Below are positions 1-61,091 of a stretch of DNA of 61,091 bases, piece after piece (the stretch's first letter is position 1; every line of letters starts with the position of its first letter). Source of the DNA: Acholeplasma laidlawii (GTDB taxonomy: Bacteria > Bacillota_I > Bacilli_A > Acholeplasmatales > Acholeplasmataceae). The stretch is taken from contig NZ_JADNRS010000030.1 of the NCBI RefSeq assembly GCF_015709225.1, forward strand, positions 1 through 61,091, read 5' to 3'. Below the pieces are notes generated by a model. That model was not told the DNA's origin. It saw nothing but the letters and a program-made list of their open reading frames with translations, and made no database searches. The translations under genes were made by a program, and so were the position numbers.

Positions 1-10
1 GATAATTTTA

Positions 11-192
11 ATGGAACAACGCAAATTAATCTATTTTGTATTTGTATATACACTGATAGTAATTATCACTTTAAATACTAATGATTTGAATTTTTTGAAA
101 AGTTCTTAACGATATGTTTAATCTTTTTATCAATTACTGCTTATGTTTTATTAACTAGTTTTAGTTATTTTAAATTGAAATACAAAAATTAA
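11..192 (+). pseudogene. possible frameshifted small membrane protein
   Basis: An ATG at 11 opens a 32-codon hydrophobic frame (starting MEQRKLIYFVFVYTL) that stops at 107. A second hydrophobic frame (from GAA at 97, containing FLTICLIFLSITAYVLL) continues to a TAA at 190-192. The switch falls at a run of six T at 91-96, so a single indel there would join them into one two-helix protein of about 60 residues. No ribosome binding site can be checked because the window begins here. I do not recognise a family, and chance is possible in AT-rich DNA. Confidence 0.22.
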
Positions 193-345
193 TAAATTAT
201 TGTACTTCAAACTCCAAGCAAACATATTAAAAGAGTATGATTATTTTACTAAGTAACTTGGTTTATGAATATCAATGTGTGGATGTACAAATTTGTGCAG
301 TTGAGATTTCTTATCTATTGTTTATATATTAAGTTATCTTAAATC

Positions 346-441
346 CTATAAGCGTAAATATTTAAAGTGATCAAGAATCCTATCTATAATTGCTTTAGTG
401 ATCATTTCATCATTACCTAATATATTTAAACCGAGTGCTTG
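346..441 (-). pseudogene. possible IstB (IS21 helper ATPase) C-terminal remnant
   Basis: On the minus strand a 32-codon open stretch reads GNDEMITKAIIDRILDHF followed by a few residues and TAG. This resembles the usual C-terminal signature of IstB-like helpers (GDEVIATAILDRLLHH). The frame is closed by a stop just upstream, so only the tail remains. It suggests an old IS21-type insertion in this otherwise gene-free stretch. The match is short and judged from memory, so confidence is limited. Confidence 0.3.
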
Positions 442-523
442 CTAAGGGTTTATTAACAGTAGAAGAAAAAGAAATACTTAATATAGATTAAGATGATGAA
501 ACATATTAAAGTAATGAAACTAT

Positions 524-550
524 AAGGACGAACATGTCCTTATTTTTATT
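524..550 (+). terminator. intrinsic terminator-like hairpin
   Basis: A 6-bp stem AAGGAC/GTCCTT (524-529 with 536-541) is followed by a T-rich tail. It would insulate the downstream methyltransferase from readthrough. Confidence 0.5.
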
Positions 551-573
551 TAACTATTATGGTTTCAATATGC

Positions 574-579
574 TAAAAT
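574..579 (+). promoter_or_regulatory. extended -10 promoter of the rRNA methyltransferase
   Basis: TAAAAT at 574-579 is preceded by TGC, giving an extended -10. The start of transcription would fall near 586. No convincing -35 is seen. Confidence 0.4.
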
Positions 580-610
580 ATGATGTATGATAATTTATTT
601 AAAATAAGAA

Positions 611-1903
611 ATGGTGGAAGTATATTTCATAACTTCTATAGTTAAAATAATGAGATTAAAAGTAAAAACAAATGATCTTGATTACCAAGGTCAAGGTGTA
701 ACAAGAATAGATGATAAAGTAACCTTTATAAAAGGTATGTTTGATGATGAAGTAGGTATCATAGAAATCACAAAATCAAAAAAGAATTTCCAACAAGCAA
801 AACTTATTGAACTTATTCAAAAAAATAAAGAACGTGTATCAGAAAACTCTTTTGACTATGCACCGTTTTTTGGAATCTCCTTAAAAGCAGAATGCTTATG
901 GCAACAAAAGATTACTAAAGAAACCATTAAAAAAATAACAAATTTAGATGTTGAAGTAGAAGACACCATTACAGATGGTAAGAAGCTAAACTACAGAAAT
1001 AAAATCACTTTACATGTAAAAAATATTGGTGGTTCATTAAAGATTGGTACCTATGAAGAAAACTCTAATTATCTTGAACCAATTGAAACACATCATCTTG
1101 CACTACCTGTCATAAATGATAAAATTACAATTTTAAATAAATGGCTTAAAACTTTTAAATTAGAAACTAATGATATTAAAAACTTTACCCTCAGAACAAA
1201 CGGTAAAGATGTGATGCTCATCATTGGTATAAAACTTAAGTTTGAAGGTGTAGAAAGCATCATAGATGAACTTAAAAAACACTTTGAATCCATCTACCTA
1301 AATATTGAAAAAAGAAGTTTTGAAAACCTATCAGATGAGTCAATTCATGTTTATGGTCTAGAGACCATAAACATGACATTTAATCACTTATCATTTGAAA
1401 TAGGACCTGAAAGTTTCTTCCAGGTAAATAAAGATGTAGCGATTTTAATGTATGATGAAATTAAGAAACTTACCCAAAATCACACAGTCATTGATGCTTA
1501 TGCAGGTATGGCAAGTATTGGTCAATATATTGATTCTAAAAAGGTATATGCAATTGAATCTAATCTAGATTCAATTACTCAAGCTAATAAGATATTAAAG
1601 GTAAATCAAATAGACCATGTAGAGTTGATTCATGGACAAGTAGAAGAAAAACTAGAAGCATACATCAAACATGCGGATGTTATAGTATTTGATCCACCAA
1701 GAAGTGGATTAACAGAAAGTATTATTGAACTCGTGAAACTGAATCAAATTAAGATGATTGTTTATGTGTCTTGTGATTTAAAATCACTAGCAAGAGATAT
1801 CAATGGCTTAAAAGATTTATATGACATTAAAAAGATCATTCCAGTTAGAATGTTCCCGTCTACAGTTCATATGGAAACAATTACCTTGCTTTCGTTAAAA
1901 TAG
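611..1903 (+). CDS. 23S rRNA (uracil-5-)-methyltransferase, RlmD/RumA/TrmA family
   Basis: Predicted SAM-dependent methyltransferase that makes 5-methyluridine in 23S rRNA. An N-terminal TRAM-like OB fold (about residues 14-75, GQGVTRIDDKVTFIKGMF) precedes the catalytic half with the family signatures FFQVN, the SAM loop DAYAGMASIG, DPPRSG, the catalytic-Cys motif YVSCD and the C-terminal HMETITLL. The cysteine cluster that binds 4Fe-4S in many RumA proteins is not evident; only one Cys lies in the region (KAECLWQQ). The start is uncertain: ATG 611 has no clear Shine-Dalgarno, and the family-like start MRLKVK lies at 650. It is a monocistronic gene with a strong terminator after it. Confidence 0.88.
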   Translation: MVEVYFITSIVKIMRLKVKTNDLDYQGQGVTRIDDKVTFIKGMFDDEVGIIEITKSKKNFQQAKLIELIQKNKERVSENSFDYAPFFGISLKAECLWQQKITKETIKKITNLDVEVEDTITDGKKLNYRNKITLHVKNIGGSLKIGTYEENSNYLEPIETHHLALPVINDKITILNKWLKTFKLETNDIKNFTLRTNGKDVMLIIGIKLKFEGVESIIDELKKHFESIYLNIEKRSFENLSDESIHVYGLETINMTFNHLSFEIGPESFFQVNKDVAILMYDEIKKLTQNHTVIDAYAGMASIGQYIDSKKVYAIESNLDSITQANKILKVNQIDHVELIHGQVEEKLEAYIKHADVIVFDPPRSGLTESIIELVKLNQIKMIVYVSCDLKSLARDINGLKDLYDIKKIIPVRMFPSTVHMETITLLSLK

Positions 1904-1968
1904 CACTTGTTATATACTTGACACATACTTGACAACTCTCTATTTTTAACCCAACTTAATAAAATCAG

Positions 1969-2006
1969 CCATCAGAAGACCTTCATAGGTATCCGATGGT
2001 TTTTTT
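1969..2006 (+). terminator. intrinsic terminator after the methyltransferase
   Basis: CCATC (1969-1973) pairs with GATGG (1995-1999), with an inner ACCT/AGGT stem, followed by seven T. The rest of the 1904-2178 stretch shows no gene. Confidence 0.75.
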
Positions 2007-2178
2007 GTCTATGTGTGCGAATTTCGTCCATTGTGGGAACATATTTTTTGATGAAAAATGACCTTTTTTGTCCGAAAGGTTGTCTTACGCAACACATTTA
2101 ACTCAACATGGAAGGAACAACAAAAACTTATTATGGTTCAAAATAGTGTAATTTCATTAACTGCATATTTTGTTGTGA

Positions 2179-2184
2179 TATAAT
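2179..2184 (+). promoter_or_regulatory. -10 box of the cadC-cadA promoter
   Basis: TATAAT at 2179-2184 lies 6 bp before a perfect inverted repeat, so transcription starts inside the operator. The -35 is weak (TTAACT near 2157). Confidence 0.6.
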
Positions 2185-2189
2185 ATACC

Positions 2190-2211
2190 TATATGAGCGT
2201 TCACTCATATA
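2190..2211 (+). promoter_or_regulatory. CadC/ArsR-type operator
   Basis: TATATGAG (2190-2197) and CTCATATA (2204-2211) form a perfect 8-bp inverted repeat with a 6-bp spacer. This is the layout of ArsR/SmtB-family operators. It overlaps the predicted transcription start, directly before the regulator gene, so metal-relieved autorepression is expected. Confidence 0.7.
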
Positions 2212-2225
2212 GATAGGAGATTAGT

Positions 2226-2591
2226 ATGGATCAAAAAGATATCATAGAGTTTTGTGAATGTAATGTTCTTCACCCTGATAAAATAGAAATAGCCCATAGA
2301 AATTTGCTTGATAATGAATCTATTTCACTGCTAACTTTGTTCTTCAAAACATTTAGTGATTCCACAAGAATGAAAATCATATTGGCATTAAAAGAAACCG
2401 AGTTGTGTGTATGCGATTTGTCTGCTGTAATTAATGTCAGTCAATCTGCTGTCTCACATCAATTGAAAACCTTAAGAGATAACCGTTTAGTCAAATACCG
2501 AAAAGAAGGAAATGTTGTTTATTACTCGCTTGACGATGACCACGTCCATGTGTTAATTACACAAGCAATGAATCATCTAAAACATAAGTAG
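2226..2591 (+). CDS. cadC: CadC-type ArsR/SmtB metal-responsive repressor
   Basis: A 121-residue winged-helix repressor that should release DNA on binding Cd(II), Pb(II) or Zn(II). The hallmark ELCVCD (C61, C63) of the CadC alpha-3N thiolate site is present, with N-terminal C10 and C12 as the other expected ligands. The helix-turn-helix is VSQSAVSHQLKTL. The last helix also carries D104-x-H106 and H117-xx-H120, the exact spacing of the alpha-5 zinc site of SmtB/CzrA. It has a good ribosome binding site (AGGAG) and lies 14 bp before the efflux ATPase, the usual cadCA arrangement. Confidence 0.93.
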   Translation: MDQKDIIEFCECNVLHPDKIEIAHRNLLDNESISLLTLFFKTFSDSTRMKIILALKETELCVCDLSAVINVSQSAVSHQLKTLRDNRLVKYRKEGNVVYYSLDDDHVHVLITQAMNHLKHK

Positions 2592-2605
2592 AATGGAGAA
2601 GAAAC

Positions 2606-4945
2606 ATGAAAGAGATTAAATACAGTTTATCAGAAATAAGCTGTGCGAGTTGTGCAGATAAGATTGAACAAAAGATAAAGAAGTTAAACGGAGTTGAGGA
2701 AGGTTATTTGAACTTTGTTACAAAAGAAATCAAGGTACAAGTTACGGATTCAACTGATACCGTAAGACTATTTGACACGATTAAAAAAATTGTGAAAGAT
2801 GAAGAGGGTGATGTCGAGGTATGTGAACTAACCCCAAATGTCATTTACATTATAGATGGTTTAGACTGTGCAAATTGTGCGGCTAAAATAGAAGAAAAAT
2901 TAAACAAAACCGAAGGAATTTTAGGTGCCAACGTTGATTTTCTAGCAAAAAAGCTAACACTTCAATTTAAAAATTCTCTAGATCAAAAACGTATGGAAGA
3001 GAAGGTTCAAAAAATCATTGATAAAATTGAACCAGGCGTAACTATAGCGCAATCAGATGTGAAGAATGAAGATCACGTTGACGAAGAATCAACGATGACG
3101 AAAGATCTAATCATCTTTGGCATAGGTATCTTACTATTTATTGGAGCATTATTGATTGCAAAAGGAACGGTTTTTTACTATGTACTATTTATACTAAGTT
3201 ATTTCATCATCGGTGGAGAAGTTGTACTGAAGGCAGTCAATAACATATATCGAGGTAAGGTGTTCGATGAAAATTTCTTGATGACGATAGCGACTATGGG
3301 TGCATTTGCAATTGGAGAACATCCTGAGGCAGTCGCAGTTATGATTTTTTATCAGGTCGGTGAGTTTTTCCAAGACGTAGCAGTCAATCGATCCAGAAGA
3401 TCCATTAAAAAATTGATGTCAATCAGACCTGATGTCGCAACGATTAAAAGAGGCAATACTTCTGTGGAAATGCGTGTTGAAGACGTTCAAACTGGAGAGA
3501 TAATGATCATTAAACCGGGCGAAAGAATTCCGCTTGATGGTGAAGTGTTGTCAGGAGATTCCACGATTGACACAAAAATTCTAACAGGAGAATCTGTGCC
3601 AGTAAATGTTACAAAAGGCGAGATGGTACTCTCTGGTTGTATTAATATCAACGGGTTATTGACCGTTAAAGTTACCAAACTCGCAAGCGAATCAACTGTT
3701 TCTAAGGTACTTGAATTGGTCGAAAATGCAACCAGCAAAAAAGCACCAACCGAGAATTTTATCACTAAATTTGCACGAGTATATACTCCAATTGTCACTT
3801 CGTTGGCTGTTTTGATTGCGGTAATACCACCACTCGTTATACAAGGTGCAACTTTTGAGGAATGGATCTATAGAGCACTTATATTCTTAGTTATTTCATG
3901 TCCATGTGCTCTCGTTGTATCGATTCCGCTTGGTTTCTTTGGAGGTATTGGAGCTGCATCAAGAAATGGTATCTTAGTTAAAGGTGGGAATTACCTAGAA
4001 GCATTAAATAAAATTGAGATTGCAGTTTTTGATAAGACTGGCACATTGACTGAAGGAACGTTTACGGTGACTGAAATCAATACAGCAAATGGTGCAACAC
4101 AAGAAGAGTTGCTCGAAAAAGCAGCTTATGTAGAAAGTTTTTCTAATCATCCTATCGCTGTCTCAGTCGTCAATAAATACAATAAACAAATTGATCAAAG
4201 TTTAATAACTGATGTTGAAGAAATATCTGGACACGGTGTGAAAGCAACCTATCAAAATGACGTCATTGCAATAGGGAATGCTAGGTTGATGAAAAGAGAA
4301 GGTATTGAATTCAAGGAATCTGTTGCCTTGGGTTCAATTATATACATCGCTATCAATGGGAAATATGTTGGAAATATTGTTGTCTCAGATCAGATAAAGA
4401 AAGACTCAAAAGCAGCTATCAAAATGTTGAAATCATTAGGCATTAAAAAAACTGTCATGCTAACTGGTGATAAGAAATTAGTTGCTGATACAGTTGGAAA
4501 AGAGCTAGATATCGATGAAATTCATAGCGAATTGTTGCCTGAAGATAAACTCAACATTGTAGAGGAGTTATTACTCCAAAAATCGAGCAAGGGAAAACTA
4601 TTCTTTGTAGGTGATGGTATCAACGATACACCAGTATTAGCGAGAGCTGATATCGGTATAGCTATGGGTGGACTCGGTGCCGATGCAGCCATCGATGTAG
4701 CTGATGTCGTGATAATGAATGATGAACCTTCAAAGATAGGTACTGCGGTCTTTGTGGCAAAGAGAACCAGAAAGATTGTTTGGCAAAATATATACTTCGC
4801 ACTAGGAGTCAAATTCCTGTTTCTAGCCTTAGGAGCTATCGGAATCGCAACTATGTGGGAAGCCGTGATTGCTGATGTTGGGGTATCTTTATTAGCAGTT
4901 CTGAACGCAATGAGAGTACTCAAATATGATTACAAAAATAAATAG
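2606..4945 (+). CDS. cadA: CadA-type Cd/Zn/Pb-exporting P1B ATPase
   Basis: A 779-residue heavy-metal P-type ATPase that pumps Cd, Zn and Pb out across the membrane. Two N-terminal HMA metal-binding domains carry CASC (residues 13-16) and CANC (near 90). Helices follow, then the TGES actuator motif, the transport site C432-P-C434, phosphorylated D476 in DKTGTLTEG, the SNHPIA nucleotide-binding motif, and the hinge motif GDGIND. The ribosome binding site is GGAG. It is cotranscribed with the CadC repressor. Length and order match CadA/ZntA. Metal preference is inferred from the CPC motif and the CadC partner. Confidence 0.95.
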   Translation: MKEIKYSLSEISCASCADKIEQKIKKLNGVEEGYLNFVTKEIKVQVTDSTDTVRLFDTIKKIVKDEEGDVEVCELTPNVIYIIDGLDCANCAAKIEEKLNKTEGILGANVDFLAKKLTLQFKNSLDQKRMEEKVQKIIDKIEPGVTIAQSDVKNEDHVDEESTMTKDLIIFGIGILLFIGALLIAKGTVFYYVLFILSYFIIGGEVVLKAVNNIYRGKVFDENFLMTIATMGAFAIGEHPEAVAVMIFYQVGEFFQDVAVNRSRRSIKKLMSIRPDVATIKRGNTSVEMRVEDVQTGEIMIIKPGERIPLDGEVLSGDSTIDTKILTGESVPVNVTKGEMVLSGCININGLLTVKVTKLASESTVSKVLELVENATSKKAPTENFITKFARVYTPIVTSLAVLIAVIPPLVIQGATFEEWIYRALIFLVISCPCALVVSIPLGFFGGIGAASRNGILVKGGNYLEALNKIEIAVFDKTGTLTEGTFTVTEINTANGATQEELLEKAAYVESFSNHPIAVSVVNKYNKQIDQSLITDVEEISGHGVKATYQNDVIAIGNARLMKREGIEFKESVALGSIIYIAINGKYVGNIVVSDQIKKDSKAAIKMLKSLGIKKTVMLTGDKKLVADTVGKELDIDEIHSELLPEDKLNIVEELLLQKSSKGKLFFVGDGINDTPVLARADIGIAMGGLGADAAIDVADVVIMNDEPSKIGTAVFVAKRTRKIVWQNIYFALGVKFLFLALGAIGIATMWEAVIADVGVSLLAVLNAMRVLKYDYKNK

Positions 4946-5106
4946 TTGATTTGATTCGAATGTGTTAAGGGATTGTGTTCATATTGGTTATGATAATCTT
5001 AGTCTCTTCAAATAAAAACAATTTCATCTAGTTGTAATCTAAGGGAGCATAATTGTATTTAAGTAGATAGATCAAACCAGAAGTTAAAATTAAGGTGGGG
5101 AAGAAA

Positions 5107-5570
5107 ATGTTATTTATATTTATAATAATATTATTGACAGGGGTTGATCAGTGGACAAAGTATCTTGCAGAAACACAATTGAAACCGCTAGGATTTATAC
5201 CCATTTTTCAAGATGTATTTCATTTAACTTATGCAAGGAATACAGGAGCAGCATTTAGCATTATGATGAATATGCAGGCATTTTAATAATATTCACAGCA
5301 ATTGTTATTGGCGTATTAACGTACTATTTAATACGATTATTTAAAACAAAAGAGGTAGCCCTTAAACTATCTTTAGCAATCATTATCGGCGGTGCTTTAG
5401 GGAATCTTATCGATAGAATTAGATTGAACTATGTGACCGACTTTCTCGAGTTTACACTAATTAATTATCCCATTTTTAATTTTGCAGACGTTTTTGTAGT
5501 TATAGGAGTAGTTATACTTTCATATATGCTTTTGTTTAAAGGAGCTATGCCTAAAATTTCTAAGTTATGA
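5107..5570 (+). pseudogene. lspA: lipoprotein signal peptidase (signal peptidase II), frameshifted
   Basis: LspA cleaves signal peptides of prolipoproteins in the membrane. The first frame (ATG 5107 behind AAGGTGG; VDQWTKYLAE, RNTGAAFS) ends early at 5284-5286. The next frame carries the rest, including the catalytic aspartate regions GNLIDRI and FNFADVF, to a TGA at 5568-5570. Adding one T to the run in GCATTTTAAT (5280-5283) restores a normal 154-residue protein. Either the gene is inactivated or this is a sequencing error in a homopolymer. An lspA copy next to cadCA is a known feature of Gram-positive metal-resistance cassettes, so a housekeeping copy may exist elsewhere. Confidence 0.85.
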
Positions 5571-5695
5571 AATGGGTTTCTGAAAATGAAATGTATACAT
5601 CATCTAATGTGATGCATGTGTATTTGGTGCTGATGAAAGTTTCATATGACAATCTTGTAGATTCAAACATAGTAACTCAGTTGTTGAACAAATAA
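5567..5695 (+). CDS. possible small protein overlapping the lspA stop
   Basis: An ATG overlaps the lspA stop as ATGA (5567-5570) and opens a 42-codon frame (starting MKWVSENEMYTSSN) to TAA 5695. The four-base overlap is typical of translationally coupled genes. No family is recognised and there is no separate ribosome binding site. It could be chance. Confidence 0.22.
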   Translation: MKWVSENEMYTSSNVMHVYLVLMKVSYDNLVDSNIVTQLLNK

Positions 5696-5786
5696 TAAAA
5701 TTGGCTATCTTGTAACAATGATGTCAAGCCTTTTTTTGACTTAAATAAGTATAATTAAGAAAACGTCTATTGTATCAATTATTTGC

Positions 5787-5792
5787 TATAAT
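5787..5792 (+). promoter_or_regulatory. extended -10 promoter of the acetyltransferase
   Basis: TATAAT at 5787-5792 is preceded by TGC. A -35 is not evident. Confidence 0.5.
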
Positions 5793-5831
5793 GATGTAAA
5801 GCATATAAAACAAAAATGGGGATAGATGAAC

Positions 5832-6314
5832 ATGGATTTTAATCATATCACTATAGAATATATTAGCGATATAAATTCTGAACAACTTCAAAATATAGAA
5901 AGATTAGATGTGAGTGAATCTTTTGTAGATTCTTTAGATTCTATTAATGCATATACGAATTATGGACTTGAACATCATTTAAAAGGACATACATATTTAA
6001 TTAAATATCAAAATGAACTTGCAGGTATATTACTCATAGGAGAAGGTATAGCATGGGAAACAGATCCTATAGAACTTAAAGATGTACCTTTTTACCGCTT
6101 AATGGATTTTATTATTGTCCAAAAATACAGAAATATTGGACTAGGCTCATTTGTGATTGAAAAAGTTATTACTAATATGTATGAAGAATTTGGTGTAAGA
6201 CCAATTGTCTTAGGAGTACATAAAGATAACATTGGAGCTGAAAAATTCTACTACAAGCACGGGTTTGTTAAAACAAACTATATGGACGGCGATGATTATT
6301 ACTTTATTCGCTAG
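5832..6314 (+). CDS. GNAT-family N-acetyltransferase
   Basis: A 160-residue GCN5-related acetyltransferase that would transfer an acetyl group from acetyl-CoA. The acetyl-CoA loop is visible as KYRNIGLGSF (Q/R-x-x-G-x-G type), followed by the usual late segment DNIGAEKFYYKHGFVK. The substrate cannot be deduced. I prefer ATG 5832 because GGGGA at 5818-5822 is 9 bp away; the in-frame ATG at 5826 would leave only 3 bp. It stands alone behind its own promoter. Confidence 0.8.
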   Translation: MDFNHITIEYISDINSEQLQNIERLDVSESFVDSLDSINAYTNYGLEHHLKGHTYLIKYQNELAGILLIGEGIAWETDPIELKDVPFYRLMDFIIVQKYRNIGLGSFVIEKVITNMYEEFGVRPIVLGVHKDNIGAEKFYYKHGFVKTNYMDGDDYYFIR

Positions 6315-6416
6315 ACTTAGTCATAAAAAGGGAAAAAAATATAAAAACATATATCATCAAGTAAGTCAAATATTTACAGTAATTAACGATAATGTGAAAT
6401 TTATTAATTTATAGTG

Positions 6417-6422
6417 TATAAT
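6417..6422 (+). promoter_or_regulatory. -10 box for the diguanylate cyclase
   Basis: TATAAT at 6417-6422, 30 bp before the start codon. The element at -35 (TGTGAA, 6394-6399) is poor. Confidence 0.4.
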
Positions 6423-6451
6423 AAAACGAATCATTTTTAGGGAGAGAAAGC

Positions 6452-7534
6452 ATGTTCATTAAATCTATGATTAAGGGTCTATTTTTTAATATGAACCCTT
6501 TATTTGAACGTAATAAGCATGACATTATACGTTACAATAAACAACTAATACCTATCGCATTTATTTTTTCATTGGTTACTATTTTAATCCCAATGTTTTT
6601 TTCACTATTTAGACCATCCATGCTAGAAACCTTACCGGCTTATCTAGTTATATTTAGTGTTATTATACTTTTACTTATCCTATTTAACTTTAAACCATTT
6701 CATGAAAAACCTTTAGTGTTTGCTTATACATTTGGTATTGTGTTCTTTATATTTGTAGTATACCTAAGTATAGATAGATTTCAATCTAGACCAGCTGGTA
6801 CTGCACTCATATTTTTTGTTGTTGCACCTTTAATATTTGTAGATAAACCATATAAGATAAACATCTATTTAGTGTTAATGTTTATTATTCATACGATATT
6901 ATCCTTTCAATATAAGACATTTGATATAGCCTCAGTTGATTTATTAAACTCATTTATCAGTCTTGTAGCTGGCATGTTATTTGGTAGAATCTTCTTAGTC
7001 ACTAGATTGATAAATTTTGATATGCACAGAGCACTTTTAATAGAAAGAGAAACAGACTTTTTAACGGGTCTACCAAACCGCCGATCACTATTTGAATATG
7101 CTCAAAAAGATACATTTAAGGCATATAATTATATGGGTCTTATGATGTTTGACATAGACCGTTTTAAAAAGTATAACGATAACTATGGTCACTTAAATGG
7201 CGATCAAGTACTTACAGAATTTGCACGACTATTAGAAGTGTTTTCTAAAACATACCCAGTTAAATTTTACCGATATGGTGGTGAGGAGTTTATTGGAATC
7301 ACGTACAACCTAGATAAATTAGAACTCATCAACCTAGCAAATCATATTAAAATGGATACCTTTAAATTGAAAGTACCGTTTGAACAAGTCACTACAAGTA
7401 TTGGTGTTACTGTTACAGATAAAACTGATAATATAGATATAAATGATTTGATAGAACAAGCAGATAAAGCATTATACTCTGGTAAAAACAGTGGTAGAAA
7501 TAAAGTGATTTTTTACGAGAAAAAATATAAATAA
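6452..7534 (+). CDS. membrane diguanylate cyclase (GGDEF domain)
   Basis: A 360-residue protein with about six transmembrane helices (residues 30-195) and a C-terminal GGDEF domain that makes c-di-GMP from two GTP. The signature is G276-G-E-E-F280, an active variant, with the upstream D-x-L-T-G-L-P-N-R-R and FDIDRFKKYND motifs. The RxxD inhibitory site normally five residues before GGDEF is missing, so product feedback is not expected. The helices could sense a membrane or small-molecule signal. No c-di-GMP receptor or phosphodiesterase is in the window. The ribosome binding site is AGGGAGAG. Confidence 0.9.
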   Translation: MFIKSMIKGLFFNMNPLFERNKHDIIRYNKQLIPIAFIFSLVTILIPMFFSLFRPSMLETLPAYLVIFSVIILLLILFNFKPFHEKPLVFAYTFGIVFFIFVVYLSIDRFQSRPAGTALIFFVVAPLIFVDKPYKINIYLVLMFIIHTILSFQYKTFDIASVDLLNSFISLVAGMLFGRIFLVTRLINFDMHRALLIERETDFLTGLPNRRSLFEYAQKDTFKAYNYMGLMMFDIDRFKKYNDNYGHLNGDQVLTEFARLLEVFSKTYPVKFYRYGGEEFIGITYNLDKLELINLANHIKMDTFKLKVPFEQVTTSIGVTVTDKTDNIDINDLIEQADKALYSGKNSGRNKVIFYEKKYK

Positions 7535-7547
7535 AAGTATAAGAAAA

Positions 7548-7576
7548 GGGCAGTTGTTTTTAGTAGACAACTGCCC
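7548..7576. terminator. bidirectional terminator
   Basis: GGGCAGTTGT (7548-7557) pairs perfectly with ACAACTGCCC (7567-7576). It lies between two convergent genes with A/T-rich tails on both sides, so it can end both the cyclase and the glucanase transcripts. Confidence 0.8.
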
Positions 7577-7591
7577 CTATTATTTAATTAT

Positions 7592-9079
7592 TTAAACGCG
7601 TTTATATGGTGTATAGCTTTTTTGAGGTTTGGTTTCTGGTTTTAATACAACAAACCCGTATGGTTCTAATGTAATGTTCATAAGTCCAGCTAAGAGTGTC
7701 ACAGGTTTGACATTTCCTAATACTGTCTTAAAATTGGAATAATTCATTAATCTTGAATCCTTTAATAAGACAGTTTCAGAAACGTCCTCTTTAGATGGAT
7801 TTATCGCGATGATACAAGTATCCTCAACTTTATCAGTAATACGCATATAACATAATAAGTCATCTGCATTTATGGCTATAAAATCACCAATTTTAAGAGC
7901 TCTTTCTCTTTTATGAAGACTAATTAAAGATTGAGTCCACTTTAGAGTTTCATTCTTATCGTTAAATAAATCCCAGTTCATCGGTGCTCTATTCATTGGA
8001 TCGTTTGCACCATCCATGCCAAGTTCAGTACCATAATACAGATTAGGTGAACCAGGTAGCGTAAACTGCATGACTTGAGCAAGGCGTTGTAGTTCAAGTT
8101 TAGGTAGAAGATGCTTTAATCTTGCAACATCATGATTATCAAGTAAGTTCCAAGATTTTAAAATCGGTTCAATACCTGCATCATCAATGGTATCTTTAAA
8201 CATTTTAATGGCTTTATGAGGTGATAGTTCACCAGATAATAATCTTAAAGTAATTTCTCTAAAAGTAAAATTCATAACACCGTCAATAGATTTTAACCAT
8301 TTTTCAGGATAGTTCCAAATCTCACCAACAATCATCACATCGGATTTATCTTTTCTAGCATAATCTCTTAGTTCACTTAAGATATCAAAACCGATATCAA
8401 AAGCAACATCTAATCTCCAGCCATCAACACCCATTTGAATATAAGAACGGATAACGGAATCATCTTGTTTGAAAATATAGTTTTTAACATCTTCATGTTC
8501 TAAATTAAGTTCAGGTAGACTCGGAGCATCTGCCCATAATCTAACACCTCTTGGGTAAACATCATTAAAATCAAAGAAGTGTCTATAACCTTCATGTTTT
8601 AGTGCTTTTTGAAACATCGGGTTGCCTACACCCACATGGTTAAATACCCCGTCTAACATGATTTTCATATCATGTTCATGCACATTTTGAATCAGTTTTT
8701 TTAAATCTTCTTTAGTACCATATTCTTTAGATATCTCTAAAAAATTGGTTGCATCATACTTATGATTAGAAAGGGATTCAAAAATAGGATTTAAATAGAG
8801 TACATCCATACCAAGATTTTTAATGTAGTTTAAACGCTCATTTAAACTATTTAAATCTCCACCCCAAAAATCAAGTTCATGAGACCAGTATCTATGATCT
8901 TCTAAGAAAGTACCTGGTTTTGGTAAATTTTTCCAATCATGTAGAGTTTTAGGATATGCATATAACCCATTTTTAGACTCTAAATGACTTGAAGGATTAA
9001 ATCTATCCACTAAGACTTGATAAACTAATGCGCCATTTCGCCAATCATTTTCTCTTAATTTAAATTTATTGTTGTTCAT
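7592..9079 (-). CDS. GH13 alpha-glucan hydrolase (alpha-amylase/neopullulanase family)
   Basis: A 495-residue cytoplasmic GH13 enzyme that should hydrolyse alpha-glucosidic bonds in maltodextrins. The four conserved regions are visible: DGVFNH, GWRLDVAFD with nucleophile D224, GEIWN with acid E253, and LLDNHD with D317. It has no signal peptide. It lacks the N-terminal CBM34 domain seen in the second GH13 enzyme of this window. The start at 9079 is chosen because GAGGTGAT lies just upstream; the longer frame adds 21 residues with no ribosome site. A palindrome resembling the LacI-family operators of the maltodextrin locus lies at 9149-9162. Confidence 0.88.
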   Translation of the reverse strand: MNNNKFKLRENDWRNGALVYQVLVDRFNPSSHLESKNGLYAYPKTLHDWKNLPKPGTFLEDHRYWSHELDFWGGDLNSLNERLNYIKNLGMDVLYLNPIFESLSNHKYDATNFLEISKEYGTKEDLKKLIQNVHEHDMKIMLDGVFNHVGVGNPMFQKALKHEGYRHFFDFNDVYPRGVRLWADAPSLPELNLEHEDVKNYIFKQDDSVIRSYIQMGVDGWRLDVAFDIGFDILSELRDYARKDKSDVMIVGEIWNYPEKWLKSIDGVMNFTFREITLRLLSGELSPHKAIKMFKDTIDDAGIEPILKSWNLLDNHDVARLKHLLPKLELQRLAQVMQFTLPGSPNLYYGTELGMDGANDPMNRAPMNWDLFNDKNETLKWTQSLISLHKRERALKIGDFIAINADDLLCYMRITDKVEDTCIIAINPSKEDVSETVLLKDSRLMNYSNFKTVLGNVKPVTLLAGLMNITLEPYGFVVLKPETKPQKSYTPYKRV

Positions 9080-9148
9080 GATAATCACCTCAATTTTAAT
9101 TATAGACGAATTTAATCTAGTTACTAGTAAAAATGTAAACAATCAATA

Positions 9149-9162
9149 TACAAGCGGTTACA
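9149..9162 (-). promoter_or_regulatory. LacI/CcpA-like operator upstream of the GH13 gene
   Basis: TACAAGCGGTTACA is a CG-centred imperfect palindrome 70 bp before the start codon. It resembles the GCAAACGTTTGC-type sites of the sugar operon at 54.8 kb, though less perfect. It may make this glucanase part of the same sugar regulon. Confidence 0.35.
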
Positions 9163-9239
9163 TAATAGAAAATATACATGAAATGCATTAATTTATAAAT
9201 ACTTTTACAGTATTTCACACCCGTATTAAAAAGCTTTGA

Positions 9240-9245
9240 TATAAT
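9240..9245 (+). promoter_or_regulatory. extended -10 promoter of the VWA lipoprotein
   Basis: TATAAT at 9240-9245 is preceded by TGA, an extended -10. A possible -35 (TTCACA, 9214-9219) is 20 bp away. Confidence 0.5.
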
Positions 9246-9271
9246 GAACTTATAAAGGAGGGGTTAGGAAA

Positions 9272-10732
9272 ATGAAAAAAATATTGACTATCATATTTTT
9301 GTCTAGTTTATTAATTTTTTTAGTTGCATGTAGTGGTAAGTATAATGGGGGTTACCTTCAAGATGAGAACTATAATTATATTTTTAATGATGATGAACAT
9401 CAAGAAATAATAGAAAATCCATTTATTGATGTTTCTGTGAATTATAAATCTAACATATCCTTAAGTTCAAACACTGCATCTTATTCGTTTATCAGATCTC
9501 AAATTAATAGCGGACGTGCAGTAGATCGTAATGCCGTACGCATTGAAGAAATGGTCAATTTCTTCAATTATAACTATAATCAACCTGAAACAGATAAAAC
9601 ATTTGGGTTTAAATCTGAACTTATCCAAACACCATGGAATAATGAAACCCATTTACTATTAATAGGTTTAGAAACTAAACAGGTTGATTTAGGTGATATA
9701 CCATCCAATATTGTTATTTTACTGGATGTATCTGGTTCTATGAGTGCTACAAATAAACTTTCACTAGCTAAAAAAGCAATGGAGTTATTAATCGAACAAA
9801 TGAAACCTAATGATGTGATATCACTTGTTACCTATTCATCTGGTGAAAAGGTGGTTTTTAAGGGTAAAAGTATAGATGATATGGCCTATATGACAAGTCA
9901 AATCAGACTCTTAAAAGCAAGTGGTGCAACCGCAGGTAAAAAGGGACTTGATATGGCCTATGAGGTGGCAGAAGAATACTTCATTGAAGGTGGAAACAAC
10001 CGCATAATTTTAGCAACAGATGGTGATTTTAACGTAGGTATTTCCAGTACAGATATGCTTATTGAATATATTTCTGAGAAAAGAGAAAGTGGCATTTACT
10101 TTTCTGCATATGGTTTTGGTTATGGTAACTTTAAAGATGAAAAGTTAGAACGTGTAGCTAATGCTGGTAATGGGACATATCACTATATTGATGACATCAT
10201 ATCAGCTAGAAAGGCTTTTGTGGATAACATAGATGGTGTTTTATATACCGTTGCACGTGATGCAAAGGCTCAAATTGCATTTGATGCATCTGCAGTATTA
10301 GAGTATCGTTTGATTGGTTATGAGAATAGACAATTAACAGATGATGAGTTTGATGATGGTACAACGGATGCTGGTGAAATTGGTACAGGTCTTCAAGTGA
10401 CTGCAATTTATGAATTAAAACTCAATGAAGGTGCTAGTGATGTTGGATCATTAACGATTCGTTATAAAAACCATGACATTACGGATGATACCCAACTTGA
10501 AGAAGCATTTACTGTTTTAAATGCAATTAATGAAAACCCAAGTGTCGATGCAAAATTTATTAGTAGTGTCGTAGAATTTGGTCTTATTTTAATGGATTCT
10601 AAATATAAAGTGGATGCGGATCTTGGTGCAGTATTAGAACGTATTGAAACAGAAACTTATAATCTAGAAGATTATTACAGAAATGATTTTATAGATGTAT
10701 TAAAAACCTATAAAGATATGAAAACTTCTTAA
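9272..10732 (+). CDS. surface lipoprotein with von Willebrand factor A domain (YfbK-like)
   Basis: A 486-residue predicted lipoprotein. The signal peptide ends in the lipobox LVAC with C20 as the lipidation site. A N-terminal region with the RIEEMVNFFNY signature of YfbK-type proteins leads into a VWA domain whose metal-ion site is D152-V-S-G-S156 plus ATDGDFNVG downstream. A C-terminal part (about residues 330-480) matches the region found after VWA in that family. Such proteins bind protein partners through a divalent metal; the partner is unknown. The ribosome binding site is AAAGGAGGGG and the gene is flanked by its own promoter and terminator. Confidence 0.85.
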   Translation: MKKILTIIFLSSLLIFLVACSGKYNGGYLQDENYNYIFNDDEHQEIIENPFIDVSVNYKSNISLSSNTASYSFIRSQINSGRAVDRNAVRIEEMVNFFNYNYNQPETDKTFGFKSELIQTPWNNETHLLLIGLETKQVDLGDIPSNIVILLDVSGSMSATNKLSLAKKAMELLIEQMKPNDVISLVTYSSGEKVVFKGKSIDDMAYMTSQIRLLKASGATAGKKGLDMAYEVAEEYFIEGGNNRIILATDGDFNVGISSTDMLIEYISEKRESGIYFSAYGFGYGNFKDEKLERVANAGNGTYHYIDDIISARKAFVDNIDGVLYTVARDAKAQIAFDASAVLEYRLIGYENRQLTDDEFDDGTTDAGEIGTGLQVTAIYELKLNEGASDVGSLTIRYKNHDITDDTQLEEAFTVLNAINENPSVDAKFISSVVEFGLILMDSKYKVDADLGAVLERIETETYNLEDYYRNDFIDVLKTYKDMKTS

Positions 10733-10744
10733 ACAAATATTCAT

Positions 10745-10784
10745 AAAGGTGCCTAATTATACGTTTATAATTAGACACCTTTTT
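10745..10784 (+). terminator. intrinsic terminator of the VWA lipoprotein
   Basis: AAGGTG-C-CTAATTAT pairs with ATAATTAG-A-CACCTT around a short loop, followed by TTTTATT. Confidence 0.8.
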
Positions 10785-10850
10785 ATTATAAGTAGGTTAT
10801 ATTATGAACATGCTAAAGGGATAAAGTATATGATATAAGGTTTTATGTAT

Positions 10851-10886
10851 AAAAAAGGATCACCTTTCGAATGAAAGATGGTCCTT
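10851..10886 (-). terminator. intrinsic terminator of the minus-strand ATPase
   Basis: A stem between 10855-10868 and 10873-10886 with a GAAT loop. On the minus strand it is followed by six T (10851-10856). It lies 7 bp after the ATPase stop codon. Confidence 0.75.
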
Positions 10887-10892
10887 TTTGCT

Positions 10893-12767
10893 TTATTTTT
10901 TAGCTAACATGCGTAATCCATTTAAGATAACTAATATGGTAGAACCTTCATGGGCTACAACGCCAAATGGAAGATTGACTAATCCAAAGATATTAAATGA
11001 AAGTAATGTAAGTATAACAAGCAGTGAGAATATCATATTTTGATAGATGATAGATTGATTAGCTTTTGAGATTCTAAAGATCTTATCAATGTTTTCAATT
11101 TTATTATTCATGAAGATGATATCCGCAGTTTCAAGTGACACATCAGATCCACTTCCCATTGAGGCACCAATGTCTGCAATGGCTAGTGCTGGTGCATCAT
11201 TTACACCGTCTCCAACCATCATGACTTTACCATATTGTTTTTGAAGTTCGATAATGTGTGCACTCTTTTCATGTGGTAATGCATCTGCAATAATAACATC
11301 AATACCCGCTTTTTGCGCAATCGCGTGGGCTGTTGCATTGTTATCACCTGTAAGAAGAATAGGTATGATGTTTTCTTTTTTAAGTTTCATGACCATTTCT
11401 TTAACGTTTGGTCTTAATTTATCAATGAGTGAAATATATCCAATTAAGTTGTCATTTAAGATGATTTGAACAATAGAGTTTCCATTTGATTGGCTTTCTA
11501 CCATTTTTGGAGTCACTACATCAGACTTCATATGATCAAACTTACCGATTTTGTATTCATCTTTACCAATTTTGAGTGACATACCTTTTCCAGGTATTTC
11601 TGTTACTGGATTTGGTTTATAGGTTGTTGAATCTTCTAAAAAAGTAGTAATTGCACTTGCTAGCGCATGATTAGATAGTTTCTCTACTGAGTAGACAATA
11701 TCAAGAATATCTTGTTTATTATAATTAGGATCGACAAATACATCAACAACTGCAGGTTTACCTTCTGTGATTGTACCAGTCTTATCAAATACAACAACCT
11801 TGATACGGCTTAAGTCTTCTAAGTATTTACCACCTTTAATTAATACTCTACCTCTTGCAGCATTAGATAAAGTAGATAACATTGTAGGTGCAACACTTGC
11901 CATAAGTGCACATGGAGAACCAACAACTAATACAACCGTACCACGGTAGAATGCTTGATCCCAAGTCCATGTATTAGTTAGTGGTGGAATCAGCATGAAA
12001 CCTATCGCAAGAAGTATTACAAAATACACATACCATTTTTCAATTTTTTCAATACGAGTTTGTGTATGACCTTGATTATCTTGTGCATCGCGAACAAGTT
12101 TAATAATTTTATTGACAACGAACTCTTCTGGTCGTGTTGTAATCTTAACTAAAATCGCTGAGTTTAGATTATATGTACCAGCAAATACCTCATCATTTTC
12201 ACCCTTATTCACCGGCATAGATTCACCAGTAATTGCAGCTTGGTTAATTGCGGTTGAACCTTTAAAGATAAGACCGTCAACTGGAATTGCATCCCCAACC
12301 TTAACAATAACAATATCTCCAAGTTTAAGATCATTAATTGCTACAACCGTCTCTACACCATCTTGGTAAAGGGTTGCTCTTTCAGGTGAAAGATTTAACA
12401 GGGAAGTTAATTCTTTTTGTGATTTATTATGTGCAAATGTTTCCATTAAACCAGAAATTGCAAATATCATAATAAGTAATGCAGCTTCAAGTGGATTACC
12501 AATAATAAATGCTGACACAGCTGCAATAATCATTAAGATTTCTACGTTTAATGCCTTGTTAGCAATAGTTTCCTCAACACCTTCTTTAGCTTTGAAGAAC
12601 CCACCTAATATAAAGGATAAAGCATACAATACGATAAGTGGTAATTGAACATTATCTCCATTATTTGGAAGCAATGTAAAGTTTAATATGACGGCTACTC
12701 CTAAGAGTAGAACCGATGTGACAACGAATGTAAGTTCGATATTTAATCTAGTAAATAATTTTTTCAT
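10893..12767 (-). CDS. PIB-4 type metal efflux ATPase (PfeT/ZosA/CzcP-like)
   Basis: A 624-residue P-type ATPase without N-terminal metal-binding domain. The transport helix has S284-P-C286 instead of CPC, the phosphorylated residue is D328 in DKTGTITEG, the hinge is GDGVND, and the last helix has H606-E-G-S. SPC together with HEGG/S-T is the signature of PIB-4 pumps, which export Fe(II), Zn(II) or Co(II). The start at 12767 is set by GAGGT seven bases upstream; the longer frame has no ribosome site. PerR-like boxes upstream suggest that it is the Fe(II) exporter PfeT of the peroxide response, but zinc cannot be excluded. Confidence 0.88.
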   Translation of the reverse strand: MKKLFTRLNIELTFVVTSVLLLGVAVILNFTLLPNNGDNVQLPLIVLYALSFILGGFFKAKEGVEETIANKALNVEILMIIAAVSAFIIGNPLEAALLIMIFAISGLMETFAHNKSQKELTSLLNLSPERATLYQDGVETVVAINDLKLGDIVIVKVGDAIPVDGLIFKGSTAINQAAITGESMPVNKGENDEVFAGTYNLNSAILVKITTRPEEFVVNKIIKLVRDAQDNQGHTQTRIEKIEKWYVYFVILLAIGFMLIPPLTNTWTWDQAFYRGTVVLVVGSPCALMASVAPTMLSTLSNAARGRVLIKGGKYLEDLSRIKVVVFDKTGTITEGKPAVVDVFVDPNYNKQDILDIVYSVEKLSNHALASAITTFLEDSTTYKPNPVTEIPGKGMSLKIGKDEYKIGKFDHMKSDVVTPKMVESQSNGNSIVQIILNDNLIGYISLIDKLRPNVKEMVMKLKKENIIPILLTGDNNATAHAIAQKAGIDVIIADALPHEKSAHIIELQKQYGKVMMVGDGVNDAPALAIADIGASMGSGSDVSLETADIIFMNNKIENIDKIFRISKANQSIIYQNMIFSLLVILTLLSFNIFGLVNLPFGVVAHEGSTILVILNGLRMLAKK

Positions 12768-12844
12768 ATAGACCTCGTTTCTTAGTAATAATCTACCACC
12801 AATATTATAAATAGTCAACTTATTTATAAAAATAATTACCTTAT

Positions 12845-12859
12845 TTATAATAATTATAA
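12845..12859 (-). promoter_or_regulatory. PerR-like box upstream of the efflux ATPase
   Basis: TTATAATAATTATAA is a perfect 7-1-7 palindrome and matches the Bacillus PerR box consensus TTATAATNATTATAA at every position. It lies 78-92 bp upstream of the ATPase start. Bacillus pfeT, of the same family, is PerR controlled. AT-richness makes a chance match possible. Confidence 0.5.
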
Positions 12860-12875
12860 TGAGCAAGTGCTCTAT

Positions 12876-12890
12876 TTAAAATAATTATAA
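12876..12890 (-). promoter_or_regulatory. second PerR-like box
   Basis: On the minus strand the 15-mer differs from the PerR consensus at one position. It is separated from the perfect box by the inverted repeat GAGCA-AG-TGCTC (12861-12872). Confidence 0.35.
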
Positions 12891-12950
12891 ATTGGTAATT
12901 TTTACTTATAAAAAGTATAATTAAGAAACTCAAAAAAGGGATGGAAATGT

Positions 12951-12979
12951 TTGATTATCGCTTAGGCATATGATACAAT
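12951..12979 (+). promoter_or_regulatory. promoter of tRNA-Val
   Basis: TTGATT (12951-12956), a 17-bp spacer and TACAAT (12974-12979). The predicted start lies about 15 bp before the mature tRNA. Confidence 0.65.
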
Positions 12980-13001
12980 ACTATTGCGTCAAAATTTCAA
13001 C

Positions 13002-13076
13002 GCACAATTAGCTCAGCGGGAGAGCACCTGCTTGACGTGCAGGGGGTCACAAGTTCAATCCTTGTATTGTGCACCA
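13002..13076 (+). tRNA. tRNA-Val (anticodon GAC)
   Basis: A full cloverleaf: acceptor GCACAAT/ATTGTGC, D arm GCTC/GAGC, anticodon stem CCTGC/GCAGG with loop TTGACGT (GAC), T arm ACAAG-TTCAATC-CTTGT, and an encoded CCA end. Confidence 0.95.
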
Positions 13077-13090
13077 TGTTAACATTGATT

Positions 13091-13120
13091 AGAGATTCTT
13101 CTGCGAGAGTCTCTTTTTTT
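13091..13120 (+). terminator. intrinsic terminator after tRNA-Val
   Basis: AGAGA-T-TC pairs with GA-G-TCTCT around 13091-13114, followed by a run of T. Confidence 0.7.
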
Positions 13121-13256
13121 AATCCTAAAACATTAATTAACAAAAAACTATATAAAAGATATATAATAAAGATGATTTATCGGTGAAATTATATTAGTAT
13201 TTGTTTTACTTTGGGGATTAGGATTATTCCAAACAAACGATTGGGTAACAGAAGCA

Positions 13257-16200
13257 ATGGTACGTCAGTACATCTCTTTTATACCTTTTGGTAATGAACA
13301 ACTCGTTGAATACATGGATGAGATTGTAGCTAGTGGTATGTTACCTCTGTTTTTAGCAATTGTCGATTTAAGTATTAAAATGAGTATTTTCATTGTCTTT
13401 TACACAATCCTTAGAGCTATATTCAAATGGTTCTTATTTGGTATACCTTGGTTAATATTTATTAAACCGATTGTTAAGGATAAAGAAAAGAATAAATTTT
13501 TAGGCGGTATCGTAGGTATCTTTAGAGGTGCCTTTGCTGGATTTTTCTTAATCTTTCCTGTCTTAATTATCATTAATACAGTAGTTGGTGAGGGTGTTGA
13601 GTTAGATAATCCCGAATACAGTGATATTGCCCAAGCAGTATCACAAGCAAATCAATATAACTTTGTTAAATATATTAATGATGCGACTAAAGTTAATGAT
13701 ATTGGTCTAGCAGATTTCATGTTTGACCTAGCTTTTAAATCTAAAGTCAATGATGACGAAATGATTGTTTGGCGTGTCGAATTAAAATGGATTGCTGAAG
13801 CAGGTAAAGTAGCACTACCTTATATATTAGATGAAAATTCGGAAATGGAAATCACCTTAGCTGAAATCACTAAATTCGAAGGCGCTTTTACCGCGTTTTC
13901 TAATTCTCAACTCTTAAACTCAAGTGTCAAACCAATGATGAAATTTGCTATCCTTGTCGCATCAGAACAAGAAGGATTTGATTTCTTATCAGAAACAGAA
14001 ATTGCTGATTTGATTACACAAATCGATGGTGTAGATATTGATTTATCAAATGATGTCAATGAAGTATATCTTGCAGCTAAAGAATTATTAACCATACAAG
14101 ATTATGCACAATGGCAAGCATCGCTTGAAAACCTTGGTTTAATAGCAAACTTTGATAGCGATGATCAAGACTTATTTATAAGTGCATTAAATAGATTAGT
14201 TACCCTTGATTTACTTAAACTAGCAGATCCTATTTTATCTGTAGGTATGTATGATCAATCTATCGTTGATCAAATTACTTGGTTAGAAACCAATGAAGAA
14301 AAAGTAGAACTACTGAATAGCGTTCGTGCAAAATTAAATGCTTATGAAGGTGAATTTGTCTCAACAACTCTAAGCGAACTTGTTGGATTATTTGAGACAA
14401 CATTCTACAGTTTCCCAGGTATTGATCTTGATGGTGATGGTACAACCGATGTCGAACTATCTGAATTAATAGAAAACATGGAAGACTTAAGTATTATATT
14501 AAATAAAGATCCACAATATCATACTTGGTTTAAAGAAGTATTAGATGGTGTTGGTTCATTATCTGTGATTGACGTATTTATGGAACCACTCATGGGTATT
14601 GCTTACAGTCAAATAGCCGGTCAAGATGAAATGTTTGATGAAACAGAATTAGCATTATTAAAAGATATTATAGAAACTAACTTTAGCGATAGTGATGACT
14701 TAGTAAGAGAACTAACTTGGATTGCTGATGTTTATTATGCGATTGGTAGTTTAGAAGTAGGCGAATTATTAAAGGCTGGTGAAACACCAATTGTTATTAT
14801 GGACACATTACTTGTTGATAATGATGGTCAACTGCTATTTAAAGAAATGGTAGATACCTTCTTAGAAGGTCAAACAATTAGTGCATTAACAAATCAAATG
14901 AGTAGTGCACTTATTAGAAAATATGTCACTGAACCAGTGACATTAGCTGAGCCACTCAACCGTGCAGCAGCAATTTCTTCATTTAATTTTAATACTGAAA
15001 TTAATGTATTATTAGATGTCTTATTCGGTCTATATGATGAAGGTATGACACTTGAAGCAGCAATGAGTACAGAAGAAGACTCTAATATGCTAGAAACATT
15101 ATTACCTTCCATCATTACTTATATTAGAGATGAAGCACAAAAAACTAAGTTATTATCATCTAACATCCTATATTCATTCTTAGATTATAACTTATCAAGT
15201 ATCCCAATGCTTGAAATGCCTGAAGTGATTTATGAAACAGAAGGTATGTATGAAGGTTGGATTAAAAAGACTGAATTATCTAATTTATTATCCGTTATTG
15301 ATGGTTTATTAACTGAAATGGAATCTCATGATATGGGTATTGAAGATCTCTTGGGTGGTATGGAATCTATGAATGAATTCTTCCCTGTGATTAAAGGCTA
15401 TGCAAGTAGTGAAGAAAATAGAGATACACTCTTATCATCAGATATCATTTATAAGACCGTAGATGACTTGATTCAAGGTATTGATTTAATTACTATCCCA
15501 GATAATGCAATCGTTACTGATGTCAACTCACCATATTATGAATGGACAGAACGTGTTGAACTTAAAAAGATATTAGAAGCAATTGTAATTATGAATGTCG
15601 ATGTACCACAAGAAGGCGAACAAATGAACTTAGATGCTATTACAGGTGAACAGATTAATGATGTAATCCTTGTAGAATCTAAAGTTATGACAAGACTACT
15701 TACAACCTATATTAAAGATGCAAATATTTTTGATATCCCTGAAGTAGCTTATGAAACGAATGAAGCACTTGATCTTAAACAAGAAGAACTCGAAGCGTTA
15801 GGTAATTTATTAGTTGATTTAAACCTTACATTAGGGGACTTAATTGGTGGTGGCGCTGGTAACTTACTAGATAGTTATTATGTAAGTGACCTAACAAGCT
15901 TAGATTATAGTCAATCCTATCTAATCAAAGGATTTATTACCCACGGTATTAAAACCGGTATTGGCACACCGCATTCACTTGCACTTGATACAACTTACCC
16001 AGAAGTATTAAGTAATACTGAAATCGGTGAATTATTCAACATCTTAAATGCATTAGATACTATACCATCTATGACTGTACAAGGATTAATGGATACACTG
16101 GATCCAACCGTTTTAACCTATGAACAAACATCCGATATCATTAATAGTGGAGACTCTATCGTTATTAGATCTTTATTTAGTGATAATTTATTAGGTACTC

Positions 16201-17585
16201 AAATCATTAGTGACCTAACACTTCAAGATGTAGCATATCATGATAATAATAGTACCTATGTCTATGATTTAATTAGTTACGATGAAATGAAAAAATTAGT
16301 CGATGCACTTGCTAACTTATTTGAACCAACAGATGTTGTTGTTGACTCTGTTACAAACCTAGATACAGATACATTAACCATTCATAATATGATGCTCATG
16401 CATCAAGAAACATCTAGTATCATCCGCACATTAATGAGTGATTCTATTATTGGGTTTGCTACACCTCAAAGAATATCTGATGACGCATATGATAAATTAG
16501 CTCTAGGTGATTTAACTTACGTAGAATTAACTAATTTCTTAAATGCAATCGCTGTATTAGATACCACATATAATGATGGTGACTTAAATAATGACTTACC
16601 AGTAACAGATTTAGTGGATACATTAGCAGGTACTGTAGGTCAACTTAAACTTGGACAAATGCAAAGTATGCATCAAGAAGGCTCACTGATTATGCAAAAA
16701 TTCATGTCAGAAGGTATTATCGCAGCTGTACAAAGACCAAATGTTAGAGATGATGCATTTAGTGACCTAACAATGGAAATTGTTGATCATGGTGAAATTA
16801 CGAAGTTACTCCTATCACTTAATGATATTGCATTATCTATGCATGCAAATGATCAAAACTTAGCTGATGATGAAACAATTACCAATGTAGAATCTAACAT
16901 CTCAACAAACCTAGAAACATCACTGATTCGTACAATAGCTACAAGAGAATCTATTATTGTTTATAGAAAAGTAACAAATGCAATCAGTTCAAGCCTACCA
17001 GTTGCAATACCTACACTAGCACTACAAAACCATGCATATACAGGTGATGATATTACATCGACTGAACTTGTTAACTTGACTTACGCGCTTGATGACCTTG
17101 GCTTTACAAATATTGATACATCGATAGTTGACTCTGGGGCATCTGATTTATTAAATGTAAAAGATGCATTAACTAGAAACTCTTATATTATAGATAGAAT
17201 GATTTCAGATGCTGTAACTACTGCAGGTTTAGATACTGTAGAATCTCATACAGGTATGGAAGATCCACTAATTGATATTCAAAAAGATGAACTAACAAAT
17301 TTAGTAGACGCGTTTATTGCGTTTGGTATTAGTGATATCAATAATGCTACAAGTACAAGCATGGCTACATTATATGCAAGTGCTCAAGCAATGAGTGAAA
17401 CCGAATTTAACGCTTATATCGATTTTGTTGAACCGTATGATCCATTAACAGAAGATCTCAGATTAACTATTGTTAAAGACTTCTTGATTGCTAAACTAGA
17501 TAACCAAATTTCAGATCCGTTTAACTTCCCAAATAAGATCTCAGTTACAAACCGTCAAGAACTACATGATTTAATTTACCCATAA
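13257..17585 (+). CDS. giant membrane-anchored repeat protein with CvpA-like N-terminus
   Basis: At least 1442 residues. Residues 1-115 hold several hydrophobic helices, including FLGGIVGIFRGAFAGFFLIF, which resembles the late helices of CvpA-family proteins. The remaining ~1320 residues look extracellular, acidic, helical and apparently Cys-free. From about residue 610 a degenerate 70-90 residue unit recurs about nine times, with core S-x-I-I-R-x-L-x-S-D-x-I and then t-E-L-x-x-L-x-x-A-L-x-x-L (for example SSIIRTLMSDSIIG, 1053-1066). D390-x-D-x-D-G-x-x-D is a calcium-loop-like segment. There is no C-terminal anchor. The frame stays open upstream to 13176 and adds a hydrophobic helix (ILVFVLLWGLGLF) but no ATG/GTG/TTG, so the true start is unresolved. 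Function unknown; adhesion or envelope scaffolding are guesses. Confidence 0.75.
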   Translation: MVRQYISFIPFGNEQLVEYMDEIVASGMLPLFLAIVDLSIKMSIFIVFYTILRAIFKWFLFGIPWLIFIKPIVKDKEKNKFLGGIVGIFRGAFAGFFLIFPVLIIINTVVGEGVELDNPEYSDIAQAVSQANQYNFVKYINDATKVNDIGLADFMFDLAFKSKVNDDEMIVWRVELKWIAEAGKVALPYILDENSEMEITLAEITKFEGAFTAFSNSQLLNSSVKPMMKFAILVASEQEGFDFLSETEIADLITQIDGVDIDLSNDVNEVYLAAKELLTIQDYAQWQASLENLGLIANFDSDDQDLFISALNRLVTLDLLKLADPILSVGMYDQSIVDQITWLETNEEKVELLNSVRAKLNAYEGEFVSTTLSELVGLFETTFYSFPGIDLDGDGTTDVELSELIENMEDLSIILNKDPQYHTWFKEVLDGVGSLSVIDVFMEPLMGIAYSQIAGQDEMFDETELALLKDIIETNFSDSDDLVRELTWIADVYYAIGSLEVGELLKAGETPIVIMDTLLVDNDGQLLFKEMVDTFLEGQTISALTNQMSSALIRKYVTEPVTLAEPLNRAAAISSFNFNTEINVLLDVLFGLYDEGMTLEAAMSTEEDSNMLETLLPSIITYIRDEAQKTKLLSSNILYSFLDYNLSSIPMLEMPEVIYETEGMYEGWIKKTELSNLLSVIDGLLTEMESHDMGIEDLLGGMESMNEFFPVIKGYASSEENRDTLLSSDIIYKTVDDLIQGIDLITIPDNAIVTDVNSPYYEWTERVELKKILEAIVIMNVDVPQEGEQMNLDAITGEQINDVILVESKVMTRLLTTYIKDANIFDIPEVAYETNEALDLKQEELEALGNLLVDLNLTLGDLIGGGAGNLLDSYYVSDLTSLDYSQSYLIKGFITHGIKTGIGTPHSLALDTTYPEVLSNTEIGELFNILNALDTIPSMTVQGLMDTLDPTVLTYEQTSDIINSGDSIVIRSLFSDNLLGTQIISDLTLQDVAYHDNNSTYVYDLISYDEMKKLVDALANLFEPTDVVVDSVTNLDTDTLTIHNMMLMHQETSSIIRTLMSDSIIGFATPQRISDDAYDKLALGDLTYVELTNFLNAIAVLDTTYNDGDLNNDLPVTDLVDTLAGTVGQLKLGQMQSMHQEGSLIMQKFMSEGIIAAVQRPNVRDDAFSDLTMEIVDHGEITKLLLSLNDIALSMHANDQNLADDETITNVESNISTNLETSLIRTIATRESIIVYRKVTNAISSSLPVAIPTLALQNHAYTGDDITSTELVNLTYALDDLGFTNIDTSIVDSGASDLLNVKDALTRNSYIIDRMISDAVTTAGLDTVESHTGMEDPLIDIQKDELTNLVDAFIAFGISDINNATSTSMATLYASAQAMSETEFNAYIDFVEPYDPLTEDLRLTIVKDFLIAKLDNQISDPFNFPNKISVTNRQELHDLIYP

Positions 17586-17601
17586 AAATTTAAGTACTTA
17601 C

Positions 17602-17628
17602 AAACCCAGAAAAGCACTTTCTGGGTTT
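17602..17628 (+). terminator. terminator-like hairpin after the giant gene
   Basis: AAACCCAGAAA and TTTCTGGGTTT (17602-17612, 17618-17628) form a perfect 11-bp stem. The T tail is weak. Confidence 0.6.
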
Positions 17629-17669
17629 GTATCTATGTTTATAAGCGTAACATTGAATAAAAAATAATG

Positions 17670-17675
17670 TATAAT
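17670..17675 (+). promoter_or_regulatory. -10 box of the polytopic membrane protein
   Basis: TATAAT at 17670-17675, 26 bp before the start region. The -35 candidate GTAACA (17647-17652) has 17-bp spacing but is poor. Confidence 0.45.
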
Positions 17676-17701
17676 AGAACTATGAAAGGTAGGGGATGTG
17701 T

Positions 17702-18361
17702 ATGAAACCGTCATATGGATGGCTTCTTAAATGGATTCTAGCAGCAATATTAATCGCTGTAGGTCTTACAATGTTTTTCCAAAAAGATTTAGTATTTTTA
17801 ATTACAGGTATAGTGATTGTAGTGTTTTCACTATTTAGAGTGGTACCCCTTGTCAAATCACTTAACAAAGAAATTTTAAGAACAATTAACTTAATTGAGA
17901 TTATCTTTGATTTTTTATTAGGCGCATTAATGATTTATGTGGGTTATGAATCCATTAATTCAGGGAATGCAATTGATCCGATTTGGAGTCAAGTATATAA
18001 ATACACCTTAGCATTTGTATTCTTAGCTCGTGGTGTTGTATTCTTTTATTCCACAGTATTTTTGGAAGAGAAAACAGAACAAATTAAGTTTTGGACACAT
18101 ATTGTTATATTTGCATTAGGTGCATTAATCCTTGGATTAAAAGACTTTGATGAATCTGCAATTGCATGGTTATTACTTGTTATTTCACTATTAGGTGGTG
18201 CCTACTTAATCTATGATGGATCTAGAGGCTATGGTAAATACCGTGAGTACAGTTTGGGTATAAACACTAAAAAGGAAAAGGCTAAAAATGTAGAAAAAGA
18301 ATTACCTACAACAGATAAGCCACAACCTGAAAAAGATAGTGACAGACCATATATAAGTTAA
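17702..18361 (+). CDS. six-helix membrane protein, DUF308/HdeD-like
   Basis: A 219-residue protein with about six transmembrane helices in pairs and a charged, Lys/Glu/Pro-rich cytoplasmic tail of about 40 residues (from KKEKAKNVEKE). The opening SYGWLLKWILAAILIAVG and short helix pairs recall HdeD/DUF308 proteins, but this is a weak match. ATG 17702 is chosen because AGGGG (17691-17695) is 6 bp away; the ATG at 17696 abuts it. It follows the giant repeat gene but has its own promoter and a terminator on each side. Function unknown. Confidence 0.65.
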   Translation: MKPSYGWLLKWILAAILIAVGLTMFFQKDLVFLITGIVIVVFSLFRVVPLVKSLNKEILRTINLIEIIFDFLLGALMIYVGYESINSGNAIDPIWSQVYKYTLAFVFLARGVVFFYSTVFLEEKTEQIKFWTHIVIFALGALILGLKDFDESAIAWLLLVISLLGGAYLIYDGSRGYGKYREYSLGINTKKEKAKNVEKELPTTDKPQPEKDSDRPYIS

Positions 18362-18385
18362 GCATTATAATGAATAAACCTTTTA

Positions 18386-18412
18386 AAAAGCGCTAAATTA
18401 GCGCTTTTTTTA
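18386..18412 (+). terminator. intrinsic terminator
   Basis: AAAAGCGCT and AGCGCTTTT flank a short A/T loop, followed by more T. It separates the membrane protein from the fatty-acid operon. Confidence 0.8.
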
Positions 18413-18589
18413 ATGTTGTATGTACACATAATTAAATCTGTTTTATATCTACTACAAAGTATATTTAATAAATTTTCTAAAATAAAATAATGATGTGTGT
18501 AGTCTAGCTTGTATGCTATAAAATTCATGAAGTATATACATACTAAACTTTGAAACAAAAATAATTTGAAAGGGAAGTGTTTTCAATAA

Positions 18590-18602
18590 TTTGAACTTCA
18601 AA
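18590..18602 (+). promoter_or_regulatory. upstream palindromic operator of the fatty-acid operon
   Basis: TTTGAACTTCAAA is a perfect 6-1-6 palindrome ending 4 bp before the -35 box. It resembles FabT-type sites of Gram-positive bacteria (TTTGA...TCAAA). Further half-sites TTTGAA occur at 18549-18554 and 18565-18570. The rest of 18413-18588 shows no gene. Confidence 0.5.
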
Positions 18603-18606
18603 ACAA

Positions 18607-18634
18607 TTGACAAATGGCTTAAAAGTGATAGAAT
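18607..18634 (+). promoter_or_regulatory. promoter of the acc-fab operon
   Basis: Consensus TTGACA (18607-18612), a 16-bp spacer and TAGAAT (18629-18634). The leader before accB is about 150 bases. Confidence 0.75.
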
Positions 18635-18643
18635 GTTAATAAG

Positions 18644-18656
18644 TTTGAAGTTCAAG
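18644..18656 (+). promoter_or_regulatory. downstream palindromic operator of the fatty-acid operon
   Basis: TTTGAAGTTCAAG is, except for its last base, the reverse complement of the site upstream of the promoter. It lies at the expected transcription start, so a bound regulator would block RNA polymerase. Confidence 0.5.
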
Positions 18657-18788
18657 GCAATTCGAGCTTAGATTCATCACATCATTATAAGAAATATTAA
18701 CTGAATATGCTTATGCGTATTTGGCCTTTATTGCGTTTTAAAAACTCAAGATCTAATGATGTATAAAAAATGAAAACGAGAGAACAAT

Positions 18789-19244
18789 ATGAAACTAAAT
18801 GAAATCAAAAGTATTATAAAAGACTTTGAAACATCCACTCTTACAGTTTTACAATTAGAAACTGATAATGTGAAGTTAAAATTATCCAAAAATAAAGAAA
18901 ACAATGTAGAACAAGTAGTACAATCATCAGATGTTACAGCAAGTACCCAGATGGTACACAATTCTCAAACAGCTGTACCAGTTGCAACGACGCCTAATTT
19001 AGGTGATTTAGCAATCAAATCACCGCTTGTAGGCACTTTTTATGAAGCGTCCTCACCTGATGCTGAACCATTTGTAAAAGTTGGTGATGTAGTTAAAAAA
19101 GGACAGGTCGTATGTATTGTTGAAGCGATGAAAATTATGAATGAAATTACATCGTCAGTAGATGGCAAGGTGACTAAAATCAACTTTAAAAATGGTGATG
19201 TTGTAGGGTTTGATGATGTCTTATTTGCAGTGGTGCAAGCGTAA
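18789..19244 (+). CDS. accB: acetyl-CoA carboxylase biotin carboxyl carrier protein
   Basis: A 151-residue carrier that holds biotin for malonyl-CoA synthesis. The C-terminal biotinyl domain has the canonical EAMKIM with K115 as the biotin attachment site. The N-terminal region (MKLNEIKSIIKDFETS) and a Gln/Thr/Val-rich linker are typical of BCCP. It is the first gene of the lipid operon and its stop codon overlaps the accC start by one base (TAATG). Confidence 0.96.
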   Translation: MKLNEIKSIIKDFETSTLTVLQLETDNVKLKLSKNKENNVEQVVQSSDVTASTQMVHNSQTAVPVATTPNLGDLAIKSPLVGTFYEASSPDAEPFVKVGDVVKKGQVVCIVEAMKIMNEITSSVDGKVTKINFKNGDVVGFDDVLFAVVQA

Positions 19245-20623
19245 TGGCACAAAACAAGGTATTAGTAGCAAACCGTGGTGAAATTGCTGTTCGTATTATT
19301 AGAGCATGTAAAGAATTAGGTATACCTGTTGTAGCGGTCTATTCAACTGCTGATAAATCTTCACTGCATACGAAATTAGCAGATGAAGCAGTTTGTATTG
19401 GGTCTGCAAGATCCAAAGATAGTTATTTAAATATGCAGGCTGTATTAAGTGCAGCAATCGCAACAGGATGTAATGCCATTCACCCAGGTTATGGCTTTTT
19501 AGCAGAGAATGCTAAATTTATCGAGATGGTTGAAGCAACAGGTATTAAGTTTATCGGTCCATCATCTAACGTTGTTAGTAAATTAGGTGATAAAGCGACT
19601 GCCAGAGCGATTGCAAAAGCAGTAGGTGTTCCAGTCGTTGAAGGTTCTGATGGTGTTGTTGAAAACAAGGAGATCGGATTAAAGATTGCTAAACAGATTG
19701 GTTATCCTATTATGATTAAAGCAAGTTCTGGTGGTGGTGGACGTGGTATTAGCGTATGTCACAATGATACAGAATTCAAAAAGGCTTTTGACATGACATC
19801 GATGGAGGCAGAATCAGCATTTGGCGATAAATCTGTCTATATTGAAAAATTTGTAGAAAATCCAAGACATATTGAAATCCAAATTATTGCAGATAGTAAA
19901 GGCAATGTCGTCCATTTATATGAACGTGATTGTTCAATGCAAAGACGTAATCAAAAATTAATTGAAGAAGCACCGTCTTCTATTTTAAATGAGGACTTAA
20001 GACGCAAAATGGGTCAATCCGCAGTTAAGTTAGCTAAACATGTAGGCTATGAAAATGCTGGAACCATTGAATTTTTAGTAGACTCTAGAAAAAATTACTA
20101 TTTTATTGAAATGAATACACGCATTCAAGTAGAACATCCAGTTACTGAGATGATTACAGGTATTGATCTTGTTAAAGAACAAATTAAAATAGCATATGGT
20201 AAGCCTCTAAGCTTTAAACAACGTGATGTGAAAATTACAGGGCATGCGATTGAATGTAGAATCAATTCTGAGGATCCAATGAATAACTTTATGCCGGCTC
20301 CTGGTAAAATCGGTAAGATTTTACTACCAGGTGGTTTTAATGTACGCTTTGATTCTCATATATATCCAGATTATGAGGTACCACCTTTCTATGATTCAAT
20401 GTTGGGTAAATTAATTGTATTTGCACCTACTAGAAAAGAAGCGATGCGTAAAATGCGCATTGCACTAGAACAATTAGTTATTGAAGGTATTACTACAAAT
20501 ATTGAATATCATTATGCAATATTACATGCTACTGATTTTATTAAAGGTACATATGATACAGGATTTGTAGCTAAATTTAATGGATTAATCCAAGGTGAAT
20601 ATAATGAATCACTTATTGGATGA
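19244..20623 (+). CDS. accC: biotin carboxylase subunit of acetyl-CoA carboxylase
   Basis: A 459-residue ATP-grasp enzyme that carboxylates biotin on AccB using bicarbonate and ATP. The glycine-rich loop KASSGGGGRGI, the metal/bicarbonate region EMNTRIQVEHPVTEM, and the C-terminal domain are present at normal length. It is translationally coupled to accB (overlap TAATG), and the accD start lies inside its end. Confidence 0.97.
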   Translation: MAQNKVLVANRGEIAVRIIRACKELGIPVVAVYSTADKSSLHTKLADEAVCIGSARSKDSYLNMQAVLSAAIATGCNAIHPGYGFLAENAKFIEMVEATGIKFIGPSSNVVSKLGDKATARAIAKAVGVPVVEGSDGVVENKEIGLKIAKQIGYPIMIKASSGGGGRGISVCHNDTEFKKAFDMTSMEAESAFGDKSVYIEKFVENPRHIEIQIIADSKGNVVHLYERDCSMQRRNQKLIEEAPSSILNEDLRRKMGQSAVKLAKHVGYENAGTIEFLVDSRKNYYFIEMNTRIQVEHPVTEMITGIDLVKEQIKIAYGKPLSFKQRDVKITGHAIECRINSEDPMNNFMPAPGKIGKILLPGGFNVRFDSHIYPDYEVPPFYDSMLGKLIVFAPTRKEAMRKMRIALEQLVIEGITTNIEYHYAILHATDFIKGTYDTGFVAKFNGLIQGEYNESLIG

Positions 20624-21482
20624 ACGTAAAAGAAGATTATCTCAGTTCCATGAGATTATTAAAAAAAGACCTATAGAAACTAAACCAGTAGATATTCCTG
20701 ATGGTGTATTTACTCAGTGTGAACAATGTAACTCTGCAATTTATAATAAGGATTTAGAACATAACTATGAAGTATGTCCTTATTGTAGTTACCATTTTAA
20801 AATTAATGCGGTAAAACGTTTAAAGTATACACTTGATGAGGATACTTTTAAACCTTTATTTGAGAACATAACATCCAAAAATCCTCTAGGCATGCCTGAA
20901 TATGAAGAAAAGTTAGATAAAGGTATGAGAATGGCAAAAATGAATGAAGCATTTTTAGCAGGAACCGGGAAAATAGATGGTCAAAACTTGGCTATCGGTG
21001 TTCTTGATTCATATTTTATGATGGGTTCAATGGGTTCAGTTGTAGGGGAGCGTATCACTAGATTAATTGAACATGCTGCTAAGCACAATTTACCGCTAGT
21101 GATATTTAGTGCATCCGGTGGAGCACGTATGCAAGAAGGTATTTTAAGTTTAATGCAAATGGCTAAAACATCTGGTGCACTAAATTTGCTTGATGAAAAA
21201 GGCTTAGTATACATTTCTGTAATGACGAATCCAACAACCGGTGGTGTTGCTGCATCCTTTGCAAGTTTAGGGGATATCAATATTGCTGAAAAATCCAGTT
21301 TAATTGGTTTTGCAGGTGCTAGAGTTATTAAACAAACAATTGGTCAAGATTTACCAACTGGTTTTCAAACCGATGCTTTTCAACTTCAAAAAGGACAAGT
21401 GGACTTGGTTGTTTTAAGATCTCAATTGAAAAAGACTATATCAACATTACTTAAACTACATGCTAAGAAGGTGACATCATGA
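20604..21482 (+). CDS. accD: acetyl-CoA carboxylase carboxyltransferase beta subunit
   Basis: A 292-residue subunit that with AccA moves CO2 from biotin to acetyl-CoA. The N-terminal zinc ribbon (CEQC and CPYC pairs) and the crotonase-like core (FSASGGARMQEG, PTTGGVAASFA) are visible. ATG 20604 is preferred to GTG 20595, because AAGGTG lies 6 bp before it. It overlaps accC by 20 bases and accA by 4 (ATGA), so all four subunits are coupled. Confidence 0.96.
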   Translation: MNHLLDERKRRLSQFHEIIKKRPIETKPVDIPDGVFTQCEQCNSAIYNKDLEHNYEVCPYCSYHFKINAVKRLKYTLDEDTFKPLFENITSKNPLGMPEYEEKLDKGMRMAKMNEAFLAGTGKIDGQNLAIGVLDSYFMMGSMGSVVGERITRLIEHAAKHNLPLVIFSASGGARMQEGILSLMQMAKTSGALNLLDEKGLVYISVMTNPTTGGVAASFASLGDINIAEKSSLIGFAGARVIKQTIGQDLPTGFQTDAFQLQKGQVDLVVLRSQLKKTISTLLKLHAKKVTS

Positions 21483-22312
21483 CAGATATGGATAAAGTTT
21501 GGCAAAGAGTTAAGTTGGCACGTAGTGCTGATAGACCAACATCAAAGTCACTTATTAAAGCAATCTTCCCTGATTTCATTGAACTACATGGTGATCGTCT
21601 TTATGGCGATGATGAAGCTATTGTAGGTGGACTGGCGACCTTTAACGATATACCAGTTACGGTGATTGCTGAAGAAAAGGGTACTGATACACAAAATAGA
21701 TTAAAACATAATTTTGGTATGCCACATCCTGAAGGTTATCGTAAGGCATTAAGATTGATGAAACAAGCCGAGAAGTTTAAACGTCCTATTATTACAATTA
21801 TTGATACACCGGGTGCTTATCCGGGACTTGGCGCAGAAGAACGTGGCCAAGCAGGCGCGATTGCATTAAATTTAAAAGAACTGATGGTGTTAAAAACACC
21901 TATTATTGTCATTGTATTAGGTGAAGGTGGTTCTGGTGGTGCTCTTGCTATAGGTGTAGGAGATCACATTATGATGTTTGAAAATGCGATATATTCTATA
22001 TTATCACCTGAAGGATTTGCTTCAATTTTATTTAAGGATAGTACACGTGCTAACGAGGCTGCTCATTTAATGAAGCTTACAGCAGAAGACTTAAAATCAT
22101 TTGGTATTATAGATGAAATCATCTTAGAGGGTAAGGGATTAAATACAGACCCTGAAGTCGGTTATACCAATCTAAAGAAACAAATAAGTAAACAACTAAC
22201 AAAATTAATGAAAACACCTGTAGAAAAACTTCTTGTTAATAGATATGACAAGTTCAAAAAAATGGGTGAATACGAAGAAAGTGTGATCAAAAATGAAGAA
22301 CTTGCCGATTAA
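21479..22312 (+). CDS. accA: acetyl-CoA carboxylase carboxyltransferase alpha subunit
   Basis: A 277-residue partner of AccD. The family motifs IELHGDRLYGDD, DTPGAYPGLGAEERGQ and GEGGSGGALAIG are clear. Length is slightly short against proteobacterial AccA and normal for Firmicutes. It starts on the ATGA overlap with accD and overlaps fabH by 20 bases. Confidence 0.96.
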   Translation: MTDMDKVWQRVKLARSADRPTSKSLIKAIFPDFIELHGDRLYGDDEAIVGGLATFNDIPVTVIAEEKGTDTQNRLKHNFGMPHPEGYRKALRLMKQAEKFKRPIITIIDTPGAYPGLGAEERGQAGAIALNLKELMVLKTPIIVIVLGEGGSGGALAIGVGDHIMMFENAIYSILSPEGFASILFKDSTRANEAAHLMKLTAEDLKSFGIIDEIILEGKGLNTDPEVGYTNLKKQISKQLTKLMKTPVEKLLVNRYDKFKKMGEYEESVIKNEELAD

Positions 22313-23225
22313 AATAGTAAGTACTGGTCGTTATGCACCAGATAATGTTATGACAAATGATGATTTTAGTAAAATATTAGATACGAATGATGAGTGGATT
22401 ACTACTAGAACAGGTATTAAAAGACGCCATATTGCTCAAGGTGAAACCGCAATTGATATGGCATATAAAGCAGCTTTAAAGGCTGTTGAAAATAAAAATT
22501 ATGATAAAGAAAAAATTGATTTAATTATTGTTGCAAGTATTACATCTCCAGTTAAAACACCATCTATTGCAAATTTAATCCAAGCTAAACTTGGACTAAA
22601 TCATAAAAACATCGTAGCATTTGATATTAATGCTGCATGTAGTGGATTTGTTTATGCAGTTGAAATCGCAGCAAGTATGATTTCATCAGGTAATTATAAA
22701 TCAGCATTAGTTATTGGTTCTGAACATATGTCATCTATCATTGATTGGGAAGACCGTTCAACTGCTATCCTATTTGGTGATGCTGCTGGTGCAGCAATTA
22801 TTGAAGTAAGTGATAATCCAAAAGATAATGCATATTTCTGGAATGGTTCTAGAGGTGATGATACGGGTATTTTATGGATTGATCCAAAAGTAAAGATGGC
22901 AGGACGTGAAGTCTATAAATTTGCAGTGGATATTATGCCTAAAGCTATTCATAAAGTACTTGAAAAAGCAGGACTTACAATTGATGATATCGATTATATT
23001 ATTCCTCACCAAGCTAACTACAGAATTATTCAAAGTGTTGCTAAAGATATGAATTTACCGATTGAAAGATTTTTAATGAACCTAGAAGAGTATGGTAATA
23101 CATCCGCAGCAAGTATTCCATTCTTATTAGATGAACATAAGACGAATAACCCTGAAGTAAAAAGAGTTTTATTCGTTGGATTTGGCGGTGGTTTCACTTG
23201 GGGTGCAGCCATCCTAAATGTGTAG
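22293..23225 (+). CDS. fabH: beta-ketoacyl-ACP synthase III
   Basis: A 310-residue enzyme that starts fatty-acid synthesis by condensing acyl-CoA with malonyl-ACP. The catalytic triad is C116 (AACSGF), H239 (PHQAN) and N269 (YGNTSAAS). The start lies inside accA with only a weak ribosome site, consistent with coupling. Together with the following genes it forms the elongation set. Confidence 0.96.
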   Translation: MKNLPIKIVSTGRYAPDNVMTNDDFSKILDTNDEWITTRTGIKRRHIAQGETAIDMAYKAALKAVENKNYDKEKIDLIIVASITSPVKTPSIANLIQAKLGLNHKNIVAFDINAACSGFVYAVEIAASMISSGNYKSALVIGSEHMSSIIDWEDRSTAILFGDAAGAAIIEVSDNPKDNAYFWNGSRGDDTGILWIDPKVKMAGREVYKFAVDIMPKAIHKVLEKAGLTIDDIDYIIPHQANYRIIQSVAKDMNLPIERFLMNLEEYGNTSAASIPFLLDEHKTNNPEVKRVLFVGFGGGFTWGAAILNV

Positions 23226-23234
23226 GTAACTTTT

Positions 23235-24155
23235 ATGAAAACAGCGATCTTATTTTCTGGTCAAGGTGCTCAATACGTCAACATGGGACTAGATTTTATT
23301 GAAAATGTTCCAGAGTTAAAGCATAAACTAGAGTCATACGCAGCTATTTTAGATTTAGACATCTTATCTCACTTAAAAGATGAAACCAAAATAAATGATA
23401 CAAGATATACACAACCATTAATGGTTGTAGTAGAAATGTTAATCCATGATTACTTAGTATCACAAGGGTTAAAAATTGATGGATATGCAGGCTTTTCATT
23501 AGGTGAGTTTGCTGGTCTATATGCTGCAGGATTTTATGAATCAAATGACATCTTGAAAATTATTGATATGCGAGCAAAACTTATGCAAGAGGCATCTACC
23601 CTAAAACCTGGCGCCATGGCAGCTATCTTATCCCTTAGTGATGATGTTGTTGAGGCAATTTGTAAGGAAGTGTCAACACCAAATGATTTAGTAGTTGCAG
23701 CAAACTATAATAGTGATGGTCAACTTGTTATCTCTGGATCTAAAAATGCAGTACAGTTAGCTGTAGAATTAGCTAAGGAAAAGGGGGCTAGAAGAGCGAT
23801 GATGTTAAATGTATCAGGCGCCTTCCATTCACCTTATATGAAAGATGCAGGTACAAGCTTAAAACTATATGCAGAAAATTTTAAAGTTCAAGATGCGGAT
23901 AAAGTGCTTTATGCTAATACAACTGCAAAGCCATTAAAAAAAGAAGATGTTTTAAATGAGTTATATGAGCAAATAGCAAACCCAGTATACTTCAAACAAA
24001 CGATTCAACATATGATTAAAGATGGATTTGAAAGATTTATTGAAGTCGGTCCAGGTCAAGTACTTTCAGGTTTAGTTAAAAAAATTAGCCCTGAAAGCAA
24101 AATATATAATGTATCCAAATTTGAGGATATAAAAAATTTAGAGGAGATTTTATAA
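23235..24155 (+). CDS. fabD: malonyl-CoA:ACP transacylase
   Basis: A 306-residue enzyme that loads malonyl groups onto acyl carrier protein. The N-terminal FSGQGAQ, the nucleophile S88 in GFSLGEF (Phe replaces the more common His before the Ser) and SGAFHSPYM with the catalytic His are present. It ends on a TAATG overlap with fabG. Confidence 0.95.
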   Translation: MKTAILFSGQGAQYVNMGLDFIENVPELKHKLESYAAILDLDILSHLKDETKINDTRYTQPLMVVVEMLIHDYLVSQGLKIDGYAGFSLGEFAGLYAAGFYESNDILKIIDMRAKLMQEASTLKPGAMAAILSLSDDVVEAICKEVSTPNDLVVAANYNSDGQLVISGSKNAVQLAVELAKEKGARRAMMLNVSGAFHSPYMKDAGTSLKLYAENFKVQDADKVLYANTTAKPLKKEDVLNELYEQIANPVYFKQTIQHMIKDGFERFIEVGPGQVLSGLVKKISPESKIYNVSKFEDIKNLEEIL

Positions 24156-24901
24156 TGAGTTTAAAAGATAAAGTAGCATTAGTAACAGGTGGTTCTACAG
24201 GCATTGGTAAAGCTATTGCAACAAAATTAGCATCCATGGGTGCAAATATTGTCATAAACTATTTTGTTGGACCTGAAGAGGCAAAGCAAGTAGCAGACGA
24301 ATTAGCAAGTACATATCAAGTCAAAGCAATCGCACTTCATGCAGACGTTTCTAATTTTGAATCTGCTCAAAATTTAATTGATGAAACAGTAAAACAAATG
24401 GGTACATTAAATATTGTAGTTAATAATGCAGGTATTACTGATGATGCACTCATCCTAAGAATGTCAGAACATCAATTTGACCGAGTCATTAATACAAACT
24501 TAAAAGGTGTTTTTAATATATCAAAACACAGTGCAAGACCATTATTAAAGGCTGGTTATGGTAGAATTATTAATATTGCATCAGTCATTGGTGAATATGG
24601 TAATGTTGGCCAAGTAAACTATGGTGCAGCAAAAGCTGGTGTGATTGGCATTACAAAAACCTTAGCAAAAGAGTTTGCATCAAGAAAAGTGACAGTAAAC
24701 GCAATTGCTCCTGGATTTATTGAAACACAAATGACAAGAAACCTACCTGAACAAGTTCGTGCAGAAATGTTAAGATACATTGCATTAGGTAGTTATGGAC
24801 AACCTGAAGATATCGCAAATCTAGTTGGATTTTTAGCATCACCAGAAGCAGGATATATTACTGGTGTAGTGATTGATGTTGACGGCGGTCTAACAATTTA
24901 A
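24155..24901 (+). CDS. fabG: 3-oxoacyl-ACP reductase
   Basis: A 248-residue short-chain dehydrogenase that reduces 3-ketoacyl-ACP with NADPH. The cofactor loop GGSTGIGKAI, NNAG, and active-site Y156-x-x-x-K160 are visible, and the C-terminal YITGVVIDVDGG is characteristic of FabG. It overlaps fabD by one base. Confidence 0.95.
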   Translation: MSLKDKVALVTGGSTGIGKAIATKLASMGANIVINYFVGPEEAKQVADELASTYQVKAIALHADVSNFESAQNLIDETVKQMGTLNIVVNNAGITDDALILRMSEHQFDRVINTNLKGVFNISKHSARPLLKAGYGRIINIASVIGEYGNVGQVNYGAAKAGVIGITKTLAKEFASRKVTVNAIAPGFIETQMTRNLPEQVRAEMLRYIALGSYGQPEDIANLVGFLASPEAGYITGVVIDVDGGLTI

Positions 24902-24915
24902 GAGTGGGTGAATAT

Positions 24916-26154
24916 ATGAAAAGAAGAGTCGTTATTACAGGGATGGGTACAATTAACCCTGTTGGTAATAGTGTCGATGAATCATTTGATGCCATTATTA
25001 GTGGTAAGAATGGATTAGGTCCTATTACTTACTTTGATACTGAAAAGGTAAAAATAAGTATTGCAGGTGAATTAAAAAATATTAATTTTGAAGATTACCT
25101 TGATAAAAAAGAAATCAAACGTAGTGATAAAGTCATGATTTTAGGTACGATTGCAGCTATGCAAGCATACCAAGATAGCGGACTAAAAGACACTGATTAT
25201 GATCCTTATAGATTTGGTACGTTTGTAACTTCTGGTATTGGTGGACTAGATACAATGGAAAAAGATATTTCTGTAAAAGCACTTCGTGGTGCTGATAGAA
25301 TTTCACCCTTTTTCATACCAAATTCTATTGTAAATATGGTAGGTGGTATGATATCTATTAAATTTCAAGTTAAAGGCCCAAATATACCGATTGTTACAGC
25401 ATGTTCAGCTGCAACAAATGCAATAGGTGAAGCATTCAGAAATATCCGTGATGGATATTTAGATTTAGCTTTCGCAGGTGGTTCAGAGGCAAGTATTAAT
25501 GAAACTGGTATTGGTGGTTTTGCTGCATTAAAAGCATTATCAACTGAAACAGATCCTAATAAAGCAAGTCGTCCGTTTGATAAAGAAAGAAGTGGCTTTG
25601 TGATGGGAGAAGGCTCTGGGGTTCTTATTTTAGAATCTTTAGAAAGTGCCCAAAAACGTGGTGCTAAAATCTATGCTGAAATCGTTGGTTATGGTTCAAC
25701 ATCAGATGCATTCCATATGACTGCACCAGATAATGCTGCTGATGGATTAACTAAGGCTATTGAGTTAACACTTGAAGATGCTAAAGTATCACCAACTGAC
25801 GTTGGATATATCAATGCACACGGTACATCCACATTACTGAATGATAAAATTGAAACACTAGGTATTAAACGTGCTTTTAAAGAACATGCATACGATTTAA
25901 ATGTATCTTCTACAAAAGGTGCAACAGGACATATGTTAGGTGCAACCGGTGCAGTAGAAAGTATCTTTTGTATCAAAGCACTACAAACAGGTTTAATTCC
26001 ACCAACAATCAACTACAGTAATGTAGATCCCGAATGTGACTTAAACTATACTGTAAACAAAGCCGTAAAACGTGATATCAATTATGCTATGAATATCAAC
26101 GTAGGATTTGGTGGCCAAAATGCAGTTGTATTATATAAGAAATATGGAGAATAA
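24916..26154 (+). CDS. fabF: beta-ketoacyl-ACP synthase II
   Basis: A 412-residue condensing enzyme for elongation. The triad is C163 (TACSAATN), H302 (NAHGTST) and H339 (TGHMLGA), at the standard FabF positions when ATG 24916 is used. That start has a GTGGGTG ribosome-site-like element 5 bp upstream; GTG 24904 would add four residues. It follows fabG by 14 bases. Confidence 0.96.
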   Translation: MKRRVVITGMGTINPVGNSVDESFDAIISGKNGLGPITYFDTEKVKISIAGELKNINFEDYLDKKEIKRSDKVMILGTIAAMQAYQDSGLKDTDYDPYRFGTFVTSGIGGLDTMEKDISVKALRGADRISPFFIPNSIVNMVGGMISIKFQVKGPNIPIVTACSAATNAIGEAFRNIRDGYLDLAFAGGSEASINETGIGGFAALKALSTETDPNKASRPFDKERSGFVMGEGSGVLILESLESAQKRGAKIYAEIVGYGSTSDAFHMTAPDNAADGLTKAIELTLEDAKVSPTDVGYINAHGTSTLLNDKIETLGIKRAFKEHAYDLNVSSTKGATGHMLGATGAVESIFCIKALQTGLIPPTINYSNVDPECDLNYTVNKAVKRDINYAMNINVGFGGQNAVVLYKKYGE

Positions 26155-26156
26155 AT

Positions 26157-26585
26157 ATGGCATTATTAAATAGAGAACAAATTCAAGAAATATTACCACA
26201 TAGAGATCCTTTTTTAATGGTTGATGAAGTTTTAGAACTTGTTGAAAAAGAAAAATGTGTAGGTATTAAATATGTAAAGGCAGAAGAATATTACTTTAAA
26301 GGACATTTTCCTCAGTATCCTGTAATGCCAGGTGTATTAATACTAGAAACAATGGCTCAAGTTGGTGCGATTGCTTTACTAAGTATTCCAGAGTTCAAAG
26401 GTAAAATCGGCTTTTTTACAGGAGCTAACAACGTTAAATGGCGTAAACAAGTACGTCCAGGAGATACTTTAAAAGTTGAAACAGTATTAACCCGTATTCG
26501 TGGTGCTTTTGGTGTGGGTAGCGCTAAAGCATGGGTAGAAGGCGAATTAGTATGTGAAGCTGATATTAGTTTTGCTATTGGCTGA
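26157..26585 (+). CDS. fabZ: 3-hydroxyacyl-ACP dehydratase
   Basis: A 142-residue hot-dog-fold dehydratase that makes trans-2-enoyl-ACP. The catalytic residues are H50 (FKGHFPQYPVMPGV) and E64 (LILETMAQ). Ribosome site GGAGAA. The stop codon is TGA, one of several that confirm the standard code. No enoyl-ACP reductase follows. Confidence 0.96.
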   Translation: MALLNREQIQEILPHRDPFLMVDEVLELVEKEKCVGIKYVKAEEYYFKGHFPQYPVMPGVLILETMAQVGAIALLSIPEFKGKIGFFTGANNVKWRKQVRPGDTLKVETVLTRIRGAFGVGSAKAWVEGELVCEADISFAIG

Positions 26586-26587
26586 TC

Positions 26588-27103
26588 ATGGTTAAAGTAA
26601 AATTAATAGAGTTTAAAAAAATACCCTCTACCAGTGACTATCTAAAACAAAATTATGAAAAACTGGACTCTTTTACCTTTGTAAGAACAGACTATCAAAC
26701 TAAAGGTAGAGGTCAATTCGAACGTCAATGGATGAGTGCGAATGGACGTAATTTATTACTTTCGTTTATGATTAAAGATGTACCGATGAATCAATTGATT
26801 ACAATCAAAGAGTGGGTGAAAAGTAGTATCTTTTCAACACTAGGTTCTCTAGGTTTAGATGTATATTTTAAAGAACCGAATGATGTTTATTGTCATCAAA
26901 AAAAGTTATGCGGTATATTAATGGAAACAAAAGGATCAGGCGATAAATTTGATTATGTCATCGTGGGTATTGGTTTAAATGTGAATCAATTTATATTTCA
27001 CAAGTTTAAAGCAACTTCCATATTTTTAGAAACAAAGAAAACTCAAAATGTAAGAAAGATTATGTCTAAACTAATGACTAATCTTCTAGAAAGTTATTTT
27101 TAG
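26588..27103 (+). CDS. birA: short biotin protein ligase (catalytic domain only)
   Basis: A 171-residue ligase that should attach biotin to AccB K115. Catalytic-domain motifs are STSDYLKQ, GRGQFERQW (biotinyl-AMP loop), the KEPND version of KWPND, KLCGILMET and VGIGLNVN. It lacks both the N-terminal DNA-binding domain of regulatory BirA and the small C-terminal domain, so it cannot repress. The start directly follows fabZ by 2 bases. Confidence 0.9.
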   Translation: MVKVKLIEFKKIPSTSDYLKQNYEKLDSFTFVRTDYQTKGRGQFERQWMSANGRNLLLSFMIKDVPMNQLITIKEWVKSSIFSTLGSLGLDVYFKEPNDVYCHQKKLCGILMETKGSGDKFDYVIVGIGLNVNQFIFHKFKATSIFLETKKTQNVRKIMSKLMTNLLESYF

Positions 27104-27110
27104 GTGTAAT

Positions 27111-27641
27111 ATGACAATTAAAAGAATTATTATCATATCGATGTTTGCAGCTTTGATTGCTGTTTCTACATTTATGAATGTACCTGTACCACCTGTAAGT
27201 TTTACCCTACAAACGTTAATGATTGTGCTTACGGGATTATTATTAACACCTCTAGATGCATTTTTAGCAGTGTTAGTCTATTTAACTGCTGGTGCATTTG
27301 GTATGCCTATTTTTACAACTGGTGGTGGATTTCAAAGTTTTGTAGCACCAACAGGGGGATTTTTACTATCATTTTTAGTTGTAGCACCTGGTATATCCTT
27401 ATTTAAATCTAAAAGTAAAAATATCTTACAAGATGGAATTGTCTTAATGATATTTGGCTTCCTGGTTGTCTATTTATTTGGTATAGCAATCTTTATGTAT
27501 GCAACAAGTTTGGATTTTATATATACCATTGGCGTATTTATACCATATTATATTTGGGATATAGCAAAACTTATATTTGCCTATGTAGTCTATTACTACA
27601 TGCCGCAAGCAATCATAGATAAACATTTAAAAGGGATTTAA
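27111..27641 (+). CDS. bioY: biotin transporter substrate-binding subunit BioY
   Basis: A 176-residue membrane protein, S component of an energy-coupling-factor importer for biotin. Features of the family are NVPVPPVSFTLQTLM, GAFGMPIF and the glycine-rich FTTGGGFQSFVAPTGG, with about six helices. Energising EcfA/EcfT subunits are not in the window. Its place after the biotin ligase shows that biotin supply is co-expressed with the carboxylase. Confidence 0.95.
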   Translation: MTIKRIIIISMFAALIAVSTFMNVPVPPVSFTLQTLMIVLTGLLLTPLDAFLAVLVYLTAGAFGMPIFTTGGGFQSFVAPTGGFLLSFLVVAPGISLFKSKSKNILQDGIVLMIFGFLVVYLFGIAIFMYATSLDFIYTIGVFIPYYIWDIAKLIFAYVVYYYMPQAIIDKHLKGI

Positions 27642-27657
27642 AATCCCTTTTTATTAT
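27630..27657 (+). terminator. terminator of the acc-fab-bio operon
   Basis: AAAGGGATTT (27630-27639) pairs with AAATCCCTTT (27641-27650), then T-rich. The stem includes the bioY stop codon. Confidence 0.8.
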
Positions 27658-27728
27658 ATAAACCTTAAGCTAAATTACCACAATTTAACAAATGAAGCAT
27701 TGCTTCTATAGAATTAATAAAAGTTTGC

Positions 27729-27734
27729 TATAAT
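27729..27734 (+). promoter_or_regulatory. extended -10 promoter
   Basis: TATAAT at 27729-27734 preceded by TGC, 30 bp before the reductase start. Confidence 0.55.
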
Positions 27735-27763
27735 CTATGAAGATAACAAGGAGAGATGCATTT

Positions 27764-28732
27764 ATGTTAGAAGTATTAATTATTGGTGCAGGTCCAACCG
27801 GATTATATGCAGCATTTTTAGCAGGTCTTAGAAATTTAAAGGCTGCTGTCATAGAATCAAGTGCTGAACCAGGTGGACAATTAACTGCAGTATATAAAGA
27901 TAAGTATATTTATGATATACCTGGTTTTCCAAAGATAACCGCTAAAGACTATATTGATGGACAAGTTCTACAATATGAAAGATTTAAATCAGATTTACCA
28001 ATTTATTATAATGAAGAAGCTATCGATATTAAAAAACATGACGATCACTTTATTGTGACTACAACAACTAAAACCATTGAAACTAAGTTTGTTTTAATTG
28101 CCCATGGTGGTGGTGGATTTGTACCTCAAAAGTTAAAGATTGAGGAACATTACGACAATATCTTATACTTCATTAAAGACTTAAACCAATTTAAAGATAA
28201 AAAAATTGTTGTTTTAGGTGGAGGGGATTCTGCACTTGACTGGGCAATCGATTTATCTGAATACTCAAAAGATGTTACATTAGTTCATAGAAGAGATGAA
28301 TTCAGAGCACTTCAATCTAGTGTTGATCATTTTAGAGAAAAAGGGACAATTCTTACACCTTATATTGTAGATACAGTAGAAGGCAATGAAAAGTTAGCTC
28401 AAACTTTAGTACTTAAACATGCTAAAACACATGAAAAATTAAATTTAGATGCAGACTATATCGTTGTAAACTATGGATTTGTACTCACAAAATCTAGACT
28501 AGATGAGTGGGGTATTGAAGGTGAAAAAGGTCTAATTAAAGTAGACTACACCATGAAAACAAGTCTTGATGGTATTTATGCAGCGGGTAATGGTATTGAT
28601 TATCCAGGTAAAGTGAAACTAATTTCTACAGGTCAAGGTGAGGCTGCAACAGCTATTCAATCCATCACAACACTGCTTTATCCAGAAAAAACACGTAAAT
28701 TTGAACACTCAACTGCACTCATTAAAGAATAA
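27764..28732 (+). CDS. ferredoxin/flavodoxin-NADP reductase (thioredoxin-reductase-like)
   Basis: A 322-residue FAD protein. The N-terminal FAD loop GAGPTGLYAAF, the NADPH loop GGGDSALDWA and the C-terminal GIYAAGNG are typical of the TrxR-like FNR family (Bacillus YumC). The redox CxxC of true thioredoxin reductase is missing at its usual place, which favours FNR. The start at 27764 follows AAGGAGAG; the longer frame adds nine residues ahead of it. It lies between its own promoter and terminator and may supply electrons to ferredoxin- or flavodoxin-dependent reactions. Confidence 0.88.
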   Translation: MLEVLIIGAGPTGLYAAFLAGLRNLKAAVIESSAEPGGQLTAVYKDKYIYDIPGFPKITAKDYIDGQVLQYERFKSDLPIYYNEEAIDIKKHDDHFIVTTTTKTIETKFVLIAHGGGGFVPQKLKIEEHYDNILYFIKDLNQFKDKKIVVLGGGDSALDWAIDLSEYSKDVTLVHRRDEFRALQSSVDHFREKGTILTPYIVDTVEGNEKLAQTLVLKHAKTHEKLNLDADYIVVNYGFVLTKSRLDEWGIEGEKGLIKVDYTMKTSLDGIYAAGNGIDYPGKVKLISTGQGEAATAIQSITTLLYPEKTRKFEHSTALIKE

Positions 28733-28740
28733 TTAACTAG

Positions 28741-28770
28741 AATACAGCCTAACAAGGCTGTATTTTTTAT
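28741..28770 (+). terminator. intrinsic terminator
   Basis: AATACAGCCT and AGGCTGTATT form a perfect 10-bp stem with an AACA loop, followed by TTTTTAT. Confidence 0.85.
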
Positions 28771-28793
28771 TATTTACGAATAGTGAAGTATAA

Positions 28794-28848
28794 GTATTGT
28801 GTTTAACACAGTACTTATGATATTATAGTAGTGTGTTAAACACAATAC
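28794..28848 (+). promoter_or_regulatory. padR promoter with two inverted operator copies
   Basis: TTGTGT (28798-28803), 17 bp and TATTAT (28821-28826) form a promoter. Two 21-bp elements, 28794-28814 and 28828-28848, share the near-palindrome TGTGTTTAACACA and are inverted copies of each other with one mismatch. One covers the -35 and the other the transcription start. This is a symmetric operator for the PadR regulator encoded immediately downstream. Confidence 0.7.
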
Positions 28849-28866
28849 GTAAGAAAGGGTGATAAG

Positions 28867-29187
28867 TTGAACACACAATTTAAAAAAGGGATACTTGATT
28901 TATGTATCCTAAAAGCTGTGAAAGACCAAGAGATGTATGGCTTTGAAATTATAGATAAACTGTCTAATTTACTAGATATAAATGAAAATACAATCTATCC
29001 TATACTGAGAAGACTTACAGATCAAAGATTATTTGAAACATATTCCAAAGATAGTCCATTAGGTGCTCAAAGAAAATATTATAAAATAACTAAAGAAGGG
29101 GAGCAAAAATTATATAGCTATATGGAAGATTGGGATGCATTTATTAAAAATGTAAATTATATTTTAAAGGATGAGAAAGATGAATAA
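28867..29187 (+). CDS. PadR-family transcriptional regulator
   Basis: A 106-residue winged helix of PadR subfamily 2 (no C-terminal extension). The pattern KGILDLCILKAVKDQEMYGFEI, TIYPILRRL and GAQRKYYKITKEG is diagnostic. It starts at TTG, placed 7 bp after AAAGGGTGA; there is no ATG nearby. It overlaps the next gene by 8 bases, the usual PadR-HAAS-domain pair, which commonly responds to envelope stress or drugs. Confidence 0.9.
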   Translation: MNTQFKKGILDLCILKAVKDQEMYGFEIIDKLSNLLDINENTIYPILRRLTDQRLFETYSKDSPLGAQRKYYKITKEGEQKLYSYMEDWDAFIKNVNYILKDEKDE

Positions 29188-30328
29188 AAGAGATTATTTA
29201 AATAAAATAAGAGAATATTTTAGTGAAAAAGAAGTAACTAGAGAAGATATTAATACTGTGGTTGAAGATTATGCAGAACTATATGATGAAGCACTTGAGT
29301 TAGGTTTAACAGATGAGCAGGTCGCTCATAAGTTGGGAAACCCAAGAGATATTTATGATAGTATTAAAGATACTCTACATTATGTAAAATCTAAAGATAA
29401 TAGAATTGTTGCAGTTATGCCATTTATATCTACAATCCTGTTTTTCTTGGTAGGCTTCTTATTAAATGGTTGGGCATATGCTTGGATATTTTACCTGCTT
29501 ATACCTATAGCTGCAATTAGCATAAACACAAAAAGTAAAGAGAAAATCGTTGCTTTAAGTCCGTTTATTGCAACAATTACTTTTTTCACGTTAGGATTTG
29601 TTTTCGGATTATGGCATCCGGGTTGGTTGATATTCCTAATTGTCCCAGTATCTGCAATAGTACTTAATGCTAGGGGTAAAGAAAAAATAATAGGACTATC
29701 ACCTTTTGCGTTCTTAATTATCTATATTTTAGTAAGTACATATGTTATTGAAGATTTTTATCAATATGGTTGGTCAATATTTGCACTTATTCCTGTAATT
29801 GCAATCTTAACTCAACCCATAAAATTGAAAGATATCTTCATGATCTCAACAATATTACTAGCTATGGCAGCACATATCACCATTTACTTTACGATTGAAA
29901 ATGCAGGATATGTATGGATGGTGTATCTAGTACCTACAGTTGTAGGAATCTTACTGGGTTATATTCAAGTAATATCCGGTGATAAAGTAAATGTTAAAGA
30001 GAAAATATGGGTAATTTTAGCAATGCTACTTGTTGTTATTACATATCTTTTGGTAAGTTTTTTGATCCCTAATATATGGACTTGGAGTTGGATTATCTTA
30101 TTACTCATTCCAATGATTGGTATCTATGATGGTACTAAATTCGAGCATCCTGTAGCATACATGCCATTTATTGCAGTTACTATATTTATGCTTCTTGGCT
30201 CACTTGGCAATTACTGGCAATATGCTTGGTTAGTGTTCTTAATTATTCCAATAACTGCAATTTTAACGGAGTCAGGTGACAAAACTAACGAAGTAAAAGA
30301 AGATACTGACGAAACAAGTGATTGCTAA
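29180..30328 (+). CDS. HAAS-domain (DUF1700-like) membrane protein with 2-helix repeats
   Basis: A 382-residue protein. Residues 1-75 form the helical HAAS/DUF1700-type domain (YLNKIREYF ... LGNPRDIYDSI) that usually accompanies PadR. Then a repeated two-helix unit of about 47 residues follows, with P-F-I-x-T-I at 81 and 128, a weaker copy at 175, and a clear one near 338, each ending in W-x-x-x-W-x-x-x-L-x-x-P-x-x-A-I. About ten helices in total. ATG 29180 is favoured because AAAGG is 9 bp upstream. It probably senses the membrane state and controls, or is controlled by, the PadR partner. Function is inferred. Confidence 0.75.
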   Translation: MNKRDYLNKIREYFSEKEVTREDINTVVEDYAELYDEALELGLTDEQVAHKLGNPRDIYDSIKDTLHYVKSKDNRIVAVMPFISTILFFLVGFLLNGWAYAWIFYLLIPIAAISINTKSKEKIVALSPFIATITFFTLGFVFGLWHPGWLIFLIVPVSAIVLNARGKEKIIGLSPFAFLIIYILVSTYVIEDFYQYGWSIFALIPVIAILTQPIKLKDIFMISTILLAMAAHITIYFTIENAGYVWMVYLVPTVVGILLGYIQVISGDKVNVKEKIWVILAMLLVVITYLLVSFLIPNIWTWSWIILLLIPMIGIYDGTKFEHPVAYMPFIAVTIFMLLGSLGNYWQYAWLVFLIIPITAILTESGDKTNEVKEDTDETSDC

Positions 30329-30346
30329 CACATTTAAGCGTATCTT

Positions 30347-30375
30347 ATGAAATAAGTTATTTCATGGCGTATAAT
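30347..30375 (+). promoter_or_regulatory. promoter region with a 9-1-9 palindrome
   Basis: ATGAAATAAGTTATTTCAT (30347-30365) is a perfect palindrome directly before TATAAT (30370-30375). It could be an operator covering the -35 area of the small downstream gene, or a weak terminator of the membrane protein gene; the lack of a T run favours an operator. Confidence 0.45.
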
Positions 30376-30400
30376 CAAACTATAGAAAGGGATGATCAAT

Positions 30401-30589
30401 ATGACAGTAAAAGAATTTTTAGATAAAGAAAAGCCAAATAAGTATATTATTACTGACCGTATGCGTACGCCTTTTAAAGAAGAACAACTTAAATGGTTAG
30501 ATTTATCCGATATTGAAGTAAGAACTACAGATGTTCTGGCTGATGGTACAGTGAGAATACATTCTGATTACATGCCAGATGCCTGTTAA
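30401..30589 (+). CDS. small conserved-looking protein of unknown function
   Basis: A 62-residue soluble protein (starts MTVKEFLDKEKPNKYIIT), not recognised. The composition is ordinary, with one Cys at the very C-terminus. ATG 30401 is chosen for AAAGGGA nine bases upstream; an ATG at 30392 is too close to that site. It has its own -10 box and terminator, which supports a real gene. Confidence 0.6.
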   Translation: MTVKEFLDKEKPNKYIITDRMRTPFKEEQLKWLDLSDIEVRTTDVLADGTVRIHSDYMPDAC

Positions 30590-30620
30590 CATTTAGCAAT
30601 TTACTTATACACAAAATATG

Positions 30621-30655
30621 AACCTCAATAGAAATATGCTATTGAGGTTTTATCT
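30621..30655 (+). terminator. intrinsic terminator
   Basis: AACCTCAATAG and CTATTGAGGTT (30621-30631, 30639-30649) form a perfect stem followed by TTTATCTTTATT. Confidence 0.8.
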
Positions 30656-30746
30656 TTATTTATATAGCTATAAACACTTAAATTGTTAAGACATTAATTA
30701 ATAATTAACGACAAAATATTAAAAATCATTTAATGAATCTTAATTG

Positions 30747-30774
30747 TTGACATCTAAGAAAAAATATATATAAT
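30747..30774 (+). promoter_or_regulatory. promoter of potABCD
   Basis: Consensus TTGACA (30747-30752), 16-bp spacer, TATAAT (30769-30774). A leader of about 110 bases follows, with a hairpin ACTATAT/ATATAGT near 30801-30820. I see no recognised riboswitch in it. Confidence 0.75.
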
Positions 30775-30889
30775 ATATGCGATTAGTTTATTGTAATTTA
30801 ACTATATGTTTATATATAGTAAACAAATAGAGTTAATATGAAGACGATATTTTACAATGAGTAAACATATGTGAAGGAAGGTACAAATC

Positions 30890-32122
30890 ATGGCTTTTAT
30901 TGAATTAAAAGATGTAACTAAAGAGTTTAATAATCAAGTAGTATTAAGGGGTATTGACCTAGAAATCAAAAGTAATGAGTTTGTCACCTTACTTGGACCA
31001 TCTGGATGTGGGAAAACTACGACATTAAGAATTATTGGTGGTTTTATTGAACCGACAGGTGGTGAAGTCTTATTTGATGGTGTAGATATTTTAAAATTAC
31101 CAGCTTATAAAAGACCAACAAATACAGTATTCCAAAGATATTCTTTATTTCCTCATTTAAATGTTTTTGAAAACGTGGCATTTGGTTTACGTGTTAAAGA
31201 CCAAAACCGTGAAGCAAAAAAAGAAATTACTACTTTAAAAGAAATCTATAAAAAACAAATTGATGAACTACAATATAAGGTAGATCATGACAGAACAAGT
31301 AGTCTTGAATTAAAAAACCAAGTTAAATTAGAAAAGAAAGCATTAAAAGAAAAGCTTGATCAAGATATTAAAGACCTACAAGCTACCTTTATTTCTAAAA
31401 AGAAATATGAATTTATCATTGAAGAAAAAGTGTCTAAATATTTAAAAATGGTAGGTCTTGATGGTTATGAAAACCGTTCTATTTCTAAATTAAGTGGTGG
31501 TCAGATGCAACGTGTTGCAATCGCACGAGCACTTATTAATGAACCTAAGGTGTTACTATTAGATGAGCCACTTGCTGCACTTGACTTAAAACTACGTCAA
31601 GAAATGCAATATGAATTAAAAGAAATTCAAAGAAGTGCTGGTATTACATTTATTTTCGTAACGCACGATCAAGAAGAAGCATTAACGATGAGTGATAAGA
31701 TTGTAGTTATGAATAAGGGTGAAATTCAACAAGTAGGTACACCAGTTGATATTTATAATGAACCGATAAACCGATTTGTTGCAAACTTTATTGGTGAATC
31801 TAATATCGTATCAGGCATAATGAAACAAGATTATCTAGTACATTTTGATGGTTTCGATTTTGAATGTGTCGACAAAGGATTTGAAACCAATCAAGAAGTA
31901 GACATTGTTCTACGTCCTGAAGATTTAGATATTGTAGAGTTAGGTACCGGAAAAATTAGTGGTATAGTTGATAGTGTTGTTTTTAAAGGTGTACACTTCG
32001 AAATTGATGTGAAAACAGAACATAGAATTTATACAGTACATACAACAGATTTTAAAGCAGAAGGGATGAAAGTTGATCTAGACTGGTTCCCAGAAGATAT
32101 CCATGTTATGGAGGTCTGGTAA
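30890..32122 (+). CDS. potA: spermidine/putrescine ABC importer ATPase
   Basis: A 410-residue ATPase energising polyamine uptake. Walker [11 protein letters not shown]-loop Q82, signature LSGGQ (201-205), Walker [12 protein letters not shown] and a C-terminal TOBE domain are present. Between Q-loop and signature there are about 119 residues instead of the usual ~55. The extra segment (about 104-175, [18 protein letters not shown] onwards) is Lys/Glu/Leu rich and looks like a coiled-coil hairpin. It overlaps potB by one base. Ribosome site GAAGGAAGG. Confidence 0.93.
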
Positions 32123-32991
32123 TGATTAATTTCCCTAAGAAGCAACAAAAACATCTGCATAAAACACAAAAATTGAATTTTGAATTCTATTTAGGTGTTC
32201 CATATTATCTTATGATGATTTTACTGGTCATTATCCCAATTGGATTAATGTTACTTTATGCATTTACAACAGATTCAAACAGCTTAATTTCTATTAAGTT
32301 TACTATTGATAATTTTATTCAATTTTTTAAAGAGCCAACATTTATTTCAAGTATGTTAGAAAGTGTCTATTTATCCTTTTTCTCAGCTGTTATTTGTTTG
32401 GTGATTTGTTACCCATTAGCATTCATCTTAAGTAGAAGAAAGCTCATGACACAAAAGATATTAGTATCTCTTATTACATCTAATATGTTTATTAACTCTT
32501 TATTATTAGCATATGCTGTACGCTCTATATTTGAAATGATTGGAACAACATTCTTTGGTGAAGCAAGATACTTACTAGGTACAGATTTAGCAATTATTAC
32601 TGGTATGGTGTACTTATATTTACCCTTTATGTTATTACCAATTTATACACATATGTCTAAAATGGATAAAAACCTATTTGAATCTGCTGAAGATCTAGGT
32701 GCTAATAAACTTCAAACCATTTTAAGAGTCGTCATTCCAATGTCTTTATCAAGCGTTTTAACTGGATTTATGATGGTATTCTTACCAGCATCTACAACAC
32801 TAGTTATTACAAGATACTTAGGTAATGGTCAAAGAAAAATGATTGGTGACCTAATTGATTTAGCATTTAAAAATGGTAAATTTGGATATGGTGCAGCGAT
32901 TGCATTAGTGCTTGCACTCATCTTACTGATATTTATCTTCTTAATTAAGAGGGTAGATAAATATGAGGAGGTATTAGCTAATGAAGACTAA
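32122..32991 (+). CDS. potB: spermidine/putrescine ABC permease PotB
   Basis: A 289-residue permease with about six helices. The cytoplasmic coupling motif ESAEDLGANKLQTILRVVIPMS (EAA loop) contacts PotA. The start overlaps the potA stop (TAATG), and the end overlaps potC by 11 bases. Confidence 0.93.
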   Translation: MINFPKKQQKHLHKTQKLNFEFYLGVPYYLMMILLVIIPIGLMLLYAFTTDSNSLISIKFTIDNFIQFFKEPTFISSMLESVYLSFFSAVICLVICYPLAFILSRRKLMTQKILVSLITSNMFINSLLLAYAVRSIFEMIGTTFFGEARYLLGTDLAIITGMVYLYLPFMLLPIYTHMSKMDKNLFESAEDLGANKLQTILRVVIPMSLSSVLTGFMMVFLPASTTLVITRYLGNGQRKMIGDLIDLAFKNGKFGYGAAIALVLALILLIFIFLIKRVDKYEEVLANED

Positions 32992-33766
32992 AGGTAAAAT
33001 CTTTGCAGATATTTATATCTTTATCGTATTACTTACAGTTTTAATACCGTTAATCTCAATGATTATATTCTCATTTAATCAATCGAATTCACTGATTGTA
33101 TTTACAGGTTTCACATTTAATTGGTATGTTGATTTATTTACATCGAGATCTCTTAGAGAACCTATCTTAAATACATTATTAGTTGCAGGTATATCTACCA
33201 TGGCAGCAGTCATTTTAGGTACTTTAGGTGCGATGGCCTTATCTAAACAAAATCGTCTATTTAGAGAAGTTGCATTATCTGTAAATAATATACCCATCCT
33301 TTCACCAGATATCTTAACTGCGGTTGCATTCTTTGTATTCTTAATTGCTTTTGGGATTGAACGAGGGCTTATGACTATGATTCTAGCCCATATATCTTTT
33401 TCAACACCTTACGCCCTTTTAGCAATTTATCCAAAAGTGCGTAGCTTAGATCCAAACCTTTTAGATGCTGCTTATGACTTAGGTGCAACACCGGGTAAAG
33501 CTTTATGGAAAGTGGTACTACCACAATTAAGAGGTTCTATTGTAGCAGGTGCTGCAATCGCATTTACAATGAGTTTTGACGATTATATTATTTCTAAGTT
33601 TGCTAGTGGAGAGTTAGTAAATAATATTTCAACCTATATGTATTCACAGTCACACGGTATTCGTCCAAACATTAACGCATTATCCACCATCATTATCTTT
33701 ATTATTGGCATCAAAGTCATTCTAGACTATGTCAATTTGAGAAATAAAAAACACGAGGAAGAGTAA
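32981..33766 (+). CDS. potC: spermidine/putrescine ABC permease PotC
   Basis: A 261-residue second permease with about six helices and the EAA loop DAAYDLGATPGKALWKVVLP. It has a GAGG ribosome site inside potB. It lies in the fixed order potABCD, 4 bases before potD. Confidence 0.93.
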   Translation: MKTKGKIFADIYIFIVLLTVLIPLISMIIFSFNQSNSLIVFTGFTFNWYVDLFTSRSLREPILNTLLVAGISTMAAVILGTLGAMALSKQNRLFREVALSVNNIPILSPDILTAVAFFVFLIAFGIERGLMTMILAHISFSTPYALLAIYPKVRSLDPNLLDAAYDLGATPGKALWKVVLPQLRGSIVAGAAIAFTMSFDDYIISKFASGELVNNISTYMYSQSHGIRPNINALSTIIIFIIGIKVILDYVNLRNKKHEEE

Positions 33767-33770
33767 AAAA

Positions 33771-34838
33771 ATGAAGAAAATATTTAGTTTAACATTTATT
33801 ATGGCAGCATTATTTATATTAAATGCTTGTACATCGAATGCATTAGTAATTTATATGCCAAAAGAATATATCTCAGAAGATCTAATTGATGCTTTTGAAC
33901 AAGAAACAGGCATTCAAGTCGCACTACGTTACTTTGATTCAAACGAAGTTTTACTTACAAATGCTAAAGTAAATTCATACGATTTAATTATTCCATCAGA
34001 CTATGCAATTGAAGAATTAGCGGCTGGGGATTATTTAAAACCACTTGATTGGGACCGTATTGACTTTGATAAAGCTGATTTTTCAGTGAATTTATCTAAT
34101 GCAATGGAACAATTAAATACCGATGGATTTGATATTTTAGAATATTCACTACCATATTTTTGGGGCACAGTGGGATTAATCTATAACAATACTAAAACTG
34201 GCTTATATGAAGATCTTGTTGAAGAAGAATGGAATATCTTAAATAATCCAAACTATTCAAAAATGATCTATGATTCATCCAGAGATGCATTTATGGCAGC
34301 TTTATACGCTAATAATTTTGAAATGAATAATGCAACATCAACTGAAGTGAATGTTGCTAAAAACTGGTTAATTGATGCATACTCAAAATCAAATGCATCT
34401 ATAAAGTCAGATGAAATTTTAAGTGAAGCGATTGATAATAACACACCATATGATGTAGCAATGGTTTACTCAGGTGATGCGGTATACATCTTACAAGAAA
34501 ATGAAAAATATTCATACTTTGTACCAACTTGGACAAACGTATGGATTGATGGATATGTTATTCCAACAAATACTAAACATGAAGATTGGGCATATGAATT
34601 TATCAACTTCATGTCCACTTATGATGCATTACTTGATAATGCAACAGAAATGGGTTATTCACCAATTTCTGAAGCAGTTTACCAAAACTTATATCAAGAT
34701 GAAGAATTTAACTGGGACAATGACCGTATTGGTTATGCATTCTCAGTGCCTTATACAAACTTTGAATTCTTTAGATATGATGTAGAATTAAAGAAATTAA
34801 TGGATGATGCATGGGAACTTGTCATCTTAAGTAACTAA
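33771..34838 (+). CDS. potD: spermidine/putrescine-binding lipoprotein PotD
   Basis: A 355-residue surface binding protein. The signal peptide ends with ILNAC, lipid-anchored at C20. Motifs of PotD-like proteins, such as YDLIIPSDYAIEELAAGDYLKPLDW and the late WAYEFINFM, are visible. It delivers polyamine to PotBC. Ribosome site GAGGAAGAG; it is the last gene of the operon, closed by a strong terminator. Confidence 0.92.
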   Translation: MKKIFSLTFIMAALFILNACTSNALVIYMPKEYISEDLIDAFEQETGIQVALRYFDSNEVLLTNAKVNSYDLIIPSDYAIEELAAGDYLKPLDWDRIDFDKADFSVNLSNAMEQLNTDGFDILEYSLPYFWGTVGLIYNNTKTGLYEDLVEEEWNILNNPNYSKMIYDSSRDAFMAALYANNFEMNNATSTEVNVAKNWLIDAYSKSNASIKSDEILSEAIDNNTPYDVAMVYSGDAVYILQENEKYSYFVPTWTNVWIDGYVIPTNTKHEDWAYEFINFMSTYDALLDNATEMGYSPISEAVYQNLYQDEEFNWDNDRIGYAFSVPYTNFEFFRYDVELKKLMDDAWELVILSN

Positions 34839-34851
34839 ACCTAAATATATA

Positions 34852-34895
34852 AACCTAATAGTAATCGATAAGATAAGTACTATTAGGTTTTTTTA
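34852..34895 (+). terminator. terminator of potABCD
   Basis: AACCTAATAGTA and TACTATTAGGTT (34852-34863, 34878-34889) form a 12-bp stem followed by TTTTTT. Confidence 0.85.
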
Positions 34896-34954
34896 TTAAA
34901 CATAAATCATCGTGTATTATGTCACATAAGCGCATATTTATACGGGTTTTATGT

Positions 34955-34960
34955 TAAAAT
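34955..34960 (+). promoter_or_regulatory. extended -10 promoter of the nusB operon
   Basis: TAAAAT at 34955-34960 preceded by TGT, 20 bp before nusB. Confidence 0.4.
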
Positions 34961-34979
34961 ACATTTGAGGTAAATAATT

Positions 34980-35360
34980 ATGCAAAAGACACATACACAA
35001 TATAAAAAACTAATGGAAGTGATGTATCAATATAGTTTACACAAGCATGTTGATTTTTTAGATTACACATTACTTGAAGATGCATCCAAAGAAGTTATTA
35101 ATGGCATGATAGATGATTTAGAACATATAGATTTTTTAATTTCATCAACAATCAAAAACTACACTATTGATCGTTTAAATTTGGTAGATTTAGCAATTAT
35201 TAGAGTTGCTGTATATGCACTTTTAAAAGAAATCGATCCGGCTGAAATCGTGATTAACGAAGCCATTGAATTATCTAAAGAATTTACAGATTTAGATGAT
35301 GAAAAGCAACACAAATTTAACAATAGTTTAATTGATAATATATATAAAAAAATTAAGTAG
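34980..35360 (+). CDS. nusB: transcription antitermination factor NusB
   Basis: A 126-residue all-helical protein that binds boxA RNA with NusE during rRNA transcription. The conserved C-terminal pattern RLNLVDLAIIRVAVYALL ... EIVINEAIELSKEF is clear. Ribosome site GAGGT. It heads the run nusB-xseA-xseB-tlyA-recN, a typical Firmicutes order but without ispA, dxs and argR. Confidence 0.93.
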   Translation: MQKTHTQYKKLMEVMYQYSLHKHVDFLDYTLLEDASKEVINGMIDDLEHIDFLISSTIKNYTIDRLNLVDLAIIRVAVYALLKEIDPAEIVINEAIELSKEFTDLDDEKQHKFNNSLIDNIYKKIK

Positions 35361-35365
35361 GGCAT

Positions 35366-36706
35366 ATGAACGAACAAAAGTATTTAAGCGTTTCTGCACT
35401 AACTGAATATATTAAAGTCAAATTAGAAAATGATAACCATCTTAAACGCGTATTTTTAAAAGGTGAAATTTCAAATTTCACCCATCATGGTTCAGGACAT
35501 CTATATTTCTCGTTAAAAGATGAAGATGCAGCAATCTCTGCAATGATGTTTAAAACGTATGCATCTACATTAAGTTTTAAACCTAAAGCAGGGGATAAAG
35601 TTTTAGTAGAAGGTTATATTTCTTTATATAAAGCACGTGGTACGTATAGTATCTCGATTTTTTCTATGACGCTTGATGGTATTGGTGAGCTTTTCTTAAA
35701 ATATGAACAAAATAGAAAGATGTTTCAAGAACTCGGCTATTTTGATGAATCACTAAAAAAACCTATTCCTAAGTTTCCTAAGATTATTGCAGTCATTACA
35801 TCTGAAACTGGTGCAGTGATTCAAGATATAAAAACGACGATTTCAAGACGGTACTTACTCGCGAAAATTGAACTCTATCCCATTTTAGTTCAAGGTGAGG
35901 GCTCTAAAGATGATATTGTTAGAACACTAGCAAGAGTCAACAAAGAAAGTCAAGCAGATGTCATTATCTTAGGACGCGGAGGTGGCTCGATTGAAGACTT
36001 ATGGAGTTTTAATGAGGCTGAAGTCGTTGTTGCAATTCATCAGTCTAAAATACCCGTTATTACAGCGATAGGACATGAAACAGACACAACCCTATCTGAT
36101 TATGTTTCAGACTTACGTGCACCAACACCAACAGCTGCAGCAGAACTTGCCACACCGAATATGGTGGACTTAATTAAAGAAATAAAAGACAAAGTTCAAT
36201 TAAGTCAGTACTATATGAATGAGCGTATAAAAAACTATACGCAATTATTATTAAATTTAGATGAAAGACTTGAACTTGCAAGTCCTAAATCCAAGTTAGA
36301 GTTAGAACATAAACAAATTGATAACTTAACATCTAAATTAACGTACTTTTATAAGTCAAAACTAACAGATAACTTAAATAAGGTTAGACTTTTGAGTCAA
36401 AGGCTTACATCGCCTGATGAAAAAATAGAGCGTTATAAAGAACGTATAGAAACTTTAACATCAAGAATAAACCTTTTATATAAGAAGCAAGTAGATTTGA
36501 AAACTTACGAATATCAATCAAGTTTAAAGCAACTACAAGGACTAGATCCATTACGTATTATGCAAAGAGGTTTCTCATTAACAACCAAAAATCAAAAAGT
36601 GATTACAAGTATAGAACAAATTAACACGAATGATGAATTAGATATTCAATATAAAGATGGTACAGCAAAAGTTAAAGTATTAAGCAAGGAAGGTAAACAC
36701 ATATGA
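35366..36706 (+). CDS. xseA: exodeoxyribonuclease VII large subunit
   Basis: A 446-residue nuclease subunit that degrades single-stranded DNA. An N-terminal OB fold (LSVSALTEYIK, GEISNFTHHGSGHLYFSLKD) precedes the catalytic region with VITSETGAVIQDI, GRGGGSIEDLW and IGHETDTTLSDYVSD, then a long coiled coil. It overlaps xseB by 4 bases (ATGA). Confidence 0.96.
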   Translation: MNEQKYLSVSALTEYIKVKLENDNHLKRVFLKGEISNFTHHGSGHLYFSLKDEDAAISAMMFKTYASTLSFKPKAGDKVLVEGYISLYKARGTYSISIFSMTLDGIGELFLKYEQNRKMFQELGYFDESLKKPIPKFPKIIAVITSETGAVIQDIKTTISRRYLLAKIELYPILVQGEGSKDDIVRTLARVNKESQADVIILGRGGGSIEDLWSFNEAEVVVAIHQSKIPVITAIGHETDTTLSDYVSDLRAPTPTAAAELATPNMVDLIKEIKDKVQLSQYYMNERIKNYTQLLLNLDERLELASPKSKLELEHKQIDNLTSKLTYFYKSKLTDNLNKVRLLSQRLTSPDEKIERYKERIETLTSRINLLYKKQVDLKTYEYQSSLKQLQGLDPLRIMQRGFSLTTKNQKVITSIEQINTNDELDIQYKDGTAKVKVLSKEGKHI

Positions 36707-36888
36707 GTGAAAAACTTACATTTGAAGAAACAATTAAAAAGTTAGAAGAAGTTGTTAAGCAACTTGAAAGTAAAGATATTTCTTTAGAACAATCTATTGA
36801 AAAATATCAAGAAGGCTTAAAATTATCAAAATCATTATATGAAATGATTAAAGCAGCTGAATCTTTAATTGTTGAAGTTAAATCTTGA
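36703..36888 (+). CDS. xseB: exodeoxyribonuclease VII small subunit
   Basis: A 61-residue helical hairpin that decorates XseA (LTFEETIKKLEEVVKQLES, SLEQSIEKYQEGLKL). Length and motif are standard. It is coupled to xseA through ATGA and its TGA stop overlaps the next start. Confidence 0.95.
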   Translation: MSEKLTFEETIKKLEEVVKQLESKDISLEQSIEKYQEGLKLSKSLYEMIKAAESLIVEVKS

Positions 36889-37583
36889 GATTAGATAAAT
36901 ATTTAACAGACCACTATAAAGACATTACACGTTCACAGTTTAGTGACTTTATTAAGCGTGGATTTATAACTGTTGATGATAAAGTAATAACCAAACCATC
37001 TTTTGATGTGCTTGAACACCACGTTGTGAAATTCAATAAAGACGAGGTCTTTGTTTCACGTGGCGGTGAAAAATTAGAACATGCAATTGATGTTTTTGGT
37101 ATAGATATTTCTAATAAAGTCGTTATAGATGTCGGTGCATCGACCGGTGGGTTTACTCAAAGCGTATTAAACCATGGTGCAAAGCATGTCTATGCATATG
37201 ATGTAGGTACAGATCAGTTAGCAAAAAGCTTACGTAGTGATGTACGTGTCTCATCGTTTGAACAAACAAACATATTAGATGTTAATCTACCTCTAAATGA
37301 TCTGATTGTTATAGATGTATCCTTTACATCGGTATTACCAATTTTAAGCTATGTCACACCTTTTGCAAAAGAGATTATCTTTTTACTTAAACCTCAATTT
37401 GAGACTACAAAGGATATGCTTAAAAAAGGTATATTAAAATCAGAAAAAGAAATATCTAAGATCATTGAAAAAACAACCCAACACTTAAAGTCATTATCAT
37501 TACAAATCTTAGGTTTTACACCAAGTCCAATAACCGGCAAAGATGGAAACCAAGAGTATTTAATTTACTGTACAAGGAGTTAA
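36885..37583 (+). CDS. tlyA: TlyA-family rRNA 2'-O-methyltransferase / hemolysin-like
   Basis: A 232-residue protein with an N-terminal S4 RNA-binding domain (RLDKYLTDH ... SDFIKRGFITVDDK) and a Rossmann FtsJ-like methyltransferase domain (VIDVGASTGGFTQSVLNHGA, FLLKPQFE). It starts at TTG within the xseB stop (TTGA), as the S4 domain normally begins M-R-L-D. In Firmicutes this YqxC/TlyA gene sits between xseB and recN; the rRNA target here is inferred from the family. Confidence 0.9.
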   Translation: MRLDKYLTDHYKDITRSQFSDFIKRGFITVDDKVITKPSFDVLEHHVVKFNKDEVFVSRGGEKLEHAIDVFGIDISNKVVIDVGASTGGFTQSVLNHGAKHVYAYDVGTDQLAKSLRSDVRVSSFEQTNILDVNLPLNDLIVIDVSFTSVLPILSYVTPFAKEIIFLLKPQFETTKDMLKKGILKSEKEISKIIEKTTQHLKSLSLQILGFTPSPITGKDGNQEYLIYCTRS

Positions 37584-37586
37584 TAC

Positions 37587-39230
37587 ATGCTAAATTATCT
37601 AGAAGTTAAAAATTTCGCTTTAATTGATGATTTAAATATCGAGTTTAAGCATGGTTTAACATCATTAACTGGAGAAACTGGTAGTGGTAAATCGATTCTT
37701 TTAGAGTCTTTACAATTGTTATTTGGAAAGCGTTCAGATGCTGAGTATATTAGGACTGGTACAACGAAAGCAACCGTTCTAGGTAGATTTAGTCTAACAC
37801 CAAATCAAGCAAGAGATTTAGACTTACCCAATGATATTACACTGAGTAGAGAAATAGACCAATCAGGTAGACATCTAGTAAAACTAAATGATGAAACAAT
37901 CACCCTTTCAAGACTTAGACAAATTACGAATAAGATTGGCTTAATTCATGGACAAAATGATACCTATCAATTACTAGATAAATCTACCTATGTATCTTTC
38001 ATTGACTTATTAGATCAAGTAGAAATTAACAAATTACTACAACATTATTTACTCAAAAGAAGTACTTATTTAGATGCTTTAAAGGCATTTGAAAACTTAA
38101 AAAATAAGAAACAAGAAACTCAAGAACGCGCTGAATTTTTAAAGTTTCAAATCAACGAGTTAAAATCTTATAATCTAGTCTTAGGAGAAAAACAGGAATT
38201 AGAGGAAAAAGTTCAAAGATTAAAAAACTTTGATAGTATTCAGCAAGCACTAAAGCTAAGTTATGACACCTTTAATGGGCAATTTTTTCAAACAGATCTT
38301 TTATATGATGCGTACAAACAAATGTCTAAAATTGCTGTCTATGATAATGAATATAAAGAAATATCAAAACTTCTTGAAGAAAGTTATTATAACTTAGAAG
38401 AAGCTAAAAAAAGTGTTGAATCTTCATTAGATAGTCTAGATTTTGATAGTGATGCATACAATAATTATCAAGAACGTTTGTATGAACTATCTAAAATAGA
38501 GACGAAATATGCAAAATCAAATGATGACCTAGTGAAGTACTTAGAAGAAATGACTGATGAGTTATTAATGAGTCAAGACTTTGATGGCTATTTAAAAATA
38601 GCTAAATCAAAACTGGATACACATTATGATGAAGCTTACAAACTTGGTGAAAAACTAAGTAGTTATAGAAAAAAACTAGCACTTAAGCTAGAAAAAGAAT
38701 TAACTCAGTCCTTACATGAACTTGATTTAGAAAAGGCAGTTTTTAAAATTGAGTTTGAAGCCTTAAAACCTCAGCTGGTATTAGGTGAGGATGGACTAGA
38801 TTCAGTAGAGTTTATGATATCACTCAATGAAGGTGAACCCCTCAAAGCACTTGCTAAAGTAGCTAGTGGTGGTGAAAAAGCTAGATTTATGTTTGCATTA
38901 AAATCACTTTATGCCACAAATAGTGACTTAAGTCTCTTAGTTTTTGATGAGATTGACATTGGTATATCCGGAAAAACTGCAACAAAAATGGCAAATGTGA
39001 TGAAACGCCATGCTAAAACGATGCAAATACTCGTGATAACACACTTACCACAAGTAGCTGCAAAGGCTGATTATCATTATGCAATCTATAAAGAATTAGT
39101 TGATAAACGTATGCAAACTCAAATTAATATCCTAAATTTTGAAGAACGTACTTTAGCGATTGCTAGTATGTTATCTGATGATGAAATTACGCCGTTTGCG
39201 ATTGAACAGGCAAAAAAACTATTATCATAA
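37587..39230 (+). CDS. recN: DNA repair protein RecN
   Basis: A 547-residue SMC-like ATPase for double-strand break repair. Walker A GETGSGKSILLESL, a central coiled coil (about 150-350), signature VASGGEKARFMFAL and Walker B LLVFDEIDIGISG are present, with the H-loop VITHLPQVAA. Ribosome site AAGGAG. Ends the nusB operon. Confidence 0.95.
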   Translation: MLNYLEVKNFALIDDLNIEFKHGLTSLTGETGSGKSILLESLQLLFGKRSDAEYIRTGTTKATVLGRFSLTPNQARDLDLPNDITLSREIDQSGRHLVKLNDETITLSRLRQITNKIGLIHGQNDTYQLLDKSTYVSFIDLLDQVEINKLLQHYLLKRSTYLDALKAFENLKNKKQETQERAEFLKFQINELKSYNLVLGEKQELEEKVQRLKNFDSIQQALKLSYDTFNGQFFQTDLLYDAYKQMSKIAVYDNEYKEISKLLEESYYNLEEAKKSVESSLDSLDFDSDAYNNYQERLYELSKIETKYAKSNDDLVKYLEEMTDELLMSQDFDGYLKIAKSKLDTHYDEAYKLGEKLSSYRKKLALKLEKELTQSLHELDLEKAVFKIEFEALKPQLVLGEDGLDSVEFMISLNEGEPLKALAKVASGGEKARFMFALKSLYATNSDLSLLVFDEIDIGISGKTATKMANVMKRHAKTMQILVITHLPQVAAKADYHYAIYKELVDKRMQTQINILNFEERTLAIASMLSDDEITPFAIEQAKKLLS

Positions 39231-39236
39231 TAAAAA

Positions 39237-39268
39237 AATGAACTTATAAAGTAAGTTCATTTTTTTAT
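39237..39268. terminator. bidirectional terminator
   Basis: AATGAACTTA and TAAGTTCATT (39237-39246, 39252-39261) with A and T runs on either side. It ends recN on the plus strand and the small membrane gene on the minus strand. Confidence 0.8.
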
Positions 39269-39284
39269 TAAAAGGTATTGTTAA

Positions 39285-39464
39285 TTAACTAAAAAAGTTA
39301 ACGACTGCGATGATTGCACCAATTAAAATTACTGCAATTGTTCCGAAAATGATAAGCCCTATAACAATTTTTCCCCATAGAGATTCACTTGGATCTTTAA
39401 ATACGTATGTATCTTTCTTTGCAACTGGTTGTTGTTTTTTAGAAACAGAATTCTTTTTTGCCAT
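39285..39464 (-). CDS. small single-pass membrane protein (59 residues)
   Basis: An ATG at 39464 behind GGAGTGAT on the minus strand opens 59 codons. A basic Lys/Gln-rich cytoplasmic head (MAKKNSVSKKQQPVAKK) and the segment FKDPSESLWGK precede one strong transmembrane helix (IVIGLIIFGTIAVILIGAII). Its size and layout recall small SecE-like or accessory membrane proteins, but no family is recognised. A TATAAT upstream on the same strand and a shared terminator support it. Longer plus-strand frames here are shadows. Confidence 0.72.
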   Translation of the reverse strand: MAKKNSVSKKQQPVAKKDTYVFKDPSESLWGKIVIGLIIFGTIAVILIGAIIAVVNFFS

Positions 39465-39532
39465 GTTATCACTCCAAAATAATTTGTCTTATGATATTAT
39501 ACTATATAATATGTATTAAAGGAAGTTTTAAT

Positions 39533-40642
39533 TTGAAAAAATCATATAAAGTTATATTTCATATTGATTTAAACGCTTTCTACGCTACATGTGCCATGAT
39601 TAAAGAGCCACATTTGAAGCATAGGGTTTTTGTTGTTGGTGGACAATCCTCTCAACCAAGAGGTGTTGTATCAACAGCAAGCTATAAAGCTAGAAAATAT
39701 GGCATACATGCTGGCATGAGCATGTTAGACGCTTTAAATAAATTTCCTAGACTACTTATAGTACCTGTTGACTTTAAATTTTACAGAGAAATGTCAAACA
39801 AATTTATGGAAGTTTTGGATTCTTATTCAGATTTAGTCCTTCAAGCATCCATTGATGAGGCGTTTTTAGATATGACCAAAGCATCTGAGGAGATACATCC
39901 AATTAAGTTAGCTAAAAAGATTCAAAAAGAACTGGTTGATAAATACCAACTACCAACATCTATTGGTATCGCACCGACCTTATTTTTAGCCAAAATGGCA
40001 AGTGATATGAAAAAACCATTAGGTATTACGGTATTAAGAAAAAGAGATGTAGAAAAGTTACTATATCCTTTAAGTGTTGCTGACATATATGGTATTGGTA
40101 AACAAACATACCCAAAACTCATGGCTCTTGGTATCAATTCGATAAAGGACTTTATGGACTTATCTAACTTACCAAAGATCACACGTGTGATGAAAGAAGA
40201 AACTTATTATAGTTTTAGAGAATATATCTTGGGTAATAGTTCTAATGTTGTTGATCCTGATAAATACCGCTTACCAAAATCCATCTCTGCTGAAACTACA
40301 TTTAATACAAATATCGATGAACCGTCCGTTATATTAGACATCATTATGTCTCAACTAGATGAATCCCTAGCTAGACTAAAGAAATATAACATGCTTACAA
40401 AAACAGTTGGATTTAAACTCAAATCCAGTGATTTTAAATCCATTACCCGTTCTAAAACACTAGAAGATTATACAAATGATCCTGAAATTATCAAATATGA
40501 ACTGACATCACTTTTTGAAAATGAATTTGAAGGTGGGGTTTATCGTTTAGCTGGTGCATCATTAAGTAACTTAATTTTACACAGAGATAATGAAATTCCT
40601 TTTAATCTGTTCACGTATGAAAAGTTTATCACTAAATTATGA
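39533..40642 (+). CDS. dinB: DNA polymerase IV (Y-family)
   Basis: A 369-residue translesion polymerase. The catalytic carboxylates lie in HIDLNAFYA and QASIDEAFLDMT; RGVVSTASYKARKYGIHAGM is also typical. The start is a TTG (39533) placed 7 bp after AAAGGAAG; the longer frame would run into the divergent small membrane gene and has no ribosome site. A beta-clamp-type tail is not obvious. Confidence 0.92.
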   Translation: MKKSYKVIFHIDLNAFYATCAMIKEPHLKHRVFVVGGQSSQPRGVVSTASYKARKYGIHAGMSMLDALNKFPRLLIVPVDFKFYREMSNKFMEVLDSYSDLVLQASIDEAFLDMTKASEEIHPIKLAKKIQKELVDKYQLPTSIGIAPTLFLAKMASDMKKPLGITVLRKRDVEKLLYPLSVADIYGIGKQTYPKLMALGINSIKDFMDLSNLPKITRVMKEETYYSFREYILGNSSNVVDPDKYRLPKSISAETTFNTNIDEPSVILDIIMSQLDESLARLKKYNMLTKTVGFKLKSSDFKSITRSKTLEDYTNDPEIIKYELTSLFENEFEGGVYRLAGASLSNLILHRDNEIPFNLFTYEKFITKL

Positions 40643-40663
40643 TATAATTATGGAGGTGAAAAT

Positions 40664-41932
40664 ATGAAAATAAAAGAAATGCTTGAGAAATTAAAATATA
40701 CTGAATTATCCCCAATACAAACTGAAGTCATTAAAAACTTTAATGATAAGCGACATATTGTGGGCTTAGCTCCAACTGGAACTGGTAAGACACATGCTTA
40801 TCTTTTTCCTGTTTTAGAAAACTTAAAAAGAGAACCTAATGTTGTAGAAGCAATCATCTTACTACCAACGAATGAGCTTGTTATGCAAGTTCAAAGTATG
40901 TTGTTAGAAGCAGATGATACTGTAAGCTATAAATCATATTATGGTTCACAAGATATGCAAAGAGAAGCTGTAAAACTTAAAAACAGTCATCCCAATATCG
41001 TTATTACAACACCTTCAAAATTAATAGATCTAGTCATCCATAAAAATGCTTTAAATATTAAACATTTAGATTACTTCATACTAGATGAAGCAGATATGAT
41101 GTTTGATGAAGATTTTATGAGTTTAATTGACCCTGTTTTAGCAAATCAAAAAATAGACAAGTTTATGATATTCTCTGCAAGTATTACTAAAGCCATGGAA
41201 CCATTTATTGCAAAATACTTTGGAAACCACATATTTATTGATACAAAGAAGGAAACTACTCTAAATATTGATTATTATTTATTAAACATTAGAGAACAAA
41301 GACTAGAAAGTTTAATGGATATCATTAAACGTATTAATCCTTACTTAAGTATTATATTTGTAAGTAAAAACGAAGACATCAACACTGTCTATGAATACCT
41401 ATTAGAACAAGGTGTTAACGCTGTATCATTTCAATCTAGTTTAGGCGTTAAACAAAGAAAACGTATTCTAGAAGATATTCATAATTTAAAATATCAATAT
41501 GTTGTCTCAAGTGATTTGTTAGCTCGTGGTATCGATTTTAAAGCAAGTCATATTATTCACTATGATTTACCATTTAAATTAGAGTTTTTCTTACATAGAA
41601 GTGGCCGTACAGCACGTATGGGTGATACCGGTGAGGTTTATACACTCTATGATGAAATGGATCAAAAAAAGATTGATAAATTAAGAAACCAGGGAATTGA
41701 TTTTATACCAATCACCTTAACACCAGATGGTTTCAAAAAACCTAAAAAGAAATCAAAAACTTATGATAAAAAGATTGCTAACGCGATTAAGAAAATAGCT
41801 AAACCAAAGCGTGTTACACCAGGATATAAGAAAAAACATGCTGAAAAAGTTAAAGCTGCAATTAAAAAAGTAAAGAAAGGTAGGTACAGGGATGCTGATC
41901 TTAGGAAGTCACGTCAGTCTCAAGGGGAATGA
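40664..41932 (+). CDS. DEAD-box RNA helicase
   Basis: A 422-residue ATP-dependent RNA helicase similar to CshB-type proteins. Q motif, motif I APTGTGKTHAYLFP, LDEADMMFDED (DEAD), SAS in place of the common SAT, and HRSGRTARMG are visible. The basic tail (KKPKKKSKTYDKK onwards) likely binds RNA. Ribosome site GGAGGTG. The last 41 bases overlap nfo. Confidence 0.92.
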   Translation: MKIKEMLEKLKYTELSPIQTEVIKNFNDKRHIVGLAPTGTGKTHAYLFPVLENLKREPNVVEAIILLPTNELVMQVQSMLLEADDTVSYKSYYGSQDMQREAVKLKNSHPNIVITTPSKLIDLVIHKNALNIKHLDYFILDEADMMFDEDFMSLIDPVLANQKIDKFMIFSASITKAMEPFIAKYFGNHIFIDTKKETTLNIDYYLLNIREQRLESLMDIIKRINPYLSIIFVSKNEDINTVYEYLLEQGVNAVSFQSSLGVKQRKRILEDIHNLKYQYVVSSDLLARGIDFKASHIIHYDLPFKLEFFLHRSGRTARMGDTGEVYTLYDEMDQKKIDKLRNQGIDFIPITLTPDGFKKPKKKSKTYDKKIANAIKKIAKPKRVTPGYKKKHAEKVKAAIKKVKKGRYRDADLRKSRQSQGE

Positions 41933-42776
41933 TATGTTCTATGGTAGTGTATTAGAAGCACTAGAATACAATGCCAATACCATGATGGTATATACCGGAG
42001 CCCCACAAAATACAATTAGAAAACCAATCGAATCAATGAAAATAGAAGAGGCGCATGCACTCATGAAGGAAAAGGGTATTGATTTAAATCATGTCGTGGT
42101 GCATGCACCTTACATTATAAATTTATGTAACCCAGATCCAGAACGCCGTGCATTTGCTGTAGAGTTTCTTACAAAAGAAGTTGTACGTGTTGGACAAATG
42201 GGCATTAACCAAATGGTTTTACACCCAGGTTCAGCAGTTGGTGGTAATAGAGAAGAAGCGGTTCACTGGATTAGTGAAGGCTTAAATCAAATTATCGATA
42301 ACACCAAAGATTACAACGTAAGAATCGCTTTAGAAACGATGGCTGGAAAAGGCAATGAAATTGGTAAAACCTTTGAAGAACTCAAAGCAATTATTGATGG
42401 AGTTGATGATAAATCAAGAGTATCTGTTTGTTTTGATACATGTCACGTACATGATGCAGGTTATGATGTAATTCATGATCTTGATAAAACACTCCAATTA
42501 TTTGATGATATTGTAGGATTAAACTATATTTCTGTAGTCCACGTAAACGACTCTAAAAATGAACTTGGTGCTTCTAAAGACCGTCATGAAAACATTGGTT
42601 TTGGCTATATTGGTTATGACGCTTTACTTAAAGTAATTTATCATGAAGCATTTAAGGAGATTCCTAAAATACTAGAAACTCCGTATGTAAATGATAATGC
42701 ACCTTACAAATTAGAAATTCAAATGATTAAAGATAGAGTATTTGATAACGAATTAAAAATAAAGCTAGAAAAATAA
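41892..42776 (+). CDS. nfo: endonuclease IV (AP endonuclease)
   Basis: A 294-residue TIM-barrel zinc enzyme that cuts DNA at abasic sites. Metal ligands are seen in VVVHAPYIINL, MVLHPGSAVGG, ALETMAGKGNE, CFDTCHVHDAGYD and VHVNDSKNELGASKDRHENIG. It begins inside the helicase gene (41-base overlap) with AGGTACAGGG upstream, so the two are coupled. Confidence 0.95.
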   Translation: MLILGSHVSLKGNDMFYGSVLEALEYNANTMMVYTGAPQNTIRKPIESMKIEEAHALMKEKGIDLNHVVVHAPYIINLCNPDPERRAFAVEFLTKEVVRVGQMGINQMVLHPGSAVGGNREEAVHWISEGLNQIIDNTKDYNVRIALETMAGKGNEIGKTFEELKAIIDGVDDKSRVSVCFDTCHVHDAGYDVIHDLDKTLQLFDDIVGLNYISVVHVNDSKNELGASKDRHENIGFGYIGYDALLKVIYHEAFKEIPKILETPYVNDNAPYKLEIQMIKDRVFDNELKIKLEK

Positions 42777-42839
42777 CATTGAATAAAAATTTTAATCATG
42801 TTATAATTATATTTGCGAAAACTATAAGGAGAATTTGAC

Positions 42840-43481
42840 ATGGCAAAGAAATATCGTGCTGTTGAAAGCAAAATTCATTGGTTAACTTGGGTAATTATGG
42901 CTACTTTGGTAACTGCAATGATTGTTTTATTAGTTGTACTTCAACCTGCACCTAAAGATGTATTTTATGATTCATACAGCGCCGTAGCTACAGATGTAAA
43001 TTTTGAAAAGAAATTACCAAAAGATAATAACTATATTTTAATTAATCGTTTAGAGGATGGTTTCTTAGGTATTAACAAGGGTTTATACTCAGTTACAAAT
43101 AAAGTTGACCAAGTATCAATCGTATACTTTGGTGCACCATCTTTAGAAAATGGTAGCAATCATGTAGCGAATGTATATGCTAGATTATATGGAACAGATA
43201 AAGTTGACCCAGTAATTGCAGCATCAGATTTATATGTTCAATTAGAAGATCAAGTAAAACTATACCATTTTGAACATGATGGAACAGATTTTAGTAAACT
43301 AGTTGAAACACTAAATGAAAAATATGAAGATGCAAAAATCGTTGCTTCAAATGTGCCATTTGTCTTAGTGCTACTAAATAATGAAGTTGTTGATTATGCA
43401 GTTTTAAACGAAGAAAACATTCCACTTCAATTATTTAACTTCTACAATGATGTACTAGAAAGTATTGCTTTTACAGCATAA
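42840..43481 (+). CDS. membrane-anchored thioredoxin-fold-like protein without CxxC
   Basis: A 213-residue protein with one N-terminal transmembrane helix (about residues 15-37) and an extracellular domain. The pattern VDQVSIVYFGAP ... NVYARLYGTDKVDPVIAA ... SNVPFVLVLLNNEVVDYAV resembles a thioredoxin fold, but the expected CxxC is replaced by APSLENG, so no redox activity is expected. The gene has its own ribosome site (AAGGAG) and terminator. Function unknown. Confidence 0.6.
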   Translation: MAKKYRAVESKIHWLTWVIMATLVTAMIVLLVVLQPAPKDVFYDSYSAVATDVNFEKKLPKDNNYILINRLEDGFLGINKGLYSVTNKVDQVSIVYFGAPSLENGSNHVANVYARLYGTDKVDPVIAASDLYVQLEDQVKLYHFEHDGTDFSKLVETLNEKYEDAKIVASNVPFVLVLLNNEVVDYAVLNEENIPLQLFNFYNDVLESIAFTA

Positions 43482-43501
43482 CTCAACTAAAGAAGATAAA
43501 A

Positions 43502-43527
43502 AAATACTTCGAACGAAGTATTTTTTA
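43502..43527 (+). terminator. intrinsic terminator (between convergent genes)
   Basis: AAATACTTCG and CGAAGTATTT (43502-43511, 43514-43523) followed by TTTATTTATT. Confidence 0.75.
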
Positions 43528-43531
43528 TTTA

Positions 43532-43789
43532 TTAAAGCAGTTTTTTTAATAATACGCTAATTTCTTCAATCTTTTCTTCTGGACTGCCTGCATTAATTGA
43601 GTCAAGTACACAAGTATTTAAATGATTGACCAAAAGCTCTTTTTGAGCTTTTTTTAAAAGGGCAATTGAAGCATTGATTTGTGTAGAAATATCTAAACAA
43701 TATCTATCATCTTCAGTCATTTTAATTACAGACTCTACCTGACCTTGAGCAGTTTTTAGTAGTTTGATTATATTTTTATGATCATGCAT
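43532..43789 (-). CDS. csoR: CsoR-family copper-sensing repressor
   Basis: An 85-residue all-helical repressor of the CsoR/RcnR family. The Cu(I) ligands C31, H56 and C60 have exactly the C-x24-H-x3-C spacing of mycobacterial CsoR (36, 61, 65). Conserved AQGQVESVIKM is the N-terminal DNA-contact helix. It should release DNA on binding Cu(I). The ribosome site is GAGGT. No copper ATPase is adjacent, so the pump lies elsewhere or one of the window's ATPases is controlled. Confidence 0.92.
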   Translation of the reverse strand: MHDHKNIIKLLKTAQGQVESVIKMTEDDRYCLDISTQINASIALLKKAQKELLVNHLNTCVLDSINAGSPEEKIEEISVLLKKLL

Positions 43790-43807
43790 GATTTTACCTC
43801 GCTTACA

Positions 43808-43830
43808 TACCCCCCCCTTATTAGGGGTTA
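43808..43830 (-). promoter_or_regulatory. CsoR operator
   Basis: A C-rich/G-rich inverted repeat TACCCC ... GGGGT(T)A with an eight-C run (43810-43817). G-tract inverted repeats of this type are the known CsoR operators. It lies just downstream of the -10 box of csoR, so autorepression is expected. Confidence 0.65.
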
Positions 43831-43834
43831 CTTT

Positions 43835-43863
43835 ATTCTATCATAAAAATAAAAAATGTTCAA
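43835..43863 (-). promoter_or_regulatory. csoR promoter
   Basis: On the minus strand TTGAAC (43863-43858), a 17-bp spacer and TAGAAT (43840-43835). Confidence 0.7.
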
Positions 43864-43912
43864 AAAGTATGTAAAAACAATTAGAAAAAAATAATTTATA
43901 CTAAAAGTTTGA

Positions 43913-43918
43913 TATAAT
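43913..43918 (+). promoter_or_regulatory. extended -10 promoter of argS
   Basis: TATAAT at 43913-43918 preceded by TGA, divergent from the csoR promoter 50 bp away. Confidence 0.55.
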
Positions 43919-43940
43919 ATGATAAATGGAGATGATATGC

Positions 43941-45611
43941 ATGATAGAGCAAATTAAATTAGAGCTCAGACAATTATTATTTGATCATTTAGATATAGAA
44001 GATGTTGTATTAGAAGTACCTAAAAGAGGCGATTCTGATTTGGCAATTCCATTATTTGGATATCAAAAACAAATGGGTAAAAAATTACCTGAAATCTTTG
44101 ACTTATTTAAAGATATATTAATTCAACATCATTTAGTGGAATCTGTAGTGTTTACTGCAGGATTTTTAAACATTTATTTAAAACGATTAGAGGTTTCAAA
44201 ATCTATTTTAAATTCAATACATGATGAGAAACAATCCTTTGGCACACAACCAAATAACAATAAAACAGTTGTTATTGACTATTCTTCACCGAATATTGCT
44301 AAAAGCTTTAGTGTTGGTCATTTACGTTCAACGGTTATCGGTAATAGTTTAAAATTAATTTACCAAAAATTAGGTTATAACGTTGTAGGGGTTAATCATC
44401 TAGGTGACTGGGGTACTCAGTTTGGGTCTATGATGGTTGCATACCGTATGTGGGGTGACAAGGATAAAATTAAGGCTAATCCAATTGATGAACTACAAGC
44501 ACTTTATGTACGTTTTCACGAGGCAGCTGAAAAAGATGAATCTTTAAAACAAGAAGCACGTGATGCTTTCTTAAAATTAGAACAAGAAGATCCTGAATAT
44601 ACAAAACTATGGACTTACTTTAGAGAAGTATCTTTACAAGAGTTTATGAACATGTACGATATTTTAGATGTAAGTTTTGATAGCTATAATGGTGAAGCGT
44701 TCTACAATGATAAAATGGATAGAGTTATAAAAGAACTAGAAGATAAAAACCTACTTGTTGAAGATCAAGGTGCAATGGTTGTTAAATTAGAAGAAGACAC
44801 ACCACCCGTACTGATTAAAAGAAGTGATGGTGCTACATTATACACAACAAGAGATCTAGCAGCACTACTTTATAGAAATGATACATATCATTTTGATAAG
44901 GCATTATATGTTGTTGGTAATGAACAAAAACTTCATTTTGAAAACTTGAAGAAAGTTGTCAAAATGATGGGTTATAATTTTAATATCGAACACATTAACT
45001 TTGGTCTTGTTCTACAAGATGGAAAAAAGATGTCTACTAGAAAAGGTAAGACTACGAAGTTAGATTATGTACTAAATCAAGCAGTATTAAAAGCAAAACA
45101 AGCGATTGAAGAAAAAAATCCAAACTTAGAAAATAAAGATCAAGTAGCAAAAGTTGTAGGTATTGGGGCTGTTATCTTTAATGACCTTAAAAATGATAGA
45201 ACTTTAAATATTGAATTCGATTTAGATGGTATGCTTAAGTTTGAAGGGCAAACTGGACCATATCTGCTATATTCTATTGTAAGAATTTTCTCTATTCTAA
45301 AATCAAATACTATAGATATTAGTCAAGTAGACTATACACTGTATCAAGATGAAAATTATTATAGTTTAATTAAGGTACTTGATCAATTCCCAAGTATTGT
45401 TCAAAGAGCAGCAGAAAGTTATACACCATCTACAGTAGCTAAGTATGTATTACAGTTATCACAAGAATTTAATACATTTTATGCTAAAGTAAAAATTAAT
45501 GATAGTAATGATGTCGTAAGACAAACGAATCTTTTATTAGTAGAAAGTATATTAAATATCTTAATCGAGGGCCTAAGACTTCTAGGTATGAAGCATTTAG
45601 AAGCAATGTAA
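43941..45611 (+). CDS. argS: arginyl-tRNA synthetase
   Basis: A 556-residue class I synthetase. An N-terminal additional domain precedes VIDYSSPNIAKSFSVGHLRS (HIGH-equivalent GHLR), HLGDWGTQFG, and the KMSTRKG loop; the C-terminal anticodon-binding domain is normal. ATG 43941 is chosen for GGAGATG 8 bp upstream; ATG 43926 would place five extra residues in front. It is followed after 1 base by the flippase-like gene. Confidence 0.96.
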   Translation: MIEQIKLELRQLLFDHLDIEDVVLEVPKRGDSDLAIPLFGYQKQMGKKLPEIFDLFKDILIQHHLVESVVFTAGFLNIYLKRLEVSKSILNSIHDEKQSFGTQPNNNKTVVIDYSSPNIAKSFSVGHLRSTVIGNSLKLIYQKLGYNVVGVNHLGDWGTQFGSMMVAYRMWGDKDKIKANPIDELQALYVRFHEAAEKDESLKQEARDAFLKLEQEDPEYTKLWTYFREVSLQEFMNMYDILDVSFDSYNGEAFYNDKMDRVIKELEDKNLLVEDQGAMVVKLEEDTPPVLIKRSDGATLYTTRDLAALLYRNDTYHFDKALYVVGNEQKLHFENLKKVVKMMGYNFNIEHINFGLVLQDGKKMSTRKGKTTKLDYVLNQAVLKAKQAIEEKNPNLENKDQVAKVVGIGAVIFNDLKNDRTLNIEFDLDGMLKFEGQTGPYLLYSIVRIFSILKSNTIDISQVDYTLYQDENYYSLIKVLDQFPSIVQRAAESYTPSTVAKYVLQLSQEFNTFYAKVKINDSNDVVRQTNLLLVESILNILIEGLRLLGMKHLEAM

Positions 45612-45612
45612 T

Positions 45613-46662
45613 ATGGAAAATAATAGTAATAACAACAATACAAAATCAAATAAATTATGGTTAAATGGAATCGTTGTAGTAGTTATACTATTAACACTCT
45701 TCACTATTGTTGGTAGTTTAAACGATTTTAATGAAATATTTAGTACAATCAAAACCATGGATAATAGGTTTTTATGGCTAGCATTAGGAGCAAGTTTTTT
45801 AAGTTTTGTCTTTTTATCAATTTCTAATCATATTGTACTTAGAGCATTAAATAAAGAGATTAGTTTAGTGGACGGCTTCTTAATACAGTCTATTGAAACA
45901 TTTTTTAATGGCATCACACCATTTTCAAGCGGTGCCCAACCATTTCAGTTATATTATTATAGGAAAATGGGTGTTGCATCGAATCAAGCAACATCAGTGC
46001 TTGCGGTAAACTTTATTATCTTCCAAACCGTATCTGTTATATTATCTACAATCGGTATGGCTATTTATTTTCAAGATATTTTAAATGTAATGGGTCATAA
46101 TATTATCTACATACTTATTGGTTATACGATTAATACAGCGATCCTAGTTGGATTATTCTTATTGGGATATGTTCGAACTGCATATAAATTATTTGAAGCA
46201 ATATTTAGATTCTTTGAGCGATTTAATTGGACCAAGAAAACAGCTAATAAATTAAAATTAAGAACTGAAAAATTTGTTAATGAATTTCAAGGTGGAGTCA
46301 AATTTCTATTTACAAAAAAACGTGTATTTATCCTAAGTTCACTAACAAAACTTATTTCTTTAACGCTACTTTATTCAACAACAGTAATCATAGTAAGAGC
46401 ACTTGGTCAATCAATAAGTATAAATAATGCATTCTATTTGTTTTATTCAAGTATACTAGCTGTAACAACCATGATGTTTGTACCTCTACCTGGTGCAAGT
46501 GGTGGCACGGAGCTTTCGTTTAGCTTATTATTAACAGGTAAAATGCCGAGTGTGCAAGTTGTAACAGTTATGTTAATATGGCGTATTGTTACGTACTACT
46601 TAGGTTTACTATTTGGATTTATCGGTTTTTTATTATTAAAAACTAGGAGAACAACTAAATGA
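45613..46662 (+). CDS. flippase-like integral membrane protein (YbhN/LPG-synthase TM family)
   Basis: A 349-residue protein with about eight helices after an Asn-rich cytoplasmic head. Signatures of the UPF0104/LPG-synthase transmembrane family are ITPFSSGAQPFQLYYYRKMGV and the late PLPGASGGTELSF. Members of this family move or help make lipid-linked molecules. It overlaps the glucolipid synthase gene by 4 bases, so a role in handling glucosyldiacylglycerol is a reasonable inference, not a proven one. Confidence 0.8.
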   Translation: MENNSNNNNTKSNKLWLNGIVVVVILLTLFTIVGSLNDFNEIFSTIKTMDNRFLWLALGASFLSFVFLSISNHIVLRALNKEISLVDGFLIQSIETFFNGITPFSSGAQPFQLYYYRKMGVASNQATSVLAVNFIIFQTVSVILSTIGMAIYFQDILNVMGHNIIYILIGYTINTAILVGLFLLGYVRTAYKLFEAIFRFFERFNWTKKTANKLKLRTEKFVNEFQGGVKFLFTKKRVFILSSLTKLISLTLLYSTTVIIVRALGQSISINNAFYLFYSSILAVTTMMFVPLPGASGGTELSFSLLLTGKMPSVQVVTVMLIWRIVTYYLGLLFGFIGFLLLKTRRTTK

Positions 46663-47855
46663 GAATAGGAATATTTTCAGAAGCGTATCTACCACTTATT
46701 TCAGGTGTAGTCACATCGGTAGTTAATTTAAAAGAAGGACTGGAAGCCTTAGGACATGAGGTGTATATCATTACGCCTATTCCATCTAAAGATAAATTAG
46801 AAAACGATCCGAGTGTGATTCGTATTCCAGGATGGGTTATACCAAGAAAATCTTTAAAGGGTTTTAGGTTAGTTCCTTTTGTTAAAAGATATGTCAAAAA
46901 AATACGTAAACTCAAACTAGATGTTGTGCATATACACACAGAGTTTTCTATGGGTAAATTAGGTTTGGCGGTTGCAAAAAAAGAACGTATTCCTAGTGTC
47001 TATACATTACACACAAGCTATCAGGACTACACCCATTATGTATCCAAGTTACTTACCAAATTTGCACCAAATGTAGCTAAAAAGTTAGCGGCTAAAATAA
47101 ATAATCAATATACTAAAAATTGTCATATGACAATTGTTCCAACTAAGAAAATTTATGATAAAATGATTAGGTTGAAACATGATGGTGAGTTTACAATTAT
47201 CCCTTCAGGTATCAATTTAAAACCGTTTTATAAGTCAAGTCACACAGTAGATCAGGTACAAGCACTTAAAGATAAGTTAGGCATTAGAAATGATGAGTTT
47301 GTAGCTATCCTTGTAGCACGAATTGCTAAAGAAAAATCTATTGGTGATTTGGTTGAAGCTTTTATAGAATTTTATAAGAGTTATCCGAATTCGAGATTCA
47401 TCATCATCGGTGATGGCCCGGATAAACCAACATTAGACAAACTGATAGATTCTAAAAAAGCATCTAAGTATATTAATACTTTAGGATTTGTCAAAAACAC
47501 AGAAGTGGGTCTTTATTATCAAATTGCAGATGTATTCTTAAATGCATCTACAACTGAAACTCAAGGACTAACTTATGTAGAAGCACTTGCAGCATCACTT
47601 CCTATTATAGTAAGATATGATGATGTATTTGATGCGTTTGTTGAAGATGGTAAAAATGGTATCTTCTTTAATAAGAATGAAGAGCTAGTTAAACATCTAA
47701 TTCACATTAGACAAAACCCTGAGATATTAAGCACACTATCTAAAAATGCTGAAAACTCAACAAAACCATATGCTAAAGAAGTATATGCAAAAAGTTGTGA
47801 AACATTGTATCTGGATTTAATAGATAAAAACAACGAAAAATTGAATAAAAAGTAG
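46659..47855 (+). CDS. mgs: alpha-monoglucosyldiacylglycerol synthase (GT4)
   Basis: A 398-residue membrane-surface glucosyltransferase that adds glucose from UDP-glucose to diacylglycerol, the first glucolipid step of Acholeplasma membranes. The GT-B N-terminal domain (MRIGIFSEAYLPLISGVVTS; amphipathic basic stretch RLVPFVKRYVKKIRKLK) and the retaining GT4 motif E300-x7-E308 (ETQGLTYVE) are seen. Length and text agree closely with my recollection of A. laidlawii alMGS. Overlaps the flippase-like gene through ATGA. Confidence 0.93.
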   Translation: MRIGIFSEAYLPLISGVVTSVVNLKEGLEALGHEVYIITPIPSKDKLENDPSVIRIPGWVIPRKSLKGFRLVPFVKRYVKKIRKLKLDVVHIHTEFSMGKLGLAVAKKERIPSVYTLHTSYQDYTHYVSKLLTKFAPNVAKKLAAKINNQYTKNCHMTIVPTKKIYDKMIRLKHDGEFTIIPSGINLKPFYKSSHTVDQVQALKDKLGIRNDEFVAILVARIAKEKSIGDLVEAFIEFYKSYPNSRFIIIGDGPDKPTLDKLIDSKKASKYINTLGFVKNTEVGLYYQIADVFLNASTTETQGLTYVEALAASLPIIVRYDDVFDAFVEDGKNGIFFNKNEELVKHLIHIRQNPEILSTLSKNAENSTKPYAKEVYAKSCETLYLDLIDKNNEKLNKK

Positions 47856-47873
47856 GCTTATGCCTGCTTATAT

Positions 47874-47957
47874 CCCCGTGTGGCGAAATGGTAGACGCGC
47901 TTGACTCAAAATCAAGTAGTGAAGACTGTGCTGGTTCGAGTCCGGTCACGGGGACCA
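47874..47957 (+). tRNA. tRNA-Leu (anticodon CAA)
   Basis: Acceptor CCCCGTG/CACGGGG, anticodon stem CTTGA/TCAAG with loop CTCAAAA (CAA), a class II variable arm, T arm with GGTTCGAGTCC, and an encoded CCA. It begins 18 bases after mgs and may share its transcript. Confidence 0.95.
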
Positions 47958-47969
47958 AGTTGAAAGAAT

Positions 47970-48002
47970 AGGTTTGATACAATCGTATCAAGCCTTTTTT
48001 GT
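47970..48002 (+). terminator. terminator after tRNA-Leu
   Basis: AGG-T-TTGATAC pairs with GTATCAA-G-CCT (47970-47980, 47985-47995), followed by TTTTTT. Confidence 0.8.
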
Positions 48003-48112
48003 TTGGTAGATAGGGTTTTTTTCCCTATCTGCCGTTTCTGTATATTCTAAAATGATATCAGCAGTGGTGTTTGTTCGGGACTTTTTAGTGTTAATAGTCA
48101 AAAGTGCAACTA

Positions 48113-48185
48113 CAATTTAACGATTACTCAACAATTTACACGATTACTCAACAATTTAACGATTACTCAACAATTTAACGATTAC
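48113..48185. repeat. 19-20 bp tandem repeats before the restriction operon
   Basis: Direct repeats of CGATTACTCAACAATTTAA: units at 48121-48140 (with CA insert), 48141-48159 and 48160-48178, a partial unit at 48179-48185 and an 8-bp partial copy at 48113-48120. No spacers, so it is not CRISPR. The rest of 48003-48280 holds no gene. Confidence 0.85.
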
Positions 48186-48285
48186 AAGAAATCTATAATA
48201 ATTCATGATTTTATAAAATTAAGTTGAAAGAGGTTGTTAATATAATGTTAATAAGGTTTTTCTTTCAAAAAGCCGCTTTTAGTGC

Positions 48286-48291
48286 TATAAT
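48286..48291 (+). promoter_or_regulatory. extended -10 promoter of hsdMSR
   Basis: TATAAT at 48286-48291 preceded by TGC, with TTTCAA (48263-48268) at 17 bp as a poor -35. The tandem repeats end about 80 bp upstream of the -35. Confidence 0.55.
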
Positions 48292-48342
48292 TAATGCAAA
48301 TATCGATATATATTTTTGATTATTTTTAGAAGGAGAGATAAG

Positions 48343-49830
48343 ATGTCATCAGTAATATTAGGATTTGAGAATAAATTATGGGAAATGGCTGATAAGCTAA
48401 GGGGAAACATTGAAAGTTCTGAATATAAACACGTAGTATTAGGTTTGGTTTTTTTGAAATATATATCTGATTCATTTCTAGAAAGATATGAAGAAATAAA
48501 GGTTGAGTATCCAGGTTTAGAAGAAGATAGGGATGGATATACATCTAAGAATGTATTTTTTGTACCTAAAGAAGCAAGATGGGATTTTATTAAAAGCAAT
48601 GCTAAACAAGCTACTATCGGACAAGTAATCGATAATGCAATGATTTTAATTGAAAGAGAAAATCCAACATTGAAAAATGTTTTACCTAAAGATTATGCAA
48701 GACCAGAATTAGACAAAACTAGATTAGGTGAAATGATTGATATGTTTTCATTTGATGTAGGTGGAAAAGAAGCAAGAGCAAAAGACGTATTAGGTAGAGT
48801 TTATGAATATTTCTTAAAGAAGTTTGGTGTAGGTGAAGGTCAATTTTATACACCACCAACCATGGTTGATTTATTAGTTAATATGATAGAACCATACAAA
48901 GGTAGAGTTTATGATCCATGTTGTGGGTCTGGTGGTATGTTTGTTCAGTCAGCTAAATTCGTAGAAGAACATCAAGGTAAAATTGGTGATATTTCTATCT
49001 ATGGTCAAGAGTATACTGCGACAACATGGCGCTTAGCAAAGATGAACCTAGCTATCCGTGGTATTGATGGTAACTTAGGTGCAAGGGATGCTGACACATT
49101 TACTAATGATCAACATAAAAACTTAAGAGCAGACTATATTTTAGCTAATCCTCCATTTAACATTAAAGACTGGGGTCATGCTCATTTAACAGATGATGCA
49201 AGATGGAAGTGGGGAACACCTCCATCAGGTAATGCCAATTATGCATGGATTAGCCATATGGTAAGCAAATTAAGTCCTAAAGGCACAGCAGGATTTGTTT
49301 TAGCTAATGGATCATTATCAACAAGTCAAAAAGAAGAATATCAAATTAGAAAAAACATGTTAGAAGAAGGATTAGTAGACTGTATAGTCGCAATGCCTTC
49401 TCAGTTGTTTTATGACGTTTCAATACCTGTAAGTTTATGGATTATGTCTAAAGATAAAGAAAATAGAAAAGATAAAGTCTTATTTCTTGATGCTAGAAAA
49501 ATGGGATACATGGAAACCAGACGACATAGAGAATTGACTAAAGAAGAAATGGAACAAATTTATTCTACATATCATAACTGGAAAAACAATGATGGTTATG
49601 AAGATGTAGATGGCTTTTGTAAATCAGCAACACTCGATGAAATTAGAACACACGATTATGTTTTAACTCCTGGAAGATATGTTGGACTTGAAGAAGTTGA
49701 AGATGATGGTATTCCATTTGAAGAAAAGATGGAAAAACTAACCTCTGAGCTTTCTGAATTGTTTGAAGAATCTAAATCTCTTGAGGAGAAGATTAAAGAG
49801 AACTTAAGAGGCATTGGTTATGAGCTATAG
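48343..49830 (+). CDS. hsdM: type I restriction-modification system methyltransferase subunit
   Basis: A 495-residue N6-adenine DNA methyltransferase. Motif I YDPCCGSGGMFVQ and motif IV N269-P-P-F are clear, and the N-terminal helical domain (ADKLRGNIESSEYKHVVLGLVFLKYISD) is typical of HsdM. ATG 48343 follows AAGGAGAG by 8 bp. Overlaps hsdS by 11 bases. Confidence 0.96.
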   Translation: MSSVILGFENKLWEMADKLRGNIESSEYKHVVLGLVFLKYISDSFLERYEEIKVEYPGLEEDRDGYTSKNVFFVPKEARWDFIKSNAKQATIGQVIDNAMILIERENPTLKNVLPKDYARPELDKTRLGEMIDMFSFDVGGKEARAKDVLGRVYEYFLKKFGVGEGQFYTPPTMVDLLVNMIEPYKGRVYDPCCGSGGMFVQSAKFVEEHQGKIGDISIYGQEYTATTWRLAKMNLAIRGIDGNLGARDADTFTNDQHKNLRADYILANPPFNIKDWGHAHLTDDARWKWGTPPSGNANYAWISHMVSKLSPKGTAGFVLANGSLSTSQKEEYQIRKNMLEEGLVDCIVAMPSQLFYDVSIPVSLWIMSKDKENRKDKVLFLDARKMGYMETRRHRELTKEEMEQIYSTYHNWKNNDGYEDVDGFCKSATLDEIRTHDYVLTPGRYVGLEEVEDDGIPFEEKMEKLTSELSELFEESKSLEEKIKENLRGIGYEL

Positions 49831-51010
49831 TGAATGGAAAACTACGAAATTATTTGAACTCATAAATACAGTATCAGAAACATATAAATTTAGTGAAAAT
49901 CAAACAGTTGTATTGGTTAATACATCTGATATTCTTGAAGGAAAAGTCCTTAATCACAGTAAGGTGTTTCCTGTTAATGTTGCAGGTCAATTCAAAAAAA
50001 CATTTAAGAGAAATGATATTTTATATAGTGAGATAAGACCAGCAAATAAAAGGTATGCCTATATTGATTTTGAATCAAATAATTATGTTGCATCAACAAA
50101 ACTAATGGTTTTAAGAACTAAAAGTAAAGATATTTATAATAAATTCTTATATCATTTTCTAAAGAGTAATGACACATTAAAAACTTTACAGGCAGTCGCA
50201 GAATCTAGATCAGGAACATTTCCACAAATTACATTTACAGAATTATCGAATTTAGAAATAAATCTCCCTACTTTAAAAGAACAACAAGCAATAGCAAACA
50301 TCCTATCATCGCTTGATGACAAAATCGAACTCAATAACAAAATCAATAAAAACCTAGAAGAATTAGCCCAAACCCTTTATAAACATTGGTTTGTTGATTT
50401 TGAATTTCCAAATGAAGAAGGTTTACCATACAAATCAAGTGGTGGAAAAATGGTAGAAAGTGAACTGGGTTTAATACCTGAAGGCTGGGAAATCAGAGAA
50501 CAAGGTGACTACTTTCCAGTTATAACAGGTAAAAAAAATGCTAATTATGCAACGTTAGATGGTAAATTTAAATTTTTCACTTGTAGTCAACAAGTTTTTC
50601 AAGCTCCTGATTATTCTTTTGACGGAACAGCTATTTTAGTAGCTGGTAATGGAGACTTTAATGTTAAATATTATAGCGGTAAATTTGAAGCTTATCAAAG
50701 AACATATGTTTTAATACCAAAGAATTCAAATTTAGCAGGATTATTTTATTTCATGATAAAAGAAAATCTAAATAAAATAACTAGCGGCCATAGAGGTAGT
50801 GTTATTAAATTTATCACAAAAGGTGACTTAGAAAATTATAAGATTATAACGCCTGATAATGAAAAGTTAGAAAAATTCTCATATTATTTTACTAATATTA
50901 TTAATACCACTGAACATAACAAAAGCGAGAATGAAAAATTAACTAAACTAAGAGATTTACTATTACCTAAACTAATGAGTGGTGAAATTAAAGTACCAAT
51001 AAAGGAGTAG
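49820..51010 (+). CDS. hsdS: type I restriction-modification specificity subunit
   Basis: A 396-residue subunit that sets DNA target specificity. Two target recognition domains are separated by the conserved helical spacer (LKEQQAIANILSSLDDKIELN) and followed by a second copy (KLRDLLLPKLMSGEI). The second recognition domain starts after GLIPEGWE. The ATG at 49820 lies inside hsdM. Only one hsdS is present, so no shufflon-like variation is visible here. Confidence 0.94.
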   Translation: MSYSEWKTTKLFELINTVSETYKFSENQTVVLVNTSDILEGKVLNHSKVFPVNVAGQFKKTFKRNDILYSEIRPANKRYAYIDFESNNYVASTKLMVLRTKSKDIYNKFLYHFLKSNDTLKTLQAVAESRSGTFPQITFTELSNLEINLPTLKEQQAIANILSSLDDKIELNNKINKNLEELAQTLYKHWFVDFEFPNEEGLPYKSSGGKMVESELGLIPEGWEIREQGDYFPVITGKKNANYATLDGKFKFFTCSQQVFQAPDYSFDGTAILVAGNGDFNVKYYSGKFEAYQRTYVLIPKNSNLAGLFYFMIKENLNKITSGHRGSVIKFITKGDLENYKIITPDNEKLEKFSYYFTNIINTTEHNKSENEKLTKLRDLLLPKLMSGEIKVPIKE

Positions 51011-51016
51011 TCCAAT

Positions 51017-54000
51017 ATGAATGAAAATAGATTCTATGAGTCCAACATTGAAGAAGCAGCTTTAGAATGGTTAGAAGAACTAGGCTATGGTACTGAATAT
51101 GGACCAAATATTAGTCCTGGTGGCGATAATCCTTTAAGGGAATCTTATTATGATGTCATAATTAAAGATAAATTAGAAGAGTCTTTGTATCTGATAAATA
51201 AAGGCTTACCTAAGTCTGCAATTAAAGATGCCTTAAGAGAAATATTGATATCTAAGCACGTATCTTTAATTGAAAATAATAAAGCATTTCAAAAAATGTT
51301 AACAGATGGTGTTAGTGTTAGGTATAAAGATAAAAACGGGGACAATAAACATGGTTTAGTTAAGGTTATTGATTTTGATAATATTAATAACAATGATTTT
51401 TATGCTGTGAACCAATATACAGTTATTGACACACAATATGAGAAACGACCTGACATTGTTGTTTTTGTTAATGGTATTCCAATTTCAGTATTTGAACTTA
51501 AAACAGCATCAGATGAAAATATTACTATTGATGCTGCATACAATCAAATCAAAACATACCAAGAACAAGTACCGTCATTATTTATATATAATTCATTTAA
51601 TGTAATAAGTGATGGGCTACATGCTAAAGTAGGAACGATTACTTCAAACAAAGATTGGTACATGACATGGCGTACGATGGATGGTGAAAAATTAGCACCG
51701 ACATCGATACCTCAATTAGAAGTAGTTATAAAAGGAATGTTTCATAAAAAACGCCTTTTAGATATAATTAAAAATTTTATATTGTTTCAAGATAACAACC
51801 ATGAATATACAAAGATATTAGCGGGGTATCACCAGTATCATGCAGTTAATACTGCAGTTACCTCTAGCTTAGATGCTACAAGCGATGAAGGTGATAAAAG
51901 AATTGGAGTTGTTTGGCATACTCAAGGTAGTGGTAAATCTCTATCAATGGTTTTTTATGCTGCTAAAATGATAACTTCAAAAGAATTATCTAATCCTACA
52001 ATTGTGGTTATTACAGATAGAAACGATTTAGATGATCAACTGTATTTAACCTTTGCTAAATCGAGTGAACTACTTAGAACAAATCCAATTCAAGTAGAAT
52101 CAAGAGAACACTTAAAACAAGAATTAAACAAAAGAACTTCTGGTGGAATTATCTTTACCACTATTCAAAAATTTACTGAAGCCTCATTAAGCGAACCATT
52201 AACAAATAGAAGCAATGTGATTGTGATTGTTGATGAAGCACATAGAAGCCAGTACGGCTTTAGTGCTAAAATTGTTACTGATAATAATAGTGCATCGGAA
52301 AAGTATGGATACGCTAAATACATGCGTGATTCATTGCCTAATGCTTCATATATCGGTTTTACAGGGACACCCATCGAATCAGCTGATAAAAATACAAGAG
52401 CCGTCTTTGGTGATTATATTGCTGTTTATGATATGGCACAATCAGTAGCTGATGGTAATACTGTTAGAATTTATTATGAAAGTAGAATTGCTAAAATTGA
52501 TTTTACTGATGATTACTTCAATATTGATGATGATTATGAAGAGATCACTGAATACCAAGAAGAAGTCCAACAAGAATCCTTAAAGCGTAAATGGGCAAGG
52601 TTAGAAAAAATAGTTGGTAGTCAAGATAGAATCAGAAATATTGCCAATGATATTGTAACTCACTTTGAAAACAGACAAGTTTCAATGGAAACACCAGTCG
52701 GTAAAGCAATGGTAGTTGCGATGAGTAGAAGAATTGCAGTTGAGCTTTATAATGAGATTATTAAAATAAGACCTGAATGGCATTCTGATGATTTATTAAA
52801 GGGTAAAATAAAGATCGTAATGACTGGAAATTCAAGCGACCCGCTTGAATGGCAAAAACATACTGGAACAAAGCAAACAAGAGAAACTCTTTCACGTAGA
52901 ATGAAAGATAATAATGATGAACTTGAAATAGTTATTGTTAGAGATATGTGGTTAACAGGATTTGATGTGCCAAGCATGCATACCATGTATATAGATAAAC
53001 CAATGCAAGGTCATAACCTAATGCAAGCTATAGCAAGAGTAAACCGTGTTTTTAGAGAAAAACAAGGTGGTTTAATTGTAGACTATATTGGTATTGCAGA
53101 TAACCTTAAAAAGGCCTTATCAGAGTATACAGATGATGATAGAAATGAAACAGGACTTGATACCGAGGTTGCAGTTTCATTAATGATAGAAAAAATTGAT
53201 GTGATAAGAGAAATGTTACATCATCATGATTATTCAAAATATTTCAGTGGTACAAATTCAGATAAACTTCAAGCTATTATGGAGACTATTGACTATATCA
53301 TAGGATTAAGGGAAGAAAGAAAAAAGGATTATTTAAAACTTGTTTCTGAGTTGTCTAAAGCATACTCTTTATGTTCAACAACTGAAGAAGCAGAAAAACT
53401 AAATGTTGAAATTAGTTTCTATAAAACAGTCCGTGCAGGCATTATAAAACTTTCTACAGATGATTCGAAAAAGAAAACTGTTGACCAATTAGATCACGAA
53501 TTGAATCAGTTAATTTCAAAATCTCTTAAATCAGATGAAGTGATTGATATAATGGCAGAAATCGGTGCAGACAAACCGGATATCTCTATATTATCTGATG
53601 AATTCCTAGAAGAATTTAAAAATATGAAACACAAGAATGTTGCTGTAGAAATGCTCAAAAGGTTAATTCAAGGAAAATTAAGAGGGTTTTCTAAAAAGAC
53701 AATAGTAAGATCTAGACTATTTTCAGAGATGTTAGAAGAATCACTTAGAAAGTATCAAAATAGGTTAGTTGAATCAACTGTAATTATTCAAGAATTGATT
53801 TCTTTAGCTAAAGAAATTACCAAAGCAAGTGAAGAAGGTAAAGAAACCGGATTATCAGATGAAGAGTATGCATTCTATGAAGCCTTATCATCCAATGTTA
53901 CAGCCAAAGATATCATGGGAACTGATATATTAAAAGAAATAGCAAAAGAGTTAACTAATAAAATCAAATCAAGTACAACGGTTGATTGGAATATCAGAGA

Positions 54001-54148
54001 AACAGTCAGAGCTGATATTAGATTTCAAATTAGAATTTTACTAAAGAAATATAACTATCCACCGGATGATCCATTAAACCCTAATAACTATGATGAATCT
54101 ATTAAATTGATATTAGAACAAACTGAACTACTGTTTACAAACAAGTAA
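51017..54148 (+). CDS. hsdR: type I restriction endonuclease subunit
   Basis: A 1043-residue translocase-nuclease. The N-terminal PD-(D/E)xK site is D146 ... E160-L-K162 (FELK). Helicase motifs are GSGKS (304-308), DEAH (406-409), TGTPIE, and [10 protein letters not shown]. All catalytic residues seem intact, so the enzyme is likely active. Ribosome site AAAGGAG; 6 bases after hsdS. Confidence 0.96.
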
Positions 54149-54159
54149 AGGAGATCGTC

Positions 54160-54655
54160 ATAATTATTAAAGGTTATGTTTATGTTTTAACTAATCCGAG
54201 TTTTAGAGATGATTGGGTTAAAATTGGGTAAAAGTAGTAGGTTACCAGAAGTCAGAGGTAGAGAGCTGTATAATACTGCAGTACCACTACCGTATGAAAT
54301 ATTTGCAACGCTACAAACTGGAAAATATAATGAAGCAGAAAGAATGATCCACAGAAGTATTGATAGAATTTCAGATCTAAGAATTAATAAAGGACGCGGG
54401 TTTTTTAATATTGCTTCAGAATCTGTATAGGAATTACTAGCTGACATTAAAGAATTTTTAGGTGATGAAACTATAACTGCAGTTGTTACTGCTGAACGAC
54501 ATATTTTATTTGAAAACGAACAATGGCTACTATCACCTTTAGTAAGAGATCTTTACACCAGACAAGGCAATGTAAATTCAAGCGGCGCATATCAAGGTCC
54601 AGCATATTTCACATACAATGGAATTAAATTAACTTATTTAAAACTGAATAACTAA
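54160..54655 (+). pseudogene. decayed GIY-YIG-like (T5orf172/MUG113 type) nuclease gene
   Basis: Six bases after an AAAGGAG the frame begins with ATA instead of ATG and reads KGYVYVLTNPSFRDDWVKIG, a GIY-YIG-type start (GYVYVLTN...VKIG). An extra base near 54226-54228 shifts the frame (TAA 54229), the next frame reads on (KSSRLPEVRGRELYNTA) to an in-frame TAG at 54428-54430, and then to TAA 54653-54655. Repaired, the protein would be about 164 residues. It is placed as fourth gene of the hsd operon. Three separate lesions suggest a real pseudogene rather than sequencing error. Confidence 0.72.
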
Positions 54656-54666
54656 TATTATAAGTC

Positions 54667-54707
54667 AAAAGCGACCTAACTCAATATGAGCAAGGCCGCT
54701 TTTTTTA
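54667..54707 (+). terminator. terminator of the hsd operon
   Basis: AAAAGCG-A-CCT pairs with AGG-C-CGCTTTT, with an inner CTCA/TGAG hairpin, followed by T. Confidence 0.75.
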
Positions 54708-54708
54708 T

Positions 54709-54726
54709 ATGCTCTGCTATGAAAAA
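54709..54726. repeat. left copy of an 18-bp direct repeat flanking the sugar operon
   Basis: ATGCTCTGCTATGAAAAA, identical to 60913-60930. Both copies follow a terminator hairpin. They bracket exactly the LacI-neopullulanase-malEFG module. Confidence 0.75.
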
Positions 54727-54755
54727 TAGAATGAAAACAAATCATTTCATTTTCT

Positions 54756-54771
54756 GTGCAAACGTTTGCAC
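54756..54771 (+). promoter_or_regulatory. LacI-family operator O1
   Basis: GTGCAAACGTTTGCAC, a perfect 16-bp palindrome centred on CG, 8 bp upstream of the -35 box. Confidence 0.75.
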
Positions 54772-54778
54772 AATTTGA

Positions 54779-54807
54779 TTGACAAATATTAAGCAATATT
54801 GTATTAT
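54779..54807 (+). promoter_or_regulatory. promoter of the maltodextrin operon
   Basis: Consensus TTGACA (54779-54784), a 17-bp spacer and TATTAT (54802-54807). Confidence 0.75.
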
Positions 54808-54817
54808 TTAAGTGTAA

Positions 54818-54831
54818 TGCAAGCGTTTTAC
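54818..54831 (+). promoter_or_regulatory. LacI-family operator O2
   Basis: TGCAAGCGTTTTAC, an imperfect version of O1 and close to a cre site, at the predicted transcription start. It could bind CcpA or the local regulator. Confidence 0.55.
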
Positions 54832-54853
54832 ATATTGAAAGATATTGCAGGTA

Positions 54854-54869
54854 GAGCAAACGTTTGCTC
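54854..54869 (+). promoter_or_regulatory. LacI-family operator O3
   Basis: GAGCAAACGTTTGCTC, a perfect 16-bp palindrome just before the ribosome site of the regulator gene. Confidence 0.75.
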
Positions 54870-54884
54870 AAATAGGAGGAATTT

Positions 54885-55895
54885 ATGCCAACAATTAAAG
54901 ACATCGCAAAAAACTTAGGTTTATCATTTTCTACAATTTCAAGGGCATTAAATGATCACCCCTCTATTTCTGATAAAACTAAAGAACTCGTTAAAAATGA
55001 AGCGAAAAGATTGAATTTTACATCTAATGTATTTGCTAAAGGACTAACGAATAATAAATCGTATACAGTCACTTTAATTGTTAATATTGATGATGATGTG
55101 TCTTTCCAAAATCCGTATTTTTATGAAGAAATGTATGGTATTGAACGATATGTTTATCAAAAAGAATATTCGCTTATTGTTGCAAATATGAAGACGATGA
55201 TAAAAAATCAAAATATTGTTGATTATCTAGTTAAGTCAAGAAGAACAGATGGTATCATCCTACCATCAACCATCATTGATGATGCACTTATAGATACTTT
55301 ACATAAATATCAAATTCCATTTGTTTCAATTGGACAGCCAGTTTTAAATAAACTTCCAGTTTCATGGGTTGATATAGATAATCAGTTAGGAACAAATCAA
55401 GCAGCAAAGTTCTTAATAAATAAAGGACATAAAAACATTGCTTTCTTAGGTCTTGATAAGAAAAAAATGTTCTCTGTAAAACGTTGCGAAGGATATAAAG
55501 AAGCTTTAATTACAAGTAATTTGGAAGTTAGACACGAGTTGATTGTTGAATGTGAAAACACTAAAGATGACGGCTATAAAAATACGCAGGATTTATTTAA
55601 AAAATACCCAGATATTGATGCAATTATATGTGCAGATGAACTTATTTCGATTGGAGTCATTAAAGCGCTCAGTGAATTAGGTAAAAGCATTCCAAAAGAT
55701 GTATCAATTATATCCTTTGATAGTTCTTCAATTGCGCAAATCTCATACCCAGCAATCACGACAATTGATGTTGATTTATTCGAGTTGGGATATCAAAGTG
55801 CAAAGATACTCTTTGAACATATTGAGCACAATGGAATAAAAAATAAAGGATTATTAATTGGTACAGAGATCATAGAAAGAGAAACCACAGAGTAA
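54885..55895 (+). CDS. LacI-family maltodextrin regulator
   Basis: A 336-residue repressor with an N-terminal helix-turn-helix (TIKDIAKNLGLSFSTISRAL) and a periplasmic-binding-protein-like sugar domain. Three CG-centred palindromes surround its promoter, so autoregulation is likely. It is placed first in the operon, 6 bases before the neopullulanase. By context it resembles MalR-type regulators. Ribosome site AGGAGG. Confidence 0.92.
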   Translation: MPTIKDIAKNLGLSFSTISRALNDHPSISDKTKELVKNEAKRLNFTSNVFAKGLTNNKSYTVTLIVNIDDDVSFQNPYFYEEMYGIERYVYQKEYSLIVANMKTMIKNQNIVDYLVKSRRTDGIILPSTIIDDALIDTLHKYQIPFVSIGQPVLNKLPVSWVDIDNQLGTNQAAKFLINKGHKNIAFLGLDKKKMFSVKRCEGYKEALITSNLEVRHELIVECENTKDDGYKNTQDLFKKYPDIDAIICADELISIGVIKALSELGKSIPKDVSIISFDSSSIAQISYPAITTIDVDLFELGYQSAKILFEHIEHNGIKNKGLLIGTEIIERETTE

Positions 55896-55901
55896 TACAA
55901 G

Positions 55902-57587
55902 ATGAACAAATTAATTATACATAAAGAGACAAAAGAATACATATATCCATTATCACGTTCAAAAGTTCTTATAAAAGCTGAAGCAACATCAAAACAAATA
56001 TCTGAAATTACACTTCATTATTGGAAAAGATTTAGAAATCATACAAAGAAAACTAAAAAAATGTATTCGCTAAACCCAATGGGGAATAGCAGGTATTATT
56101 TCATAGAACTTGAGTTTGAAGATACCATAAGATATTTAAATTATATTTTTGAAATCAATCAAAATGGTAAAACATATTATTATTCACCTGCGGGTGTTCA
56201 GTCTAGTTTTCCTAAAAAATATTTCGAATTCCAAAGTGTAAACCACAATGATATTTTCGATATCCCAACGAATTTTGAGGGGGATATTTGTTATCATATT
56301 TTTCCGGAGAGATTTTACAACGGGAATAAAGAAAATGATCCTGAAGAAGTGGTGGCTTGGGATTCAATACCAACTAGAGAGAACTTTATGGGTGGGGATT
56401 TTGAAGGAATTAAACAAAAAATTCACTACTTAAATGAATTGGGAGTAAATACAGTTTTTCTTACACCAATATTCAAATCGCCATCAAATCATAAATATGA
56501 CACAATGGATTACTTTGAACTAGAACCTTCATTTGGATCCAACAGTGAATTTAATGATATGGTTGAGGAAATGTCAAAAAATCAAATCAAATTAGTACTA
56601 GATGGCGTATTTAATCATATCGGATATTATTCAGATATTTTCCAAGATGTGGTTAAAAATCAAAAAAACTCAAAATACTGGGACTGGTTCTTAATACATG
56701 GTAATGAACTCGATGTAGATAAAGTGAATTATGAATGTGTAGGCGACTACAAATATATGCCTAAGCTTAATACAGCTAATAAAGAGGTTCAAGCATATTT
56801 TAACAAAGTAGGGGCATACTGGATTTTGAAATATCATGTTGCAGGTTGGAGATTAGATGTGGGAGATGAATTAGATTTTACGTTTAGAAAATCATTTAGA
56901 CAACACATTAAATCAACCAGTAAGCAAAAACTTATTATGTCAGAAACTTGGCATAACGGGCAGGATTTATTACGTGGTGATGAAGTAGATACTATAATGA
57001 ATTATCGATTAAGAGATGCATTAATAGATATTCTAGTTTTAAAAGAAATTGATTTACCACAATTCAATGAACAAATTGAATCAATCTATTTTGATTATCC
57101 AAAACAAGTCCACCATATTTTATATAATCTTTTGGATAGTCATGATACAGCAAGGTTTTTAACTACTGCAAACGAAGATAAAGATATCCTGAAAATTGCA
57201 GCAGTAATTCAGTTCTTGTTACCAGGTATGCCAGTAATCTACTATGGCGATGAAATTGGTATGAAGGGTGAAACGGATCCATTATGTCGTGCAGGAATGA
57301 CGTGGAATCAAGTAGACTTAAATATATATAATTTTTATAAAGATTTAATTGAAATAAAGAAAAAACAAGTCTTCAAAACCGGTGATTTTAACATACTAGA
57401 AATAAGCGAAAAGGTGTTTTCATTTATACGATATGATGAAAATGAAACCTATTTAGTTGTTGTTAATCCCGGATTAATTGATGAATCGATTTCATTAAAG
57501 AAAGACGATTTAAAATGGTTAGAACTAAACAATGATTTTAATATTATAGTGGGTTCTAAATCATATGCTATCACTAAGATTAGGTAG
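55902..57587 (+). CDS. neopullulanase/cyclomaltodextrinase (GH13 with N-terminal domain)
   Basis: A 561-residue cytoplasmic GH13 enzyme that should hydrolyse imported maltodextrins. The first ~125 residues look like the CBM34-type beta-sandwich of GH13_20 enzymes. Catalytic signatures are DGVFNHIG, GWRLDVGDE with nucleophile D319, SETWH with acid E348, and LLDSHD with D415. There is no signal peptide. Start: ATG with a weak ribosome site (coupled to the regulator). Confidence 0.9.
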   Translation: MNKLIIHKETKEYIYPLSRSKVLIKAEATSKQISEITLHYWKRFRNHTKKTKKMYSLNPMGNSRYYFIELEFEDTIRYLNYIFEINQNGKTYYYSPAGVQSSFPKKYFEFQSVNHNDIFDIPTNFEGDICYHIFPERFYNGNKENDPEEVVAWDSIPTRENFMGGDFEGIKQKIHYLNELGVNTVFLTPIFKSPSNHKYDTMDYFELEPSFGSNSEFNDMVEEMSKNQIKLVLDGVFNHIGYYSDIFQDVVKNQKNSKYWDWFLIHGNELDVDKVNYECVGDYKYMPKLNTANKEVQAYFNKVGAYWILKYHVAGWRLDVGDELDFTFRKSFRQHIKSTSKQKLIMSETWHNGQDLLRGDEVDTIMNYRLRDALIDILVLKEIDLPQFNEQIESIYFDYPKQVHHILYNLLDSHDTARFLTTANEDKDILKIAAVIQFLLPGMPVIYYGDEIGMKGETDPLCRAGMTWNQVDLNIYNFYKDLIEIKKKQVFKTGDFNILEISEKVFSFIRYDENETYLVVVNPGLIDESISLKKDDLKWLELNNDFNIIVGSKSYAITKIR

Positions 57588-57660
57588 TTAAAATCATTTA
57601 GATAAGATGAAGGGCCCTCGGACTATCTAGATGAAATAAACATAAAAAAAGGAGATAAAC

Positions 57661-58884
57661 ATGAAAAAAATATACTTAATGGTTTTTACATTGTTACTAA
57701 CAACACTTGTAGCATGTTCACCTGATGATAAAGTAACAATCGAATTTTGGCACAATTATTCGGCCGGAGATGGTCAAGTGCAAGTTTTAAATACATTAAT
57801 TGAAGAGTTTGAAGCAGCAAATCCTAATATTAAAGTTGAGGCTGTATTCCAGGAATGGTCAGCTCTACGTGATGGTGTTGTATTAGGAGCGGGTACAGGT
57901 GTCTTACCTGATGTATTAAGAGGAGATATTGCATTTGTACCTCAATTCCATAGTTTAGATGTACTAGTGAAAATGTCAGATTTTGAAGATTATTCAGAAG
58001 TTGCAAAAACAATACTAGCTCAACCAAATTCAACTGCATTAATAAATGGTTCATACTATGGTATCGCTGCAAATACAAATACGAAAATATTATTTTATAA
58101 TGAAGATTTATTAGCGGCTAAAAACGTTGAAGTACCAACTAATCTTGAGGCATTATATGAAGCTGCACTCGCAGTATCAACAACAGATGTTGTTGGTATG
58201 GTTGAGCCTTGGACAGGTATTTGGAATTTTGGTCCAATGATTTGGTCAGAAGGTGGAGATATCTTGGCTCCAGACAATTCAACGGCTTCAGGTTATCTAA
58301 ATAGTGACATCGTTGTTGATGTTATTACTAAAATGAAACAATTATATGATGCGAAAGCATTAACTGGTTCATCAATGAATCCATCAGTGCTGGGTGATAC
58401 AGATGGTTGGGCAGCAGGTAAATATGCATTTCAATTAGATGGTCCGTGGAGAGGAACATCAAATGATGCAGCAGGTATTAACTACGGTGCTATACCTCTT
58501 CCAGCAGGTAAGGAAGGCTCTATTTCAGTACTTGGTGGAGAAGATTTCATGATTTTAGATAAAAAGGATACAGAAAAACGTGAAGCAGCTTGGAAATTCG
58601 TGAAATTCATGATTTCTGAAGAAGCTCAAGTGAAGATGGCTAAAAAAGGTCAGATGCCAGTCAATATTTCGGCATTAGACAATCAAGAAGTTTTAGAAGT
58701 TATGCCTTTATTACCAGTATTTAAAGAAGCATTACAAACAGCAAAATCAAGACCAGTTATTTCACAATGGTCAGAAATTGAAAACATTATTGCAGCAGCT
58801 TTTTCTGAAGCGATTATAGGAGCTAAACCAGTAAAACAAGCGCTAGATGCAGCAGTAGTTCAAATCGATGCATTACTAAAATAG
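57661..58884 (+). CDS. maltodextrin-type ABC importer substrate-binding lipoprotein
   Basis: A 407-residue extracytoplasmic sugar-binding lipoprotein (MalE/MsmE class). The signal ends in LVAC with C19 as lipid anchor. Conserved TIEFWHNYSAGDG, WAAGKYAFQLDGPW and the EEAQVKMAKKGQMPV region are typical of this class. Ribosome site AAAAGGAG. The ligand, probably maltodextrin, is inferred from the adjacent GH13 gene. Confidence 0.9.
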   Translation: MKKIYLMVFTLLLTTLVACSPDDKVTIEFWHNYSAGDGQVQVLNTLIEEFEAANPNIKVEAVFQEWSALRDGVVLGAGTGVLPDVLRGDIAFVPQFHSLDVLVKMSDFEDYSEVAKTILAQPNSTALINGSYYGIAANTNTKILFYNEDLLAAKNVEVPTNLEALYEAALAVSTTDVVGMVEPWTGIWNFGPMIWSEGGDILAPDNSTASGYLNSDIVVDVITKMKQLYDAKALTGSSMNPSVLGDTDGWAAGKYAFQLDGPWRGTSNDAAGINYGAIPLPAGKEGSISVLGGEDFMILDKKDTEKREAAWKFVKFMISEEAQVKMAKKGQMPVNISALDNQEVLEVMPLLPVFKEALQTAKSRPVISQWSEIENIIAAAFSEAIIGAKPVKQALDAAVVQIDALLK

Positions 58885-58893
58885 TAGAAGATT

Positions 58894-58928
58894 TTGTATG
58901 GGGGTTATTATTATAACTCCCTATACAA
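58894..58928 (+). other. intercistronic hairpin between binding protein and permease genes
   Basis: TTGTA and TACAA flank an inner GGG-x-TTAT/ATAA-x-CCC stem. There is no T run. Such hairpins after binding-protein genes often stabilise the upstream message or reduce readthrough. Confidence 0.55.
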
Positions 58929-58948
58929 TTTATTAGACGAGGTATTAT

Positions 58949-59845
58949 ATGAAAGAGAAATTTAAAGAATTTAGAAAAAAATTTGACTGGCGTACATTGG
59001 TTATTTTCTTACCTGGTTTAATATTTGTATCTATGTTTACTTTTTATCCAATGATTAAAATGTTTTTAATGAGTTTTACTGATTGGAATATTGGTTTAAA
59101 TCAAACATCCCCATTTGTTGGATTTGAAAACTATTATAGAGTGTTAACGGATCCAATTGCACATATAGCATTAGAGAATACGTTCTTATATCTATTACTT
59201 ACTGTACCTACACAGATGATATTAGGATTATTAGTTGCACTTATGATTAATAAAATTACAAAATTTTCAATACCATTTAGAGTACTTTACTACTTACCTG
59301 TAATTTCATCATGGGTAGTGGTAGCACTTTTATTTAGATATATTTTCAACAATGATGGACTTATGAATTACTTTTTAATGGATGTTTTACATATTACAAA
59401 TGAAAAAATAGGTTGGTTATCGACTCGATTTAGTGCATTATTTGCAGCATCAATTCTTGGTGTATGGAAGGGTATAGGCTGGAATATGATTATATTCTTA
59501 GCAGCCTTACAAGCAGTTCCAAAGGATTATTATGAGGCTGCAGATATTGATGGAGCGAATGCGTGGAAAAAGTTTATGCATATTACACTTCCGATGATTA
59601 AAGGAACATTTACATTTGCTTTAGTTATGCTTACGATTGGTGCATTTAATACCTATACGCCAATTGCAGTCTTAACAGAGGGAAATCCTCATCATCAAAC
59701 AGAAGTAGTATTAACTTGGTTGAACTTCAAGACCTTCTCTGCGCTTGATATGGGATATTCTGCAGCATTATCAATGATCTTAATGGCTTTAATTGTAATT
59801 ATTACAATAACTATGCTGAAAGTTATTAATAGAAAGGAGAAATAA
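58949..59845 (+). CDS. maltodextrin-type ABC permease (MalF class)
   Basis: A 298-residue permease with about six helices and the EAA loop EAADIDGANAWKKFMHITLP that docks the ATPase. It lacks the large extra domain of enteric MalF, as usual in Gram-positive relatives. Two bases separate it from the next permease. Confidence 0.9.
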   Translation: MKEKFKEFRKKFDWRTLVIFLPGLIFVSMFTFYPMIKMFLMSFTDWNIGLNQTSPFVGFENYYRVLTDPIAHIALENTFLYLLLTVPTQMILGLLVALMINKITKFSIPFRVLYYLPVISSWVVVALLFRYIFNNDGLMNYFLMDVLHITNEKIGWLSTRFSALFAASILGVWKGIGWNMIIFLAALQAVPKDYYEAADIDGANAWKKFMHITLPMIKGTFTFALVMLTIGAFNTYTPIAVLTEGNPHHQTEVVLTWLNFKTFSALDMGYSAALSMILMALIVIITITMLKVINRKEK

Positions 59846-59847
59846 CG

Positions 59848-60696
59848 ATGTTTAAAAAGAAAATTGATCCACTTAAATTAACTAGTTATGTTCTCTTAAC
59901 ACTTGGATTAATCATTGTAGTTTTGCCTATGTTTTATATGGTTGTATCTGCATTTAAAGATAATGATCAAGTATTTGCATATCCTCCTAAAATTATCCCG
60001 TCACTTAGTGAGTTAACTCTTGAAAATTTCAAATATGTATTTGATAATTCACCATTTATAACTTATTTTTTAAATACAATCTTTGTTGCACTAATGACAG
60101 TTTTAATATCAATAATTGTGTCATCAACACTGGCATATTCATTTGCTAGACTTTATATTCCAGGTAAAAAAATTATCTTTGGGTTAGTACTTTCCATTAT
60201 GATGATTCCAGGTCTTGCACTAATCGTTCCACAATTTGAATTAGCAGTTATGTTTAAATTAGTTAATAATGTATGGGGTGTTATTCTATTTTATGTAGCA
60301 TGGGTTACTCCATTTTCCACTTTTTTAATTAAGGGCTATATTGAGGATAATATACCTTTAGAACTTGAAGAATCAATTCAAGTTGATGGAGGTTCGATAT
60401 TTACGGTATATAAAAATATAATATTACCTATGACATCACCAGTCATTGCAAGTATTTCTATTCTAAATTTCTTGTTTCCTTTTGAAGAACTTGGATGGTC
60501 AACCGCAATATTGAAAACAGATAAATATCGTACACTACCGGTTGCTATTACAATGTTTTTTCAATCGCATGGAAGAACAGATTGGGGATATGTATTTTCA
60601 ATGACTACCATGGCAATGATACCAGTATTGATTATTTATATACTTCTGCAAAAGTTTTTTATAAGTGGCTTATCAAGTGGTTCAATCAAAGGATAA
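59848..60696 (+). CDS. maltodextrin-type ABC permease (MalG class)
   Basis: A 282-residue permease with about six helices and the EAA-like loop EESIQVDGGSIFTVYKNIILP. It is the partner of the previous permease. No ATPase gene follows, so a shared MsmX/MalK-type ATPase from elsewhere must energise the system. Confidence 0.9.
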   Translation: MFKKKIDPLKLTSYVLLTLGLIIVVLPMFYMVVSAFKDNDQVFAYPPKIIPSLSELTLENFKYVFDNSPFITYFLNTIFVALMTVLISIIVSSTLAYSFARLYIPGKKIIFGLVLSIMMIPGLALIVPQFELAVMFKLVNNVWGVILFYVAWVTPFSTFLIKGYIEDNIPLELEESIQVDGGSIFTVYKNIILPMTSPVIASISILNFLFPFEELGWSTAILKTDKYRTLPVAITMFFQSHGRTDWGYVFSMTTMAMIPVLIIYILLQKFFISGLSSGSIKG

Positions 60697-60862
60697 ATAA
60701 AAGCCAACTCGCGAAAAAAACAGTGTTAAACTATTTAAAGGAAATTTAAGGTTTCAAATGCTAAGAAGAAACTTTAAGTATAGTTGGAATCAAAACTTTA
60801 AATTTTATTAAATGGTATGATGCATGTTTATCGTTACGGACATATAAGCATATCTAACAAAA

Positions 60863-60895
60863 ATAGACTTGATTAATTTATCAAGTCTATTTTTG
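60863..60895 (+). terminator. terminator downstream of the maltodextrin operon
   Basis: ATAGACTTGAT and ATCAAGTCTAT (60863-60873, 60880-60890), then TTTTTG. The stretch 60697-60862 shows no convincing gene. Confidence 0.75.
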
Positions 60896-60912
60896 TATAT
60901 TATATTGAGTCA

Positions 60913-60930
60913 ATGCTCTGCTATGAAAAA
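60913..60930. repeat. right copy of the 18-bp direct repeat
   Basis: ATGCTCTGCTATGAAAAA, identical to 54709-54726. It lies immediately before GTGGGACACATAGG, which may be the terminal inverted repeat of the IS3-type element. Confidence 0.75.
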
Positions 60931-61091
60931 GTGGGACACATAGGTACCACCTAAAAGAACATATTGTATAATATAAAAATATAAGGAGCAGAAAACCTAT
61001 GAATGAGTATAGTGTTGACTTCAAACTAAAGATTGTTAAGATGATATTAAATGATCACATCAGTAAAAAATCCATTATGAGGGAATATAAC
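60931..61091 (+). mobile_element. left end of an IS3-type insertion sequence (truncated by window)
   Basis: GTGGGACACATAGGTACC resembles the G/A-rich ends of IS3-family elements. It is followed after about 60 bases by a transposase reading frame that continues past the window. The exact boundary cannot be fixed without the other end. Confidence 0.5.
60999..61091 (+). CDS. IS3-family transposase OrfA, N-terminal part
   Basis: ATG 60999 behind AAGGAG opens a frame that runs off the window: YSVDFKLKIVKMILNDHI then SKKSIMREYN. This is the helix-turn-helix start of IS3 OrfA-type transposases (YSxEFKLKIV). 31 residues are visible. Confidence 0.75.
   Translation, partial: MNEYSVDFKLKIVKMILNDHISKKSIMREYN

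Follow-up and report, generated by a model that had tools for sequence, protein, structure and literature searches.

A giant protein of Acholeplasma laidlawii, encoded within the 61,091-nucleotide stretch of DNA that we analyzed (hereafter the window), is, judged from sequence, one member of an undescribed family of giant proteins reaching well beyond Acholeplasma. The best reading of its function is a surface stalk or coat, which we infer with middling confidence; in its favor, computation gave nine repeat units, a CvpA-like anchor, an outside topology, a helical structure model, and the spread of the family. No description of this giant protein was found in the literature searched.

Repeat array of the giant protein

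The open reading frame (13176..17585, on the forward strand, as are all features of the gene and its flanks given below) contains 1,469 codons from stop to stop, and its first ATG, at 13257, opens a protein of 1,442 residues. The frame of about 1,450 residues proposed in the earlier note is real, although 13176 only marks the first codon that follows a stop, and ancestrally the gene did not begin at ATG 13257. Counted from this ATG, nine degenerate units start at residues 633, 726, 806, 885, 965, 1051, 1141, 1230, and 1307, with a spacing of 77–93 residues. Roughly nine such units had been noted by eye, and six of the starts lie within one residue of the positions then given and the others within 18.

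A repeat profile trained on proteins of other genera only, with no Acholeplasma sequence among them, recovered exactly the same nine units in the window protein, with 156.0 bits for the whole protein and 11–38 bits per unit. Internal-repeat detection had been set beforehand as a test, and the outcome is significant, the best of 2,000 shuffled window proteins scoring 9.8 bits. The matches define units 1 (15153..15431), 2 (15432..15671), 3 (15672..15908), 4 (15909..16148), 5 (16149..16406), 6 (16407..16676), 7 (16677..16943), 8 (16944..17174), and 9 (17175..17393), the last three of which are also covered by a structure model. The consensus reads S-x-I-I-x-R-x-I-S-x-x-I ... I-P-x-x-A ... I-x-x-x-E-L-x-x-L-x-x-A-L; a near-invariant S (90%) opens the first helix and a near-invariant E (87%) opens the second, much as in the units of 70–90 residues, S-x-I-I-R-x-L-x-S-D-x-I followed by an E-L-x-x-L-x-x-A-L helix, that had been described from the letters.

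The array is preceded by a helical region of about 516 residues (13605..15152) and followed by a C-terminal tail (17394..17582), both conserved in the genus. The long acidic region reported earlier was confirmed, with 226 D+E against 65 K+R in the 1,304 residues past the last membrane helix; the same region contains no cysteine.

Comparison of the window protein with Pfam, NCBIfam, and PDB sequences gave nothing usable, in line with the claim that the repeat belongs to no recognized family, and no confident match of the whole length to a described family was found in these three collections. No adhesion or binding domain and no protease family was recognized in the Pfam and NCBIfam scans. Pfam matches of DUF7779 and McpB_HAMP on the sequence from genome G032 were set aside, no single stretch being significant. 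We modeled units 7–9 with AlphaFold2, using 13 aligned rows built from nonoverlapping triples of units, and obtained a confident model (pLDDT 84, pTM 0.83) that is helical with short strands and agrees with the helical array suggested before. Foldseek found no match of this model in the PDB at E ≤ 0.001, fold comparison by VIA-align gave no Z above 2.3, and fold searches in a viral library and with a weak N-terminal model returned no significant match; a missing or weak match is no proof that the fold is new.

Alternatively, the units might stiffen the array by acting as cryptic calcium sites of the EF-hand type; we consider this very improbable. Motifs of the form Dx[DNS]GxI...E number 17 across the family against 0.8 in shuffles that ignore the conserved helix start, and Pfam EF-hand models sum above their cutoff on the protein of a foreign contig (L005, discussed below), but no single stretch of that protein passes the EF-hand cutoff alone. 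Moreover, the motif is found in none of the nine window units, the canonical first aspartate in no family member, and the canonical 12-residue EF-hand loop (D1, D3, D5, G6, E12) nowhere in the family.

Membrane anchor and predicted topology

The repeat genes nearly always start with a four-helix CvpA-like domain (40 genes), which is seen in all those with a captured, unbroken N terminus, the domain of L120 being judged by eye. The hydrophobic N-terminal helices noticed in the window protein belong to this domain, but the window copy keeps no helix 1: a remnant of helix 2 (13176..13235) lies upstream of the first in-frame ATG and is followed by helix 3 (13335..13463) and helix 4 (GGIVGIFRGAFAGF..., 13497..13604), past which the outside region begins.

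Among 30 N termini, 13 matched PF02674, the commonest family among the matches (best E 1.6e-6), but the best score, 28.4 bits in G046, stays below the Pfam gathering cutoff of 29.3 bits, and the window protein itself had no match to PF02674. A profile of the 30 N termini, compared with stand-alone CvpA proteins using hhalign, aligned over 179 columns spanning all four helices (probability 88.6, E 2.6e-6). An earlier profile–profile comparison with 13 N termini had been weak (probability 31) and became stronger only with 30, and just 34 columns were covered when the longer CvpA-like proteins from other families were compared. Four helices are also present in the N-terminal structure model of A. 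granularum, which is weak (pLDDT 63). Near-invariant positions of the domain are limited to a few glycines and basic residues. The CvpA-like anchor postulated in the earlier note thus holds as a likeness over four helices, while falling short of Pfam's cutoff for the family, and the anchor would work like CvpA, of which it is probably a remote relative outside Pfam's membership rule.

The loops differ sharply in charge: a net positive charge was found between helices 1 and 2 in 30 of 30 members, between helices 2 and 3 in none of 30, between helices 3 and 4 in 29 of 30, and after helix 4 in 1 of 30. By the positive-inside pattern, both ends of the domain and the repeat array are predicted to lie outside the cell in these 30 members, and the surface exposure of the array proposed earlier is retained as a prediction.

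With an anchor of this kind, the CvpA domain itself could be the working part, serving transport, secretion, or envelope stress, and the outside array would gate it or capture its substrate. In enteric bacteria, CvpA resides in the inner membrane and is needed for deoxycholate resistance (PMC6705877), and the CvpA-like domain is retained in nearly every member of the family. Nevertheless, the domain has diverged below Pfam's cutoff and conserves little beyond the glycines and basic residues, the length of the array varies, with about 1,240 residues at the low end and over 4,000 at the high end, and all three of the breaks described below strike the domain while the array stays open; we therefore think a working CvpA domain improbable.

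Lesions at the 5′ end of the gene

In relatives of the window gene, the ribosome site, the ATG, and the first membrane helix lie upstream of the retained frame. Compared with the closest relative, G002, the window lacks 170 bp between TTTATCGGT and TTTATTGGT, the two sequences that flank in G002 a piece containing GGGGAGG, the ATG, and the first membrane helix; the window copy has consequently no ribosome site, start codon, or helix 1 of that kind, and no ribosome site is recognizable before the ATG at 13257. The deletion junction (TTTATCGGT, 13176..13184) retains one copy of a 9-base near-repeat. A search of this assembly for the lost 170-bp stretch gave two short, chance-like matches only.

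Two further lesions were found in the family. In G002 the piece is still present, but a single inserted base directly follows helix 1 (L036 8342-8490), and in G206, a genome of another genus assembled as a single contig, a family member of 2,500 residues carries an in-frame TAG just after helix 2 (L121, just upstream of 15444, minus strand), where the relative G032 has TCG. Setting aside fragments at contig ends, these make three breaks in 40 repeat-bearing genes with about 80,000 codons, all within the first 60 codons and none elsewhere. A rough estimate from the gene lengths puts the chance of three of three evenly spread breaks falling in the first 60 codons at about 5e-5. Past the lesion, a comparison of the window gene body with that of G002 gave dN 0.012, dS 0.082, and dN/dS 0.147, against 0.11 in two neighboring membrane-protein genes, and the gene body is under purifying selection.

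These patterns bear on an account, to which we give equal weight for and against, in which the window copy was recently broken by slippage between the two 9-base near-repeats, the strain makes no protein, and the function is that of the intact orthologues. In its milder form, breakage before helix 3 would be tolerated, since a protein started after helix 2 would still be anchored by two helices and keep its array outside. The 170-bp deletion with its loss of GGGGAGG, ATG, and helix 1, the near absence of the lost stretch from the assembly, the separate lesions of G002 (insertion) and G206 (TAG), and the confinement of all three breaks to the first 60 codons speak for such breakage; the remaining 1,469 open codons and their dN/dS speak against it. 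Faulty sequencing or assembly could account for any single lesion, yet such errors would not be expected to gather at the 5′ end; the events number only three, however, and the window and G002 are closely related.

The first remaining ATG in both the window and G206 lies past helix 2, and a start there would keep helices 3 and 4 with unchanged orientation. Lacking its ribosome site, start codon, and helix 1, the window copy may be silent, may be poorly made by way of a later start, or may be a misassembly of the deletion site. That three genomes each carry a separate lesion at the 5′ end while the remainder of the gene stays open suggests an easily switched-off gene or tolerance of a shorter anchor, though the pattern may also be coincidence.

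Family spread, function, and known systems

All seven other sampled genomes of the genus, including A. granularum, A. equifetale, and A. oculi, carry an orthologue (40–97% identity), and the gene is intact in the laboratory strains A. granularum ATCC 19168 and A. oculi. The repeat profile matched 52 of the 395 genomes in the class sample (E ≤ 1e-5), and all 31 matches in a phylum sample of 392 (E ≤ 1e-6) fell within the same class; two small-genome genera of the same taxonomic family (g7 and g8) had no repeat-profile match. The shortest frames of the family have about 1,240 residues and the longest over 4,000, with tandem units numbering nine in the window copy and up to about 24 elsewhere.

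Upstream of the window gene, a tRNA-Val(gac) gene (13002..13076) occupies the same place in G002, G004, and G006 and serves as a syntenic marker, preceding the giant gene in four of the eight loci examined. A terminator-like hairpin (13091..13114) after the tRNA gene separates it from the giant gene, a -10-like TATAAT element (13162..13167), also present in G002, may act as its promoter, and a second terminator-like hairpin of 14 pairs (17599..17631) lies directly 3′. Flanked by these two hairpins, the giant gene is probably transcribed alone. Downstream, a 221-aa membrane protein (17696..18361) is a conserved neighbor that may be functionally unrelated, and the gene order in the genus is giant, 221-aa membrane protein, and then the acc genes and fabH. 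In other genera, the giant often lies downstream of dnaE (a name assigned by eye), so the family looks chromosomal and largely vertically inherited.

This setting bears on a role of the array as a host-attachment adhesin. The protein is large, is placed outside by its topology, and differs between species in repeat number, as would suit such a role, but Acholeplasma has been described as ubiquitous and saprophytic (PMC4221730), no binding domain was found, and the family occurs in many lineages beside housekeeping genes (dnaE, acc) and not in variable islands. We consider an adhesin unlikely, if somewhat less so than a working CvpA domain.

The assembly contains a second giant of the family, apparently one gene split between L062 1-4866 (G000, contig C52) and L005 3-4481 (contig C22). 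We rejected it as a paralogue: its GC3 is 0.12–0.14 against 0.20, it adjoins a second dnaE-like fragment that is 36% identical to the genome's own, and no orthologue was found in the other tested genomes of the genus. It is probably contamination from another organism and was left uncounted. Beside it, L063 encodes two lipoprotein-like surface proteins of very large size (266-5131 and 5412-8732), and YTITFDSNGG-type motifs recur in the first of them.

Several other observations were made along the way. In one taxonomic family of the class (f24), two giant family members are adjacent (L104, L105, L114). CvpA-like proteins of about 570–790 residues in other families of the class (L094, L095, L097, L098, and L103) have a long part past the membrane helices and are possible further CvpA fusions. 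The window itself also encodes a GGDEF (diguanylate cyclase) protein (6452-7534) in a wall-less genome and two heavy-metal P-type ATPases (2606-4945 and 10893-12866) about 6 kb apart.

The wall-less host assumed in the earlier note is supported, and the family shows an association with the absence of mraY. In the class sample, mraY is missing from 41 of 52 carriers and from 187 of the 343 noncarriers (Fisher p 8e-4), and it is missing from 28 of the 29 strongest carriers (p 2e-6); over the whole sample it is lacking in 228 of 395 genomes. With shared ancestry uncorrected, the association is a lead. Of the 52 carriers, 11 have mraY, weaker matches among them, so a wall is compatible with the protein.

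Under the stalk or coat reading, the intact form would be held by its N-terminal CvpA-like domain, with four membrane helices and both ends outside, and the rest of the chain, the helical region and then the tandem helical units, would extend outside the cell and form an acidic array free of cysteine. Its likeliest role would be mechanical, as an extended stalk or coat over the bare membrane and possibly a contact surface too. A bolder version, which we regard as a long shot, is that the arrays form a coat that mechanically replaces the lost peptidoglycan in part, is fixed to the membrane by a CvpA domain put to new use, and has been passed down through the wall-less lineages of the class, with expression repeatedly switched off by lesions at the extreme 5′ end.

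Giant, conserved proteins without a name leave a gap in what is understood of wall-less bacteria. In this family a recognizable membrane anchor is joined to a repeat that has no curated family or clear solved fold; the family is of sufficient age to occur in several taxonomic families of one class, and it goes with the absence of mraY. It makes the covering or stabilizing of the bare membrane by wall-less cells a testable question, and the choice between a switched-off gene and tolerance of a shorter anchor is testable in itself.

Among known systems, helical-repeat solenoids (ARM, HEAT, TPR) are likewise made of tandem helical units, but no significant fold or sequence match to them was found, and the S ... 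I-P-x-x-A ... E-L signature is the giants' own. Mycoplasmas use giant surface proteins for gliding and cytadherence; these resemble the present family in being very large and at the surface of wall-less cells, but they have a different anchor. With the CvpA/Colicin V production protein family (PF02674), the giants share four membrane helices, a basic G..RG..K turn after helix 1, and a glycine-rich fourth helix, while they score below its gathering cutoff and, unlike stand-alone CvpA, carry an outside extension of 1,000–4,000 residues. Enteric CvpA has four to five predicted helices in the inner membrane, and Pfam groups it with small-solute transporters (PMC6705877). The mycobacterial membrane serine protease MarP (Rv3671c) is similar to the giants in having four N-terminal helices and a C-terminal part outside the membrane (in the giants, as predicted by loop charges), but that part is a trypsin-like protease in MarP and a repeat array with no recognized enzyme in the giants. 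MarP is related to CvpA. The N-terminal membrane helices of MarP, four in number, bear a domain in the periplasm, which provides a precedent for the architecture of the giants (PMC4992679).

Follow-up and report, generated by a model that had tools for sequence, protein, structure and literature searches.

The maltodextrin operon and its flanking 18-bp repeats

The window analysed here, a stretch of 61,091 nucleotides of Acholeplasma laidlawii, is contig C23 in full. Near its right end the forward strand carries a maltodextrin operon, which encodes a LacI-family regulator (54885..55895; PF00356, PF00532), a neopullulanase/cyclomaltodextrinase-like GH13 enzyme (55902..57587; PF00128, with cyclomaltodextrinase as the best NCBIfam match, below cut-off), a solute-binding protein (57661..58884; PF13416, PF01547) and two ABC permeases (58949..59845 and 59848..60696; both PF00528). 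Two palindromes on the same strand precede the regulator gene: TGTGCAAACGTTTGCACA (54755..54772), a probable LacI-type operator, and GAGCAAACGTTTGCTC (54854-54869), whose function is likewise putative. The best relatives of the GH13 enzyme are 48% (G060) and 41% (G097) identical, and both genomes have the same operon gene order, with the G097 regulator running off the end of its contig. The seven congeners lack a close copy of the operon; six of them have enzyme matches at E <= 1e-60 that are at most 37% identical.

The original prediction described an 18-bp direct repeat around this operon, and its account of the locus holds. The sequence ATGCTCTGCTATGAAAAA occurs exactly at 54709-54726 and 60913-60930 on the same strand, the sole pair in the window with up to three mismatches allowed; the regulator, neopullulanase (amylase) and transporter genes lie between the copies, type I restriction genes (hsdM, hsdS and hsdR; 48316..54148, forward strand) lie to the left, and a terminator-like hairpin with a T-run stands before each copy. 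The hairpin directly 5' of the left copy (54668..54706, forward strand) was read from the sequence and was overlooked by a one-mismatch terminator scan, since its stem has internal mismatches; the one at the operon end (60860..60895, forward strand) was also picked up by the scan. Between hsdR and the left copy, positions 54150-54660 hold a degenerate open reading frame remnant broken by stops, with related DNA in G040 (79% over 217 bp).

The length of the repeat is by itself evidence of little force, and the repeat search was post hoc. Shuffled windows contained a mean of 0.15 matches to the 18-mer, with two matches in none of 100 shuffles. In 60 first-order Markov windows simulated with matching composition, the mean number of exact direct repeats of at least 18 bp was 0.27, and 20% of these windows contained at least one. 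The element that stands above chance is the coincidence of one copy with the terminus of an insertion sequence (IS). With up to two mismatches, the genome of the window (1.33 Mb, 55 contigs) has three matches, namely both window copies and C51:3408, which is another IS left end. With at most one mismatch, the 18-mer occurs at 12 places in six of the 88 genomes of the family that were searched.

An IS3-family element at the right copy

An IS3-family IS carries bases 2-18 of the 18-mer, TGCTCTGCTATGAAAAA, as its outer terminal inverted repeat; its left end occupies 60914..61091 (forward strand) and is cut by the contig end. This segment, with the left inverted repeat TGCTCTGCTATGAAAAAGTGGGACACATAGGTACCACC and an orfA start at 60999, is identical at 177/178 positions to a complete copy in the congener G007; the first 31 codons of orfA, the only ones that lie in the window, encode 31 amino acids identical to those of that copy. 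When the genome was searched with 60890-61091, contig C51 aligned from exactly 60913, DNA further left being different, and C23 and C51 end at one common base within the shared IS sequence, as at a collapsed repeat. All four bases occur before TG across other copies, and the IS terminus is therefore the TG at 60914. The right 18-mer combines a single A of flank with the IS end, and the rest of the element lies past the contig end. An IS3-type element had been predicted to start right after the right copy; an IS3-family element is present, but it starts at base 2 of the copy. The original prediction had also named, as speaking against its own reading, the possibility that the 18-mer was simply part of many IS ends, and this is what we found: it belongs to an IS3 terminal repeat present at other IS copies.

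The complete copy in G007 (L030) is 1405 bp long and ends in TGCTCTGCTATGAAAAAGTGGGACACATAGGTACCACC and, on the opposite strand, TGCACTGCTATGATTTTCTAGGACACATAGGTACCACC. It resembles the IS150-like subgroup of the IS3 family in this length, in imperfect terminal inverted repeats that open with TG and close with CA, in an orfA with a helix-turn-helix (PF01527, 26.8 against a cut-off of 24.1) and in an orfB with a DDE/rve integrase core (PF00665, 38.6 against a cut-off of 32.6). The NCBIfam model transpos_IS3 gave 127.8 on the partial orfB, under its cut-off of 160. The ends presumably resemble those of IS150 as well. The element departs from the family in two respects: orfB of the G007 copy is split across two frames (the copy in G021:C2 gives a single continuous orfB match), and no target duplication was seen at any of the three complete copies. 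Nor was a duplication seen at the C23/C41 pair; later rearrangement is possible in these cases. The missing target duplications leave standard transposition unconfirmed as the mode of insertion, and target duplication is uninformative as a test of a mobile unit here, as complete IS copies have none either. A suspicion raised by eye, that the IS inserts into palindromes, was unsupported: the stems measured 3-6 bp, and the null distribution was centred on 3-4.

The window's assembly also contains right ends of this IS, on contigs C41 and C52; its two left and two right ends collapse there, and the IS body is unassembled. C52 (G000, L009) carries a dnaE only 38% identical to the assembly's own dnaE on C21 and is probably contamination by a second organism carrying the same IS; C51 may come from that second organism as well.

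Solo IS tips at the left copy and across the order

The left copy carries just the tip of this IS, here called a solo tip. The segment TGCTCTGCTATGAAAAA at 54710..54726 (forward strand) is identical to the G007 left end at 17/17 positions and unrelated to it from the next base, departing from every compared IS end immediately after base 17; the A at 54709 is flank, outside the tip. The tip is an IS terminus, and we infer that it descends from an IS insertion. The left junction, sought as a direct empty site for the operon alone, had no full-length match in 40 relatives. A MITE was considered and rejected, as no inverted second tip occurs anywhere in the window (up to nine substitutions over 31 bp, up to four over 17 bp).

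We carried out a census of such tips in 160 genomes of the order using TGCWCTGCTAYGAAAA as the query. Tips were found at 19 places in 11 of the genomes, and a reversed control pattern had no matches in the same 160. Eleven of the 19 continue as an IS, recognised by transposase homology or by IS-end sequence running into a contig end. The remaining eight are solo and retain 16, 16, 17, 17, 26, 27, 27 and 30 bp of the IS; one of the two 16-bp cases may be a coincidence, since an estimate based on the per-site probability gives about 0.6 matches by chance. Solo tips recur, and their frequency together with their narrow length range is the sole unexpected element of the case. Neither G060 nor G097, the genomes with the closest relatives of the GH13 enzyme, carries a tip in this order-wide census. 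In one scan, with random positions unmatched for intergenic location, a terminator was present within 80 bp upstream of 7/19 tips versus 54/760 random positions; judged by eye, the left copy in the window is an eighth tip with an upstream terminator.

One solo tip is joined to a truncated serine recombinase at a common CGAAAA, and another is joined to an istB gene. The former gene, a truncated large serine recombinase in G005 (L190:7360-8181), has the IS tip as its 5' end, directly after a terminator, and opens with the same 16 bases as the tip. Derivation of the left tip from a serine recombinase gene was rejected, because relatives carry I-L-x-N-E-K-Y without the tip at this position: this holds for 23 of 26 relatives on viral contigs (5-8 mismatches from the tip), while L220 has M-L-S-N-E-K-F (four mismatches) and two were unscored, L203 beginning inside the match and L216 matching later residues only.

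Might the left 17-mer have nothing to do with the IS? The simulated windows described above lend some weight to a chance match, as does a search of a named genome collection (257 Gb), where the exact 17-mer was present in 48 stretches. By title, 15 of these are Acholeplasma- or Izemoplasma-type (one 'Bacilli' bin counted) and 33 belong to unrelated taxa, close to the roughly 30 chance 17-mers that our arithmetic predicts for a collection of this size; sequences were inspected for the former group, and the latter were sorted by title. The chance expectation for the exact 17-mer is, on the other hand, 1.4e-5 per window and 3e-4 per genome, and neither the empty reversed control nor the recurrence of solo tips within the same family fits a coincidence. 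We consider chance at this single 17-bp locus to be highly improbable, with a small residual probability.

For IS911, PMC7986276 cites partial (single-end) and IR-targeted transposition products that undergo host processing, which sets a precedent for attachment of an IS3-family element by one end followed by such processing. The tips described here differ from those products in that nothing of the element is left but 16-30 bp of its end, and in being known from sequence alone. The left copy would be a scar consisting of the outermost 17 bp of an IS of this kind, just past a terminator and joined at an A5 run to the operon promoter region, with the IS body having been lost or never fully installed. 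Such a tip probably originated by an abortive one-ended insertion with host repair or by a microhomology deletion at the A run.

An accessory island at tRNA-Leu(CAA)

Comparison with a congener places the start of the inserted DNA at tRNA-Leu(CAA) (47874..47957, forward strand), directly past the 3' end of which an island begins. The window is 92% identical to the congener G002 over 42701-47966. In G002 the tRNA ends ...GGGGACCAATCTTAAAG and is directly followed by a gene starting MKKQVIQR; in the window it is followed by AGTTGAAAG..., and the G002 continuation ...CCCAATCTTAAAG with the MKKQVIQR gene is found on C41, some 480 bp to the right of where the IS ends. G002 thus has its empty site at the tRNA-Leu 3' end, which in the window lies about 6.8 kb left of the left 18-mer copy. 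If a single IS links C23 to C41, as the G002 gene order suggests, the island would extend from 47958 to C41:724 and measure about 14.8 kb. It contains, in order, the type I restriction genes, the solo tip, the maltodextrin operon, the IS and an RCC1-repeat gene reduced to its C-terminal part and truncated at the IS edge.

Insertion exactly at a tRNA 3' end, accessory genes and an empty site in a sister species liken it to known tRNA-3'-end islands with restriction genes, and it is ordinary in kind. It is unlike them in the short repeat arrays at both ends and in the absence of an integrase from the examined part, that is, among window ORFs of at least 80 aa from 45000 on, the interior of the island's IS being unassembled. 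In G004 it is other DNA that is inserted at this tRNA-Leu, and the site is therefore a hotspot.

Close to the left end of the island is a four-repeat array of the CAATTTA(CA)CGATTACT type (48112..48185, forward strand). Arrays similar to this CAATTTAACGATTACT-type array occur after tRNA-Gly in G007 (L030) and in G001 (L118). A recurrent Acholeplasma end module consists of two to four GGGTGCTAA repeats, mostly followed by TTTGTATYAAAATAGGTAGCATCACACAT and often by a terminator (L189 and L190, at G005:C7, 287-308 kb, and a locus at 335 kb; L158, L191-L194; L010:651-725), and the window's island terminates in a GGGTGCGTAA variant of it. G005 has seven such arrays in one orientation over about 48 kb, resembling a cassette chain, which in the part read stand between accessory genes (metal ATPases and others). 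The last 0.43 kb of the island (C41, L010:301-727), partly non-coding, is 89% identical to strain zrk7 (L076:7589-7140), which belongs to a different genus and has a solo IS tip close to the shared segment; this sharing is recent transfer. Elsewhere, in L047 and L055, a common block of about 1.2 kb adjoins IS ends with differing junctions in two genomes; it comprises a 288-aa membrane protein gene and a truncated gene that we take to resemble malic enzyme.

The empty site bears directly on the original interpretation, which was partly supported. The module had been proposed to be inserted: the operon is indeed accessory DNA in an inserted stretch with IS DNA involved, but the 18-mer is not the insertion boundary, because the G002 empty site begins at the tRNA-Leu 3' end. 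Excision by recombination at the repeat found no support, the 18-mer being an IS terminus, and a search of species representatives returned no genome in which a single repeat copy stands without the operon, the empty site that the original prediction proposed to look for. That the 18-mers are attachment-like repeats for insertion or excision of the operon is extremely improbable, and we reject it: position and direct orientation are all that agree with it, while the right copy is an IS terminus seen at many unrelated sites, the empty site is at the tRNA, no recombinase gene is present among ORFs of at least 80 aa between the copies, and 18 bp is short for RecA-dependent recombination.

The truncation of the RCC1-repeat gene at the IS edge, IS-derived ends in the same orientation on both sides, and an operon without a close copy in congeners would all be compatible with a decayed composite transposon, in which two direct IS copies brought the operon into the island and the left IS eroded to its tip. 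Such a history is unlikely: there is no second IS body, the left side being 17 bp only, and solo tips are found elsewhere without such an arrangement. A common target duplication is also missing, although complete IS copies have none either.

ISEcp1-type elements mobilise passenger genes by a one-ended process, and the geometry here is similar, with a solo left tip, the operon and, beyond it, an IS with an inward-facing right end. It differs from that of ISEcp1-type elements in that the inner part of the inverted repeat is missing from the 17-bp tip and no target duplication supports a unit. We regard as very doubtful the broader conjecture that this Acholeplasmatales IS group regularly leaves 16-30 bp scars by one-ended insertion, often past terminators, and that the operon scar together with the inward IS right end could mobilise the operon as a surrogate left end.

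We consider it likely that both 18-mers are IS ends, an intact terminus on the right and a scar on the left, within an accessory island at tRNA-Leu(CAA). On this reading an IS3-family (IS150-like) element stands between the operon and the truncated RCC1-repeat gene, and the right copy is its left terminus; the restriction genes, scar, operon, IS and RCC1 fragment would form a single island at the tRNA 3' end, and the repeat would be involved neither in the placement nor in the excision of the operon.

With this analysis the idea of a recombination site around a sugar operon falls away as a false lead, and the real boundary moves to a tRNA gene. In the census, eight of 19 tips lacked an IS behind them, and the lengths that they retain are not what a 1.4-kb element eroding at random would leave. 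The solo tips are a testable by-product that would bear on how single-end intermediates of IS3-family elements are resolved in wall-less bacteria.
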